NCBI RefSeq assembly: GCF_010093535.1 | Contig: NW_022985194.1 | Span: forward strand, 439,638-503,637 | Length of the DNA stretch: 64,000 nucleotides | Direction of reading: 5' to 3' | DNA from: Lindgomyces ingoldianus | Taxonomy: Eukaryota; Ascomycota; Dothideomycetes; Pleosporales; Lindgomycetaceae | Shown here: positions 1 through 64,000 of the stretch, piece after piece | How the letters are laid out: every line of letters begins with the position of its first letter | How positions within the stretch are numbered: the stretch's first letter is position 1 | Translations under genes and position numbers: made by a program | The notes under the pieces: model-generated | Seen by the model: the letters and a program-made list of their open reading frames with translations, nothing else | Told to the model about the DNA's origin: nothing | The model's database searches: none

Positions 1-403
1 GCAGGTTGAGACGAGGCGAGTTCGACACCAGCGCATCATGGTCGATGGGGGCCAGTTGATACGTCAGAAATATATCAACTGTCTGGGAATCAACTGTGCA
101 GAGGTAGGTGTCTTCGATCGAAAATAGATCAACCTGATCGGAGGCTAGCGAAAAATCTCTCAGGCACTGTGTCCATGTGCTACGGGAACGAAACGGATGC
201 CGAACAGGATTCTCCTCTCGGATTGATTGGCCAAGATTCGGTGTCTTGGTGCCATTGTCTATGGCGGGCGTAGCAGTGACTCCGCTTGCAATGGAAACGG
301 AGCCATGCTCCAGGAGCTCACCATAGATCAGGTCGCGAATCTCCCGTGGGAGACCAAGCAAGGGGGGTAAGGGGGTATGGTTCAGTAACTGATCAAGATC
401 CAT
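1..403 (-). CDS. Partial gene, LPxEIRxxIY (2EXR/F-box-like) N-terminus
   Basis: The reverse strand has an open frame of about 134 codons from an ATG at 403 to the window edge with no stop, so the gene is 3'-truncated by the window. It begins MDLDQLLNHTPLPP and then carries LGLPREIRDLIYGELL at about residues 16-31. This is the LP-x-EIR-x-x-IY motif seen at the start of many ascomycete F-box-like/2EXR-type proteins of unknown role. The rest of the visible part, with VDLFSIEDTYLC, has no motif I recognise. Codon use is GC-balanced, unlike the transposon that follows. Function is not inferred beyond a possible protein-interaction role. Confidence 0.6.
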   Translation of the reverse strand, partial: MDLDQLLNHTPLPPLLGLPREIRDLIYGELLEHGSVSIASGVTATPAIDNGTKTPNLGQSIREENPVRHPFRSRSTWTQCLRDFSLASDQVDLFSIEDTYLCTVDSQTVDIFLTYQLAPIDHDALVSNSPRLNL

Positions 404-909
404 GATCTGAAAGAAGAGTATCTCTGTCTCAAACGGACGAGAGCTCTTGTGGTGAAATTGTGAAGTGTCCAGGCAGCAATCGGGGGGGTTTCGGGCCGAT
501 TAGAACGCTATCGATAAGAGACTCTTAATAAGCGACCCCGGTCGGAGCCGCCTGATCCGATCTCAGCACTCTCTCCTTCACTTTGACCTTCACCATTACA
601 TAGCACAACAGATCTAGTAGCCTACCAGGAGTAGCAGCTTTGGTTGTTAAGCTTCTCCCCAGTCTCGGTAGTGAAGATGTGTTCCTCGCACTCTCCGAAG
701 TCTCCCTTATTCACCTGTAGTCAGATCTTCTTCATGGGATCGGACGCAGACATCGCTTGAGTGGCAGTAAATTGTTCCTGTGCGGGCAAATGAATGTCTG
801 CCTCTGTCTTCTTGTTGCTAGCCTTGAGGCAGGAGATTTAGGAGAGAATTTGCAACTTGTTAACATGCTTTGTAATTCCAGCAAGGTATTGAATGGGTAA
901 AGATTTTAC
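404..909. other. Intergenic, no gene seen
   Basis: This lies between the start of the leftward gene and the first transposon. It has pyrimidine-rich stretches around 560-600, as often found in fungal promoters. No convincing coding frame or RNA gene was seen. Confidence 0.5.
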
Positions 910-1074
910 TACAGTCAACTCTCGATGGCGCGATGCGCGATTAAACGATATTTTGATATAGCAATACATTTCTCAAACCTAAATTAATTTCCCACTAAAA
1001 TATTCTATTTTGCAATACCTACTATATTGCAAGCTTCTAGCTAGATTATTGTTATATTAAGAGATAAAATGCTA

Positions 1075-2630
1075 TGTGTGGCAATTACTAATAAGCAGCA
1101 ACAGGCTCTATGTTAATAGTATTAATGTTAGGGTCCTAGCTAAAGGCAGCTTAATGCAATTAAGTAGTTTAAGCAAGAGTACAACTATTGCATCTGTTAG
1201 TTAACAGTATTAGAGTCTCTTTTAGAGTAATATAGCTACCTTAACAGTAGCTCTGCTACTACCTGCACACATTAACAACAGGCACAGTAGCTTATTTTTA
1301 AAGCTGTTCTTTTTAACTAGCAGCAGCACCTTAAGAGCTCTAGCAGTAACGTCCCTAGCAATATTTTTATTAAGAAAGTAAAGGCTATCTAGCTGTAAAT
1401 ACCTAATTATGCTAACCTCTTTATACTAGAGTTTAGCTTAGGCTAGCTTACTAACTTTAAGTAACAGCATAATATTAAGCTTTATTAATACTAAGGTAAG
1501 GCTATGTTAGTGCTAGCTAGGGCTAAAGAGGAGATAAGGGCTATTAGAACACTATGTAGAGAATACACAGAGTAAGATATATTTAATATAGACAAAACAG
1601 GCCTATATTAGCAGTAAGCGCTATTATTAGAGCTTTTTACTAAAGCTTAACTTAGTAAAAAGAAGGATAAAAACTAAATATTAATTATATACTACTATAA
1701 CTTTACTAGCAGTAAGCGCTTTACTTTTTAAGCTATTAGGAAAGTAGCTAGACTATATACTTTATAATCTATTAACTTTAAAGCTCTTAGCATTTAATAG
1801 TTATTAAATCCTAAGGCGTAGATAATATATACTATTATAATAGATTAGCTATAGGCTTTTTATTAGTAGATAAGAGAGACTAGGTCTATTCTACTGCTAA
1901 TAGACAACTACAGCGCTTATATTCTTAGCGTTAATTTTAAACTACCTTTACTAAATATTTGCATTTAATAGCTACCTGCTAACTTAACTAGCGTCTACTA
2001 GCTACTTAATTAAGGTGTAATTAGTTAGTTTAAGCGCTTATATAAAAAGTAATAAATACGCTATATAGTTGCTAGCTATAAGCGTAGTGTAGATCTAGCA
2101 ACTTAAGTTAACCTTTACTATGCCTTACGCTAGGCCTCTTAAGCCTAGTATAATAACTTTTAGAGTAATATAATTTATTACTACTTCTGCTAAGCTAAGA
2201 TCTAGCCTTTATAAGAACTAATTTACCTGCCTAATTTAAAGAAGTAGTCTTAGCAGGAGCTAAAGGAGCTCTACTAGTAGGTGCAGCACATAGGCAGGAT
2301 TTAGAACACTATAAGCCTTAAAAACTTCCTAAATCTTATTAATAAAAATTATAAGCCTACTTAATTTAACTTTAATGTAGTAAATGTAATTATAATATAT
2401 AGCTAGCAGCTAGTTAAAGACAAATTAGATAATAAAAGGCCTTTTATATAAATACTTACCCCTACATAGGCAGAGCAGGCTCTTAAATTACTACTCTTAT
2501 ATTAAGAGCATACAAATTTAACAACTCCCTAGCAGATCAGAGCGCTCTAGCAGCTATATACTAAAGCAAAGGCTTAAAAGTCTAAGCAGTTTGTCTAGAG
2601 CACTCTAGATAGTTAGATTACGTAACCCTC
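1075..2630 (+). pseudogene. pogo-like (DDE_1) transposase relic
   Basis: One forward frame, full of TAG/TAA where Gln or Trp is expected, keeps the pogo/DDE_1 landmarks. There is a first catalytic-Asp block NIDKTGLY near 1585. A block with LLLIDNYSAY lies near 1891. Then comes a stretch matching the family's LPxNTTSxxQPLDQGVI pattern near 1970-2040, here LPANLTSVY and GVIS with RIP stops at the Gln positions. The frame stays consistent to about 2630, where the nested hAT element begins. The protein would have excised and integrated the outer element. It is inactive because of many stops. The N-terminal DNA-binding region could not be delimited. Confidence 0.8.
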
Positions 2631-2659
2631 TTGCTGTAACAATATTGCAATATAATAAT

Positions 2660-5600
2660 TAGAGTTGTTAATAATTAATCCTATTAATCTAGATTAATTA
2701 GACAGCTTAATTATTTAATCTGTTTACAATTAATCTAGGCCTAGCTGTTTTATTAATTAATTAATCTAAATCTAACAGATTAATTAGACAGATTAATAAA
2801 ATACTATTTTTATACTATTGCTTATAGGATAGATACTTAGTAATACTGTCTATAGTGTTAAGTTTCTAGGGACTAAATCTAGAGCTTTTATTAGCCTACT
2901 AAGTAAGACTAGCGTAATTTCTTAACTCCTTAAACCTTAACACTATAAGTGTCTCTATTATATACTGCAGCTATCTTTACTACCCTTACTATTAAATATC
3001 TATCTTTACAATGCTTAAATCTTTATTAGAGGCATAAACTATAACTTTTTTTAGGCCTTTAAACACTGCGTTAGTTAGGTTAACTTATAGAGCACTAACA
3101 TAAAGCCTGTAAGTAATGTTGTAATAGATGCTAATACTAATACTAACGTATACAGCAACCTAACACCTACGCCTACTCCTACCCTAGGCCTGCTAGCTAT
3201 TAATTTAAATGTAGCTTATAAGGGTATTATATAGACGCGCATTTTTACTTATTATAAGCCCCTATTTAAACCTAAGCGCAAGTTAGAGAGCTAGGTGTAG
3301 TAGTATAGTTATTAGGTGTATTACAGCCCCTTACAAACACTCTACTAGCTCTGCAAGTACTGCTACTGCTGCTGTACAATTAGCAGAGTCTATTAGGCCA
3401 GCATGTTAATGTTAGCTATTGCCTAGCATCTAGGGCAGGATATACTAGGGCACTAGCTTAAAAAAACAGGCGTTAAAACTAGCCCTAAGATCCTGCCTAG
3501 TTAACTTATAATAATAGCCTAGTTATAAGCGCAAGGCCTTTAGGTGTCTTAGGGCGTTATAAATATAATAGTAGACTTCTTTAATAAAGACGTGTTTTAA
3601 TATGCAGTGCTTAATTAAGTTATTACAGATAATTAAGCTTTATGTGTAATTAAGACTTTAAACTTCTAGGCTATAATATAAGCTACTAACCTGCTAGCTA
3701 ATAGATATCTCTAGGCTAGCTAGCAGAGCTTGCGCAACTGTATAATTGCTAAGTACGTTGCCTACATGCCTACTATAATTAATTACCTAAAGGCGTTGCA
3801 ATCTCTAATACATATCTTATTTAATAATTAAATGTTAACTAGCAGCAAGATAGCTATTACAGGTATATACATACACTATATTAACGCTGCTAGGGTCCTC
3901 TAGGACTACGTCCTTAGGCTTCTAAGCTTAATAGGCTTCTATATAAGTAATAATATTACCTTAGTTATTAATAATATGTTAAAAGCTTTTTAAATTACTA
4001 AGAATACACTTAGTTACTTTATTCTTAATAATGCTACTAATAATAACACTACTGTTAAAGCTTTAGCTGCCTTGTATAGCTTTAACTTACAGCACTAATA
4101 ACTATGTTACTTATGCTATATTATTAACCTAGAGGCCTAGAAATTACTATTTAGCAAAGACTATAACACCTTTTAAAACTCTAATGCTAATATCCCTAGT
4201 AAGAAGAAGTTTATAGAGAAGTAGTGTAAGAGAGGCCTTCTTAAAGTTTTATATAATGTTTTAGTATTAATATGTACGCTTTAAGCCTATTAACTTCTTT
4301 AACACTACTAGCTTAAGTATTAAGACTTTAGAGAGCTTATAATGCTTTAAAAGGTTATTAAGCCTATTAAGACTTAGTAGAACTTTTATTACTTATCTTT
4401 TAAAAAAGCTATTAAGCTCTGCAACTCTTTTAGAGACTACATTATATATAAAATTAATAAGTATAATTAAAAGCTAGCTAGGTGTTGCAATAATGTCTCT
4501 TACAAAAAGCTATGTTTTTTTATCTAAAAAAAAGGACTAACAACAAAAGACTAGGTAACAATTACAGAGTACATATAGCTACTGCTACTCTTTAAGGAAG
4601 TAACATCCTTCTTTAAAGAAAGAGGTAGGTTAAGTATGTTTAGAGCTATATAAAAAGTTCTCTTAATGTTTAACTAGCTAGTTAATACTATTAAGAATAT
4701 AAAAAAGTAACTTGCTAATGTTAATTTTAATAATTCTAACACTTTAAAGGACTATGTTTTAATTAATTACATAGTAGCTTTATTAAAGCTTTTAATGTAT
4801 TACGCTAAGCTAGCTAAGTCTCTAGCGTATTATATTATAGCCTAGTTACACTTAGCTTATAAGGATTACTTTAATAGTGCATAGCTAGTCCCTAAGAACT
4901 ACAACAGCGCCTTGTATAGTAACTACCCTTAGTAGGGGTGGTTAGACAAAGCCTACTAGGGGTTTTAGCTACTCTAGAAAGCCTATAAGGACTCTACGCA
5001 CGTCACCCCCCTAGATCTAATGCCCCCCCTAAAAAAGCCCTAGACATCTTACAGAGCTAGTTACGCTAATTTTATAAAAGCTGCCTACTAGCAAGTAGCA
5101 GAGACTACCTAATATAATAACAATAAGTTTAATTACTAAGTTAAGAAGCTCTTTCTAGATAAAAGCAACTTATTAGCTAAAAATCTATTAAAGTACTAAG
5201 TAACTAAGAGTAAGCACTATCCTACTCTATTAAGCTTTGCCTTTAACATACTAAGTATCCTAGTAGTAGCAGCTAACTGTAAGAGGACCTTCTTAGAGCT
5301 TAGAGACTTACTTAAAGTACAGAGACTATGTATAAAGCTAGATCTACTATTAGCTCTACAGAGTCTTAAAAGCTAGAAGAGATTAGGCCTTAAGCCTTAA
5401 AAACTAATTTCTACAAGGCCTATTATCCCTCTAAGCCACTTACTAAGCCAGCTAGCAACGTTGTTTAACATTAGTAACTTTAAATTTAATAGAGATTAAT
5501 TATGTAAAGGGTTAATTTACTATTTATATATATTATTAATCTAATCTGTCTAATTAATCTGCCTAGAGCTTATTAATCTGTCTAATTAATCCGCAGACGT

Positions 5601-5663
5601 AAAGTTATCAATTAATCAATCCACCGTCAGGTGGATTGATTGGATTGATTGTTAACAACTCTG
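2660..5663. mobile_element. hAT element nested in the pogo-type element
   Basis: The ends pair as inverted repeats (left TAGAGTTGTTAATAATTAAT, right CAGAGTTGTTAACAATCAAT on the reverse strand). They differ only by C-to-T type changes in the paired bases. The flanks give an 8-bp duplication, ATAATAAT at 2652-2659 and ATAACAAT at 5664-5671, again with a single C/T difference. An 8-bp target duplication plus a hAT-type transposase relic inside identifies the superfamily. The element is about 3.0 kb, typical for hAT, and lies inside the 3' end of the older pogo-type element. Short repeats built on ATTAATCTGTCTAATTAATC crowd both subterminal regions (2670-2800 and 5540-5640). Confidence 0.9.
2890..5402 (+). 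pseudogene. hAT transposase relic with C-terminal dimerisation domain
   Basis: A forward frame runs with many TAG/TAA codons. It contains a C..C-rich start near 3340-3400 resembling a zinc-finger region. A block reading LCYLCYIINLEA near 4100 corresponds to the hAT RCxxHxxNL segment. The clear C-terminal hAT dimerisation motif lies at about 5217-5400: YPTLLSFAFNILSILVVAAN followed by CKRTFLELRDLL, versus the family's YPxLSxxAxDxLSIPxxSxxxERxFS. The glutamate-arginine core is changed (ER to KR) in a way a RIP transition could explain. The gene is not functional. Confidence 0.82.
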
Positions 5664-5718
5664 ATAACAATATAATCCTTGTTCCAGAATTGTATCGCGC
5701 CATCGAGAGTTGACTGTA

Positions 5719-6210
5719 TCACTACAACCCGCGTTGTGTGGTAACCTACTATAGTAAATATTGTTGGATTGTACTATCAATAGAACGAGTGACTAACGAT
5801 AGGAGCTACCAAACATCAGGTCAATGATAGGTATACCTAGATAGCTGAACACCCAACTCACAAGCTATGGCCTAATTTCACCCAATGTGGTATAATGCCG
5901 CCAAAACAAATTCTGATATAGATCTTGTAGCAAAATTCTTTGTCCATTTCCCCATCCAAAAAGGAACAAATTACAAGCATACACACGGAATATCAATGTA
6001 GAAATGCAAGAAAGTCAGGCTTACCACCTTGTAAACAGTTACCTCCTCTATATCATGGAAGATATTCTGGGTAGGAATCATCCCAACTTAGTTGGTGCAT
6101 AGATTGTTAGTCTTGCAAGCACAAGTCCAGCCTACGAGTAGGCACGCATCTCAAACAGCTAGTATTACGCCCCAATCTTCACACAAGCACCTTCGGTTCT
6201 GACACGGAGT
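5719..6210. other. Intergenic, no gene seen
   Basis: Unique-looking sequence between the transposon and the FAD-oxidase remnant. No open frame with recognisable protein features was seen. Confidence 0.45.
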
Positions 6211-6591
6211 ATGATAGAGAGAACAATTAGTAGACAACCGTGCGTATACAATGAAGAGCATACAGTTAACATATACCTACTCCTTGGAAGGCCTGATACA
6301 TGCTGGCTCCCATTTGCATGCTTCGTTAAGCCGCAAAACGAACTAGAAGTTGCCGCGATCTTGAAATTTGCTACGCATATAGAGGCGGAATTTGGCATTA
6401 TAAGCGGTGGAATCAATGCCAATGCTGGGTTTGGCAACGCCGATGAGACTACAACGCTTATCGATCTTCAAGACCTCTAAGTTCTCATCTTGTACCAGGA
6501 TGGGTTAGTGAGCGTTGAAGCTAGAAACCGCTGGAAGAAAATATACAGCTTTCTGAACGGTCATGACCTAGGTACTACGGGTGGACAACAT
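6211..6591 (+). pseudogene. FAD-linked oxidoreductase (BBE/PCMH-type) remnant
   Basis: The forward frame from 6211 reads CWLPFACFVKPQNELEVAAI, then a segment FGIISGGINANAGFGN, then TTLIDLQDL and a TAA at 6478. The same frame continues after that stop with YQDGLVSVEARNRWKKIYSF and ends LGTTGGQ. This order matches the FAD-binding PCMH domain of berberine-bridge-like oxidases (PxxIVxPxNxxEVAA, SGGHxxxxGF, VSVGxGxRWxxVY, GGR). The usual His of SGGH, which bonds the flavin covalently, is Ile here. The piece is about 125 codons of a family usually near 450-500, with no FAD C-terminal half. It is a dead fragment. Confidence 0.72.
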
Positions 6592-7762
6592 AACGAAAGC
6601 AAAGGTAGATGGAGGATAGAGGAGATGTCAATTAGGTAGCGATAACTAGGTGAATTGAGCGGTAGTGTAAGGCCTGAGGAGCTCGGGACAGTTCCGAGAT
6701 GAATACGCGGTAACAAAAACGAGCTAGTCTAAATGAGAGACTAGTCAGTCGCATGGATGCAGCATAACGTGCGACAAATCCTAAATTTGTAGATTGGTTC
6801 ACCCATTGACCTAGGAGGCACGTCATTTCTCTCCAATTTGTATGACCTAGGTGCAGATAATGTTGAAACTTCGGAGGGCAATACAGCTCGCCATTTTCCC
6901 ACGCCGGTGGTTGACCATGTGGAATTGCGTGTCTTCTTGCCCTCTAGTTACGGACAAAAAAGTAATAGTGTGAAAAACAAGTCAAAGGAGCTTGAGAAGG
7001 CAGAGAGCGATCAAAACCCCAGTGCGGTGGCTGACCGGCGATATCTTGTGGCTGGCTGGGAGTTTGAACGCTTCCGAGGCCGATGCGATCGGACATGGCG
7101 CTGCAGATCGTTCTTGGCTCGCTATGGCCCGCATCTTGGGAGCCGTCCTCCCTTGCACAAGACAGCCCAGCTCCAGATGTCCTGGGCTTGCTCTAAGAAA
7201 AAATCCCTTTTTTTTTTTCCTAATGCAGTACAACTCCTGCTCGATTTAATGCGCTGACTTTATCAACAAATGGTCCTTTAGCAAATTCTGTAAGATCTAC
7301 ATGACATCATTCTCTCTCTAGGCAGCGTCTGTTAGGCCCTGCCTGCCCTTCACCGGTCCTGCAACCTCGCTTCCAGCCTTACTCTCCTTAGGTCCCTTCT
7401 TTCTTCACCAAAGGAATATCTATCAGGTGGGATGTGTAGGTCTGGAGAATTTTAATTCTGCTACGGCTTTGGCTGGGACTCCTTGGCTGACTACCTCTTT
7501 GGTCACCAGGTACAAAGCGTTTCGAAAGACAAAAGGGTCAGAATACAGGTCCGTTCCTTGACGAGTTGGTGGCTCAGCCTATCCAGCGAACAGACGATGG
7601 GAACGCATGGCCGATAGGGGATTTTGAGTGATTAGCAGTGACTACGCAGTCCATAATGTGGTAGATACTCTCGCGCGAGGTACTGATGCGATGGAACATG
7701 AGCTGAAAATCTTTGATCTAAAAGTTTCGTGCACTGGAAGGCTTCAGCTGGAGGGCGCCACA
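6592..7762. other. No supported gene
   Basis: Several short overlapping open frames exist around 6838-7257, but none has a recognisable domain and they contradict each other. A short stretch near 7462-7520 reads YGFGWDSLADYLFG in one frame but is isolated. The region may be eroded gene sequence; no call is made. Confidence 0.4.
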
Positions 7763-8079
7763 TGCATGTGTGCCAAGGCAGATCTCGTATTGAGCAAGTG
7801 GCCAAGGCTACCTCCGAGGATGGAGAAAAGTGCTTGGAATGACGATACAGTGACACCTATCGAGCCTTGTCGAACAAATTCACCTTCTCGCGGAAGTTGC
7901 GGCGGCATCAGATATGCGTTCTGCGGCAGGAAATCGTGCCGACGATGCCCAGATGCAGGGCCCTTCTCAGGAGGTAACAGCTACATCATCTCGTTTTCCC
8001 CTCGGGGCAGGACATCACATCCATGACCAGAATATTAGCGGAAACGCTAGGGTTTTGAATGGAGATATATATAATTTTA
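7763..8079 (+). pseudogene. Upstream exon(s) of the ubiquitin-like-domain gene, frame-disrupted
   Basis: Two coding-like blocks precede the ubiquitin-like gene but lie in different frames. The first, about 7763-7841, includes RIEQVAKATSEDGEKCLE and ends in TGA. The second, about 7856-8079, reads HLSSLVEQIHLLAEVAAASD and ends HIHDQNISGNARVLNGDIYNF. The second resembles the helical linker and SGNARxxxGDxYN tail found after N-terminal domains of fungal STAND/PigL_N-like proteins. It is followed by GTAAGT at 8080. The change of frame around 7842-7855 means a frameshift, a missed intron or decay, so the true gene start is unknown. Confidence 0.5.
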
Positions 8080-8109
8080 GTAAGTAACTATGTGAAACCT
8101 CAATTTCAG

Positions 8110-9541
8110 AGCAACGACACTTATACGGCCATCTAGTACTTCCTGACGACATTGCGAAAGAGGCCGCCGGCTTGTCCAAAGTGATGAATGAGGCCGAGAC
8201 GGCTTGCAAAGCGCTTTATGAACTGATTGGTAGTGCAAAAAACGTCCCTTGTGACATCAATCTCATTTCACGCGATCTCGAAGATTTGCACGCCATCTTA
8301 GGCACAATCGGAGCGCTTTTGAACGACGAGGGCTCTAAAGAAAGTATTGTTTGGGCTGCACTATTGGACAATCTGTCCAGCGTTGTCGACTCAAATTTGT
8401 CTGTGTTTGCGGACCTCACAACACGAATTCAGACACTAAAACCTGATGATGATAGCCCGACAAAGACTGGAAAGACTGGGAAGACCGGGAAAGAACCGTC
8501 GCGAGGCGATTCAACGAGTAACGAAGTGGAGACTCTTCGGCGCGTTTTGATGTCTAATAAGATGACATTAAATTTGGCAATATCCATGGCAAGCTAGTGA
8601 GTTATCCGCGTATTATTCAATAGACTACAGTAGTCTAATGCGCCGTCAGCTACCAGAATAATTGGGCGATGAATGCAATAGCAGAGTATCGTGCAGAGTT
8701 GAAGATTGTCTTACAGCTCCTCGAAGACGAAAAGGCTGCGCGGATTCCACCATCCCAACCTCACACATGCATTGATCGTGCTATCGTGAGCGAAGATCGC
8801 GGACTTACCCTGCGACGCTATTTTGATGATGATGGTTCACTCTTCTCGAAGACTACCCTGCAACCTCCGCCGAGCATGCAAGTCAGCACATATCTTGAAT
8901 CTCTTTACTTTGGAACCGAACAGACATTTATCACCGCAAGGACACATCTGGCTTTAAGGAAGTGCACTCAAGTCTTCATCAAAGGCATTCCTTCCATTAG
9001 GAACTCCATTACCCTCCGTGTATCGCCTGTCGATACGATCCTGACCATCAAAGATGAGGTACGGAAAAGAATTGAGCTTCCTAATGCCAACTTTCAGCTT
9101 GTATACTGCGGTCGGGTCCTCAACAAAACCAGCGCAACACTGGAAAGACATAAAGTGTTACATGATTCGACACTCATTTGTGTTTCGTTCCGGCCAGATG
9201 GTTACGAACCAGGCGCGTGGAGTGGACCTCGCATTTGCTTGGTGAGGATTAAGGATAAATCTGGAGTCGCTACAGACCTACATTTTGATACTGGTAGAGA
9301 TATTCTTGTTCAGGATGTTAAGCGCCGATACGCTGAAGAAGCCAATCACCATACCAACACCATACTTATCTATGACGGAAAGCCTTTATTGGAAGATGAC
9401 ATGCCGTTGACGCTAGAGAGGTTCACACGGAGCTACGGGGTCTGCGAGTTTCATGTCGTAGATAAGTTAAGAGTGCCAGATATTCCAACCATGGGTTTAC
9501 GGTCACTTCGCCCCTTTCGCAGGCCTAGATTTTGGGAATGA
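8110..9541 (+). CDS. Helical N-terminal region fused to two tandem ubiquitin-like domains
   Basis: Two exons, 8110-8596 and 8650-9541, join in frame across a 53-bp intron (GTGAGT..CTAAT..CAG) and give 458 residues plus stop. The first exon has helical segments (ETACKALYELI, DLEDLHAILGTI) like the fungal PigL_N/STAND N-terminal region, then a basic stretch repeating TGK. In exon 2, about 8962-9200 encodes a clear ubiquitin fold: VFIKGIP, SITLRVSPVDTILTIKDEVR, FQLVYCGRVL, STLICVSF. Val replaces Ile44, the Lys27-equivalent is kept, and there is no terminal Gly-Gly. A second, weaker ubiquitin-like unit follows at about 9226-9470 (ICLVRIKDKSG, ILVQDVKRRYAEEAN, ILIYDGKPLLEDD). The domains are probably non-conjugated interaction modules. 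The 5' end is unresolved, so this may be a decaying gene. Confidence 0.6.
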
Positions 9542-9982
9542 CTCAATGGCTTGGATGGAGTTGTGAGACAACCGAAGACAAAGGATCGGATAACCTCCCT
9601 CGGCTCACAGAGGTGGTGGAGGAGGTGGAGGAGTGTAGCGTAGGGAACTTGGATCGTCCGTTACTGAGGATGCTAACTTTCTATTCTTATATAGATGAAA
9701 TGTCGGGGGACTTTGTCCTAGGGACCCTTGAGATTCTAAATGGATTTAGAAAAGCGAAGTATAAGTCGGCTCTACGAGAAAACTGCGAGGAATCCATGAG
9801 GATAAGTGTTGGCACGTGTTTCAAGCTTCAGCGGATCGATGTATGTAGTATACAAATATATGCAATAATTTTCCCTAGTCATTTGTTTGTACTTGCCCTG
9901 CCCTTGCGAAGAAGCGCCCGATGCATAGAATATGCATCATCCTTCCTCTCAATGGAGTAGGGGTGGGATAACGGGGACCTTG

Positions 9983-10046
9983 AAGCGGGGATCTGGGAGC
10001 GGGAATCTGGAAGCGTGGATCAAGAAGCGTAGATCTGGAAGCATGG
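9983..10046. repeat. Imperfect 14-bp tandem repeat
   Basis: Four full units and a partial one of a 14-bp motif close to AAGCGTGGATCTGG run head to tail from 9983. They sit about 210 bp upstream of the PigL_N-like gene start. Possibly a promoter-region minisatellite; no function is implied. Confidence 0.7.
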
Positions 10047-10255
10047 CTGCATGACCTGCCACGCCCCTCCTGTCACACCAAACAGCAGCTCAGTCGATGC
10101 CCAGAGAGGATTGGCTTAGCGAACTGCCAAGGCGGATGATCCACCTCGCTGACACGTCAGTCTAGTTGGTGGGGCGACGGGCCTGGGGTATCTAATGCGC
10201 TCTACAGTACCTTAGTTTTGTTATACCTATTGCTACTTTGCAGAGCATCTATCCC

Positions 10256-11206
10256 ATGGCAGACCCTCTAAGCGTCACTTCCAGTATCATCGCGATTGCT
10301 ACGCTAGCATATTCCAGCGCCAAGGCACTGCACGAAACCATTTCCAGCATTCGCGATGCTCCGGAAGTCTTCGTATACTTGAAAACCGACGTTGAAACGC
10401 TCTGCAAAACTATCCATTCCTTGCAACAGGAAGTCGGAAAGAAAGCCACTGATGCAGCTTTCTCTAATGCGCAGATATCGAACCTACGCGAGATAGAGCC
10501 CGCCCTCCAAGCGTGCCGTTCAGCTTGCGATGACTTCAGTGGCAAGGTCAATGGACTTACGCGTCACTCCAAGGACGGCAACACAAGTTTGAGGGATAGG
10601 TTCATGTTGCAGTTTCATGACAAGGATATTAGAGCATTTCAAGCACTATTGGGAAGCTACAAATCAACGCTTGCTATCGCCCTCGAGTTCTGCACCTTGT
10701 GAGATTAGCCCCCACTCCAAATTGCATGAAACCTAACCATGCTGCAAAGCAAAACTTCTTCCGAAAACCTCGATGCCACCAGAAACCTCGAAACGAAAAT
10801 TGAGGACTTAACTGCTCGCCTCACAGGCCAAATGCAAGGCCTCCAAATAGGCCTGCAAACATTCCTTGATTCCAGTGCTACAGGCCACAAGTCGATAATA
10901 GCAGACGATCAGCGCAAGCTCGCGGAAGCGCAAGAGTCGAGAGTGTTGCAGGCAATCGAACAGCGGAACACGGCCCTCAAGCACTGCTACCGAGCTTGTA
11001 TGGCGGTGTTCAAAGAAACAACAAATGTGACAGGGCATACATACAAATATATGACAGCATCAGAGGAGTCGAAGTTTCTCATGGGTGATTTGGGCAACGT
11101 GCAGGGAGGTGCGAAGCACACTTACGAGAAAATCAATGCAACGGGTAAAGCGTGGGTGGTTACAGGAAATATGGATGGCGCATCTGCGGCAAACTTTTTT
11201 AAGTAA
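10256..11206 (+). CDS. PigL_N-like (fungal STAND N-terminal-type) protein
   Basis: Two exons, 10256-10698 and 10750-11206, join in phase across a 51-bp intron (GTGAGA, branch CCTAAC, acceptor AAG) to give 299 residues. The N-terminus MADPLSVTSSIIAIATLAY and following helices (YLKTDVETLCKTIHSLQQEV, FQALLGSYKSTLAIAL) match the domain Pfam calls PigL_N (azaphilone cluster protein L N-terminus). The domain is common in ascomycetes as a stand-alone protein or as the head of NLR-like proteins. Exon 2 is helical (LETKIEDLTARLTGQM) and ends with a Gly/Ser-rich tail without a NACHT or repeat domain. It is therefore a short form. Role unknown. The start is chosen because all homology begins at this ATG. 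Confidence 0.78.
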
Positions 11207-11425
11207 ATTCAAGAAGACCTGTTGTCTTTCATGTCCAATTCTATCATGACAACAGATAAAACTAATCTTTCTGGCCGCCTTAATTATTAGCATTCAACAT
11301 GTGGCCAAGGCTGTTGTAATAGGTTTCCCATTGAGCCCTATCTTGGGGTACTACACCTAACTCATCGCCCATACTTTGCCCGAGGATTTCGCTCCATCCG
11401 AACTTCGTAACGCCTAGAATGTCCC

Positions 11426-11962
11426 TCAGCCCGTCCCTCCAACCCACCTGCTATTATTCCCACCCTTGCTTTTGTTTGAGAAGACATGACCATTAAGCTG
11501 ACGGGCATTCCCCGATGCTTCATTGTTTCTCCAGGTACCGCGATTTCCACCCGAAGAGTCGTAGAACTCAGAGCCATTGTGCTGACGGCCTCCGTCAGCC
11601 TTGCAGGCCTCCCACTCACCATCGTTTCCACCAGAAGAATGATAGTACGAATGTCCATTCCTCTGAGCGCCGTTCGCGCCTGTGGTATTGTCCACCCATG
11701 TGCCACTGTCTCCGCCAATCGAATATTCAAATGTCATACCGTTTTGCTGGACTTGACCATTCTCTGCCCTGAAAGATTTCCAGTAACCTTCATCTCCTCC
11801 TCTGGCGTTATTGAATCTATGTCCATTTTGTTCATTAATATTACGTGCACTTGGAAACCCTCCCTCCGTATAATAGTAGTCGTTCTGTTGCACTGCCAGG
11901 ACTTAGAACAACTCGGAGGAGCTTTGAACGGCCTACGTACAGTTGTGATTAAGGACGGGCAT
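11426..11962 (-). CDS. Five-repeat Asn/Gly-rich protein
   Basis: A 162-residue protein is predicted from a 22-nt first exon (11941-11962) and a second exon (11426-11892), joined in frame across a 48-bp intron (GTACGT..CAG). The body is five tandem repeats of about 26-28 residues built on QxNGxxFxxSxGGxxGxW. Examples are EQNGHRFNNARGGDEGYW, QRNGHSYYHSSGGNDGEW and RQHNGSEFYDSSGGNRGTW. The regular Asn-Gly, aromatic and Gly-Gly/Trp positions suggest a short beta-type repeat, perhaps an adhesive or sugar/protein-binding solenoid. There is no signal peptide or membrane segment. It lies convergent to the PigL_N-like gene, 219 bp from its stop. I do not recognise the family. Confidence 0.6.
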
Positions 11963-12544
11963 TGTGCCAAGGTCGGAAGAGCGGGATACAAGTGGCTGAT
12001 TGGAGGTATGTGGGATGAGGAGGAGCTGGTCAGTTGTAGGATCGGAGCCCATATTGGTCAATCGTTCGCCCTCAAGGTTGGTCAGTTCGGTTTCAAGCTT
12101 ATTGATGGACCAGGAAGGAAGAGCTTCACATGCTTACCTCAGGTTCACCGATCACCTCAGGATCGTTTTCTGCTATCAGAACGGCTGACTGAGTTGGTCT
12201 GGGCATCGTGGCTCTCTGGAAATCCATCAACGCAGTGCTTTGACCTTCTAGGCGGGGTTTTTTTGCAGGGGTTTGATATACAGAAGCCCGGGTGGTGGGA
12301 GCTAGTAGCGAAATCGAATTCAGTGTAACTAATGGAACAGCATCCAGCGGTCGTGTCTATACAAGGACCTGTTTATATGCGAGCAGAGAACCACGGCGAC
12401 CCACTTCAGCTCAGCCTTGGCGGTCATTCAGCGCGCCACCTTCGTCATCATCACGTGAAACTCTTGGCAGGCCAAGTGTTTATAGAGTCGACTCTAACGT
12501 GCATCCCTGCGTAGCGAGACACCCTATTACCTATGTGCGAGACA
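11963..12544. other. Intergenic, no supported gene
   Basis: This is the upstream side of the repeat-protein gene up to the TIR element. Long forward frames here overlap the repeat gene on the other strand and look like its shadows. Confidence 0.45.
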
Positions 12545-12994
12545 TGTAACGAGGTAGGCACGGTCAACCACGTGGCCTTCTCTCACTTATAGAGGTTTAG
12601 GCTAGACTAGAAAATAATCTGCTATAGCTAATTCTAGACATCTATAATCCGCTCTTCCCTAGAAACTATGTTTGTATTGTTGCCTCCAGGCTTAATTTAT
12701 ACAGCACCTTCTTGTAATGAGGTAGGCGCCTGTCACGGTTAACTTGGACATGCCTCGGACTCCCCGGAGAGCCCTCGGCCCGGCCTTTGGCACATGACGT
12801 CCCGTCACGTGCCCCAGCACATATATATATATATATCCTCTCACGAATATCCTCTCACGAACCCCTGAGTCTCCTCAAGGATTCGTCTATCAATACTATC
12901 CTTTACCCCTTTCTGCGCTTCATGCTTCCTGCTTCACAGTGCTCTCACAGCGCCCTGCCTGCAAAATCGATACTATACGACTTTCCCTACTGTA

Positions 12995-14324
12995 CAGTCG
13001 CCTACCAAAAGTCATTAGCCACCTAGCAATCCGAGCTCTGCAGGGGTATAGTCAACCTATTGGGGAAGGAGGTTACTTAGTTAATTGTTAACTAAATTTA
13101 AAGATTTTTATTTCTATACAAAGCTTATATACAGGCCTGTCTTTTAGTGCTGTGCTTAGTTAATAGTAAGTTAATCTACCTTTGTTTTAGACAACTTCCT
13201 TTATGCGCTTTAACAAACTAAGGATACACTTCCTATAATTAGCTAGTGTAATTTTTGCCTACTTCTTTTTAAGGATATCTACTATCTGCTTGCAAGTAGT
13301 AATATATTCTTGTTGCTTTAAGATGTAGAGCTTTATAATCTGCTAAAGGTTCTTAATTAAGTTTAAATTAGGACTTTGTAGAGGCTAATCTATCTGTATT
13401 ATGCTATAGTTATCTATATACTTTTAGGTAGCCTTTGTAGTGTGAATAGGTGCTCCATCCTGCATTTATATGCTAATACCGCGTTCCTCTGTAAGCTGCT
13501 AATAAAATGGGATACTAACATTATGTAAAATCTAGCAGTATTTGCTAGCATTATTGCGCTTACCTTCCTTGTTAATAAACAGCTCTAATTTAAAATTAAG
13601 AGAGATTACACTAAATATAGAGACTGTAGTTCTTCTAGACTTAAAGGTAGGCTTTAGGTACTAACTCTTATATGCTTTTCTATGCTGCTAACGTACATAT
13701 AGAGGTGTAGTGTCTAATCTAACTTTAAATGTTGCTTTATTATAAAAGGCTACGCAAGCTACGTTTTTTGCCTTGTTATATTAATAAGTTTAAGCAAATT
13801 AGAGTTACTTTTCTTTATATATAGCTAACAACTAAGGCTTGCGACGCAGGCAGAAGGCGTAGTACTTATGTTTTGTAAGGTATCTCCTTGCAGTACTAGT
13901 ATAAATGCAGCAGTAGGTCTTTAATAGTGTTGTAATAGTTTAGAGCGTAGTAAAGGGATTATTTACTGCCTAGCAAATTAAATGCCTCTTAGCGCGTTTG
14001 TTAAGCTTTAAAGGTTAGCCTGTACACAGAGCTTTTGTATAGGTAGGCAGGGGCTGCTTGCGCAGCCGGCAGATGTTGTATGTAACTGTCGACTTAGGAA
14101 TGCTAAGATGACGTGAGATTTTGCTAGCGCTCACGCTGTAGAGGTGGAATTGCTATATTGTATTAACAGATAATTTAGATAGCTCTTTACAAGAGGTTTT
14201 ATTTGCTTTTGTAACTATTAAAAAAGGTGGTAATTTGATTAAGTTACATTTAATTAAAATCTGACCATTGTGGGGTGGCCCAGACCTCTCGCTAAAGTGG
14301 CCAATGACTTTTGGTAGGCGACTG
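12995..14324. mobile_element. Nested Tc1/mariner element (1.33 kb)
   Basis: Inverted ends begin CAGTCGCCTACCAAAAGTCA and match over about 30 bp. They are flanked by TA at 12993-12994 and 14325-14326. Length, TA target and the transposase relic on the reverse strand all fit Tc1/mariner. It interrupts the older long-TIR element. Confidence 0.9.
13090..14230 (-). pseudogene. Tc1/mariner transposase relic
   Basis: Read on the reverse strand, the relic keeps a helix-turn-helix-like N-terminal block (SKISRHLSIPKSTVTYNICR) near 14050-14130. It has the second catalytic Asp block MQDGAPIHTT near 13450. It also has PLQSPNLNLIKNL near 13380, the counterpart of the family's WPxxSPDLNPIENLW, with Asp and Glu changed. 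Stops are mostly TAG/TAA at expected Gln/Trp positions, as RIP produces. It is non-functional. The ends of the frame are approximate. Confidence 0.8.
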
Positions 14325-14490
14325 TACCAAAAGGTACGCACGAGAACACTTAGCTTAAGTATTCTCGCATAGTATAATATATATATAGATAATGCTAGGG
14401 CTAGCACTAGCACTAGCGGTTGCCTCTCGTCTAGCCTAACCTCTATAAGCGAGAGAAGGTCACGTGGTTGACCGTGCCTACCTCGTTACA

Positions 14491-15511
14491 CTTCTTTTAT
14501 AGCGTGACAGATTCCCCTCCCCACAACGCCAACGTTAAGCCTTTATTGCTCTAAATTTTTGTAGAATAGCCTTGTCTAAGCCTTAGAACCTCCCCCTAGC
14601 GCTAGGAAGTCATCATCAGCGTATGCGCTGCAGGACGCAACTTTATGCAGGGTCGCCATGTTGATTGGTGTAACGATTTGCATGAACCGTTCCATCTCGG
14701 GTTGCCCGACGAACCGATATCCGAAGGCTCCTCGTATCTGCTCCGACTCTGCCCTGGCCCCCTAAGTATTTAGTCGCACCTCTCCCCTTGACTAGCTCGA
14801 TAGTTTTCTGATATCCTTCCGTACAAGGCCTATAGGTGTTAATGGAATTCCCAGGTTTCTGAGTCCCCACGCACTCCCATATGCCTCTGAGTGGATTCAC
14901 ACCGCATTCGGACCCGTTGTCTTGCCTGTGCCGTTACAATTGGTCCCTCTGGCGGAAGCGATCACCATCGATCCTGGCTAATGCGAAGTGACCCTGCACG
15001 TCTCACCTCATACATCCGCGAGTGATTTACTGTAATATATGTGGCTGTGTGGATTGCACAAGCACTTGGAATATTGTTGAATCCGGCTCAGGATTGGGAG
15101 CAGTGCTCGGACTAGCCGACATGGCACTAGTTTAGTCAGCCTTGAAACCAGCTTTGACACAGCTATCCTAGAACTTTGAGATGTGGTTTAACGCGCCAAC
15201 GATACCTACATTTGTAACGTGGAGACATACCATCACGTCACCCTCGAGCGCCGAAGTTCACCATTGTTCTCTCCGCTGGCCGAACGAAAGACCTGATCAA
15301 GCCCACCACGTCCTTGTGCTTCTCGAGCCCACTATCGCTGATTCCTAGGCCAAGCAGCAGCCGAGAGCTAGGCTCAGCTCGTTGAAGGGGAACACAATGA
15401 GATAGGAGGGGTATAAGATAAGATAGAGTTGGGTGGCCCTGGAAATCGAAGCCTGCGCTTTGGCAAGCGGGTTGAGTGGCACTGGCAGAACGCCGTTGTT
15501 GCAAGCATATG
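14491..15511. other. Intergenic, no supported gene
   Basis: GC content is normal again between two transposons. Short reverse-strand frames near 14643-14900 and 15238-15504 have no recognisable features. Confidence 0.45.
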
Positions 15512-15519
15512 CGAAGGTG

Positions 15520-15699
15520 TTATCTCAGCTAGCTCAGCCGGCTGATGAGAGAACCGACAACGCACATACCACCATGCATACTGCTACTCCTAACGGAGTA
15601 TAACCCAGGGTTAGTGGTTTCAAACCCCTGCAACTAACGTTTTCTCTCATCAGCTGTCTGAGGGACTTTGGTGATTTTTTGTGTACACGACTGATTTCA
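15520..15699 (+). repeat. Left terminal and subterminal inverted repeats of the 10.34-kb element
   Basis: This contains the outer 21-bp repeat (15520-15540) and the 56-bp subterminal repeat (15644-15699, core GTCTGAGGGACTTTGGTGAT). The spacer of about 103 bp differs from that on the right, which carries two GC-rich hairpins. Confidence 0.85.
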
Positions 15700-16465
15700 A
15701 CTGCTTAAGGATGAAGACGCGATTTTAGATAGTACAATAGGTATATTATACACAGACTCTAAAAGTTGATACAACGCGCGAAACTCTAGTAAGAACATTA
15801 TAAGCATATTTTAAATAGGATCTAACAATGTCTAGGGCAATTTAAATCTATCCGCGCGCGTGACGCGACCTTTTCTACGACTAATTTCACGCGTTACTTT
15901 AAACCCCCCCCCCCTCTTATTATCCACGCCTATGTATTGCAAGGCACTTATATTTTAGGCGCTATTTGTCTTTGCTATTGCAAACTACCTCTAGCTTCTA
16001 GATCTGCTAATTTTGTCCTGTGCGTATAGTTCTATTGCGGTGGGCGAAACAGTACTAACGCTTGCGCAGTAAGCAGTTTAGACACTAAATATTGTAAGTA
16101 TCTTCCTACATATTGTCTATGTGTTTGTTTACGCACCTTTTAATGCGTACTGCTGATTATTTGCTGTAGTAGCTACCATGCGGACTAGAGGGCCAGGTTG
16201 GCGCGCAGGGAATCGGGGTTTAGGTAGGAGGCCAGCATGAGTACGGCTTGCGCCAAGTCTTCTAGCTGTCTGCTTAGGAGAGACCACTTATTTAGTGCTA
16301 GATAAGGACTATGCAGCGCTGAATTAAGTATACAGACTAGCTAGCGTAATGCTTTCTTGTGTTAAAGCCTGTCATACTCTAAGTGCTGATGCCCTGCGGG
16401 ATTTAGTATATAAGTGTTCTACAGAGTGTAACGTCTAGTATTAAACGCTATTGCTTACTTAGGCC

Positions 16466-19267
16466 ATGCAGAAGTTGTTAGGCAGTAGGGAGCCACACAA
16501 GCAGCAGGTGCGCGCTGTCTGTTAGCTTGTGTATAGCCTTAGGGATACAATTCTTGTAGCCTACACTAGCTTTAGAAAGAGCATTGTTTTGCATGCGTAT
16601 TCTGTGTTTACAGGCAACATTACGCTCTAGATTATACTACTGTTAAAGCTAGAAGATAAGCAGTTTAAAGCAATCTACCAGTATCCTAAAGCGCGTCTGT
16701 GTCTAGTTACTAAACAAATAAAGGATGCTAACCTAAAAATATTCTAGAAGATCTGGCAGCTTCTATACACTTATATTTTACTAGGTCTAGAGTAGGCTGC
16801 ATTGCCAGCGTTCTAACAGCTGTTCACTAACACTATATTCTATGCTTAGGTTAGGTTAGTAGCATTAGACAAGTGCTATGTTATATGACAGTAGAAAGAT
16901 TTCTAGAAAGAGTATTTGCAGTTCTACAAGCTCTAGCAGTGTTTGTCTCCTAACGCGATGTTCTTTGCTTGTACTGCTACGTTTGACAAGCAGACAGAAG
17001 AGGCGGTACGCTGTTTTAGTGGCTTTAGGCCAGAGGGTCCAGGGATGGGTAATAATCTGATAGGCAGCCTAGAGGTAATTAGGACGTGCGTAGATCGCCC
17101 TGAGATTGCGTACGCCATTATTCTAATTAATGATCGCAGTAAGAGCACGTATGCTTAGCTCTTGCGTATTGTTGATTGTGGGTTTAGTACTGCTAGTTCT
17201 CCTGGCGACCCAAAGCTTATCCTAAAGACGTGCGTGTTTATTAACAGTCGCACCTATATTGCTAACCTTACAGGGCTCCTCCAATCTTGTCTTGTGTCGG
17301 ATGGACACTACTCCATGGCAGATGCCAAGAAGGTAGTCCAGGCGTATACTAGTTGGGTTGCAGACGCGGACTAGCGGGAGATATATTAAAATTTTAAAGG
17401 CGCTAATGCCTCTATCTGGATTGTTGTCTGTACAACTGCGCTTAGGATAGGTATAGATATCTCTAGAATTAAGCGGGTATACTAATAGGACATCCTAATT
17501 ACCTGGGATATAAGCGATCTGATGCAGCAGTTTAGTTGTAGCGCGCGTGGTTGTGGTGAGACTGCAGTTGCTATATTGTTTGTCCCTTTCTATGCGTTTA
17601 ACTGTCTTAGCACTGATCTAGATGCAAGTGATGGACAGGCTAGCAGCTGGGTAAAGTGAAAGACAAAGGGGAGGCAACCTGCAAAGGCAAAGGATTGTTA
17701 TAAGATAAAGCCCTCCACATTAAGGTAGATGATGACTATAACGTTGCTAGATCAGGCATCTGCTAGTGGTAGTCAGACGCCTGTTACTCCTGCTGTAACA
17801 CCTCTGCCTAGGTCTACGCCCCTACACAATAAACCTAAATTGGAGGCTGCAGAAGAGGGGGTTAAGAGCACTTTAGCTAATTTGTGGAATCGTGTGGTCG
17901 CATTTTAGTATAACAGACGCAAAGGTAGACCCCCTAATTAGACAAATAAACAGCTAAACTAACAGGCTGGCATTAAGCCTAAGTGGCGGGACCTAATTAA
18001 CTCTAAGTGTTATTGTAGGCACTTGCTCTAGTATTTCTAAAATAACCTGTCTATACAATTAACGCGGCGACCTTTTCTAGAAAAGGTCGCCTGTTGCACA
18101 GGTTGCAATCTAGCACTTGTGCTATATTAGAGCGCCTCGCCTCCGCCTGCCAAAGAGACCGCGCTAACGCTAAAGAGCAAAGCTAGCCTTGCGTTGCAGC
18201 ATATCTAGAAGATATGTTAGGCATCTGCTCTTTAGTACTTTCTAAAGGTCTATAGTGTGTCTAAGGATAATGTTTTAGTCCTGCCTCTATCTTTAGTGTT
18301 TCTTCTATACCTAAACTAATAGAAGCTAGCAAGGCTTGTTGCTAGACAGAAGGATATTAAGAGTAACAGAGTTGCAGTGCTTATTAAGTCTAGCAGGTAT
18401 AGCACTAGTGGTGTACAGGATTGTCTGCTATTAGACTAGGAGTTTATAGAGTTGCATCTGGCATTTGTTAAGAGTAAGTTTAAGCGTATTATGCTTGCAG
18501 TACAGAGCGAGTTTTGCAAAAACGACGCGCTCCCTAGGACAGGCAACGTCTCTAGGTCGCTGGGTATACACGATGCTACTGGGGCCTTGTTAGGTAGTTG
18601 TATGCGAGATAACAGTCTAGCTGTGCAGGCTACGCAACACAGATATCGCCAGCGACAGAACTAGTTAGAGCGATATGGTCTGCCCCTTGAACTAGTTATA
18701 ATTAATGCGTTGTTTAAGTCTGCAGTGTTAACTATAGTACTAGAGTTGCTATTTAATAACAACCTTCCTCTACAGGACAATCTTTTGCCTAGTAATATTT
18801 CTAGTTATTAAGGCAGTTCTTCTACAGTTGTAGCACACCTCTCTAGTCTAAATAGTTTGTTCGCAGCAGCCTCTGCTGCGTTTAGCGTACCATACTCACC
18901 AGGTGTGGAGTTGTATATGTCGCCGAGGGACAGGCGACGCGCAGCTGTAATTGTAGGGAGCCCTATGCCAGCCCAGGTCCCACACACGCCAACTGGTAGT
19001 AGTTACCACCCGTTACCGCCTAGAATAGTCTTGTTGCCTCCTGTTGCATTAGATGAAATTGCTGTTAGCCTATGCGCTCCTAAGCCAGGTCGCAGAGGCA
19101 AACAGGCTGTGCGCCAGTCCTCCATGCCACATACACTAAGACGGTCAAGAACTCCCTGTACTCCAATTGCTGCAGTTTGTCGGAGCCTATTGCACGATGT
19201 AGATGCGTCACGCACTAATTCAGTAGCTAGTGCGGTGTCTCTAAGCAGATCAACACGCAAGCGTTAA
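16466..19267 (+). pseudogene. RecQ-like (DECH-type) DNA helicase relic
   Basis: A single frame runs from the ATG at 16466 to the stop at 19267, 934 codons, interrupted mainly by TAG/TAA. Helicase motifs appear in order. Walker-A-like AYTSFRKSIVLHAYSVF lies near 16555. LCLVTK and LLGLE (then a RIP stop) AALPAF follow. A motif II region reads LVALDKCY near 16862, where LVAIDECH is expected; the two changes are G-to-A and C-to-T transitions. Motif III reads FFACTATFDKQ. Motif VI reads QQFSCSARGCGETAV near 17527. This order resembles RecQ-like helicases found dispersed or near telomeres in fungi. The C-terminal 400 codons are Ser/Pro/Arg-rich. Dead in this copy. Confidence 0.75.
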
Positions 19268-20869
19268 AGGCGCCTGTTAGACAACAGGGCAGCTGATATA
19301 GGTAGTGTGCGCATTCATTGTAATGCAGACAAGCCGCGGTTAGACGGTTGGAAGCGTTGTTAAAACGTATTGTTAACTCTAACTGCGCGGAGCTTAGGGA
19401 TATATTAATAGGGGCGCAGGCAGTCTCTTCTAGAATACTAAACTAACTGTGCTTATTCTTGCTGCGGTTTAGGTGCGGAGTGTTAGCAATAGCTTTGCTT
19501 ATTTAAACTAGTTTCCTAGAGCGCTGTACGCTGGGGCAGACAGAGCAGCGCTTATAGGCGATCGTTGTTGTTGTTCTTGTAGCCGCCCTAGCGCATCCTC
19601 TCGTTTTGTATGAGGGGGTTCCCTGAAGGGGTCGCCTATAGTGTGGGGTGCGTGCGTTTGGGGTGTTAGGTTTTGTGCACAGTGCGGCTAGAGAAAGGGA
19701 TGCAATAAACAGGCTTTGTCCTTAACTTTAAGAAAGACACCCTGTTAACTAAACATCTCTTTACAGATAGAAAGCGCGTCGCAGAAGACCTGCAGGATAG
19801 AGGAAGGCTGCTAGGCCCACGTCTTTATATTGTTATGCTGGGCAAGTGCGTCGCGGGGTGGGTCAAGCCTAGAGATGAACTTAGTGGCAGATCTAAAGCC
19901 AGCTATAGTTCTGAGTGGGGATGGTAGGTATAGAGGGAAGGTTTAGTAGAGGGTCTTAGTAAGATAGACGTTAAATTTAAAGGTAGCTAGGAGGATTTAA
20001 TAGAGAAACTTAGCGCAGTCACAGGTATATATTGCGTGTCTGCGTATCTTCAGCGCATTGTGTGGAAGCCTAGGTGGGGCAACCTATAGGCAATCGTCGT
20101 TGTTGTCTTTAAAGGAGGGTATATAGGTGGCTGCAGCAGGTGTTGTTAATAATAAGGTTAGAACAAAGTATGCTAAGCACAGATATAATTCCTTAATTAG
20201 GCAGTTCTTCTAAAAATATGTGCTATATCTACGCGCTAGACCTATTAGCGCTCAGCTGCTTATATAAACGCACTATAAACACTTTCCTATACAACAAACA
20301 CACCTATATTAAATTATTCCTGCGTTAAATCTGCCCTATTTAGCTAACTAAGCAAAAGGATTAAACAATACAGACTATGCATGCCCCTTAGCTAGACAGC
20401 AACAGCTATCTGAACTAATGGGCACCCCCTAGGCCATCCTGCGCAAGCGCAGGACTTTCTAGACTCCGAAGAGCTGGTTGACTGAGAGAGATAGTTCCGC
20501 GCAATATGGCCTTTGGCATATAATGCTTCGCCGTCTGCTTGGAATCTTCCCGGGACCACAAGGATGCCCCTACTATAGTGCTCCACTAAGGAATGTTCAC
20601 ATTGTACGACTAAGGGGACTCGTTAATAGACACTACCCAGCTGTAAAAGAGCCTAAACCTAGCCCTTAGCCTTGCAACCTCAGGCACCATTAAGAACAAT
20701 CTAAATAAAAACTAAATAGACTAAGCTAGATGGCGGTTTTGCAGTAGGATTGTCTGAATTGTTTTTCCCTTAGTGCCTACTAATGAACTGGGTTTAGGAG
20801 GGACCCAGCCGAACAATTGGTAAACTAATTGTTGCAATTAGATGAACTAATTGTTATAGATGTCTTAAA

Positions 20870-20946
20870 TGCCCTCTAATTGCCCTCTGATTGCCCTCTA
20901 ATAGCCCTCTAATTGCCCTCTAATTGCCCTCTGATTGCCCACTGAT
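20870..20946. repeat. 11-bp tandem repeat, seven units
   Basis: Seven head-to-tail units of TGCCCTCTAAT, with single-base variants (TAAT/TGAT), fill exactly 77 bp. Confidence 0.9.
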
Positions 20947-21112
20947 ACAGCATTGCCAAAGCAATGTAGCGAACGTTGCATGTGCCTAGTTGCCTAATTG
21001 CTAGTACGCACTAGCACGCATGCAGTCCCTCCTAACTAGTATGCACTAGACTTTCTAGAACTCTGTTTTGACTTCGTGCCTGCCGATTGTTGCCAATTGT
21101 TGTCTAAGGTAG

Positions 21113-21184
21113 CCAGGTCCAGGTCCAGGTCCAGGTCTAGGTCCAGGTCTAGGTCCAGGTCCAGCGTCTAGGTCCAGCGTCCAG
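21113..21184. repeat. 6-bp (CCAGGT) tandem repeat
   Basis: About a dozen imperfect copies of CCAGGT/CTAGGT run head to tail. The CCAGGT-to-CTAGGT variants are C-to-T changes. Confidence 0.88.
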
Positions 21185-22703
21185 GAAGGAAACAGGAACA
21201 ACAAAAGGAGAGAAAGAGAAACAAGCATACAAAGCATAACAATAAGATACATAACTGTAAACAAAAAAAAAGAGAGACTTAATCTAGAACAGTTGTAGCC
21301 TAGAGTTGTATTGCAGTTAGTCTGAAAATATAAGGAGATTAGATACACTTATTAATACGCAACACTAGCAACTAAATCTAACACATGCGACTGTTTAAGG
21401 GAGGGCGGGGAGGCGATAGGCGATGGTTAGAGAGTGAATACAGTTAATTAAGGAGGGGTACGGCAAGGAGAGGTTTAAGGACACAGTTAAGCGAGAAGAG
21501 AGGGTTTAGAGGCGCGCGAAGGGATGGTTTAGTTAATTAAGAAGGGTGATGGAGAGAGGAAGAGTAGGACCATGTTACTGTAGAGTGCTTAGTACGGCCC
21601 AACGCATGGACAGAGGGGAGACTTAGCCAGTTAATAGAGGTGGACAAGCACCTGCAGGGCAAGGTGGAGGATAGAGTAACTATACAGTGTTTAGTACAGC
21701 TTAAATTAAAGAGGTAGGAGAAACTTAGCTAATTAAAGTAAAAGAGTTAGAGACAATTAAGGAGAGTTTAACTAAGGGGGAGGGGCCTATATATACCCCA
21801 GCTCTCGCCTCAGTGGCGAGAGCACCTGACTAGACTAGAGTTTCTGCCTAGCAGTGAAAGTACACGTCACAAGATTATTTAAAAGGATACAGAAGGCGCT
21901 AGCGTTTAACTAGCGCAAAAAATTATAACTTTTTAATTATTTTTTACTAATTACAACTAAAAATCGCCTGATTTAGAGGTAAAAGTAGGTAAAAATAAGT
22001 AAGATATAACGTATATAAGTAATTATAAGGCATTAGATTAACAATAAGCGGGCTAGGCAGCAGCAGTAAATAGAGGGAGGGGAGGGTCTTACTAGAGTAA
22101 ATGTATGTTGCACGTGATTAATTAATTAGTGTTGCAGAGTTAAACTACGTTAAACAGCAGGTAGTAAATATAAGCAGATAGTTTATAATAATTAAGACGC
22201 GCAGCAACATAACATTACTGTAATTAGGATAGCCCTAGCTCCTTTAATTTTTAACTAAGTCTCACCCTAACGTGGTTAAGCCTTTATACAACCTTATCTA
22301 CTGCTACTACGTCTCTAAATTATTTAAGTAAGATACAAGCATTTCTATAGACCTTTTAAAACTATTAAACTAATAGGCATTATTATAATTAGAGAACCTT
22401 TAGGAATAGTAAGCGCGTGAAACTGCAACAGTATGCTGGCAACTAGGTGATCTGTGGCTGGGAATTTGTCTTAATACATGCGATATGTGGATGGGCTGTG
22501 GGTTAGACAAGGGCGTACAAGCTAATACAAGGGGGCTAGAGAGCAGTCACGTACCTAACACTGCGCAGTTGTCGAAACTGGCGAGCAACTAACAGCGCAC
22601 AGCGTCTGATTAGCTGCACTGAGTAAACAGTGCTTTACAACGCTGTTATACATCACAGAAGTGCTTGCTGTAAGTATATATAAAATATAAATATATAATT
22701 GCT

Positions 22704-25499
22704 CTATTTATCCTTAAAGGCTCTGTTAAGACCCCTATTAAAATTACTATTAATTAGATTGTTAACTAAACCCCTAGGGTTGCTATAGGTTGTGCTCTTA
22801 ACTATTTCCGCAAATTCTGTCACATTAATATAACGCAACTCCTCTGCGCTAATGCTTGCTAGATTAGTTACATCTAGTGCTAGTATATAATTACTAGATA
22901 TAACATTACTAATGTTAAAGTCTGCAACCTTTAACGTTAACAACTTAATACCACCAGCAATAATATCAGGGCTTATAATAGGCTAAGGGAGCCCTCAGTT
23001 AATCTGACTAGTTAAGCGCTCACAGCGCCCACAACTTAGCAGATAAATAGCAAGGGCAAATGTCTCTAGCTTAACGTTGCGCCGCGTATGCTTGTTCTTG
23101 CTCTTCTCCCTAAAGGCGCCCTCTATTAGCGCACAGAGTTGCATATAGAACTGGCAAGACAGTGTAAGATGACTAAAGGTAAAGTTTACGTTGTAAGTCC
23201 TGTTCTTAAAGTGCTGCATGTTGAGCTTATACGCGCAGTTTACAAGCTTAAGCACAATATTAACTGCTTAGAAGGTGTCCGGCTTCCTGTGTACGTTAAC
23301 TAACCCAGAGGCAAGTATAGACTGCTGAAGCGTTGGAGTCGACACCCTATCTAAGACTAACCAGCGGAGGTGTAGCAGCTCAGTACTGTAGCGCTCCTGA
23401 CCAGATCTAAAGAAGAATACAGCTAATAGATTAATTAAGTAACAAATAATTCTAATATCACTAAACTTAACTGCATGCTGTAGAGTAAGAAACATCTTAA
23501 TCTCCTAAAGGAACTAACATGTTGTTGTCTAGTTGCCTTTAGAATTATTGCAGCCCTTTTACGCAGTAAGTGTAAAGACCTTCTTACGTATCTACTTAAG
23601 CAACTTAATGTACTGGTTAGGCAAGAGCTAACTAATGGCCTTATTATAGAGACCCCGCTAGTATTGCTAGACATCTGCTGCATGGATATCTGGCACCTGG
23701 CCTCAGAGATATCCACTGTTGCCTATCTCCTAGTAGAACAACGCAACTATTTAGGCGCCCTAGCTCAGATGTATCAGCGGCACAGCTATATAATACTTAA
23801 CATTGCCCTGATTGATACCAGCACGGTTTAAGCGCATAATATCATGTAGAAGATTGCTAGAAAAGTCTGTACCTTTAGGCGTATTAAAGTGCGTACGAAC
23901 AATCATGTAAGTAAGTGCCTAAAGGATATGAAAATACGCGGGCGGTCTAATCATCTAATCCCTCCTGTTGTATGGCTAGGACGCGCCGCGCTGCTCTTTC
24001 TTAAGACTGCGTATAAACTCAGCAGTTTTCTGGTCGCCCTATACTATCCACAGCCGCGTTTTAAAGCTTAGCTCTTCTAGATCTGCAGAAATATTTAACT
24101 GCTAGAGCTAAATATTATTATGCACTTTGTAGGTCTTATTAATAACGCCCTTGTTAAAGAATATTGCTTCTAGATGATTCACCTAGCTAGGTTCTTCGCA
24201 CAGCAGGACTTTAACAGCTGGCATTGACGGCAACTGGTCCTCTGAGCTAACAAAGACCCCTGATACAGCAGCACTGTGGATGGCAGCTACAGCGCGCGAC
24301 ATATGGCACAATGTAATTTGCTTGCTTATATAGTCCTAAATCATGCCAGGCGCCATACAGATCTAATCAGGCTGCAATGCTATGCTAAGATTAAACATAG
24401 ACTAGGTTAAACTATCCTTAGGGATCTATAGACATCTTATAATAAGCGCTGTCGTTAGGTTCTGCTAGATAGCTGTTGCAACGCCTACAGCGTGGTTGTA
24501 AGTCTAGTTAGTAAAGTTATAATTGTTATACATAATTATTAACTAAGGATTATGCGCAAGACCTAGCAGCCTAGCATTAGGTAAGACACAAGCTATATAA
24601 CATAATATTATAACTTATAAGCTTTTTGTATAGTCTGCTATTTTATTAACCTCCTAGTTTATAATCTTATATAAGTTATAAACACCTAAGCCTAACAACG
24701 TCTCTACAACGCGCTGTTTTGTACCACTACTATGCAAATATAGACCTAGTAGGCGGGCAAGGTAGTTGCATCTCTTCCAGGCCTGGCAACGTAAGATGAT
24801 AGAAGTAATTAGATACGCCTTACTATCCTGCAAACTCTTAGCCTTGCTGTAACTGCCCTAAGCACTCTGCTTATTCTATAAAAGTCCCTTAATAAACCTG
24901 CTCTAATTTAGAGCCTAATTAGCTATAATTAACCCTAACCTAGCAAAATTAACCTTATCTAGCCTAGAGGCTGTATTATACTAGTTAAAGAACTTCTGCC
25001 TAACAAGACTGTTAAGTTCTTTTATAAACGCAATAAAACTAGGGACACTAGTAGCCTTGTTATCTCCACTTAACGCTACATAAACGTTTAGCTGTTCTAG
25101 TGCTAATTAAAGAATTATCCTGCGTCTACTAGGCAGTAGGGCCTTTAACAACAGCAGGTCTTGCAAATACAACTTAACAAATTCACCTATTAGCATCCGC
25201 AGCTTATCTATTAACGCTAGGACCTACTCCAGTTTCCTTAATCTCAGGGTGTAAATAGGTGCGGACGACCAGACGCGCTAAGTAGACGCGCCTGCTACTT
25301 GTGGAGTTGCAAAGGGATAAGTTGTTAGAACTAGGGCCTAAGGCTTAGCAGCAACCACAAACAAAGGCAAGGAGGACATAGGAGGAGGTGACAATAGAGG
25401 TGATAATAGAGGAGGTAGTAGCTCATCTGCTAGAGGAAGATGAGAGGGTTGTGGACGCTGGCGCGGACGCGGGGTAGGACTAGTGGACTTATTGGCCAT
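22704..25499 (-). pseudogene. DUF6589-like protein relic (candidate transposase)
   Basis: One reverse-strand frame of 932 codons runs from the ATG at 25499 to the TAA at 22704; its stops are essentially all TAG/TAA. The start MANKSTSPTPRPRQRPQ is followed by a Pro-rich stretch. The middle reads AYLITSIILRCQAWKRCNYL, then LGLYLHSSGTKQRVVETLLG and INxEVNKIADYTKSL. Next come IMYNNYNFTN and LWIVQGDQKTAEFIRSLK. The pattern of a conserved helical block, a YDNFN-like motif and a GDQ motif is what I associate with Pfam DUF6589, a fungal family of unknown function. The C-terminal block NMQHFKNRTYNVNFTFSHL fits the family's end. Its place in a TIR element with a target duplication suggests it could be the mobilising enzyme. 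Family assignment is from memory. Confidence 0.6.
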
Positions 25500-25651
25500 T
25501 TTGTACAGTAAACAACGTGCAAAACGCGTAACAATTTAATAGATAATAGCAAGAAGTTGCGTAGCTGTTAGCCTAAAGTTTAGAGATGTTTAGAGAGGAG
25601 GAAGGATGCGTAAATATTAATACAATGCATCCTTATATAAAAAGCGAGCAC

Positions 25652-25863
25652 TGAAATTAGTTGTCTATACAATTAATTACTAAAGTCCCTCAGACGGCTG
25701 GGGAGAGAAGCTAAATCTAGCATCCTTATTGGCCAGAAAGATAGCGTGAGCGCCACCGGCGCGACTAGCATGGGTTTATGTTGACTAGCAAGGGTATCAG
25801 GGGCTCTGCCCCTGTCGGGGCTTCGCCCCTTCTCTCCCCAATCGGCTGAGCTAGCTGAGATAA
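25652..25863 (-). repeat. Right terminal and subterminal inverted repeats, with GC hairpins
   Basis: This contains the 56-bp subterminal repeat (25652-25707) and the outer 21-bp repeat (25843-25863), inverted relative to the left end. The spacer holds two adjacent GC-rich hairpins at about 25799-25830 (GGGGCTCTGCCCC and CGGGGCTTCGCCCCT) that are absent from the left end. Confidence 0.85.
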
Positions 25864-25871
25864 CGAAGGTG

Positions 25872-27045
25872 GAAAGGCTCGACATGTTTTAGTGACACAG
25901 CTGTCGTACGGTCAAACAACCAATAGCTCCTTACATGAGCGCAGCAATCTTTAGGGTTGTAGAGATGTGTTCCAGTTTGACCTCTGAGGGTCATGAGGAG
26001 TTTGGATCGTTCATGTTCGTGAGGAATGAGCACTAGCAGAGCCGTGATGGTGGCTATGCTTGGCAAGGCACTACACTACCTAGGATTGCATGCCGTCTTC
26101 TTGTTACCGGAAGCGATCCTTATATCTCTTCGCGCCGCCATCCATTCCAGACGATTATGGCAACCCTATAGCCGGAGCGGGTCGGCCGTCCTCCCTGCTA
26201 ATGTGATCGAATATTCGATCGCTTCTTTCGAGACATGATCTTGGCAAATCTTTACGCTTAAATGTAGTTGTCCATCTTGCTACTGATCTAGAAGCTTCGC
26301 CCTTGCGCAGTCGCAAATTACCTGGCTATATACAGTATTCACGCTTACCCTCCGGCCTCTCTATTAAATAGACATATAATAATATAAAATACTTAGTCAC
26401 CTGCACATAAACCATCCATAGAACCGTAAGCGATCCTCTGAGGTAACCAAATAGCTAACGTGCCCCACCAGGTTCTCACCAAAAATCATGAAAATCTCAG
26501 CACGATATCTCAACCACCGCTTAATAATAACTTCTAAAAACTCATATTTAAGCTTATGTAGAATTACAGGACTGTCTGCTAAATCTCGCAAGCTACTTGA
26601 GAGACACGTAGGAAATTATTTCCAAAGGGAGGGGTACTCTTACTCGCCGTCAGAGCTTGATACGTAGATTCTTCTTATTGGTCGCGAGTCGCACAAACGG
26701 GATGCCCGAGCCACAGCTATGCAGGTCGCAGGAGGTGGCGAGAATCCTGAAGTTTGGTCGTTTCGGTCAATAGAGGTAATTAGAATAGTCCAGAGAAAGC
26801 CCCAGCCACCCGGCCAATGATATACTTCAGCACCGAGCCGGAGCGTGTCGACTACCAGGTTTCTATTCGCTCTCATCGCCCAACTTCGATTCCAATTCCT
26901 TCTGGTCTCTTAGTCTCGACGGTTCGCCTCTGTGCGAGCAATACTACCCTTCTCGATCTGGATATTTCCCTGAACTCACACCCTTACTCATTCATGCCTG
27001 GACCACATTCCGACGCAATTCAGATCACGGCGGTCGAAAACAACC
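25872..27045. other. Intergenic, upstream of the HET gene
   Basis: No supported gene. Short frames near 25851-26238 and 26640-26876 show no motif. The last 300 bp are the presumed HET promoter and leader. Confidence 0.5.
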
Positions 27046-27840
27046 ATGGCCAGCAAGCTTTGCGACCGCTGTTCTCCTCTCGGACTCAGTGTGGAGAAAT
27101 TCCTGGTTAGGGACGACAGATCGTCGGGCTCTAGACATTCAGTCCGGTCGCTGCAACTGGCGAATGAGCGATATTTCCTCGGGTCGCTGGAACAAATCAG
27201 AGAGACAGTCGCAACTTGTCAGCTGTGCGCACTTGTTTCCCATGCAGTACCCGATCCGCCACCACCTCACACCAATGGTGCAGTATGTCACCTCATCTGG
27301 GAGATTGATGGCCGCACATCGGTGGACACAGAAGCCAGGGGAGAGAAGTGCACTCGCCGACTAAGAGTTTGCTGGAATCATCCAAACCTCGAGCAGTGCG
27401 AGTCTTATTTGGTCCTTGCAGCGCCAGCGAGGTACGACAACTCTGATGTCAACTACCGTGGCTTCTTGAACAACGAAACCGAGTTCCTTGGAAGGCGCCT
27501 CGGTCGCACAGAAAACAAGAGAAACTTCATCCGGGAGCTCGTGAGGCTGTGCGAGAGATATCACGGCTATCGCTGCACGAGAAAACTCGGGATTGAGGAT
27601 GACTTCCATGTGACTCTGATGGAACCCTACTTCGGAGTCATCGACATTGAAAACGACAGTCTTGTCCCTTTGCCATTCAAGGAAAATGGCGACCAGCTCG
27701 AGTTCGAGTCTTACGCGACAGTGAGCTACGTCTGGGGCGAGAGTGATAGCCGCCAACACACCACGAGGATGGCAAACATCCAGAGTCGACGCAAGTCTGG
27801 TGGCTTGGCATCAGTCATCGGGACGCTAGAACAAATATAA

Positions 27841-28873
27841 TCTGTGTTAAATAGGCTCTTTTAGCTAGCTGCTTATAGTATAAGCACTTAAGTAGCAAGA
27901 GTAAGAGTAGTGTACAGNNNNNNNNNNNNNNNNNNNNNNNNNNNNNNNNNNNNNNNNNNNNNNNNNNNNNNNNNNNNNNNNNNNNNNNNNNNNNNNNNNN
28001 NNNNNNNNNNNNNNNNNNNNNNNNNNNNNNNNNNNNNNNNNNNNNNNNNNNNNNNNNNNNNNNNNNNNNNNNNNNNNNNNNNNNNNNNNNNNNNNNNNNN
28101 NNNNNNNNNNNNNNNNNNNNNNNNNNNNNNNNNNNNNNNNNNNNNNNNNNNNNNNNNNNNNNNNNNNNNNNNNNNNNNNNNNNNNNNNNNNNNNNNNNNN
28201 NNNNNNNNNNNNNNNNNNNNNNNNNNNNNNNNNNNNNNNNNNNNNNNNNNNNNNNNNNNNNNNNNNNNNNNNNNNNNNNNNNNNNNNNNNNNNNNNNNNN
28301 NNNNNNNNNNNNNNNNNNNNNNNNNNNNNNNNNNNNNNNNNNNNNNNNNNNNNNNNNNNNNNNNNNNNNNNNNNNNNNNNNNNNNNNNNNNNNNNNNNNN
28401 NNNNNNNNNNNNNNNNNNNNNNNNNNNNNNNNNNNNNNNNNNCTAATAAGAGTTATAATATTGCTATAACTCTTAGGTTTTCTGCTGCCTTTTGTATAAG
28501 CAATTACTAGTAAGAGAGAATAGCAAATTATAACTTAAGGATAATATTAAGGGTAAAAAGTTAACTGTTTGCATAGGATCTAATACCCTAGCCCCCCCCC
28601 TCTCTAACGCGTTCTTGCTTATTGTACACAACAGAGTTTTTACTAATTGTTACTTAAAAACGCCCCCTTAAACGCCCTCCTAACGCTTGCCCATGGATGT
28701 CTAATTAGGTCCTATATTACTAGGAAAAATCGACTTTCTGAGACGTATTACAGACCGTAAGGGGACCTCTCTTAGTTGTACATTACGATTGACAGTCCTC
28801 TTACGTTTGTACGGCTCACGTGACCGTAACTATTCACTTTTCTGAGTCGTAGTACGTACGGTTGGAAGCGCTG
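27841..28873. mobile_element. hAT-family insertion remnant inside the HET gene, with gap
   Basis: AT-rich sequence surrounds the gap. The right end (about 28780-28873) ends GTACGTACGGTTGGAAGCGC followed by TG. It closely matches the right ends of the two elements at 53.3 and 55.4 kb, including the CTCACGTGACCGTAAC-type subterminal block. The matching left end is not visible before the gap. The insertion may therefore be composite or deleted. Confidence 0.6.
27918..28442. other. Assembly gap (525 N)
   Basis: An unbroken run of 525 N inside the insertion in the HET gene. Any frame drawn across it is meaningless. Confidence 0.99.
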
Positions 28874-30623
28874 TACGGGAACGCCATCTTCACCCTCTGT
28901 GCCGCAGATGGTCTAGATGCTAGAACTGGCTTACTCGCCCTGGACGAAGATCATCAGCCAGCGCAGTGGATCGCAAACTGCGCCGGCGGGGCTCACTTGC
29001 TACTTCATCGCCCCCCAGAGGTCAGCATTGAGGCATCTCAATGGAACGAGCGAGCGTGGACGTTCCAGGAGCGCCTCCTTTCAAAACGTTGCCTGATCTT
29101 CACAGGCGGGCGCGTCTACTTCCAGTGTCGCTCGACGGGGGTGTCGGAAGACATCTTCGCGGACCGCTGCGGCAAAGGCTGGTCCTTGGATTTGCTGCGC
29201 TCTCCACTCCAGATGCTGTCCCAGCTCAAGCTCAGAGCCGTGTGGTTCTACGCCCATTGTGTCTCTTTGTATACACTGCGAGAACTTTATGAACCATTCG
29301 ACATCCTCTCGGCATTCAGTGGCATGTGCAAGCTCATGGAATACACTATGCACTCGCCGTTCATTTTCGGTCTTCCCACATCTCACTTCGACTTCGCCCT
29401 CCTCTGGCAGCCGATTGGCCGATCGTCGAGACTCAACAAGCCAAAGCGTTCGGACGAACAGAAGTACAAGGACATGAAGTTTCCAAGCTGGTCATGGTGC
29501 GGATGGGAGAGCGACGGGATTAAATATGCTCCAGAGATGGTTGATGGCTGTCTGACTGACATCCGTGCATGGCTCTTGGACCACACATGGATCGACTGGC
29601 ACATAAGAGACGGCCATGGGACCCTCCGGCGCGTTTGGGACATGTCCTCGGCTAAAGAAGACGAAAGCACGAGCGTAAGGTGGAAAGGTTACAAGGTTCC
29701 CAGCAATGAGACTTTGGAGGACGATTCTGACCACGAATGGTCGCTGGTGCTATCGTCGCCGTCGCCAACGGACCATTCAGACGCAGTCACTCCAGCCAAC
29801 CGAATTCTCAGAGGGCCCCCCCCCCGTACCCACTCCAGTGATCCGAATGACTTCAAATACTGTATCAACTCCTAAACCTAAGCACATGAGAAAAGGAAAA
29901 AAGGGTAAACGAACGAAGCCAAGGGAAGAGAGCTACTCAGAGCGCTCTCACTGGGACGTCAAAAATTACGCGATCCACAGACACGATAATTATGGTCGCC
30001 TTCGCCAGGTGGGGGGGATGTCTGCCAGTTTAGACAAGCCGAGAGAGGATTTCACCTTGACTCTACCGGAGGATCCATACCACGTCCGCAAGACCTCGGT
30101 GAGTCACAGGACCGGCTCCTATCACGAATTTCCCGACCAGATCTTTTTGCAATTCTTCACTTGGCAGGCGTCGTTCCACGTCGTGCCCATCACGACGGAG
30201 ACTATGGACTCTGCAGGCCATGTCGGCGGCTGCCTCGGACCGGGGCTGCGACGCTGCCACATCATGGACCGGCGCGGAGATAAGTGCGGCTCCATCGTCG
30301 TCAACGCAGAGTGGCTCCTGAGGCAGCAGAGGGGCGGGGTTATCGAGAACAGCGCCATGAATGGCCCAGAAGACAAGACTGAGAAGACCGAATTCGAGTT
30401 CATTGCCATTTCGGAGGCAAAGGCCTTTACGAAGGAGGAGTTTCCAGACTGGACGCACTACATCCCCAAGGAGAGAGTCGAGTCGGAGTGGGATCTGTTC
30501 TTTGTGCTCCTCGTCGAGCACTTTCCTATCGAAGGGTTTTATCGCCGTGTTGCTCTCGGGAAGGTGTTCAAGGCTGCATTTGCTCTGTCGGATGATGAGT
30601 GGAAAGAGGTTATACTTGGATGA

Positions 30624-32193
30624 GAATCTGACTATTCCTTTGCCATGTCTACCATAATCGCCAGGACCCCGTCATAATAAGATCGATCGATCCGTCCAGC
30701 ATCGCCGGACAAGAATCCTCCACCACGGCTTCCCAAGTAGTTGTGGGTACCCTACCCTATGTGCCCGAGAAATCACGGAAATGTAAGGGGCTGCGCGAGG
30801 ATGCTGATGCCAAGTAACGGAAGTTGTATTCGATGAGGGAACAAAGGCGGATTCGGCGCTCGAGGGCGAGGCGGTAGTGTAGAGCTGTGTTTCGCCGGAG
30901 GCTATCGAAGTCATCTGCGTTGGACCGTATCTCGAAATTGTACGATGGCTGTGTTGAGCGGTTTTGACGCTGAGACGCATTCGCTGACTAAACAATCGCC
31001 GGCTGATTATCAACACTGCTCCCAATTCTGAGCCGGATTTACTTATGTTCCGAGCACCTGTGCGATCCGCATAGCCACAGATCTTACAGTAAATTACCCG
31101 CAGATGATGAGGTGCGACGTGCGGAGTCATCTCGCATTAGCTAGGATTGGAGTCTCGCTTCCGCTGGAGGTACTAAATGACGTGGCGACCCTGCATGAAT
31201 TTGCCCGCGACAACGCGCACAAGGCTGATGATGGCTTCCTAGCATCAGAGGGAGGTTTTGAGGCTAGGATAAGGCTGTTTTACAAGAATCTAGAGCGAAA
31301 AAAAGCTTAACATTGGTACTGTAGGGAGAGAAGTCTGTTACGCTACAAAAGAAGACGTTGTATAAATTAGACTTAGAGACAACAATATAAACGTAATTTT
31401 TAGGGAAGAGTAAATCACAAATGTTTAGAATTAGCTACAGTAGATTACTTTCATAGAATTATAGCAGTACTTGTTATGTATATAGGCTTTCCAGCTGCTG
31501 AAAGTCAAAGTACTCCTCATTTGTCTCGCCACACAGGGTGTCTCGCTACGCAAGGATGCACGTCCTTATCTCATGAATCAGCCCCTCGACCCAGAGTCCC
31601 TGCCACAATGGACGTGGCTACATTTCTTACTGAGGACGATCGGTACCAGTATCCTCTGATCCTTATTCAGCCTCGGGCTTTCTTGGCGAGGTTATTTGTA
31701 GCTTCGTTTCGACGAGCACACATTACATGGAACAATTACAGTAGAGGAGTTGGTCTCCTTGAACTTTTTTCCAGATGGCAATAAATGAGAGGCGAGAAAC
31801 TGTATATTAGAAGAAGTCGCACCGTACATCTTACAAGCAAAGGTGAGAGCCCAGCCGCGCACATTTGAGAATAGGTATGTGCAAGTCCTCACGAGTCCTT
31901 TGCGTAATGCACCACACAGCACACTACCCATCGGGCTTGAGCTAGTATGATATCACACATGCCAAAGTAGGTACCCCAGATGGCTTAGCTAGCGCCTAAT
32001 TCGACCTAAGCCTCCCCTGAATGCGGTGCAGAAGGAGAAGTAACAACAATGCTTCCTTCTCTTGAAGGAGGGAGAGAGTGCTCATCTTCAACACTGAGCT
32101 CAGGCATAGGGACGGGAAGGCGACGTCCAAGGTGTAGATGTTGAACTAGGATTACCTGAGCTCTAAAAACCGCTTGGAACCTCAATAAAGTAG
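30624..32193. other. Mostly intergenic
   Basis: Apart from the short fragment at 31104-31310 I see no supported gene. Frames at 31476-31784 and 31692-31931 overlap on opposite strands with no motif. Confidence 0.4.
31104..31310 (+). CDS. Hypothetical protein fragment
   Basis: A 68-codon frame reads MMRCDVRSHLALARIGVSLP and then DDGFLASEGGFEARIRLFYK before ending NLERKKA. Composition and lack of bias suggest real protein, perhaps the last exon of a gene with an acceptor CAG just before the ATG (31101-31103). No upstream exon could be joined confidently and I do not recognise the family. Confidence 0.3.
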   Translation: MMRCDVRSHLALARIGVSLPLEVLNDVATLHEFARDNAHKADDGFLASEGGFEARIRLFYKNLERKKA

Positions 32194-32508
32194 TTACATA
32201 CTCCGATAAATCTCAATACTTTCAGAAGTAGAAGTAGAGGACCGAAATGGATATCTCTTTCGTTGGTATTGGAGTGCTGCAACGATAAGGGACCCTAAGG
32301 CGAGGCAGACAGATAGGACACCAAAAATAATTGTCTGGGTTGAAGCCCCCTCCGAGTTCGGTGTTTTGAAAAATGGATGAGTTTCTGGAAGAGTGCTGTT
32401 ACGTTGTCTTAGGTTTGGCAAGGCTCTAGCGGCGTCCAAGCACAAGTACGTGAGGAAATAGAGCAAAAACATGGTGAATAGAATGAATATAGGCCTTCGC
32501 AGCGACAT
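32194..32508 (-). CDS. Small two-span membrane protein
   Basis: The frame from the ATG at 32508 encodes 104 residues. An N-terminal hydrophobic span, FILFTMFLLYFLTYLCLDA (about residues 7-25), is followed by a polar loop with one N-glycosylation-type NST. A second span, IIFGVLSVCLALGSLIVAAL (about 64-83), precedes a basic/Ser-rich tail QYQRKRYPFRSS. The longer upstream frame has no such features, so I place the start at the methionine before the first span. Small membrane proteins of this layout are common and uncharacterised in ascomycetes. Likely in the endomembrane system. Confidence 0.5.
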   Translation of the reverse strand: MSLRRPIFILFTMFLLYFLTYLCLDAARALPNLRQRNSTLPETHPFFKTPNSEGASTQTIIFGVLSVCLALGSLIVAALQYQRKRYPFRSSTSTSESIEIYRSM

Positions 32509-34161
32509 GCGATTCTGAAGAAAGGCAGAGAGCAGGTATATGATTCTGTAAGTGGATGGTGTTTTGTGTTTTAATAAATGGCGCTTTTTTCTGCCTTGTG
32601 TTGTTAATTCCATCAGGATCTCCAACCGGTGAGTGAAATGTGTGCTGGGAGGAAGAGGAGACTCATCAAAGATAGCGATTGGCCCAGCTCTTCTCAGCCC
32701 TGCAGAAGGCCCGCCGTACTCGCAAAGCTGAGCAATGTGGCCCATGTGCCCGAGATTACGAGTTCATTTATTATCTTCACAGAACAGGAAATGTTACCAG
32801 TTACATGGACGAGGGCCCGGCAAACCAGAGCACTGGATCCTCCAAGCGTGCTACGAGTCGTCAATGCCCTATCATGCGGACCGCTGAGCCAAGTGCCCGA
32901 CGTTTTCCGCATTTTTTTGATAATGGGTGGTAAGATTCCCTACGAATGGGTGAGGCGTTTTCGATTTTCGAGTGCTTGCATTATGCACGAAATCACGCTG
33001 AAGCAGTAGACGGCTCCCGCGCATAGTTCCGAGCTGCAGACGATAGCTTCTCGAAAAGATGCAGCATAACACAGCACGAATGTCTATTTTCTTGCGCAAC
33101 AGAATTTCATCTCAGTTCATCCTCCGACTATACCTAGGTCTGTCTAAAGTGGAATCGAAATCCGTGTGCTCCTTCCTATAGCGTTGATGAAGATGTGGTG
33201 TACCGTAGAACCCCAAGAATAACTTTTAACGAACAAATATATTACATCCAGATTAGGTACTTTTCCGTGTAGATCACGAGGCCGGTCGTTGTAGAAGCGA
33301 GACGGCGTTCATGCATCTGCGTGGATTGGGACTTGTACCTCCCGTGGACAACGATATAACAGCTGGTAGCCATCTACTTGGGTTTTCTACTCATAATACG
33401 ATACAAATTGCCACGTAGGTATAACGAATGATCGGCTAGAACCGAGCATAAAGTCTTCGTGAGCTGCAGATATGTTGCATACTTTTAAACCGGCGAAACA
33501 AAGGGCCGCAGCGGAGCCTGTGAATGTAAAAGTTCGACCCTCTTCTAAGCCTTCGACCTAGAGTGTACCAGTAGTTGTCAAGCTCACCTTTCCTTGTAAT
33601 CGCAGGCTATTTCTTGTGCTCCAATGGGATCGTTTTCGAACCGTTTTCGTCAGAATTCCGGCTTCTCAGCTAGATATTCAAGTGAATACAAGTTTCTTCC
33701 CTACAACATCTGATGCAGAATCTGAAGTTTGCACCCCCACAATTCACAATTACAATCCCCACCACCATGGGGGTGACCCCACTAGCCACCTATCCTAACG
33801 CCACAAGGAGCGGGGTGTATGCCCACTTCACATCGCTACCCGCTACCTTCGCTAATACTCACCCTCGAGTCATCCTCCCGGAGAGACGAAGCGGAACGTC
33901 ATTGGGTACCATCTCTAAGTTTCTGTAAAGCAGTCTCGCTGTTCAGCAGTTCGCGATTAATCATGCGTAAGTTTTGCTGGGTATGACGTGTGCCTAAATT
34001 ATCACATCGTCATCCATTTGCACCTCTCCAACCGTCTCAGAGCATCTCCTTGATCATTCGAACGTCATTTCTGTCGATTTTCGCTCATAGCGCGGCCCCG
34101 ACGGACTCGGTTTTAGCCCTTTAAAGAACGACTCCCTGCCTCTAAATACAGTTGTAGAAGC
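32509..34161. other. Intergenic / promoter region
   Basis: Divergent space between the small membrane protein and the Bli-3-like gene. Several short frames, none supported. The 150 bp before 34162 are pyrimidine-rich, as in fungal promoters. Confidence 0.45.
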
Positions 34162-35039
34162 ATGCTCTGTACTCGCGCTTTTCCTCGAGCTATCACCCTT
34201 CATATTCCAACGTCATTTCCAACTCAATTCCTTCTCCGATCAGCTTTCTTCGCTTGCCCTTTAGTCCCGACTTCAAATCGCAAGTCATTTTCAAGTTCAT
34301 CCTCTTTCGGAATGCCTGAGTCTCTTACATCCAGCGAAATTAACTCAAAGACCGATCCATCGGTTGGCAAGCAATATGACACCGAAACTTCAAAGGATAA
34401 GCAAATCAAGGAGTTCTTCGATTTGGTAGATAGTAAGAAGATCGGCTTATTGAATACCTACCGAAACGGTATTGGTATGTTAATATTTCCACCTTTCCTC
34501 AGGCCGTACTCATATTCTTTGTCACGCCCTACAACTATAACCAAAATGGTCCCCCCGACCCAAACTCTAACTGAAAAATTCCAGGACCTGTCGGTCGTTC
34601 AATGGCCGTCGCTAAACGCGTCGGTCCCGACTTCCTCTTCCTCGCTAACTCCCACTCGCGGAAGTTCTCCGACCTATCCCAGAATCCTGAGTGCCAGTTC
34701 ACCTTCCAAGATTCTAAAACCCAAGATTGGGCATCTATCACCGGTGTAGCAACCACCGTCTCGAACTCTGACCCACGGATCAAAGAGCTCTGGTCCAACG
34801 GCGTGAAAGCGTGGTTTGGCGACCTGGGAGATGGAAAACATGATGGTGGCCCGGAGGATCCGCGAATGACATTGATTGAGGTTAAGGCGAAGTATGTGAG
34901 TTATTGGTTGCATCAGGTGGGGGCTTTGGGGTTTGCGAAGGAGGTGGGGGTTGCGGCTATGACGGGCAAGGTGGCTGTTACGGGAGTTTTGAGGGAGTTG
35001 AGGGAGGGGGATTTGCAGGCTGCTAGGAAGTTGGCTTGA
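34162..35039 (+). CDS. bli-3: Bli-3-like FMN-binding split-barrel protein
   Basis: Exons 34162-34474 and 34585-35039 join in phase across a 110-bp intron (GTATGT, branch CTAAC, CAG) to 255 residues. A shorter form from the internal ATG at 34312 (MPESLTSSEI) would be 205. The body matches the pyridoxamine-phosphate-oxidase-like split barrel of Neurospora blue-light-induced Bli-3: KIGLLNTYRNGIGPVGRSMA, FLFLANSHSRKFSDL, INGVATTVSN-type ITGVATTVSN, IKELWSNGVKAWFGD and KYVSYWLH. The first 50 residues are Arg/Ser/Phe-rich without acidic residues, like a mitochondrial presequence. The two starts may thus give two locations. It ends with ATG-independent helices REGDLQAARKLA. Product role: flavin-binding general stress or light-response protein. 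Confidence 0.85.
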
Positions 35040-35357
35040 ATTATGATTGCAGTCTAGGCTCCGGCACTCACAGACCTCAATGCATGTGTCAGAATGCTTT
35101 AATCTGGAAAGTTTGGAGGGAAAGAGATTGTATATTTCTACACGAAATGGGACCACATCTTTCGTCAGATGAACGTTTCAACTTATGAATTGATTTCATC
35201 TTCTATTCAGCTAGAAATATATCAAGCTCAACAACTTCCGTCCAAGATAGTACGCACGCCAGTCCCTTTTCCAAATCAACTTAGGCTTCTCCTCTCCTCC
35301 CTTAAGCGCTATGCCAGCGAGATCACTCCAATCAGTTTCCTGTCTGCCCTTACCCCC

Positions 35358-36458
35358 TCACGGAACATATTCCACGCCAACCGGAATCCCAATATCTGTC
35401 ACATTCTCATTCAGAACGGTCCACGTTGCATTCGCGCCATCAATCCCCATCCCCACTAACTTAGCCCACATAACACGGATATTACTCATAGCCGTAAACC
35501 ACAACCGGCCACTCGCATTATCGACTGTGAAACTCGTGATACTCATATTCATATTATCCACGCCATCAGTTTTGAAGAACATGGCCGGATGTGTGACACT
35601 CGAAATTATCGTTTCCGGAGTATAGACGTAACCGCCGTTGGGCTTGGGGGTAGAGGGACGAGGAGGACTGAAGGTACACCGTTTGAGCGCCGTAGGGGAA
35701 TTTGTATACCGGGCCCTTTCAACCCAATACAACCTCCCTACACCCTCATCGCCATCCCATATCACGCGCATCTGCCCTGGATACCCGGAATTCTCAACTA
35801 AGACCTCTGCAGTCACATTCTGGGCGCCATATTTCTCCACGTCCGCAAACGAGGCGCGTCGGATCGAGCTCAAGTCTTCAGGAAATGTCACCGAGCTCCA
35901 GTATATCCACCCTTGCTTCTCGTCGATGGCGATTCCACCGGGTGACGCTTTCGCAGGGATGTACGACGGGGTGTAGGAGTAGTCGAGGCCTGTGGACACG
36001 TTGAGGAATACTTCCACGTTTGTACCGTTTAGATTTGCGCGTTTGATAAGGCCTGTGCTTTGGATTCCGAAGTATAATTTCGACTGGGAGATTGCGAGAC
36101 TTGTCGCGCTCTCACTAACAATGGTCACGTTGTTCCCGCCCAACATATCGGTTCTCTTAATTCCTTCCCCAGTCGCGACATACACGTGCCCATTTTCACG
36201 ATCTACGGCTAGGCCGCTGGACCCGATGGGTTGGTTCTCAGGCGTTGGGTTCCCGAAGTTGAGTAGATTGAGGGAATTGGTGCCGATGGTGGAGAGGCCT
36301 CGGAGGGAAGTGCGCCAGGTGGTTACGGGGCGGCTGCGGTGGCCGACTCCTGTGTCGGCGATGAGGAGATGTTCGGAGCCAGATTTTGGGGTGAGGGATG
36401 CGAGGGTGTGGGAGAACAGGGTGAGCAGGAGGAGGGGTTTTAGGAGGGGAATTATCAT
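35358..36458 (-). CDS. Secreted YWTD-like beta-propeller protein
   Basis: An intronless frame of 366 residues starts with a strong signal peptide, MIIPLLKPLLLLTLFSHTLA. Repeated blocks follow the pattern x-I-A-V-D-x-x-x-G-x-(I/V)-Y-(V/W): GLAVDRENGHVYVA, GIAIDEKQGWIYWSS, GRLYWVE and FTVDNASGRLWFTA. This is the signature of a six-bladed YWTD/NHL-type propeller. Many NxS/T sites agree with secretion. No catalytic motif is visible; it may be a lactonase-like or purely binding propeller. It is convergent with the Bli-3-like gene, 318 bp apart. Confidence 0.75.
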   Translation of the reverse strand: MIIPLLKPLLLLTLFSHTLASLTPKSGSEHLLIADTGVGHRSRPVTTWRTSLRGLSTIGTNSLNLLNFGNPTPENQPIGSSGLAVDRENGHVYVATGEGIKRTDMLGGNNVTIVSESATSLAISQSKLYFGIQSTGLIKRANLNGTNVEVFLNVSTGLDYSYTPSYIPAKASPGGIAIDEKQGWIYWSSVTFPEDLSSIRRASFADVEKYGAQNVTAEVLVENSGYPGQMRVIWDGDEGVGRLYWVERARYTNSPTALKRCTFSPPRPSTPKPNGGYVYTPETIISSVTHPAMFFKTDGVDNMNMSITSFTVDNASGRLWFTAMSNIRVMWAKLVGMGIDGANATWTVLNENVTDIGIPVGVEYVP

Positions 36459-39121
36459 GGTGGAGGGTGGATTGAGCGTGTTTAAACGGTGAGAGGGTGA
36501 GTGTGCGAATAGATCGTTCTTTATGGATATGAGAGAATCATCTGGAGTATTCTAATGGTAAGGCACTACGTAACAATTGTAGATAATAGTTACTTTGCAG
36601 AGTCATACTCAAGCCGTACAATTACGCGTGTTGCTAAAGGAAGAGAATTAATATACCAACGTAAGCTCTTGAAGCTATGTTGAGCCTGTATGGATAACAA
36701 TGGAATTGAAAAGGACAACATGCGAAGTGTACGGAGACTTTTACATTCACCACGTTTACAGTTACAGTTAAAAGTGACATCGAACCGGGTTGAAGTAGCA
36801 CCGTCTTTTGTGATGTCGTCAAAATAGATTGATAGAAGTATATTAAAGAAAATGGATGTTACTACTCTCGGGTTGCGATGTCCCATTCTGCCTGAATCCT
36901 GCGGCCGCCTTCACGTGATCCCCCAATACTCCCTGCACAATCTGAATACCGGAGTTAAGAGTTAGTTCCTTGAACGTGAGCCCCTGGAAAATGGAATTGG
37001 AAAGGGAACCTGGAAATCGCGGAATAAATTCCTCACGTCTTTGAGCGTGAGCGGAACTTTCTTAACAACCACTGATCCAGAGCCCGCCACAAATAACCAA
37101 CTCTTTCCCACCATTATTATGATTCACCAGACTGCCCATCTCTCGTTCTCGAAGTGGATCCTCCCATCTTCTTTTGGTAACGAACGTATTGGCGCCGAGT
37201 GTGTTCGCAGCGATAATCAAGTTTTCCACGTTTCATACAAGTCAACGATTTTCCCTTGAAAGCTGTCATAGAGAGCACACAACATGTTAAACTTTTCCGC
37301 AGTTCTGAATCCGAAGACATGTGTCACAAAAACTCCGAGAGGAAGCGCACATCTAAGGAGTGCATGGTGAATCAAGAGAAGCTTTTGACACTCACAGACA
37401 AAGCCACAACAGATTGCGACACCCGTGTTGAGTACCGGGTGCTAAGGGTTCGCGTTAAATAAATAAACCTTCGTTTGAAACTATAGGAAGGCACCTACTC
37501 ATTCCGGACGGGCCTAGAAGATGATAAACACTGACGGCTCAATATTTGAAAACAGGCCTTCGACATCTTGTCGTTAGTGGTGTATAGTTACTTCGAGGCT
37601 CTTGCATAGAATGGAGTGAGCTGCCGGCCCTAGAGGGATTGATTTAGGCAAATGGATCGGAAGGGAACCTGTAACTACAAAACGTCATTTGCTGGTAAAG
37701 GCAAGACTATCAAATAGGTGGGAGGCTCGCTCTTCACCCCAGCAGTGTTAACGTTTTCGTTTCCCCCTCAATTTTGATTCCTGCTTCGACTTTGATCTTC
37801 GCGTTGCTAGAGGGCTCGGCCGTCTGTGGCGTAGTGCTCCTAGACTTCATAATGAAAGTTGGTTGCTGACTTCATTCGGCAGCGAAAGGGATGAAGGAGA
37901 GTGTTTGCAGTAGTCACGCATGGGTCTCACGCATGGCTCACGGATGGTTCTCATGTTGCCAAGACTTACCCCTTTTCTTGCATATATATAGACCCCCTAG
38001 GTACACTCCTTTAGCAATCAATCCAGTTCCTCATGCCCCTCGTGCTCCTCTTAGCTTCACAGAGAGAGGCGAGAGAGAAAAGGAATAGTGGCAGGAGAAG
38101 AACGAGCGGCCACTCGGCTGTGAGCTGAACTCCAACGCTGACGTATCTCATTCTGAGACTGCAGATTCTTCGTTGCGGAATGGAAACCTGCAGCGGCCCG
38201 CACTCGGATCCCAACAAGGAAAGCTCAGGAGTCCACAATCTAGGGAGAGACATAGGCTTAGAGGCCTTACCGCTTTTTCTTTCAAAAATATTACAGGTTT
38301 ATGCATGCCTCAGCGTGTTTTTCGAGGCTTCTACTCTTTCCCACGGCAATTCAGATCTCATCATTCACGATTCCGAGTAAAGACAAGCATTTTGCCGATA
38401 TACACAACTGGCCATCCTGTGCAGGAGCTAAGTGTGGTCTAGTTGAATAGAATCAACCTTGGTATCGAACGAAGTCAGTCGGTGATGAAGAGAGATATGC
38501 ATATTTGCTTCCAGGTTTTCACGAAAGACACGGAAAAACAGCTCGGTAGGAATCTGGAAGAGGAGGGAAGTGACGGAGGAAAGAGAAGGAAGCGATTAGA
38601 AAGCCAAAGAAGAATTTGCGTGCGCTTAGCTATATCTGGCACGAATGGCAGGAGCGACTTCCAGCGCAGAAGGTGCGACCCACCGCACTGTGCCGCGGAA
38701 TTAGATGATTCCTGTAGGAAAATACCTCCCGAGATCTACTGCACTCGCGTCATGGATGCCCTAGCCTTAGATAAACAAGGCTTCGGCATAGCTAGCCCTT
38801 CGGAAGCGTAAGATTGGCGAGTGGTTGATATGAAAGTCCTCACATAACAAAAAGGTGTTAGTATTGAACTCAGAAACAGAATACATTGGTATAACTCAGC
38901 AAATGCATGCAAACCAGAGTGAGCTGGGCAATCAAGTACCTAAGATAATACAGTTCCTCCATCTGCACCCCCATTCCTTTCCATTCCATTCCGTTCGCAG
39001 CTTGCTTGCATATTCATGCCGTGTATCCGTTCCACCCACGGCTGCGTGACCGACCAACCCTGATGCTTGTTTCATGTCATGCTATGCCTTGTGACCACAC
39101 AATATGTTGTTAATTTGTCGC
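36459..39121. other. Long intergenic stretch, no supported gene
   Basis: About 2.7 kb with only short, motif-free frames. The longest, at 38443-38811, is basic and low in hydrophobics and I do not trust it. A non-coding RNA or a gene with many short exons cannot be excluded. Confidence 0.45.
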
Positions 39122-39761
39122 TCATTTCTTTTTCGAATGAACCTTCTCCTCCAATGTCCTCACATAACCTTCTATCCGTTGTACCGCAGTTTGGAGAGCC
39201 TATTCCATTATCAGTGAACGCCTGAGAGTTGACCAGAATCCTAGATCTAGTAGAGTATATCCCATATGGCGGAGGAAAGTGCTGGATTGAAATGATAGAG
39301 AGCTGGGTCGAGCTAGGTAGACGTACATAAATATCTTCCGTCAGCAATTCATTCGAAACGCGGTATTCGTCGATGACATAGTAGTACATTCCGGCGCCGG
39401 AAGCGGTGGCACCGAGCAAGAAGCCGAAGAGTCTGTAATCGCCAGCACGCATTAGCCATTCCATATATCCAGAAACAATCACCGCTCCTGTTTCAGTGCA
39501 GCGCAGCGGAGCACAATTCAGTATTCCCCAAACTGTTGAACCCAGCTGCCCCGAAAAAGCGAGAGACAAGAAGAAGACGGGGTGTTCGACTCACCCTCCT
39601 CGAAATGCCCCAACCGGCTTCTTCACCGGCGCTACCACAGTCGCCGCTTCCTGCCTCACTACATTCGATGTCTGAAAGCCCCTCACTATGCTCCTCATGG
39701 TCAATCCGCTGCGTGCTGCTGCCGCTGTCCGGGCAGCCGGAACTAGAATGCGCGACACCAT
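39122..39761 (-). CDS. Small mitochondrial inner-membrane protein, three exons
   Basis: Exons 39595-39761, 39327-39432 and 39122-39199 join in frame over introns of 162 and 127 bp, giving 116 residues. The N-terminus MVSRILVPAARTAAAARSGL with RSIVRGFQTSNVV is a textbook mitochondrial targeting sequence. A glycine-rich membrane span follows (LFGFLLGATASGAGMYYYVI), then DEYRVSNELLTEDIYALQTA. A coiled-coil tail reads RIEGYVRTLEEKVHSKKK. This layout is conserved in ascomycetes as a small uncharacterised inner-membrane protein. The splice choice is supported because all three exons give one uninterrupted, family-like sequence. Role unknown. Confidence 0.8.
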
Positions 39762-40518
39762 TCTCCTCAATGGCTTATACAAACTCTTTGTTTCGATATC
39801 GCGGGCCCTATGCAGGATTTCAGTTTGTAGGGAGTGGATTGCCGGAATTGTGGGTAGTGGCGAGATTGTGAGGATGTCGCGTGGTTTGTTGTTCGTTGGC
39901 CGAGGAGGTGACGATTGTTGAAGCTTGGGCCCCGGCTCCAGATCTTGGCACCCGCAATGTTGCAGGTGCGCTAGGCTGGATAGGGAGGTGCACGAGCGGA
40001 TTAGTTTATACTTCGCGGGCTGTCAAGTTTTCTGAGTACTTTGAGGAGCAGAAGATGAGGCGATAAGTGGCTCGGAAGACAATGGTGAGAGGGTAGGTGA
40101 GGTACTCAGTAATCGTGACGTTTTTCGCTGCAAAGATTGACAATTTCCTGTCTGGGACACACTGGCTCGGGTGCATGAACAGGTACTGTAAGTGGTCGTC
40201 TTGAAGGTATTGCATTTCGTTGTAAAATTGATAGACAGGGAGGGGGTGGTGAATAGGTCCTACGTCCGAGAGGGCGGTGGGCCGGAGATTTATATATTAT
40301 TGAGGATTTTGTGGATGTGGGTGTTGAAAAGTTTAAACCTTGGTTGATGAATGCTTCATGTGACATGATACATACTCATCACAGATTCCTCTAGCAATAT
40401 ATATGCCTTAGACAATTCTACTACCGAGTAGGTAAGGACATCATTTGGAGAAAGGGGTATCAATATCCGTCAAGTCATCAGTCAAGCAACACCTCTGCAC
40501 GCCATTTTCTGCAAAGCC

Positions 40519-41946
40519 TCAGGAAACTGCGGACCTTGAAGAACCACACACACCACAGACACCAGCATCACCTGAGTTGGTGTACTCGTTACCTTCGCAC
40601 GTTGTGCTCTTACACTTCCAGTTATTGGGCACCAGATGTGGGTTCAGAACGTTGGAGCACACTGCACAAGTAAGTGATCCAGCCTCGTTGACAAGAGAGC
40701 AGATTGGGCAGTCCACTTGAGTCTCGAGCCGCTCGCAACGATGATCTGTGGAGTTACTTAAAAGATTACTATCAGGTCGGCGCTTGTGGATCTCGTCCAG
40801 GTGGATGACATGCACCGAAGAAGAGCGTTTAGATGGGGGGGTGAGGTCCCTAGTGTTTGTTGCTAGAGGCTTCGCAGCCGTCCCCTTGGGTGCGAATGTC
40901 GTTTTAGTCGTCTCCCGTAGAGGTCTCCTTCGAAATTCTGGTTGTGAGTTGGACACCCTCAGTGCATCGATCTGCTTCTGGAATCCCTGTATTTCCTCCA
41001 TTTCCTTCATGGCATGATCATCGTTTTCGTCCTCATCTTCGCAAACCTTCACCAACGCGTGCCCCTTCTCGTCGACCATCCTCTTCCCATCGACATCGAC
41101 GGCAGCTTCATTCTCGCCCATCCCTTCGTACTCGCCTTCCGTCTCGCTCTCGGAGCCTACTTCTTCTTTCTTGACCTCGGGTTCTTGTTTCTTCGCGGCG
41201 CCGAATCGCTCGAGCGCAGCTGCAACTCTGAGTTCTCTACCGCGCTGACTCCCAGCGACCCTTGGTTTTCCCTTCTTCGTCACGCCGCCCTCCAGCTTAA
41301 TCTTCGTATCGTCATCCGCTCCGAGGGCTTGTCCGCCTGTACCGAACTTCTTCAATATACGCCTTTGCTTCTTCTCGGCATAGGTCAATGTCTCTTTCTC
41401 TTTGCCAACTCGCCTCCTCTTCTTCCTCCTGCTCTGGTACGTCCCACCACAAAGATGCTCCGGCATATCCGCTACGCCCACACTTCCCCTCAGCAAACTC
41501 CCAGACGCCAAGTCCCGCCCCCTTCCCCACAACCCCTCCCCCGTATACCCCTTCATCCATAGCTCTCTCAAATCCGCTGCATACATATCCTTCACCTTCC
41601 AAAAAGCCTTCGAGTGATTCATATGCTTGCAATGCGCCAGCTCATGCACCATGACCATCATAACGCACCTATCGGGCAGCCATTCACCCTTTCGATTTCT
41701 CAGCACTAGTTGTATGACTTCTCCAGCGTTAAAGTTGCGGCCGACGAATTCGTTGTTGAAGGGGAATTCTTCGAGGGCTTGGACTAGGATCATGTGCTTT
41801 TTCATGAAGGGGTAGCAGATTGCGGCGACGCGGTTGAGGATGGCTTCGGCCGTTGGGGAGGTCAGGCCAGGGAGCGGCTTGATGAAGTTGATGAGCGCAT
41901 TAGGTCGTTGAGTGCGCTCGTTGAGACGCTCGAAACCGAGGGGCAT
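40519..41946 (-). CDS. wss1: WLM/Wss1-type DNA-protein crosslink protease with C-terminal zinc fingers
   Basis: The frame from the ATG at 41946 encodes 475 residues without introns. The N-terminal WLM domain begins MPLGFERLNERTQRPNALIN and carries the metalloprotease site HELAHCKHMNHSKAFW at residues 101-116, with HExxH plus a third His. The family (yeast Wss1, animal SPRTN-related) degrades proteins crosslinked to DNA and acts with Cdc48 and SUMO/ubiquitin in the nucleus. The middle is charged and low-complexity (EVKKEEVGSESETEGEYEG). The C-terminus has paired CxxC motifs, CPICSLVNEAGSLTCAVC and KCKSTTCEGN..CGVCGSS, like RanBP2-type zinc ribbons that may bind ubiquitin. The start is at this methionine because the upstream frame lacks an ATG and homology begins here. 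Confidence 0.9.
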   Translation of the reverse strand: MPLGFERLNERTQRPNALINFIKPLPGLTSPTAEAILNRVAAICYPFMKKHMILVQALEEFPFNNEFVGRNFNAGEVIQLVLRNRKGEWLPDRCVMMVMVHELAHCKHMNHSKAFWKVKDMYAADLRELWMKGYTGEGLWGRGRDLASGSLLRGSVGVADMPEHLCGGTYQSRRKKRRRVGKEKETLTYAEKKQRRILKKFGTGGQALGADDDTKIKLEGGVTKKGKPRVAGSQRGRELRVAAALERFGAAKKQEPEVKKEEVGSESETEGEYEGMGENEAAVDVDGKRMVDEKGHALVKVCEDEDENDDHAMKEMEEIQGFQKQIDALRVSNSQPEFRRRPLRETTKTTFAPKGTAAKPLATNTRDLTPPSKRSSSVHVIHLDEIHKRRPDSNLLSNSTDHRCERLETQVDCPICSLVNEAGSLTCAVCSNVLNPHLVPNNWKCKSTTCEGNEYTNSGDAGVCGVCGSSRSAVS

Positions 41947-44900
41947 TTTGGGTCGGCTGCCGGAACCGACCACAAGATGAGATGGGGCGTGTGGGAAGTC
42001 GGAGTCGGGATGGCGAAATAAGTCGTTGCCGAAAAGCCAAGGCACAGTCAAAAGAACATAGGCTGAAGGTTGAAAACGGAACGAGGAAGAGTGGAAGGAA
42101 GGGGGGACGTGATGTCAGTATGGAGGATGAAAGTGATGGAGAAAGCCGCAGCTCGGACTGGCTTTAGCGTCGGATTTTAGGCGCGTGAACAACGCGAAGT
42201 CACCCTTACCACTTCCTCGGTTCTCTCATCCACCACCTCTCTTTCACTGCACTTCTCCCGCCATACGGCATGCTTTCAGCCATCGACACTGGCACGCTTC
42301 CTTCTCTCGCAATCGCGATGGGTACGGGATTTCCCCATTTCTCGTCCAGTTGTCTGCCCTCAGCTGACTATTCAACAATTAGAAGAATATCTAATAATCT
42401 TACTGTAGCCTTATAGGGGGCACGATCTAATAGGAATTCTGTATTGTGGACTGAGGGTCCGAAAAGCTATGTGATTTATATAGTATCGTGGGACGCCGAA
42501 CCCAAGGTTGATTGGGAAGCCCATCGTAGAGCCCTCCGGCTTACACTTACCTTACGTACTATCTACGGCTATTCGTTTATGTTTCTATGACAATCCAGAC
42601 ACAACTCTGCATTTTCCATTATGCCAAATCCTCTCACTACTGCTCATATCTCTAAAGCCAGGATCCGCACCGAGCCCCCTTTCGTACTTTGCTTTCTCTG
42701 TAAGTTTAGGTGTTGGTGCAGCGGAAGTGTGTTGTTTGATAATGGAGCTTTTAGGGCAGCCATAATATATACAGAGGTACAGGTACTACTAGGTAGTAGC
42801 TTGGCCTGACTGAGTTTAGCTCATGTGCCTCATCGCTCCATTGAACGCTTTGCTATGCCGAGTGGCTAGCTGTTAGGGGTGATAAAGACGTCCATATTGC
42901 AATCATGGACGCACGGGTGCCAGCGTGCGAACACGAAGTCCTGGCCTAGTAGGTCCCAGATTTGCTAAATATAGGGCAGCACAAATTCCTAGCACATGGC
43001 TGCATTTAGGGACCAGGCTACAAGGCAATCTATCGAAGTGTGCTGAAAGCGACAGGTCTCAGAACGATCTTCCTAGAACTACGGCCTAGTTATTTCGAGG
43101 GTTTTCATCGAATAAGCATACTTTCCAAGCTGGCATTACCAGTCGTCCAAGTTGATCCCACAATCCTCAACAAACTTGCTTTTCCTTTAGAGATCTAGGG
43201 ATGTCGGTCACTATGGCATTACTCAATCTTTGACCTCGGCCCTGGCGACAACGGCCACCAGCGCGAGATGAAATGGACGTGATCCTATAAGGACTGGGCA
43301 ACCTGGAGTTTTCTAACGGTTGGTTGAATGAAGCCTGGATACAGCCTGGTATAGTTAACACAACCGATTTCGAGGACGTCTCGCAGTGAAGTGTTTGGAT
43401 GAGTATACGAATGGAGGAGGCGCTCGGATCCGAGGCCTCCCAAAGCCGAACTATATGGAAATGGAAGATGAGGAAGACGGTGATGGAATCGGTGACTCAC
43501 TCTGTCAGCCTGCTGTAGAGCTAGGATGGCTAATGTAGGGTTGTTTTCCATTCTTTGTGGCAAATTAGCCTCTTTGTTTAAAAGGCACACTAAGCAGGTC
43601 CACCTGATGAATTCAACAGTTGTATACCCCACTTGCATTACTTTCCTCACCTGTCTCATTATTTTGTCTGGACAGTCCTGGGATGAAATTTGCGCCCTTC
43701 CGAGCTTCTCCTTCCACATATTAAGTTTTGTGACCATGGTGGCGCTCTCAAGCTGGATCCCATTTCGATGCACAAACCAGCAGGTATTGTCTTTATCACA
43801 TCCCATCCCGCTATAGCATAGTTCCTCCTCTTCCCTATTCCCGCAGATCTATACTTATTCTCGTCCGTCACACCGTACACTTCCTCCACCGAACTATCGC
43901 AGCCAGCCAGTGTCACAGCGTGGGATCGTGCCATCTATTTCGGGATATATTAAAGAGCATTTTTGGCCCGAGGTTGCGCATACATGACTCAATTTTTCTC
44001 AGCACCTTACATAGGGGAGCATTGAAAGTTTGTGAAATTCCGGGACGGTCGACAACGTATGCAAAGTATTGTCTAGCTGCAATGGAATAGGAGCTCGCGG
44101 TGGATACTAGTGATGGATGATGTGATGGGAAGGCCAAGATACATTTGGAACTCAACCGTGATCTAATAACCGGTTCATAACCACACCAACTAACTCCTCA
44201 CTGTTCGAAACGCTCGGATTTGCCAAGTTGAAAGTCCGCGTTTGCCGTCTGCAAACAGCTTCTCCACCCATCAAATTCCGAAGCCTTCCGTATGATAGCC
44301 CGCCTCGCCGGAAGTAGAATTTACCCCTCCACCGACGAAAGCGGCGTCTTAGAGGCTGCTCTTGCCGCTGCTGTGGCATCAAGCCCGCCACAATCCCCAA
44401 GCTCCTCGTCCTTGTAAGTGTTGTAGAGCGACGCCCAGTCCCCCCTCCGCCCAATATCTACTTTTGCTGTCACTGTTTCCTGTTCAGTTTTGCCCAATCG
44501 AAGCCTTTCCATAGGCATCTAGCAGCTCCACTGCTGCGCCTAAATGCAGAGAAATATTACTCCCTAACAGCCAAGCAATCGCAATCACCCAAACTACTAT
44601 AATAGGGCGATATCACAAGCTGAGAAATCGTGCGCCAAGAAAATCTGTGGCTCAGTCGCCAAAAGTGCTCACGAAGACGGCAAGAGCATAAGGTCGACAA
44701 TCTCAGAAGACATTCTTGTCTGCCTTCTTAGTAGTCAAAAATTGTCTGCTCCAATCCAGAAGAGGGTATTTGAAGCCCTGGCATGGGATACCAGACCCCT
44801 GGCAGCTTGGCCGGCTCCCCGCGCTCTGGTAGCTCTTCCACTGGCGGGAAATCGTCAAGGCTCCCATCTTCGTTGCCAAAAAATGTAACTCCCAGATTCT

Positions 44901-45021
44901 GCTCTTAATCATGAGATTTGTCTGTAGAGTAGGATACTCTAGGACCCTTTTGAGAAGTGCTACAGTCTACCTATACTATGTGAAAATTGGCGTAGTTAGC
45001 TTGCTATTTATTCTCTGCTAC
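41947..45021. other. Intergenic or eroded sequence
   Basis: Overlapping frames of 60-170 codons occur on both strands between 43.2 and 44.9 kb. Examples are 43285-43806 on the reverse strand and a forward frame near 44290 reading MIARLAGSRIYPSTDESGVL. None can be tied to a family or to each other, so I make no gene call. Confidence 0.4.
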
Positions 45022-45081
45022 TTATGAGAGTGCGGGGCTCCAGATTCCAGGGCCCAGGGTCAGGCATGGTGATCTCGGATA

Positions 45082-48000
45082 CGGCGGACTGTTAGCTGGT
45101 GAAGGGAAAAAACTAATCGCCAATTTAAAAATTCTTTACCCTGCATGTAATTATAGCCTTTAGCTACTTACAACTTTATAATTATTTTATACACGTTTAT
45201 ACATGTTAATTTTATAATGCCTAGTAAGCGTCTTCTAAATAGTTACATTGTACAAGTGCTTACTAATATAGTAGCAACGTAGGAGGACGTCCTAAGATTA
45301 ACTTTAAACTATACTAACTCTATCTACTTAGGCTTTTTTATAAAGGTATTACATACATATAAATAGCTACTTACTTTCTTAAAGAGTTTTAAGTCTATGT
45401 TACTTTTTATATAATTAAGCAGTAGTTTTAAACATAAAATGTAAAGTAACACCTTTTTACTAAGGTTAAAAATAGAGTTAAAAATTAAATCTAAGTGCTG
45501 TTTTTTAAAATTAGGCTTAAAAATTTAGATATACTTTATGTACTACATAATAAAAGCTTCTAAATTAGAAAATATACACTTATATAACTTTAATTTAAGC
45601 TTAGATTACATAAAAAAGTATAAAGTGTTAAATAAAGCTAGTAAGTAGATAAGCTTATATAATAACTTATTAGTTAAAAGCTAAAAAAAGGTGTTATTAA
45701 TAAGTATAAGTAAAAGTATCTTTATATACACTTTTATTAATATAGCTATATTATTGCACAGGACTAGTTATTTTATATTTATTATATAATAAACTATAAA
45801 GTAGTAGAGCGCTGCAAGCGCAACCTGCAGCAACACTATAAAGAGTATATTATTCCTAGCCTAAACTTTATCTAGTCTATTAATAGCTATAGTAAGCTAA
45901 AACTGTACAGCGTAGAGATCTATGCATGTATTAACGTGTACTTACAATACATTATATAGATTTATGTTAGAATCTCTGCCTACACTACTATTAGCTGCCT
46001 TTACTAGTTTCTTAAGACACTTAAAGAAATAAAGCAGCAACTACATTTTATATAATCTAATTAAAAAATAAAGATAGTTATGCTAGTAAATACTTATTAC
46101 TAGCTTTAAAAATTTATAAAGCCTAAGCTTTTATTTAATTAGTGCTACCTTTATAGCATAAGTATATTAAATTAGTAAATTAAAGCTTAGTAGTAGTAAC
46201 TTTTAAAAAGCTTTTTTTTTTATTAGTAAGTTAGTATTTTATATAATACTTATTACTTTATTTTACTTTAAGTAGAATTACTTTTACTACTTTTAAACTT
46301 AAGGCTTCTTTTTAAAAAATAGCTTAGCTAATTAGCTTACTATTTATGCTATATATATTTTTATACTTTATAAGAAACTATATAGCTTTATATAACTATA
46401 AAACACATATTTAATTTAAAGGCAAAAAAACTGTCTAAATAATGTAGTTAAAAAGCCTTTTATACTTTATTACTATTTTAAAGCTTATGTCTAAAACTAG
46501 GCTCTTTTATTTAATGCTAATTAGCTTTATATAATTAAAAGAAGAGTTAATAGTTAGAATATAAATGCCTACCTCCTATAAAATATGCTTTAGTAGTGTA
46601 ATAAGGTACTAGATTTGCTTAGATTTAACAGCGTAGCTACAGCTTACTTTAACTTTTAAGATTATACAACACTATATTTAGATGTTTATCTTTAGCTTTA
46701 AGTAAAAGCATAATACTATATCTAAAATAGTCTTTAGCCTATACTATCTCTACTTAAGTTACTTATTAGAGTGTAAAATTAGTAAGTAAAGTTTTATATA
46801 ATATACTTAATATAAAAGTATTTAATTTAACTAGAGTAATTAAAACATAGTTTAAAATGTTAATCTTAAAACTAACTTTAGTAAAAAGATGCCTATTAAT
46901 CCTAATCTAGCTTAGTAAATTTATATAGATGCAGTAACTAAGCTTTTATTTTTTTTATAGTATATTTAAATTTTTTATAGTTTCTTTTTTAGTTCTTTTT
47001 TTAGTTCTTTTTCTTATATAATATATAATCTATTATTACTATAAGTGCCTAAGATAAGTTTTATTCTACTATAAAACAGTCTTATAGTAAGTAGTCTACT
47101 AAATATAAGTTTTATTTAGACTATAGTGTTTAAATTTAACTTCTTACACCTATATAAATTATATAAAACAAAGAAGAGATAATTTGTCTAAAAAATACAC
47201 TTAAAAGTGTAAAAAAAAAATGTTTATCTTTTTTATATAAGCTACTTTATGTACACTAGCAGAATTAGCATGTTAGCAGTTAATCTAGTGTACATCTTTA
47301 CTTTTTATTTAAAGCTATATAATAGCTAAGCTTTCTATTCTTGTAATCCTCTGCTTTATATAATATAAAGTAATTAATAAGTGTAAGTAAATTAATAGTA
47401 TTAAACAGCTATATATAATACCCTCTTATATATTAGCTAATATTTAATACATAGTAGATTAGACCTAGATATAGCTTTAGAACACACCTTTTATAAGCTA
47501 TACTAAGTTTGTTAAAAATAGCCTTTTTAAAAAGCTTATATAATTTAATTTTTTAATTACTAAAGGCTATTCTAAACTATATTTTATTATAAATATTAGT
47601 AAAGATTATATTACACATCTTTTAAAAAGTGCTAAAAATTATTATATAATTAAAAACTTGCTAAAAAGTAGATACTTTAAAAAAGGCAACTAAAGCACAA
47701 CTTTATACTTAGTATATAAGGTAACTATAGTAGCTTAGAATAAAATCTTTTTATATAAACCCTCTACTAAGTAGACTAAGGTTAAGAAGAAAAAAAAGCT
47801 AGTAAAAAAAAAAAAAGTTAAGTAAAAATTAAGCTTTATTAAAAATAAAAAAAATAAAAAAATGCTTTTATATAATTATAAATAGGCACTATCTTAGCTA
47901 TTTAATATTAATTCTTAAGTGCCCTATTAGCTTTATAGTATTAAAAAGTAGTATGTTTTATATAATAATTTAATTTATTTTTTTTATTTACTAGCCTAGT

Positions 48001-49110
48001 TTAGTTTTACTGTTTAACAGCTACTTATCCTAGTTACTGCGCAGAGGTACAGGCCTTAACTAAGTGCTATAGACATCTCTACATAGCTAGGTGCTATAGA
48101 TAACTCTTATAGCTAGGGCGCTTTACTACTTTTAAAAGAAATATTATACATACTTTAAGCTAAAACTATTATATTATTAGCTAAAGCCCTAGTAAGTTTA
48201 TTCTTAATAAGAATAAGCTACTACTATAAACTATTACTAGCACTACTAATCCCTAGGTTATAGCCTAAACATAAAGGTTTACTAGCTAGCTTATTATTAC
48301 CCTTTTCTTTTATAAAGCAGTAACTAGCATAGTTACGCTATTTATAATTGCTACATGCTCTGCTAAAGTGCCCCTTAGCGCAGCAGCACTCTAGGAACAG
48401 TTGTGGGCCTGAGACAGCGCCATAGCATGCGCTGCACAGGTTGTCCACTGCCCTTCTGCAAGATTGTATAAGAATAGCGTTAATATATAAAGGCCTATGT
48501 AAAGCTATTTAATAAAGGGATATACTGCTATATATAAACTCTACATCCTGCCCTAAAAAAGCTAGCAATGCACAGGCCTATAGACTATAAGCTAGTAGAG
48601 CTAGCTGCTGCTGTCCTACATGTAGGACAGGATTAACATTAGCGCTAGCTTAGTTAGCAGCAGTAATAGCAGCATTATAAAAAATAAAAGCTCTATTTTA
48701 AGTGTTAGCTTTATATAACAAAAGTAATTAAAATACTATAAGCTTAATGCTTACATTATTATTGTTATTATTATTGTTGCTGCTGCTGCTGCTGTTGCTG
48801 TTGCTACTGTTATTGCTATTGTTACTGTTGTTGTTGCTGCTACTGCTGTAGTAGTAGTAGATGTGGAAGAGTAGTGGTGGCGGTGAGTATCTACAATTAT
48901 TGTACAACGCTGTAGTGAAGGCAGTCACTATAAAGAGCAGTTGCAATACAGTTACGTAAAACAACCCTTCACTCCTTAGATCTTTAAAAAACATTATACA
49001 AATGCGTTATAGTATGTTTTGCCTAGTAAAATACTATAGTGTTTTATACCTAAAATGCTCCTAAGCAATTAGCGATTAGTTTTTTCCCTTCACCAGCTAA
49101 CAGTCCGCCG
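45082..49110. mobile_element. 4.03-kb TA-flanked TIR element, heavily RIP-degraded
   Basis: A perfect 39-bp inverted repeat (45082-45120 and 49072-49110) starts CGGCGGACTGTTAGCTGGTG and is flanked by TA on both sides (45080-45081, 49111-49112). The TIRs are untouched while the interior is extremely AT-rich with stops in every frame. A TA target suggests Tc1/mariner or a related TA-inserting superfamily, but 4 kb is long for that group. No transposase motif could be recognised in the interior. A reverse-strand Cys-rich block at about 48354-48475 (ECCCAKGHFSRACSNY) looks like a zinc knuckle. Confidence 0.85.
48756..48860. repeat. Trinucleotide microsatellite (TTA/TTG/TGC/TAG mix)
   Basis: About 105 bp of tandem 3-bp units that drift from ATT/GTT through GCT/GTT to AGT. 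It lies inside the 4-kb element near its right end. Confidence 0.9.
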
Positions 49111-49813
49111 TACTCGGAAGCCAAGGATATAACCGATAGTCTTGTGTGATCTGGGCATCCCACGATGTTTTCCTCTCCCAGTAGAATCGATGAAGATCCC
49201 CAGAAAAAAGTGGCTGATTTGGCAAACAGGTTTTCTAGGTTAGCTGAATGCATCCTGAATACGAGCGCGCGAGGCCTTGCTATTACATTTTGTCCAACCA
49301 AAACTCTCAGGTCTATAGGATGTGTCAGTTGGTCTCCTGGTCGAAGGAGTGTGAGCAATGCAGCTGATATCTCGCAATGCACAGAATTCAACGCTTGGGC
49401 TAAGTCACTGGGAACGCTATCATATTCCTGGATGATCTTCCTTCGATCTTCGTGGCTTGACAGGCCTATCCAGAGTCGAACTTCCACTTAAGCTGTAGTT
49501 GCAGCAGCTAACTACAGACTCGAGAGGTAATGGTATGGCGATCTTTGCTCTAAGGGTCTCCTAGGCTCACCAATATCTATCGACCACACCTTTTCTGGGA
49601 CGGTTGGATGTTTTGGCAGTCTGACAGACCCTGGTAGGAGCTCCCGCAGCAGTCAAAGTGGGAATGGGGTGAACTTGGAAGTGTGGAGGAAAGGGATCAT
49701 CTTGAAATATATAAAATAGAGTCATTTATTCCCCTTGCTACCCTAGCAACATCCGGCCATTATTCATTTCAGCGACGAGCAGTCGGCTTCATTCGCGAGC
49801 AACTCTGCTCCGC

Positions 49814-50911
49814 ATGTTCATTGCCCCAACAACTATGTTCCGCAAATTCGTACTAGCGTTGCCTCTACTGTCAGTGGTTTATTTAGCTATTGCCTCTCCT
49901 GTAAAGCAACGCTCTCCCGCCCCAGGCCTAATCGACGACCTCTTAAAAGGCGTTCTTTCCCCGATTGGACAGCTCATCAAAGACATCCTAAATGGGATCA
50001 CATCAGGACAATCTGGAGAGCTGTCCTCCAAACCCTTAATCTGTTTACCATCCCTCGACGAATGCTGTGTTTGTAAGTGACCCTACAGTATCTTCCTACC
50101 ATTTGAGATTTCCACTAATATTAATTCAGGGTGGGACGTATCTGCAGACCTCACATCGCGATTTAAAGGCCCCGACAGCCAATGCAACGACAACGCCCGC
50201 GCAGCCGTCCGTATGGGTTTCCACGACGCAGGTTCCTGGGACAAAAACTCGCTCAATGGCGGCGCTGACGGTTCCCTCTTAATGGATTTCGGCGAGCAAG
50301 ATCGTCCTGAGAACAACGGACTCCAGAGCATCCGAAACATCCTGCGAACTGTGCAAGCCAAGTATAAAGTTGGCTACGCAGATCTCGCGCAATACGCACA
50401 CAACCACGCCACAGTTACTTGCCCAAAGGGTCCCCGCATTCGAACATTCATCGGCCGCAAAGACGCCACTAAAGCTGCACCAACCGGTCTTCTACCAGAC
50501 ACCCGTGATTCCGCCGACAACCTGATTACACTCTTCCAAAACAAAGGATTCTCAGCCCACGACCTCGCCGCTCTGGTCGGCGCCCATTCCTCCGCAAAAC
50601 AGCGATTCGTCGACCCTTCCAAAGCCAATTTTCCCCTCGACACAACCCCAGGTGTGTGGGACGTCAATTTCTACAACGAGACGTTGGAGAATCCCCCAGA
50701 TAGCAGAATATTCGTGCTGCCGAGTGATAAAGCATTATCGACGCACCCGAAGATCACTGATGAATGGAACGCGTTTGTGGGGAATCAGCCGCATTGGAAT
50801 GAAGATTATGCAAAGGCATATGTGCGGATGAGCTTATTGGGGGTAGATAATTTAGATGATTTAAGTGAGTGTACGAAGACTTTGCCCGTGGCGAGGGTGA
50901 ACGGAGTATAG
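49814..50911 (+). CDS. Secreted class II-type heme peroxidase
   Basis: Exons 49814-50072 and 50130-50911 join across a 57-bp intron (GTAAGT..CAG) to 346 residues. A second ATG at 49835 (MFRKFVLALPLL) could be the true start of the signal peptide. The catalytic distal site is RMGFHDAGSW with Arg114 and His118. The Gly-Gly-Ala-Asp-Gly-Ser motif (NGGADGSLL) is the distal calcium site. The proximal heme ligand is His239 in ALVGAHSSAKQRF. These are the hallmarks of plant-fungal class II peroxidases. Cysteines near 77-85 and 105 support secretion. It oxidises phenolic or similar substrates with hydrogen peroxide outside the cell. I see no clear Mn-binding acidic triad, so it is best called a generic or low-redox class II-like peroxidase. 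Confidence 0.88.
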
Positions 50912-51462
50912 AGGATCACGGGGGGTGTCTTGTGGGTTTTTTGGGGGAGTTTGAGCCTCTGGGAATGGAATGGGATTTCCGGTGGGCAATACCTAAGCTT
51001 ATCGGCATGACTTAAATGTCCACTGTCTATTACTCACGATATATTTTCGTTCGTTTCTAATTGAGGTCTTGTGAATCCGTCTCTTTCCTACTTGAAGCTA
51101 GCTCCCAGGCGTCCCAGAGATACCGCCTCCATGTTCTATTCGATTAACCAACGCCTCAAGATGGAGGTAGCAATACCGTTCTAGGTGACGTGGTTCCTTA
51201 TTGATGTGTTCAAATTGAGCTGTACCACGAAACGGCGTTCCGTATTCTTCTCTACTTGGTATCCCCACCCTTAATATCTTTGAGGTTGGAAATACCACCT
51301 TTGCAGTGGAGACGACTTACCTTGAATTAGATTGCTACAATATCAGTCAATCGTGGCCCCTCCAATTAGAGAACAGAAAGAATAAGACTTTTTGGTTCGC
51401 GAGTTAAGACGACTCATTCTCTATCGCACTGGATGGGGTTTTACTAGAAGATATAGCGACCC
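50912..51462. other. Intergenic, no gene seen
   Basis: Spacer between the peroxidase and the frameshifted membrane-protein gene. It may hide 5' exons of the latter. Confidence 0.4.
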
Positions 51463-52340
51463 ATGCTGCTTTCTAGGATGGCATTGAAAACATCCCTAAT
51501 AACTAACACCGATGTCTCCGAATTTCGCCATTCCCTGCTCTTCCACTCACCAATATTCGGCTTAGGCGAAGACCCGCGGAATTCAACAGTAGCCTTCTGT
51601 CATATCACGCAACAATACGTAGAGTCAAACGTCTCCTGTTCCAGAACAAACTGCAGCGTTGTCGCCATTCGCCAAAGCCTACGGCCGCATGCATCGTTGA
51701 ACATCACCACACTTAGCTTTCCCTATTTCTTTCAAATTTCTCGCAATATTTCCCCACCGCAACGGGTTCCTATAAGAAGTCCCTGATATACTCCTCCGCC
51801 ACCGAGTGCTACATAGCTAACCCAGCATCTCTTTTTTGCCGCGCCGTCGCTGGCTTCACAGCCGGCAGTATCAACCTCTCCACTATCCCGAAGGACCTCC
51901 TGGAGCTACGCCTTGCCCAGCTGCTCAACACTTACTACCTCGGCAGCCTGCAGCCTTACAGTATGGTCGGCACGTCTACGTCCGCGCTCGCGGAAAATAT
52001 CTCCATCTCGGGAGTCCATGTGATCCTCCAGGAGGAGTATGTCTGCCACCGGGCCTATCTCGCCATGTATGTCTTCACTTCCGCGACCATGCCACTCCCC
52101 GCAGTAGTTGGTATGCTATTCAATCACCGTGCCGTCGGACCTGATGTCCTTGGCTATTGCTCCAGTTTGGCTAGTGATAATCCCTATATACGTGTACCAC
52201 AGGGTGGCAGCGCACTTGATGGTATGGAGAGGGCGAAGTTATTGCGCAATTTACAGGTCAGACTTAGTGATGTGGGTTATATTGTGTTTACGGATGCTGG
52301 AATAGCTGTGAGACTTGTGAAAGAGGGACAGTATGTATGA
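51463..52340 (+). pseudogene. Frameshifted fungal multi-span membrane protein of unknown function
   Basis: Two forward frames together make the C-terminal half of a protein common in ascomycetes. The first, 51463 to about 51740, reads VAFCHITQQYVESNVSC, NCSVVAIRQS and FPYFFQ. The second, about 51717-52340, reads FPTATGSYKKSLIYSSATEC, LFCRAVAGFTAG, LAQLLNTYYLGSLQPYS and then VLGYCSSLASDNPYIRVPQG, GSALDGMERAKLLRNLQVRL. The switch between them near 51735-51750 has no splice signals, so it is a small indel or a sequencing error. N-terminal exons with the first membrane spans are not seen. Function unknown. Confidence 0.6.
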
Positions 52341-52655
52341 CGTTGTTGGCATGCATATCAGAAAGTAGCTTTGGTTTTTTTTTTTTCAGTAACCAAGAGA
52401 GGCAATCTCTGCAAGCCCTCGGAATTTGTTCATTCATTTCGTCTGTCGTTTTGTACCCGCAATCTCATATTGAAATATCGCGCTTTCGCATTCCTCTAGC
52501 CCCTTAAAGCACGCAGGATCTCTATTTACATTACAACTTCCATGCACGCGCGACCGTTCACGATTCCTCACACCGAACCAGCACTATGTTGAAGTCTTCT
52601 AGAAATTGCCTTCTTTCGCTTGACAGCTACTAGAGCTGGAATCTATCCTCCATGT

Positions 52656-53270
52656 CAGGGCTTCCAACGAGGCGTAGTACTGTACAATTGGGCGATTTTG
52701 AGGCCTGTACAGGTGAGATTTTGTGTACGTTCGTACAACAGGAAGGAGGAGAGGTAGGTGTACGTATTATAACTGTTACAGCTCACGTAATCTGTACAAG
52801 TAGTACAATTTAATTAAAGTACGCTGTACTCTAGTTAAAACAGCTAAGACTATAGGTCTTTAGAGACGCAAGATTAAGGTCTAGTTAACTATAAAATAAC
52901 TAGTTCTCCCTAGTAACAAGAGCAGATAGGACTAGATAAGGCCTGTAAGGCAGTAAGAGGCGTGGATAGATAACTCTGCAATAGAAAATAGTCTAAAATA
53001 GGCATTTTTAAGACAACAGACAGATGGATAGATTAAAACCCTTAGAAAGAGATTTAAGTGTCTGTAGGCCTCCTGCTTGCTAGAGCCCTCCTACCCCTCT
53101 AGAACCCCTATATAAACTTCCTAAAAGGGTAATACAATCTGTACTATGTACTGTACCTAGGGCATTATTAAACGTACAGTACGGCTCACGAACTCGGTAG
53201 GTTCGTACTGAACACGTGACCGTTACGGTTCACTTTGTACGGACCGTAGTACGGCCCGTTGGAAGCCCTG
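52656..53270. mobile_element. Non-autonomous hAT-like element (615 bp)
   Basis: Inverted ends begin CAGGGCTTCCAACG and are flanked by a perfect 8-bp duplication CTCCATGT (52648-52655 and 53271-53278). The 5'-CAGGG end and 8-bp duplication are characteristic of hAT. There is no coding frame inside. The subterminal region CTCACG..ACGTGACCGTTACGG is shared with the element ends at 28.8 and 55.3 kb. Confidence 0.9.
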
Positions 53271-53278
53271 CTCCATGT

Positions 53279-54637
53279 AGCTTCCAATAAGACCACAATT
53301 GTTGACAGCGACCCTTAAGCAATCCTGTAAAGTAGAGTTTGCAGTCTCCGTATTCTCAATTAGAAGTGGATGCCTTATTCTTCGAACTGAAATAACCTCC
53401 AAGAGAGGAAATTTGGTTTATGCAACATCAAGCCATTTCAAAACTCTCTGAGAGAGCCGGGAATAGTACCTGTAAAGCAAACAAAGAAGATCTCACAGAG
53501 TTTAGAGAGCGTCTGCATTTCAGAATAACGACGTAGTGAACCAAACGATGGATGATGACTCTGAAAAATGCCTTAAACGATAGCGTCAACCTCGATACCT
53601 AACGCAATCCTAGGCACTTTCGTTCCGGTTCTCATCCAAACAACCATGCAATGTCCAACCAACCTACTGCACTAGTATGGCGGCTAAAGAGCTGGGTTAT
53701 TAAGAACTCTTAACATAGGGTGCAGATGTATGCCAGCACCCGGAGAAAGAAGCCCTGTACCATCTCCCGGTGCCATCTTCTCCATGCTCAAGAACCTCTC
53801 TATTCGAATAGTGGCCTAGAAAAAGTAAGACGCATGATCATCAGTTGAGCATCAGCCTCTGTCAAACAGCTGGGCCGGGAAAGAAGATCTGCCATCTCCC
53901 CCCTGCAGAAAAATAACCCAGGGATAAATCCCCCCACGACTCTAGACAAATCTCTGCCACAGATGACTTACGCGAGTGGCTTCGATGGACACATTGGCAA
54001 ACAGCCGGGGGAATTCATGGCTCACCATCGCGAGATCTTACAGGAACAAGTATCACAGATGTGTCCCGTTGCAGAAAGTCAGCACGTAGCCTGGAGACCG
54101 CAATACCTCTACGCCCCGTGGCTCTTGCATTTCGGCTAGAATAGCACCCCCATGCGTTATTGGTGGGAAGGTAACTACGAAGAGCGTTTGAATGGGGGTG
54201 GTAGAGTTTGAAAAGATATTTCTATGGCAGAGCCGCGCATTTTACACAGTTACCGTAATAATGCTAGGGGAGGCAGAGAGTCGAGAGAGAAGCTAGGAAG
54301 ATATAAAAAGGAGTGAGACCATATTGTATGAAAAAGAAGGACTGAGAATACGTTGATAAATTATCCGTATATTTGAATTATGATAGGTAAGATCTTCTCT
54401 ATAGTGCTTAAATTGACTTGGGAACACATGCAACCATTGTCCCCACTAATTATTACCGAAGTGGTAGCGATGGTGAATCTGGCAGCATTCTCAGATCTAC
54501 GCGACGGAAACTGCAGCTGCAAGTGCGGTTTACGAAGCTTGCTTTAATAACACCTTTATCCTCGCGTTGGCCTAAAACTCTTTTAAAGTATTCGGAGATG
54601 ATTTTTTAATTGACGTCCTTCTATGTACTCAATCCTG
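53279..54637. other. Intergenic between two hAT-like elements
   Basis: No supported gene. Only short frames without motifs are present. Confidence 0.5.
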
Positions 54638-54645
54638 TCCGTCAT

Positions 54646-55377
54646 CAGCGTTTCCATCAGGAAGTAGTACGATTCGACTCAGGCTTTCTAGACAAGTTAC
54701 GTCTCACTTATCATATACTTTTGTTTGCTTCACCTAACAGCAGGGGTTAATACAATTAAGTTACAGTTTAATTAAAGCTGCTTGTACTTCTTAACTTTTT
54801 ACTAAAAGTTACAACGTAACTGTTAAAGCTTTTAGAGTAGTAGGGTCTCCTTTACTCTTAGTATAGCACGTAAGGTTATTTAATTTACTAAAAACAACCT
54901 TATAATATAGCTAGTTCTTCTAGAGTTGTAAAGCTTTAATTATAGAGCCTAAGAGATAGTAACTGTTCTTTTCCTCTTGCTAAAGGCTCTCTTGCAGTCG
55001 CAGCTTGTGGAAATTAAGTGCCATTTTAAAGAGTACAGGATAGTCGCGCTAACCAACCTAGAGCCACTAATCTAGAGGTTCCCTATACAAGGGACTGTCA
55101 TCTTTTGCTATAATAAGGTCGTCTAAAAGGTTGTTGTAGTACAGGGCAAGCTCTAAGGCTACACTGACATGTAAATAGTGGCACAAACACGCTCCCCTGG
55201 CCCTTACGCGCGTTAGAGACTGCAACCTTAAAAAATTCTACCTTAATTATATACTGCTTACTTTTAAGCCTTATTAATTAAATTGTAACAGTTAAAAATG
55301 TAGTTACGTTTGTTTGCCTCACGTGATTGTAGGTGGAGCAAAAGTATTAATCGTACTACTTCCTGTTGGAAACGCTG
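54646..55377. mobile_element. Non-autonomous hAT-like element (732 bp), same family
   Basis: Inverted ends begin CAGCGTTTCCATCAGGAAGT on the left and CAGCGTTTCCAACAGGAAGT on the right. A perfect 8-bp duplication TCCGTCAT flanks them (54638-54645, 55378-55385). The ends follow the same pattern as the 52.6-kb element. AT-rich interior with no coding potential. Confidence 0.9.
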
Positions 55378-55899
55378 TCCGTCATTGGAAACTACGGCGG
55401 GTAATTCAAGACGGCAACAGCATCTTTTAACGTTCTCCATCATTCTAGCAAATGGTATAACAGATCAAGAGATTTCATACATAGGCTCTAGCAAGGCTAC
55501 GCCTCACGTTAGCCGAGAGGGTGCAGTATAATCTAGGCACACATTCCTAAATCGACATAGTGGGGTATTCAACACTTTCAAGCCGACCAACTGAATCAAA
55601 ATCAGTGGGGATGATGGCACAGCACCCCCATATATCTCAGCGTCTGCGCTCGCACCTGAACGAATATCATACCCAGAAGTATCGCGAATTTTTGGACCCC
55701 TGACTCCCGCGACATCCAGACATGGCTCTAACCATGCTATGGGCTGATAGGCCAAAGGGACGTAGCAATGACGCCTTATTTATATCCACAAATTTAACGA
55801 AAAAAGAAACATAGACAATAAATGAAGATACACGTGCTTCCAACCACCCCACACCGCCCTCTCTAGTCCGACCGCCCAGCCCACCACATCACCAACGAA

Positions 55900-56148
55900 A
55901 TGGCCTTCGGCCACAACCCCATGATCCGGGACCTCAACGCACTCTCCCTGCAAGCTCCACACATAAACCCGAACACGCAACAAGCCTCCGATCTTCTCTC
56001 CCTCTCTCCATCATTCTCCTCCTGGATCCTACATCACCAAAATCTCGAAGAGCTACAGATGCTCTCAGGCTTCGAAGCTGTTCCTGGAGTGTCGCCGAAC
56101 GCTTTCTATGGAAACTTCGAACAGTATCACTCTTTTCAGAAGGCCTGA
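55900..56148 (+). pseudogene. Hemerythrin-like (HHE) domain fragment
   Basis: The 82-codon frame MAFGHNPMIRDLNALSLQAP, then FSSWILHHQNLEELQMLSGF and FYGNFEQYHSFQKA, follows the fungal HHE pattern HNxxIRGLNxxxxQAP, HHxxEExxxFPxxE and NxEQHxxF. Several usual metal-ligand positions differ, and the expected C-terminal helices are not found downstream in any frame. It looks like a truncated, decayed copy rather than a working oxygen or iron-binding protein. Confidence 0.55.
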
Positions 56149-56672
56149 AAAGGTTTAATGGGGGTGCGAAGAAACGGCTCATGTGGAGCATGACGGAAAA
56201 GGCTTCAAACGCTCCTGTAAGATTTTGCGGAACCCCTATGTCAACATCTTCGCGATAAGATTCGTACGCTGTGAGTGCTTAACTGCGTGTCTTCAGAGGT
56301 CTCTCTCAATTACTTAAAGTATAGCAGGACTGTGAAAAGGGGGCCGCTAATCAGAATCCATTTGTTGTTCTGCCAATGGCTGTGCGGCTTTGTGATTCAA
56401 CATCCCAGGGCGGAAACGATTGGCCCAAGATGCCGTGGGGAGCTGCTTGGGTGGTGTATTGGATGTCGTCTTGGAAGCGTCAGGGCTCTTGGAAGTTTTT
56501 GCCATGTGATACGTATAGGAAGCCAAGAAGTTAAGCCTTGTGGGAAGGCAGAGAAGGGGAGTTGATGGATGACGGCCATTCTGAGTATTGGTATTTTTGG
56601 AATAGGGTTCTGCTCAATACCCATGAATCCAACATGCTTCCGAGCGTAAAATCGATGAACTTTTCGATCTCC

Positions 56673-58034
56673 TTACGCACAGCCGAGAATCACCGCCAAA
56701 ATCGCAAAGGTTAAGAACCACATATCAACATCAACCCTAATTCCCGCGCCAGTTTTACTCGGCTTCGGTGTCGCCGTTCCCGTTCCCGTCGTACTCGGCT
56801 GCCCCGCTTTTGTCGCACTTCCACCCACATTATTCCCACTCATCTCATCTACCGGATAAGGCCACGTATAATTCATCGCTCCCTTGCCATCCCCCCATAC
56901 CCTCTTTACACCCTCCCAGACCCCATTCCCCGCCGCACAAGCCTCTTGAGTCTCTGGCCGCGGCCAATTGGGGACATATCTGCGCTTGGACAATGGACCA
57001 GGGTATGTGGTGTTGAAGTACAAATTCTTGGGATCAACATTCCAGTTCACATAGCCCGTAGCGTTAGATACTAGGGAGAAGATATTAGCGCCGCAGTCCC
57101 AGCGACCTAGACTCGGTAGACCCCAGTTAGCTTGCACAGTGCTGAGAATGGAGTAGTGGGTGTAGAACGTGTTGTCTTCGGTTCCGTGGAGCGAATCGGG
57201 AATCGCATTGCCGAGAAGGATGGTGAAGATGTGGTTTTGAATTGGATAGCGGTGGTTTTCGTCGAAGGTGAGGAGGATAAGAGTGGAATTAGAGATGAAT
57301 GACGTATTTGCTAGGAGTGGAGTCAGGAAGGAGCGAGCCCAGGTTGCAGCGTGGGGCAGTGAAGTGTCGTGGCCGTCGTTCGTCATGTTGGGGGTTAGGA
57401 AGGACCATTGCGGCATCTTGTTTCCCCTGATATCTTCGTCTAGTGACGTGAAGTTCTTGATGAGGCTTGGCCTCGTTGCGTTGCTTGTTACCGAGCCGTA
57501 GAGTATAAGTGGATTATGCTTTCGAACGTAGTTGTCTGCGCCATTTTCCTGGTTTCTATATTTCTCCCCCTGAAACCCTGCATATGGCATCCCTTCCATA
57601 TAGCTCCCCCAAGAAATCCCTTTCATATCCAGGAGGTCGACAATAGTCGATATGTTTGAAGGTAAGCTGTAGAAATCATCACTATCCATTCCGAACGAAT
57701 CTCCTCCCACTGCAGCAAGATAGTTTGGCTGGCTTGGATGGGTCAAGGCCCAAAAGTTGGTTAGTGCAATTCCTTGGGTTGCTAGCCACTTCATGTCTTC
57801 ATTCCCTGCAGCGACGTCGTAGTCTGTATTTTCGAGCCATATTTGGATGATGCGGTTAAATGCTTTGCCCGGGATGTTTGATGTCGGGGAGAGCGTTGGT
57901 GCTGATGCTTGAGATGCCGAGAGTTCAGAAGGGGACATGTTGATGGTGGACTGCGCTGGACTTGGTGGATACGTCGTTGTTGCTGAGAAGACAGGTTGCG
58001 GGATGACCAATGCGAGAATGAGATATGGTAGCAT
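56673..58034 (-). CDS. Secreted GPI-anchored acid phosphatase (phosphoesterase family)
   Basis: An intronless frame of 453 residues. The signal peptide MLPYLILALVIPQPVFSA is followed by a Ser/Pro-rich spacer. The phosphoesterase domain begins with IIQIWLENTDYDVAAG, then ALTHPSQPNYLAAVGGD, MEGMPYAG and WSFLTPNMTNDGHDTSLPHA. Next come LLTFDENHRY and HYSILSTVQANWGLP. These are the ordered blocks of fungal extracellular acid phosphatases of the Pfam phosphoesterase family, including the metal-binding ThisPSxPNY and TFDE segments. The C-terminus has a Thr/Ser-rich linker and a final hydrophobic tail (FLTFAILAVILGCA) after a small-residue site, fitting a GPI anchor. About ten NxS/T sites support secretion. 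It would release phosphate at the cell wall. Confidence 0.88.
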   Translation of the reverse strand: MLPYLILALVIPQPVFSATTTYPPSPAQSTINMSPSELSASQASAPTLSPTSNIPGKAFNRIIQIWLENTDYDVAAGNEDMKWLATQGIALTNFWALTHPSQPNYLAAVGGDSFGMDSDDFYSLPSNISTIVDLLDMKGISWGSYMEGMPYAGFQGEKYRNQENGADNYVRKHNPLILYGSVTSNATRPSLIKNFTSLDEDIRGNKMPQWSFLTPNMTNDGHDTSLPHAATWARSFLTPLLANTSFISNSTLILLTFDENHRYPIQNHIFTILLGNAIPDSLHGTEDNTFYTHYSILSTVQANWGLPSLGRWDCGANIFSLVSNATGYVNWNVDPKNLYFNTTYPGPLSKRRYVPNWPRPETQEACAAGNGVWEGVKRVWGDGKGAMNYTWPYPVDEMSGNNVGGSATKAGQPSTTGTGTATPKPSKTGAGIRVDVDMWFLTFAILAVILGCA

Positions 58035-58684
58035 TGTGATCGGAGGATTGCAGGAAGGACATCAAGTCAGGGTAGAATTTGAAAGAAGATGGGCGTCATG
58101 AAATCTAAAGGAAAGCCTTGCCCAAATAATGTCGAAATAATTACCCTACGATTTTCGCCTCCCAAAGTCGTGACACAATGAATAGGTGCGTCGGAGAAGC
58201 CGAACCACAACGAAGGACCGCTCAGGTTCCTTGATAACTGTGCGATCTGTACGGAAGTTGATAGTTATAATAATAGAGCTTTGACTAGACTAAGGAGTAA
58301 AAACCTTTCAAACAAAGATCATGCACTACCCATTTCAGCTTTGCGGGGTGGTTCGAGGGGGCACAACCCCACAGTTCCACTGGCGGCTCCACATGACAAA
58401 CGCGTAGCATCTGATTGGTGGAGGCGTGAGAGCTGAAGATGTCAACACCAAAGATCCTTCAGCATTCCAGCCGTGTGTTTGAGGATCGCATTACTTTGTA
58501 GTTCTAGCGCTAAGAATGCTGACAAGCACGTCACGACTTTTATTCTCGAAAGACGTTCATACAGAGCTATGGAAAGCACGATGTCAGTTCAACAATGTAT
58601 ATTATTTTTATCGTTTCATCTAAGGGTATCGTCTAAATGTCCCATGATTGTCTACCTCACTCCCACCATTCGTACTCCCACCAT
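58035..58684. other. Intergenic, no gene seen
   Basis: Spacer between the phosphatase 5' end and the GT90 3' end. Nothing supported. Confidence 0.5.
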
Positions 58685-60355
58685 TCAGGGTATTTTCGAA
58701 GGATCCTTCGGCCAATTCGCCGCAAAAGCAGTCCATGGCGTCCCGCGCATAACGTTATTCCCCTTTTTATCACTTTCGTAAAGCTTAGGCTCGAAGCCTT
58801 GGACAGCAGCCCAGCTCCAAAATAGGCGGCGCCAGTAACATGTTACCTATCAAACTCGTCAGCCCAATCTAGTCTCATCTCATCTCATCTCAGCAAGTAG
58901 GCGGGAAGCGGATGGGAAGTCGGAAGCAGAGGAGTAGCGTACCGCAGCAGGCGTCAAATACCGTCTCGCAAAAGTCTCATAACTATTCCGCGCAATCTCC
59001 TCCGCCTCGACGTCGTGTTTCTTATAATATTCCATGGCAGACTCCAAGTTCCCGAAATTGTCTGACGCCTCGATGAAGTTGATTTCGGGGCCTGAAAGCT
59101 GCATTAGATGTGTGTGGAACTCCTGCCACTGAAGCGGATGAGTTATCAGTGCTGACCGACAGAGTTGTAGGTATTTCAGCCGGCCTGAATAGGATGTTCC
59201 TTCGGTTTGCACGGTGAATTTGTACCTGCAGGTTGGCTGTCAGTGCTGTTCGGTAGAGTATCGTCACCTCTCTTCTGTCATTTGCCTTGCCACTGGATTG
59301 TAACCTCCGAATGCGCAGCATCCATCCATTCCACCCAGAAAACATGAAATGCTCTAATCCACATACCCACAAAACTCCCTCAAATTCATAACATCCTTGC
59401 TATTCTCATCCGTCGCATTATTAATAACCACCGGTTTAACATCACTCCAGCTCTTCCCTTTACTGATCCTCACCAACTCCTCCCTCAACCTCGCCATCTT
59501 GATTTTCCCCCTCCACACCACCCTCGGATCCTTCTGCGCCCACGTCCGCGCCATTTCCGTTTCGGCAATCTCCCTTCGAATGCTATTCCAGCTTGGCGCA
59601 TGCGTGTAGTTCCAGCTCCAGTACGCATAATTCGGCATCAGCCAGATGTCGTCGTAAGTGCGGCCATCTTGACGTGTGTAGCCAAAGAAGGTGCCGTGGG
59701 CGTTGGAGCGGCGCGGGAGGTCGTCGAGGGAGAAAGAGAATTCGATGTTGGGGACTGAGGGGTCGGAGGGAGAGGACGTGGTTAGGGAGCGATCAATTTG
59801 GGCAAGGGTACCCAGGATGCGTTCGCGTTCGTTGCCGTTAGTGACATAGCAGCGCTCGGGGAGCCCGGAGTCGATTACGAAAAGCTGGGGCAAGTCAGTC
59901 AGCCAGTCAATTAAATAGTCGTTTTACGATCCTCGAAGAAGTTTCTATGTGTTATGGGAATCGTGGAATGGAATTTCATGGAAACGGTTGTACTATACCT
60001 CTCCCTCATAGATCATAACCCTTATCATGCACCTCCCCTGCTTAATCTCAATGTCCCCCAACTCTACCTTCTTCCCCTTCCTCCTCTTCACATTTTCCTC
60101 CAAACTATGATACAACCTCGGAAACGCAATATCGCACTGCTCATTACTAAACGTGTGCAAATTGGCATGCAAATCAGGATCGAACTGCCACGAACTCGGA
60201 ATGTACGAGAGATAGTGGTGTGGAGGCGACCATAGCGACCAGAGCTGTGAGAGGATTATAAACACACATATGCAGAATATGAGTGTGGTGAACGAGTGGC
60301 GTGGGCGGGTGTAGCCCTTGTAGATTTTTATGGGGGAGTAGCCTTTGTAGATCAT
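58685..60355 (-). CDS. CAP10-type (GT90) glycosyltransferase, four exons
   Basis: Exons 59999-60355, 59367-59884, 58943-59225 and 58685-58846 join in frame over introns of 114, 141 and 96 bp to 439 residues. The N-terminus is cytosolic with a signal anchor (FTTLIFCICVFIILSQLW, about residues 22-39), a type II Golgi layout. The GT90/CAP10 core is seen in DIWLMPNYAYWSWNYTHAPS, KDPRVVWRGKIKMARLREEL and MNLREFCGYKFTVQTEGTSY. SGRLKYLQLCRSALI follows, and the end is LTPAAVTCYWRRLFWSW. CAP10-type enzymes transfer xylose or similar sugars to glycans; the substrate here is unknown. The splice sites are convincing because exon 4, too short to stand out alone, completes the family's AxxCYWRRL end. Confidence 0.88.
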
Positions 60356-61499
60356 GATGGGGACATTAAATTAACGACCGGCTTGGGGGACGTGAATCCA
60401 AAAGCAACAAGTATTAAGCAATGAACGAGAGTGTGAGCGAACGGACGCGACCGCCGACGACGACAAATTGTAATGTTAACAGCGCACAGAAGAAGAGAAG
60501 GGAAGAGAAGCAAAGCACAAGAGATGAACAAGCCTCGAAGACCCTGAGCCCCCTCTTAACGTGGCCCTGCATGCCTGAAATAAGCCTTTCCAACATTTTG
60601 GATCTTTCCAATTGATTCCCGCATCTAGAAATCCCCAAGATCCGCTAACCTTTTCTAGGCTTCCAAGCACTACGCCGCATGTGCCCCAATCCTATCGGAG
60701 CATGTGCCAAGGTGTCTTCAGGGCCTTATCTTCACGCAATTGATGCAGAACTACCGGATACGAGCGTGATTTTGATAGGAGACCATGTGCGGTTCACGAT
60801 GCGAGCCGTGAGTGGTTGAAAGGATCACTTGCGGAAGCTGCTGTCAGGCTGCCTGACTAGCGATCTACGGTTAGCCACCATCGTGTTCAGCGCGTTACCC
60901 GTCATGCAAGAAATGCGCGATAGTGGGTTGTTGTTGGTTTTGTAGGGGCCAGACTCTTGTCTAATTTAAGTACGAAACAAGCCCCCAGGATGAGCGGCGT
61001 CATTCTGCGACGCTTTCTCCGTCTCACGCAACAGCGAGCGGAGGGATATGGAGGAGTATGTGGGAGAGGGAACAAGCAATCGCCATGCAAATTTGGACCC
61101 TGGAGTGAGGTTGTCGATCGCGTTGGCAGGAGCTTGATAAGCTTAAGGATTTGCGCGAGGCGGGGCGGGAGTTTAAATGCAAAAGGAGTATCGCAATCAC
61201 GTTCAAAAAGGAGGATTTGCGATTGCGATTGCGGCTTCTGAGACTGACCTGTGCACGACGGTTGGCGGCAGTCAGTAAAAGGGGTGTTTCATGTGACGAC
61301 AGGATGCAACGGTGTGCCGGCGTGGTGGAACACAATTTTCTAGCCCTCGAAGCACGAGAAAGCTTGACTTCACGACTTTCCTCATCGGTAAGGGTGTCGC
61401 GATACATATAAATTTCCAGTCTATTTTCTATCAGCACTCAACACCAAATCCTTCGTACTGTTCTTTCCTGCTTCCTTCAGTCTGCTCTCTTTGCTTTTT
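60356..61499. other. Intergenic, no supported gene
   Basis: Upstream of GT90 and downstream of the thioredoxin-like gene. Short frames on both strands lack motifs. Confidence 0.45.
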
Positions 61500-61916
61500 C
61501 TAAACAATGGGAGTGCTCAGGATCTCCTCAATAGCCTTCATTGCATCTGGTCCCATCTTATCCACACGACTGAGCTCCTTTCCATCCTTGTAGACAATCG
61601 CAGTTGGGACATTCTCGACCTTGAAGTGTTCCTTGGCCATGTGATGTTTGCCGACGTCGAGAGAATAGGCATCGGTGGTGTCGGCGAACTTCTTGGCATT
61701 CCTGAGAAGAGCTGTTAGTCCCTGCTGGTAGAACTGGGGGCCATGAGGGTTCGTACTCCGTCGCTGGTGGTGGGATAGCGCCTTCATAGGCATAGATGAA
61801 GACGTAGCGGTCCTTAGTCGCGAGGGCAGCGTCGAAGTCTGCCTTACTGCTAGATGTCAGGACTATATGCGATCGACGCGTTGGGGAAATTACTTGTTGA
61901 GTTCCTTGTGGGCCAT
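61500..61916 (-). CDS. Thioredoxin-fold protein lacking the CxxC site
   Basis: Exons 61894-61916, 61757-61846 and 61500-61701 join in frame over introns of 47 and 55 bp (the latter with a CTAAC branch) to 104 residues. The product reads MAHKELNNKADFDAALATKD, YVFIYAYEGAIPPPATENAK, KFADTTDAYSLDVGKHHMAK and VENVPTAIVYKDGKELSRVD. This has the thioredoxin-fold strand-helix order with the cis-proline block VPTAIVYKDGK. Where thioredoxin has WCGPC this protein has YEGAIPPPA, so no redox cysteines exist. Fungal relatives of this kind are small cytosolic proteins of unknown role. Not a functional thioredoxin reductant. Confidence 0.8.
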
Positions 61917-63209
61917 TTTGAAGAATTGAAGCAGTTGGTGGTACTTTGCTTGGATTGACTGGTGTCTTGTAGATGAAGTTGATACCGAAGTGAGTTGTTC
62001 CTCAACCTCGATTACTCCCACCCTCTTATATACACCATCCAAGTCCCCACGTTTTAGCTCCGCCCCCAGAATCAACAAATAACATGTCTCGGAACCTCAA
62101 ACCAGCCTAGAATGAACATAAACGGGTTCCTGCGCTGAACGCCTCAGGCGGTCGCTGGGCCGTGATGCATTGCCTGCGGAGACCCGAAGAAAGGCGGAAG
62201 ATTGACCAACCGTCGCGAGCCAACCCGCACATTACGTGATGACATCCCCCTGTAGACTTCTCCGCGTTCGAGTATCGTACACATACGAAATCGCGGATGT
62301 CGAGCTGAGCACCTCTTTGGTTTGGCTGGGTGCGACGGTCTTCGGATGGAGCTAAGCACCGGCACTGTCGGAGACCACGAAACTGAGGTCCGCTTGCTCC
62401 AGGCACTGGTCAAAGAGATGTTTGGGCGAGCAGACCGAATACGTCGGCGTAAGTTGCAATTCTCTTGCCGATGATGAACGTGGTGCACGATGAGACGCGG
62501 ACGTGGGAGGAGAGCTCCAAGGCTGAGTCAGACCAAGTGGCCAACGTCCTTCCGAGACAACTTGGGGATATTCAAGGCTGTGCTTTTGGCGAGCAGAATG
62601 GCCACATTGAGCTGACCTGCAACGAGTTTGTCGTTTGAAAAAGACTAAATGTTGTTGCGGAAGAAGATTGGAAACCTGTACCAAGGTACGCACGACTTTC
62701 GCGCGAGCGCACGTGACCGCAGAGGCAACAGCATCCAATACTGACTTGCCAAATGTTTACTCCTTGAATAGCATTCCTGATTCACTACCATCTAGGAACC
62801 AAATCTTTTAGCCTGGCTGGGATGACGCATCACGGTCTGGGGGATTGTGCACAACGAGAAAGCCAAGGAAGAGGAACGTTGTGACTAGGTAATCATATAG
62901 TGAAGTGAAGTGTTTGAAGTGCACCTTTGCCCCCTTGAGAGATATTAAAGCCCAGAGCCTTTCATATTTATCGCTTGCCTGGCAAAGGCTCAGCTCCATT
63001 GCAAAGGACCATTCACGATGACATCTCCGGAAATCTACGTGCAAGATCACATCCTTCCGCCCAAATTTGTGCAACATGGGCGTGAGGAATCCAAAATCGC
63101 CTTGCTGGTAGAAACGTAGTGTTTGAAAAAAATATCGTGTCATTACGCATGGCTTACGTCTCCTAGCACAGAGTCTATCATTACGCTTTGAATTCATGGA
63201 ATGGAATGG
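61917..63209. other. No supported gene; possible eroded exons
   Basis: A forward frame near 62347-62470 (STGTVGDHETEVRLLQALVK) and one at 62467-62637 (TRTWEESSKAESDQVANVLP) look protein-like but belong to no family I know. A reverse frame near 62880-63110 has a faint resemblance to a HET-protein segment. None is called. Confidence 0.35.
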
Positions 63210-63945
63210 AATAGAATAAACGCTACTATTCCATTTCTTCCTATTATGACTTCTTTTGGAGCGGGAAATGCCTCCGAAGCAATTCATCTGTCCCATGAAG
63301 CGAATGCAGCGATGGCCGAGCTGTGGAATAAACATCCGTCTAAATTGAGCCTCTTATCACCTTTCCCTCACAGGAGAATATGCCGGCGTGCATGCAGGAG
63401 ATCCGATATGCATTGGAGGTATTGGGGACCAATCGGGTTCTGTTATCCACTAGCTATGGAGAGAAATATCTGGGCCATTGAGAGCTCCAGTCAGTGTGGT
63501 AAGAACTTGCAGCTCATGCTGTACTGCTATTTATCCATCCAACATAGATGGCGCTGACTAGGTGATCAAAGACCCTTTCTCGATGCTTCGCCTTATATTA
63601 GATTGCCTACATGAGACGAGGAAGTTATTCACCTCACTTTGTCGTGTAGATTCTGTAAATATTTTGACTCCAGCAGTATTCTGCCCTATAGTAGTTGTAT
63701 CCTTCTATACGTCACCATTCGTGCTGCGTACTTAAATATCCAGATGCGGTTATTTGATAGGCCAGCTGGCGAGTTCTGGAGGAATGCAAAACATTTTATT
63801 TGATATTGCGCTTGTTGGTTACCAGGAACAGCTGCAGCTACTGCTAGATATTGCGCAACCTGAAAATATGCTGTATGGAACAGATTTCTCCTTCGCACGA
63901 AATGACACCGGGGCACAGCGGTCGGCGGATATTGCAAACATTTAA
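63210..63945 (+). pseudogene. Amidohydrolase (ACMSD-like TIM-barrel) remnant
   Basis: The forward frame from about 63210 reads PIMTSFGAGNASEAIHLSHE, ANAAMAELWNKHPSKLSLLS. It then shifts frame near 63370 to MPACMQEIRYALEVLGTNRV and LLSTSYGEKYLGH with a TGA. The last part (63754-63945) reads FDIALVGYQEQLQLLLDIAQ, PENMLYGTDFSFARND. This order matches metal-dependent amidohydrolases of the ACMSD-like type, with GTDFS corresponding to the catalytic GSDxP/F segment near the C-terminus. The middle of the barrel is missing. With a frame change, a stop and lost blocks, the copy is dead. Confidence 0.65.
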
Positions 63946-64000
63946 CACGAACGCGGGTTGGCGGCACAGGCTGGTTGGGAAGCGGCGGAAACATTGCTTT

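What the first reader, a model, noticed from the sequence alone, without database searches (positions are those of the whole stretch)
15512..25871. Undescribed 10.34-kb TIR transposon carrying a helicase and a DUF6589-like gene
Perfect 21-bp terminal inverted repeats, a perfect 8-bp target duplication (CGAAGGTG) and two convergent frames of 934 and 932 codons define one complete mobile unit. The coding pair (RecQ-like helicase plus DUF6589-like protein) is not one I know from any named DNA-transposon superfamily. hAT, P and Zisupton share the 8-bp duplication but not this content. It may be a new class in which DUF6589 is the transposase and the helicase a cargo or partner.
Basis: partly seen in the sequence, partly recalled or inferred. 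Interest (0 to 1): 0.92.

Follow-up and report, generated by a model that had tools for sequence, protein, structure and literature searches.

The report
Fungal transposon pairing DUF6589 with helicase
A 10.3-kb mobile DNA element, one of at least 13 copies in this (likely fungal) genome that have both matching ends and an exact 8-bp target duplication, carries two genes broken by stop codons: one predicted to encode a DNA-cutting transposase from a protein family of unknown function (DUF6589), the other a RecQ-like helicase that likely helps the element move.

Summary
Window 15520-25863 is a TIR transposon with complete ends: 21-bp exact TIRs, 8-bp duplication CGAAGGTG, and paralogous empty sites. 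At least 13 copies with both ends lie in the 68.4-Mb genome; 13 of 13 have exact, different 8-bp duplications. Both genes are broken: 40 stops in the 932-codon DUF6589 frame, 36 in the helicase frame; copies differ almost only by transitions (1599 of 1626), as RIP leaves. The - strand gene is DUF6589 (PF20231, E 4e-39), the + strand gene RecQ-family (TIGR00614, E 4e-7). An unbroken DUF6589 relative models well (pLDDT 85.6); its best structural matches are Hermes, P element and ISCth4, with conserved D, D, E. The helicase is unlikely to be cargo: 36 of 38 helicase loci lie within 25 kb of DUF6589 (about 1.4 expected), 35 convergent, in four groups down to 27-29% protein identity. 'Undescribed class' goes too far: helicase-bearing transposons are known in fungi (AcademH, KolobokH), and fungal Academ copies are reported with recQ_fam. 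The 8-bp duplication differs from AcademH (9-10) and Kolobok (TTAA). Whether DUF6589 is the Academ transposase could not be tested. Verdict: new variant of a known kind.

The parts
15512..15519 (.). left target-site duplication CGAAGGTG
   Evidence: identical to the right copy; present once in two paralogous empty sites
15520..15540 (+). left terminal inverted repeat, 21 bp
   Evidence: 21 of 21 to the right end; 52 forward and 38 reverse exact copies genome-wide with M at position 19, controls 0 and 0
15533..15662 (.). left-end fold-back: outer block 15533-15553 is inverted at 15642-15662
   Evidence: 90% complementary arms; single-strand DNA fold z -4.81
15642..15699 (.). left subterminal inverted repeat, partner of 25652-25709
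   Evidence: 58 nt, 81% complementary
16172..19264 (+). relic RecQ-like helicase frame, about 1031 codons, 36 stops; start codon not established
   Evidence: aligned over its length in other copies; RecQ match over frame residues 92-470, i.e. about 16445-17581
19265..22706 (.). middle region of about 3.44 kb between the convergent frames; no Pfam match in the pieces scanned
   Evidence: distance between the two gene matches 3.43-3.49 kb in the 12 near-unit-length family A copies
20855..20958 (+). 11-bp tandem repeat inside the middle region
22707..25502 (-). relic DUF6589 (predicted DDE transposase) frame, 932 codons, 40 stops
   Evidence: PF20231 match at 23088-24308
25652..25709 (.). right subterminal inverted repeat
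   Evidence: right-end fold z -2.31, 6 of the shuffles fold at least as well
25843..25863 (-). right terminal inverted repeat, 21 bp
25864..25871 (.). right target-site duplication CGAAGGTG

Best explanation
This is a TIR transposon with complete ends and two broken genes, of which the - strand gene (DUF6589) is predicted to encode its DDE transposase and the + strand gene, RecQ-family by sequence, likely encodes a helicase that is a conserved partner in transposition. Shown: both ends, the 8-bp duplications, empty sites, at least 13 copies, RIP-type decay, the two gene families and their convergent linkage. Predicted from models and alignment of unbroken relatives: an RNase H-like core with catalytic D, D and E and a long helical insertion, as in hAT and P transposases. 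Inferred: the transposase binds the TIR and the subterminal inverted blocks, cuts the element out and joins it to a target at an 8-bp stagger, while the helicase opens or remodels the fold-back ends or helps repair the donor site. Inferred: near-identical copies spread in a burst and RIP then destroyed them; shorter elements with the same ends and 8-bp TSDs were likely moved in trans.
Confidence: 0.8

Rival explanations
1. It is a member of the described AcademH lineage: DUF6589 is the Academ transposase as it looks in fungi, and the 8-bp duplication is variation within the lineage.
For: AcademH encodes a helicase, occurs in animals and fungi and is reported from Ascomycota (cited title and passages in PMC10799480, PMC10045372). 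Fungal Academ copies carry PF00270 and recQ_fam (passage in PMC6416283); the window frame hits the family named recQ_fam, TIGR00614. TSD length varies within other superfamilies, e.g. hAT 5, 6, 7 and 8 (passage in PMC12730594).
Against: AcademH is reported with 9- or 10-bp TSDs (passage in PMC10045372); here 13 of 13 are exactly 8. No Academ transposase sequence was at hand, so homology is untested.
Confidence: 0.5
2. DUF6589 is the transposase, but the helicase is captured cargo without a role in transposition.
For: The helicase has its own frame on the opposite strand, and RecQ-like genes also occur as subtelomeric families in fungi (PMC4522978 passages).
Against: A convergent pair within 25 kb at 35 of 38 helicase loci, 36 counting a C16 piece at 35 kb, in groups whose transposases are about 50, 34-44 and 27-29% identical to the window's.
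Confidence: 0.1
3. Neither gene moves the element; another element's transposase recognises the TIRs and DUF6589 does something else.
For: Short elements of 1.2-1.5 kb with the same TIR and exact 8-bp TSDs exist, so mobilisation in trans likely occurs.
Against: The fold and D/D/E conservation and the link of this gene pair to these TIRs.
Confidence: 0.06
4. The helicase marks a rolling-circle (Helitron-like) element or a telomere-linked helicase repeat.
For: Both are known helicase-bearing repeats (Helitron: PMC12730594 passage; subtelomeric RecQ: PMC4522978 passages).
Against: TIRs, exact 8-bp TSDs and gapless empty sites; the window lies at 440-504 kb of an 850-kb contig; the helicase matches RecQ families.
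Confidence: 0.02

Closest known systems
AcademH (Academ superfamily, helicase lineage; Kojima 2020, paper not held, seen only as cited by others)
   Same: DNA transposon of fungi and animals that encodes a helicase; fungal Academ copies reported with recQ_fam (PMC6416283 passage)
   Different: AcademH TSDs are 9-10 bp (PMC10045372 passage), here exactly 8; homology of DUF6589 to the Academ transposase untested
KolobokH
   Same: Fungal DNA transposons with a RecQ helicase besides the transposase (PMC9587614 passage)
   Different: Kolobok makes TTAA 4-bp TSDs (same paper, passage); there the helicase lies downstream of the transposase domain, here it is convergent on the other strand
hAT (Hermes) and P element
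   Different: In 8 unbroken relatives Pfam shows DUF6589 and, in one, a weak zinc-finger match below its cut-off, but no hAT or P-element domain; a helicase partner is not known to me in those superfamilies (recalled)
Zisupton / KDZ
   Same: 8-bp TSD for Zisupton (PMC12730594 passage), found in fungi
   Different: The partner gene described there is a TET/JBP dioxygenase, not a helicase; no KDZ Pfam match in 8 DUF6589 relatives

Membership tests
AcademH | DDE transposase plus helicase in one TIR element | tested here: met
   the transposase function is predicted
AcademH | 9- or 10-bp target-site duplication | tested here: not met
   exactly 8 bp in 13 of 13 family A copies and 2 of 3 A2 copies; lineage value from a PMC10045372 passage
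AcademH | transposase homologous to Academ transposases | not testable with these tools
   I had no Academ profile or sequence; the AcademH paper is not held
KolobokH | TTAA 4-bp target-site duplication | tested here: not met
   value from a PMC9587614 passage
KolobokH | RecQ-family helicase | tested here: met
KolobokH | transposase homologous to Kolobok transposases | not tested
   no Kolobok sequences were compared
hAT | 8-bp target-site duplication | tested here: met
hAT | hAT C-terminal dimerisation domain (PF05699, number recalled) in the transposase | tested here: inconclusive
   no such Pfam match in P0001 at E <= 1 or in 7 longer relatives at E <= 0.1; a diverged domain is not excluded
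hAT | RNase H-like core with a long helical insertion | tested here: met
Zisupton / KDZ | 8-bp target-site duplication | tested here: met
   value for Zisupton from a PMC12730594 passage
Zisupton / KDZ | KDZ-type transposase domain | tested here: inconclusive
   no KDZ Pfam match; no profile-profile comparison made
Helitron | no TIRs and no TSD, Rep/helicase protein | tested here: not met
   TIRs and 8-bp TSDs present; definition recalled
DUF6589 (PF20231) | match above the curated cut-off of 27 bits | tested here: met
   134.9 bits

The most novel reading that the evidence does not exclude
DUF6589 defines its own superfamily of DDE transposases, with a hAT/P-like fold and a fixed 8-bp target cut, that has kept a RecQ helicase as an obligatory convergent partner through deep divergence in fungi: a helicase-assisted cut-and-paste system separate from Academ and Kolobok.
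Probability: 0.35. Interest if true: 0.78.

Novelty: new variant of a known kind. Interest (0 to 1): 0.58.

Why it matters
It gives a Pfam family of unknown function a concrete predicted job (DDE transposase), shows at 38 helicase loci of one genome that a RecQ helicase travels with it as a conserved partner, and supplies exact ends, TSDs and empty sites. That makes it testable why some cut-and-paste transposons keep a helicase, and may help explain RecQ-like repeat genes in fungal genomes. If DUF6589 proves to be the Academ transposase, the same data extend AcademH to 8-bp duplications.

Tried and rejected
Telomere-linked helicase and Helitron were considered and dropped (TIRs, TSDs, empty sites, internal position). 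Looked for further domains in the 3.4-kb middle region: no Pfam match in 9 read-through pieces (they cover the three minus frames, the plus frames only up to about 20415). Rfam: 0 matches in the window at gathering scores. PDB by sequence with the DUF6589 profile: 0 matches at E <= 1. Foldseek alone was not significant, so the fold claim rests on the VIA re-alignment of Foldseek's candidates and on two models; a fold missing from those lists is not excluded. The first homolog search with the degraded copies found one protein only; the unbroken hit P0001 and then A3 opened the family (in each search only the roughly 8000 candidates sharing most words were scored). The C/DxxH signature (PMC9587614 passage): H230 is H in 46 of 46 proteins with a letter there, but P0001 has A three residues before it, so the motif as written is not met. 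The short-element TSD result (5 exact of 6 printed) comes from a script that printed only pairs with at least 6 of 8 matching bases, so it is no rate. Genome lists are lower bounds: one search scored 13 of 122 candidates, one search scored 45 of 70, one search listed only the first places of 197. Papers: DUF6589 in 0 papers of the library; PF20231 in 4, which from titles and abstracts I take for unrelated strings. AcademH in 7 papers, of which I read passages in PMC10799480, PMC10045372, PMC12210899, PMC8290104, PMC9970103; the AcademH paper itself is not held. Passages only were also read in PMC4522978, PMC4994206, PMC12730594, PMC6416283, PMC10294476, PMC3017866, PMC9587614; everything else is search listing.

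Full report
Observation. The element spans 15520-25863 between two copies of CGAAGGTG; its first and last 21 bases are exact inverted repeats. The repeat finder shows a second inverted block inside each end (58 nt, 81%), so that each end can fold back on itself (left z -4.81; right z -2.31). It is likely a filamentous ascomycete: RIP-like decay, a HET-domain gene 3 kb to the right, and the named DUF6589 relatives in the tables (Eremomyces, Clathrospora, Diatrype, Achaetomium, Daldinia, Kalaharituber) are fungi by my own knowledge.

Copies and target sites. The TIR 21-mer with up to 3 mismatches is found 102 times forward and 95 reverse, control 0 and 1; with M at position 19 and no mismatch 52 and 38, control 0 and 0. 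Pairing listed ends gives 13 family A copies with both ends, a lower bound because one search lists only part of its 197 places: 12 of near unit length, 10,296-10,950 bp (C13 and C30 carry small insertions, judged by their split matches), and one on C16 spread over 43.7 kb by later insertions. All 13 have an exact 8-bp TSD (9, 4), all different. Of three copies of a second family (A2) two have exact 8-bp TSDs and the third 7 of 8. The joined flanks, with one TSD, match other places: 29 rows, 2 of them the window's own halves, 21 that span the join and 6 that do not. I fetched and aligned 5 of the 21; all 5 run through without a gap at the join, 2 with the exact 8-mer once, 3 with changed bases in it. 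The element therefore jumped into an older repeat.

State of the genes. Only one ORF of 100 aa or more overlaps the element (136 aa). The minus frame 22707-25502 has 932 codons and 40 stops; the plus frame 16172-19264 has 1031 codons and 36 stops. Against five C16 and C7 pieces, 1626 differences fall in about 10.3 kb of alignment: 1599 transitions, 1576 of them C/G in the window and T/A in the other copy, 27 transversions. So copies were likely near identical before RIP, and the window copy is the least hit of those compared. All 67 DUF6589 rows and all 45 helicase rows (45 of 70 candidates scored) hold stops. In the window protein the residue at the first catalytic position is N and at the E position K, while the second D is kept.

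Helicase. Pfam sees Helicase_C just below cut-off (22.2 of 23.5 bits); NCBIfam PRK11057 E 5.1e-8 and TIGR00614 recQ_fam E 4.2e-7, both far below their full-length cut-offs, as a degraded copy would be; PDB RecQ E 4.4e-4.

Linkage. Merging rows within 3.5 kb gives 38 helicase and 52 DUF6589 loci; 36 of 38 helicase loci have a DUF6589 locus within 25 kb, 35 of them convergent; about 1.4 would be expected with random placement (the 25-kb and 3.5-kb settings are mine). Of the rest, one C16 piece is convergent at 35 kb, one locus (C69) has no DUF6589 on its contig; one of the 36 (C1:652790) is not convergent. 11 of 52 DUF6589 loci lack a helicase match within 25 kb. Two PF20231 places (C25, C45) are not among the 52. 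By protein identity to the window the loci held fall into four groups: A 66-82%, A2 about 50% (49.7% over 922 residues in L009, 39-59% in shorter pieces), B 34-44%, C 27-29% (33-38% in two short pieces of L020). An exact TIR lies 650-996 bp upstream of the helicase match at 23 of 38 loci, in groups A, A2 and B. A conserved, oriented pair in such diverged groups argues that the helicase belongs to the machinery.

How it likely works. Inferred: DUF6589 transposase binds TIR and subterminal blocks, cuts both ends, captures a target and joins with an 8-bp stagger, as hAT and P elements do; host repair fills the 8-bp gaps. The helicase would open the fold-back ends or remodel the complex or donor break. 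Short elements of 1.2-1.5 kb with the same ends and exact 8-bp TSDs (5 of 6 printed) were likely moved in trans.

Comparison. KolobokH encodes a RecQ helicase in fungi but Kolobok makes TTAA TSDs (PMC9587614 passages). AcademH encodes a helicase and makes 9- or 10-bp TSDs (PMC10045372 passage). Fungal Academ copies carry PF00270 and recQ_fam domains (PMC6416283 passage). So a helicase-bearing fungal DNA transposon is a known kind; the DUF6589 identity of the transposase and the 8-bp cut in such an element are what I found no print on (DUF6589: 0 papers; PF20231: 4, taken as unrelated; library of open papers only). Whether DUF6589 and the Academ transposase are one family is the open point and decides between 'AcademH with 8-bp TSDs' and a separate superfamily.

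Noticed in passing
window 15370-15519 and 25872-26021: The flanks of the insertion belong to an older repeat: 27 further rows for the joined 300 bp in the genome at 71-84% identity; its nature is not known.
   Followed up: partly
L082, L083, L084, L087, L088: Short elements of 1.2-1.5 kb with the same TIRs and exact 8-bp TSDs, apparently non-autonomous relatives.
   Followed up: partly
L013, L014, L016, L017, L019-L023, L025-L028 (other contigs of G000): Two further DUF6589 groups, 34-44% and 27-29% identical to the window's transposase, mostly paired with helicases; the first shares the TIR 21-mer.
   Followed up: partly
L012, L018 (G000 C25 and C45): PF20231 places that the window's protein does not match, with no helicase match on their contigs; possibly more distant families.
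   Followed up: no
window 1001-6000, 13001-14000, 45001-49000: AT-rich blocks (GC down to 0.20 at 46-48 kb) with strong RIP indices, probably other decayed repeats.
   Followed up: no
window 27918-28442: Run of 525 N shortly before a HET-domain ORF at 28862-29875.
   Followed up: no
window 20855-20958: Tandem 11-bp repeat (variants of GCCCTCTAATT) in the middle region of the element.
   Followed up: no
window 8669-9541, 40519-42051, 50213-50911, 56673-58034: Ordinary genes: ubiquitin-like, WLM metallopeptidase, peroxidase and phosphoesterase domains.
   Followed up: no
G000:C16:62120-105819: One family A copy is spread over 43.7 kb, apparently by later insertions, a record of nested mobile elements.
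   Followed up: no
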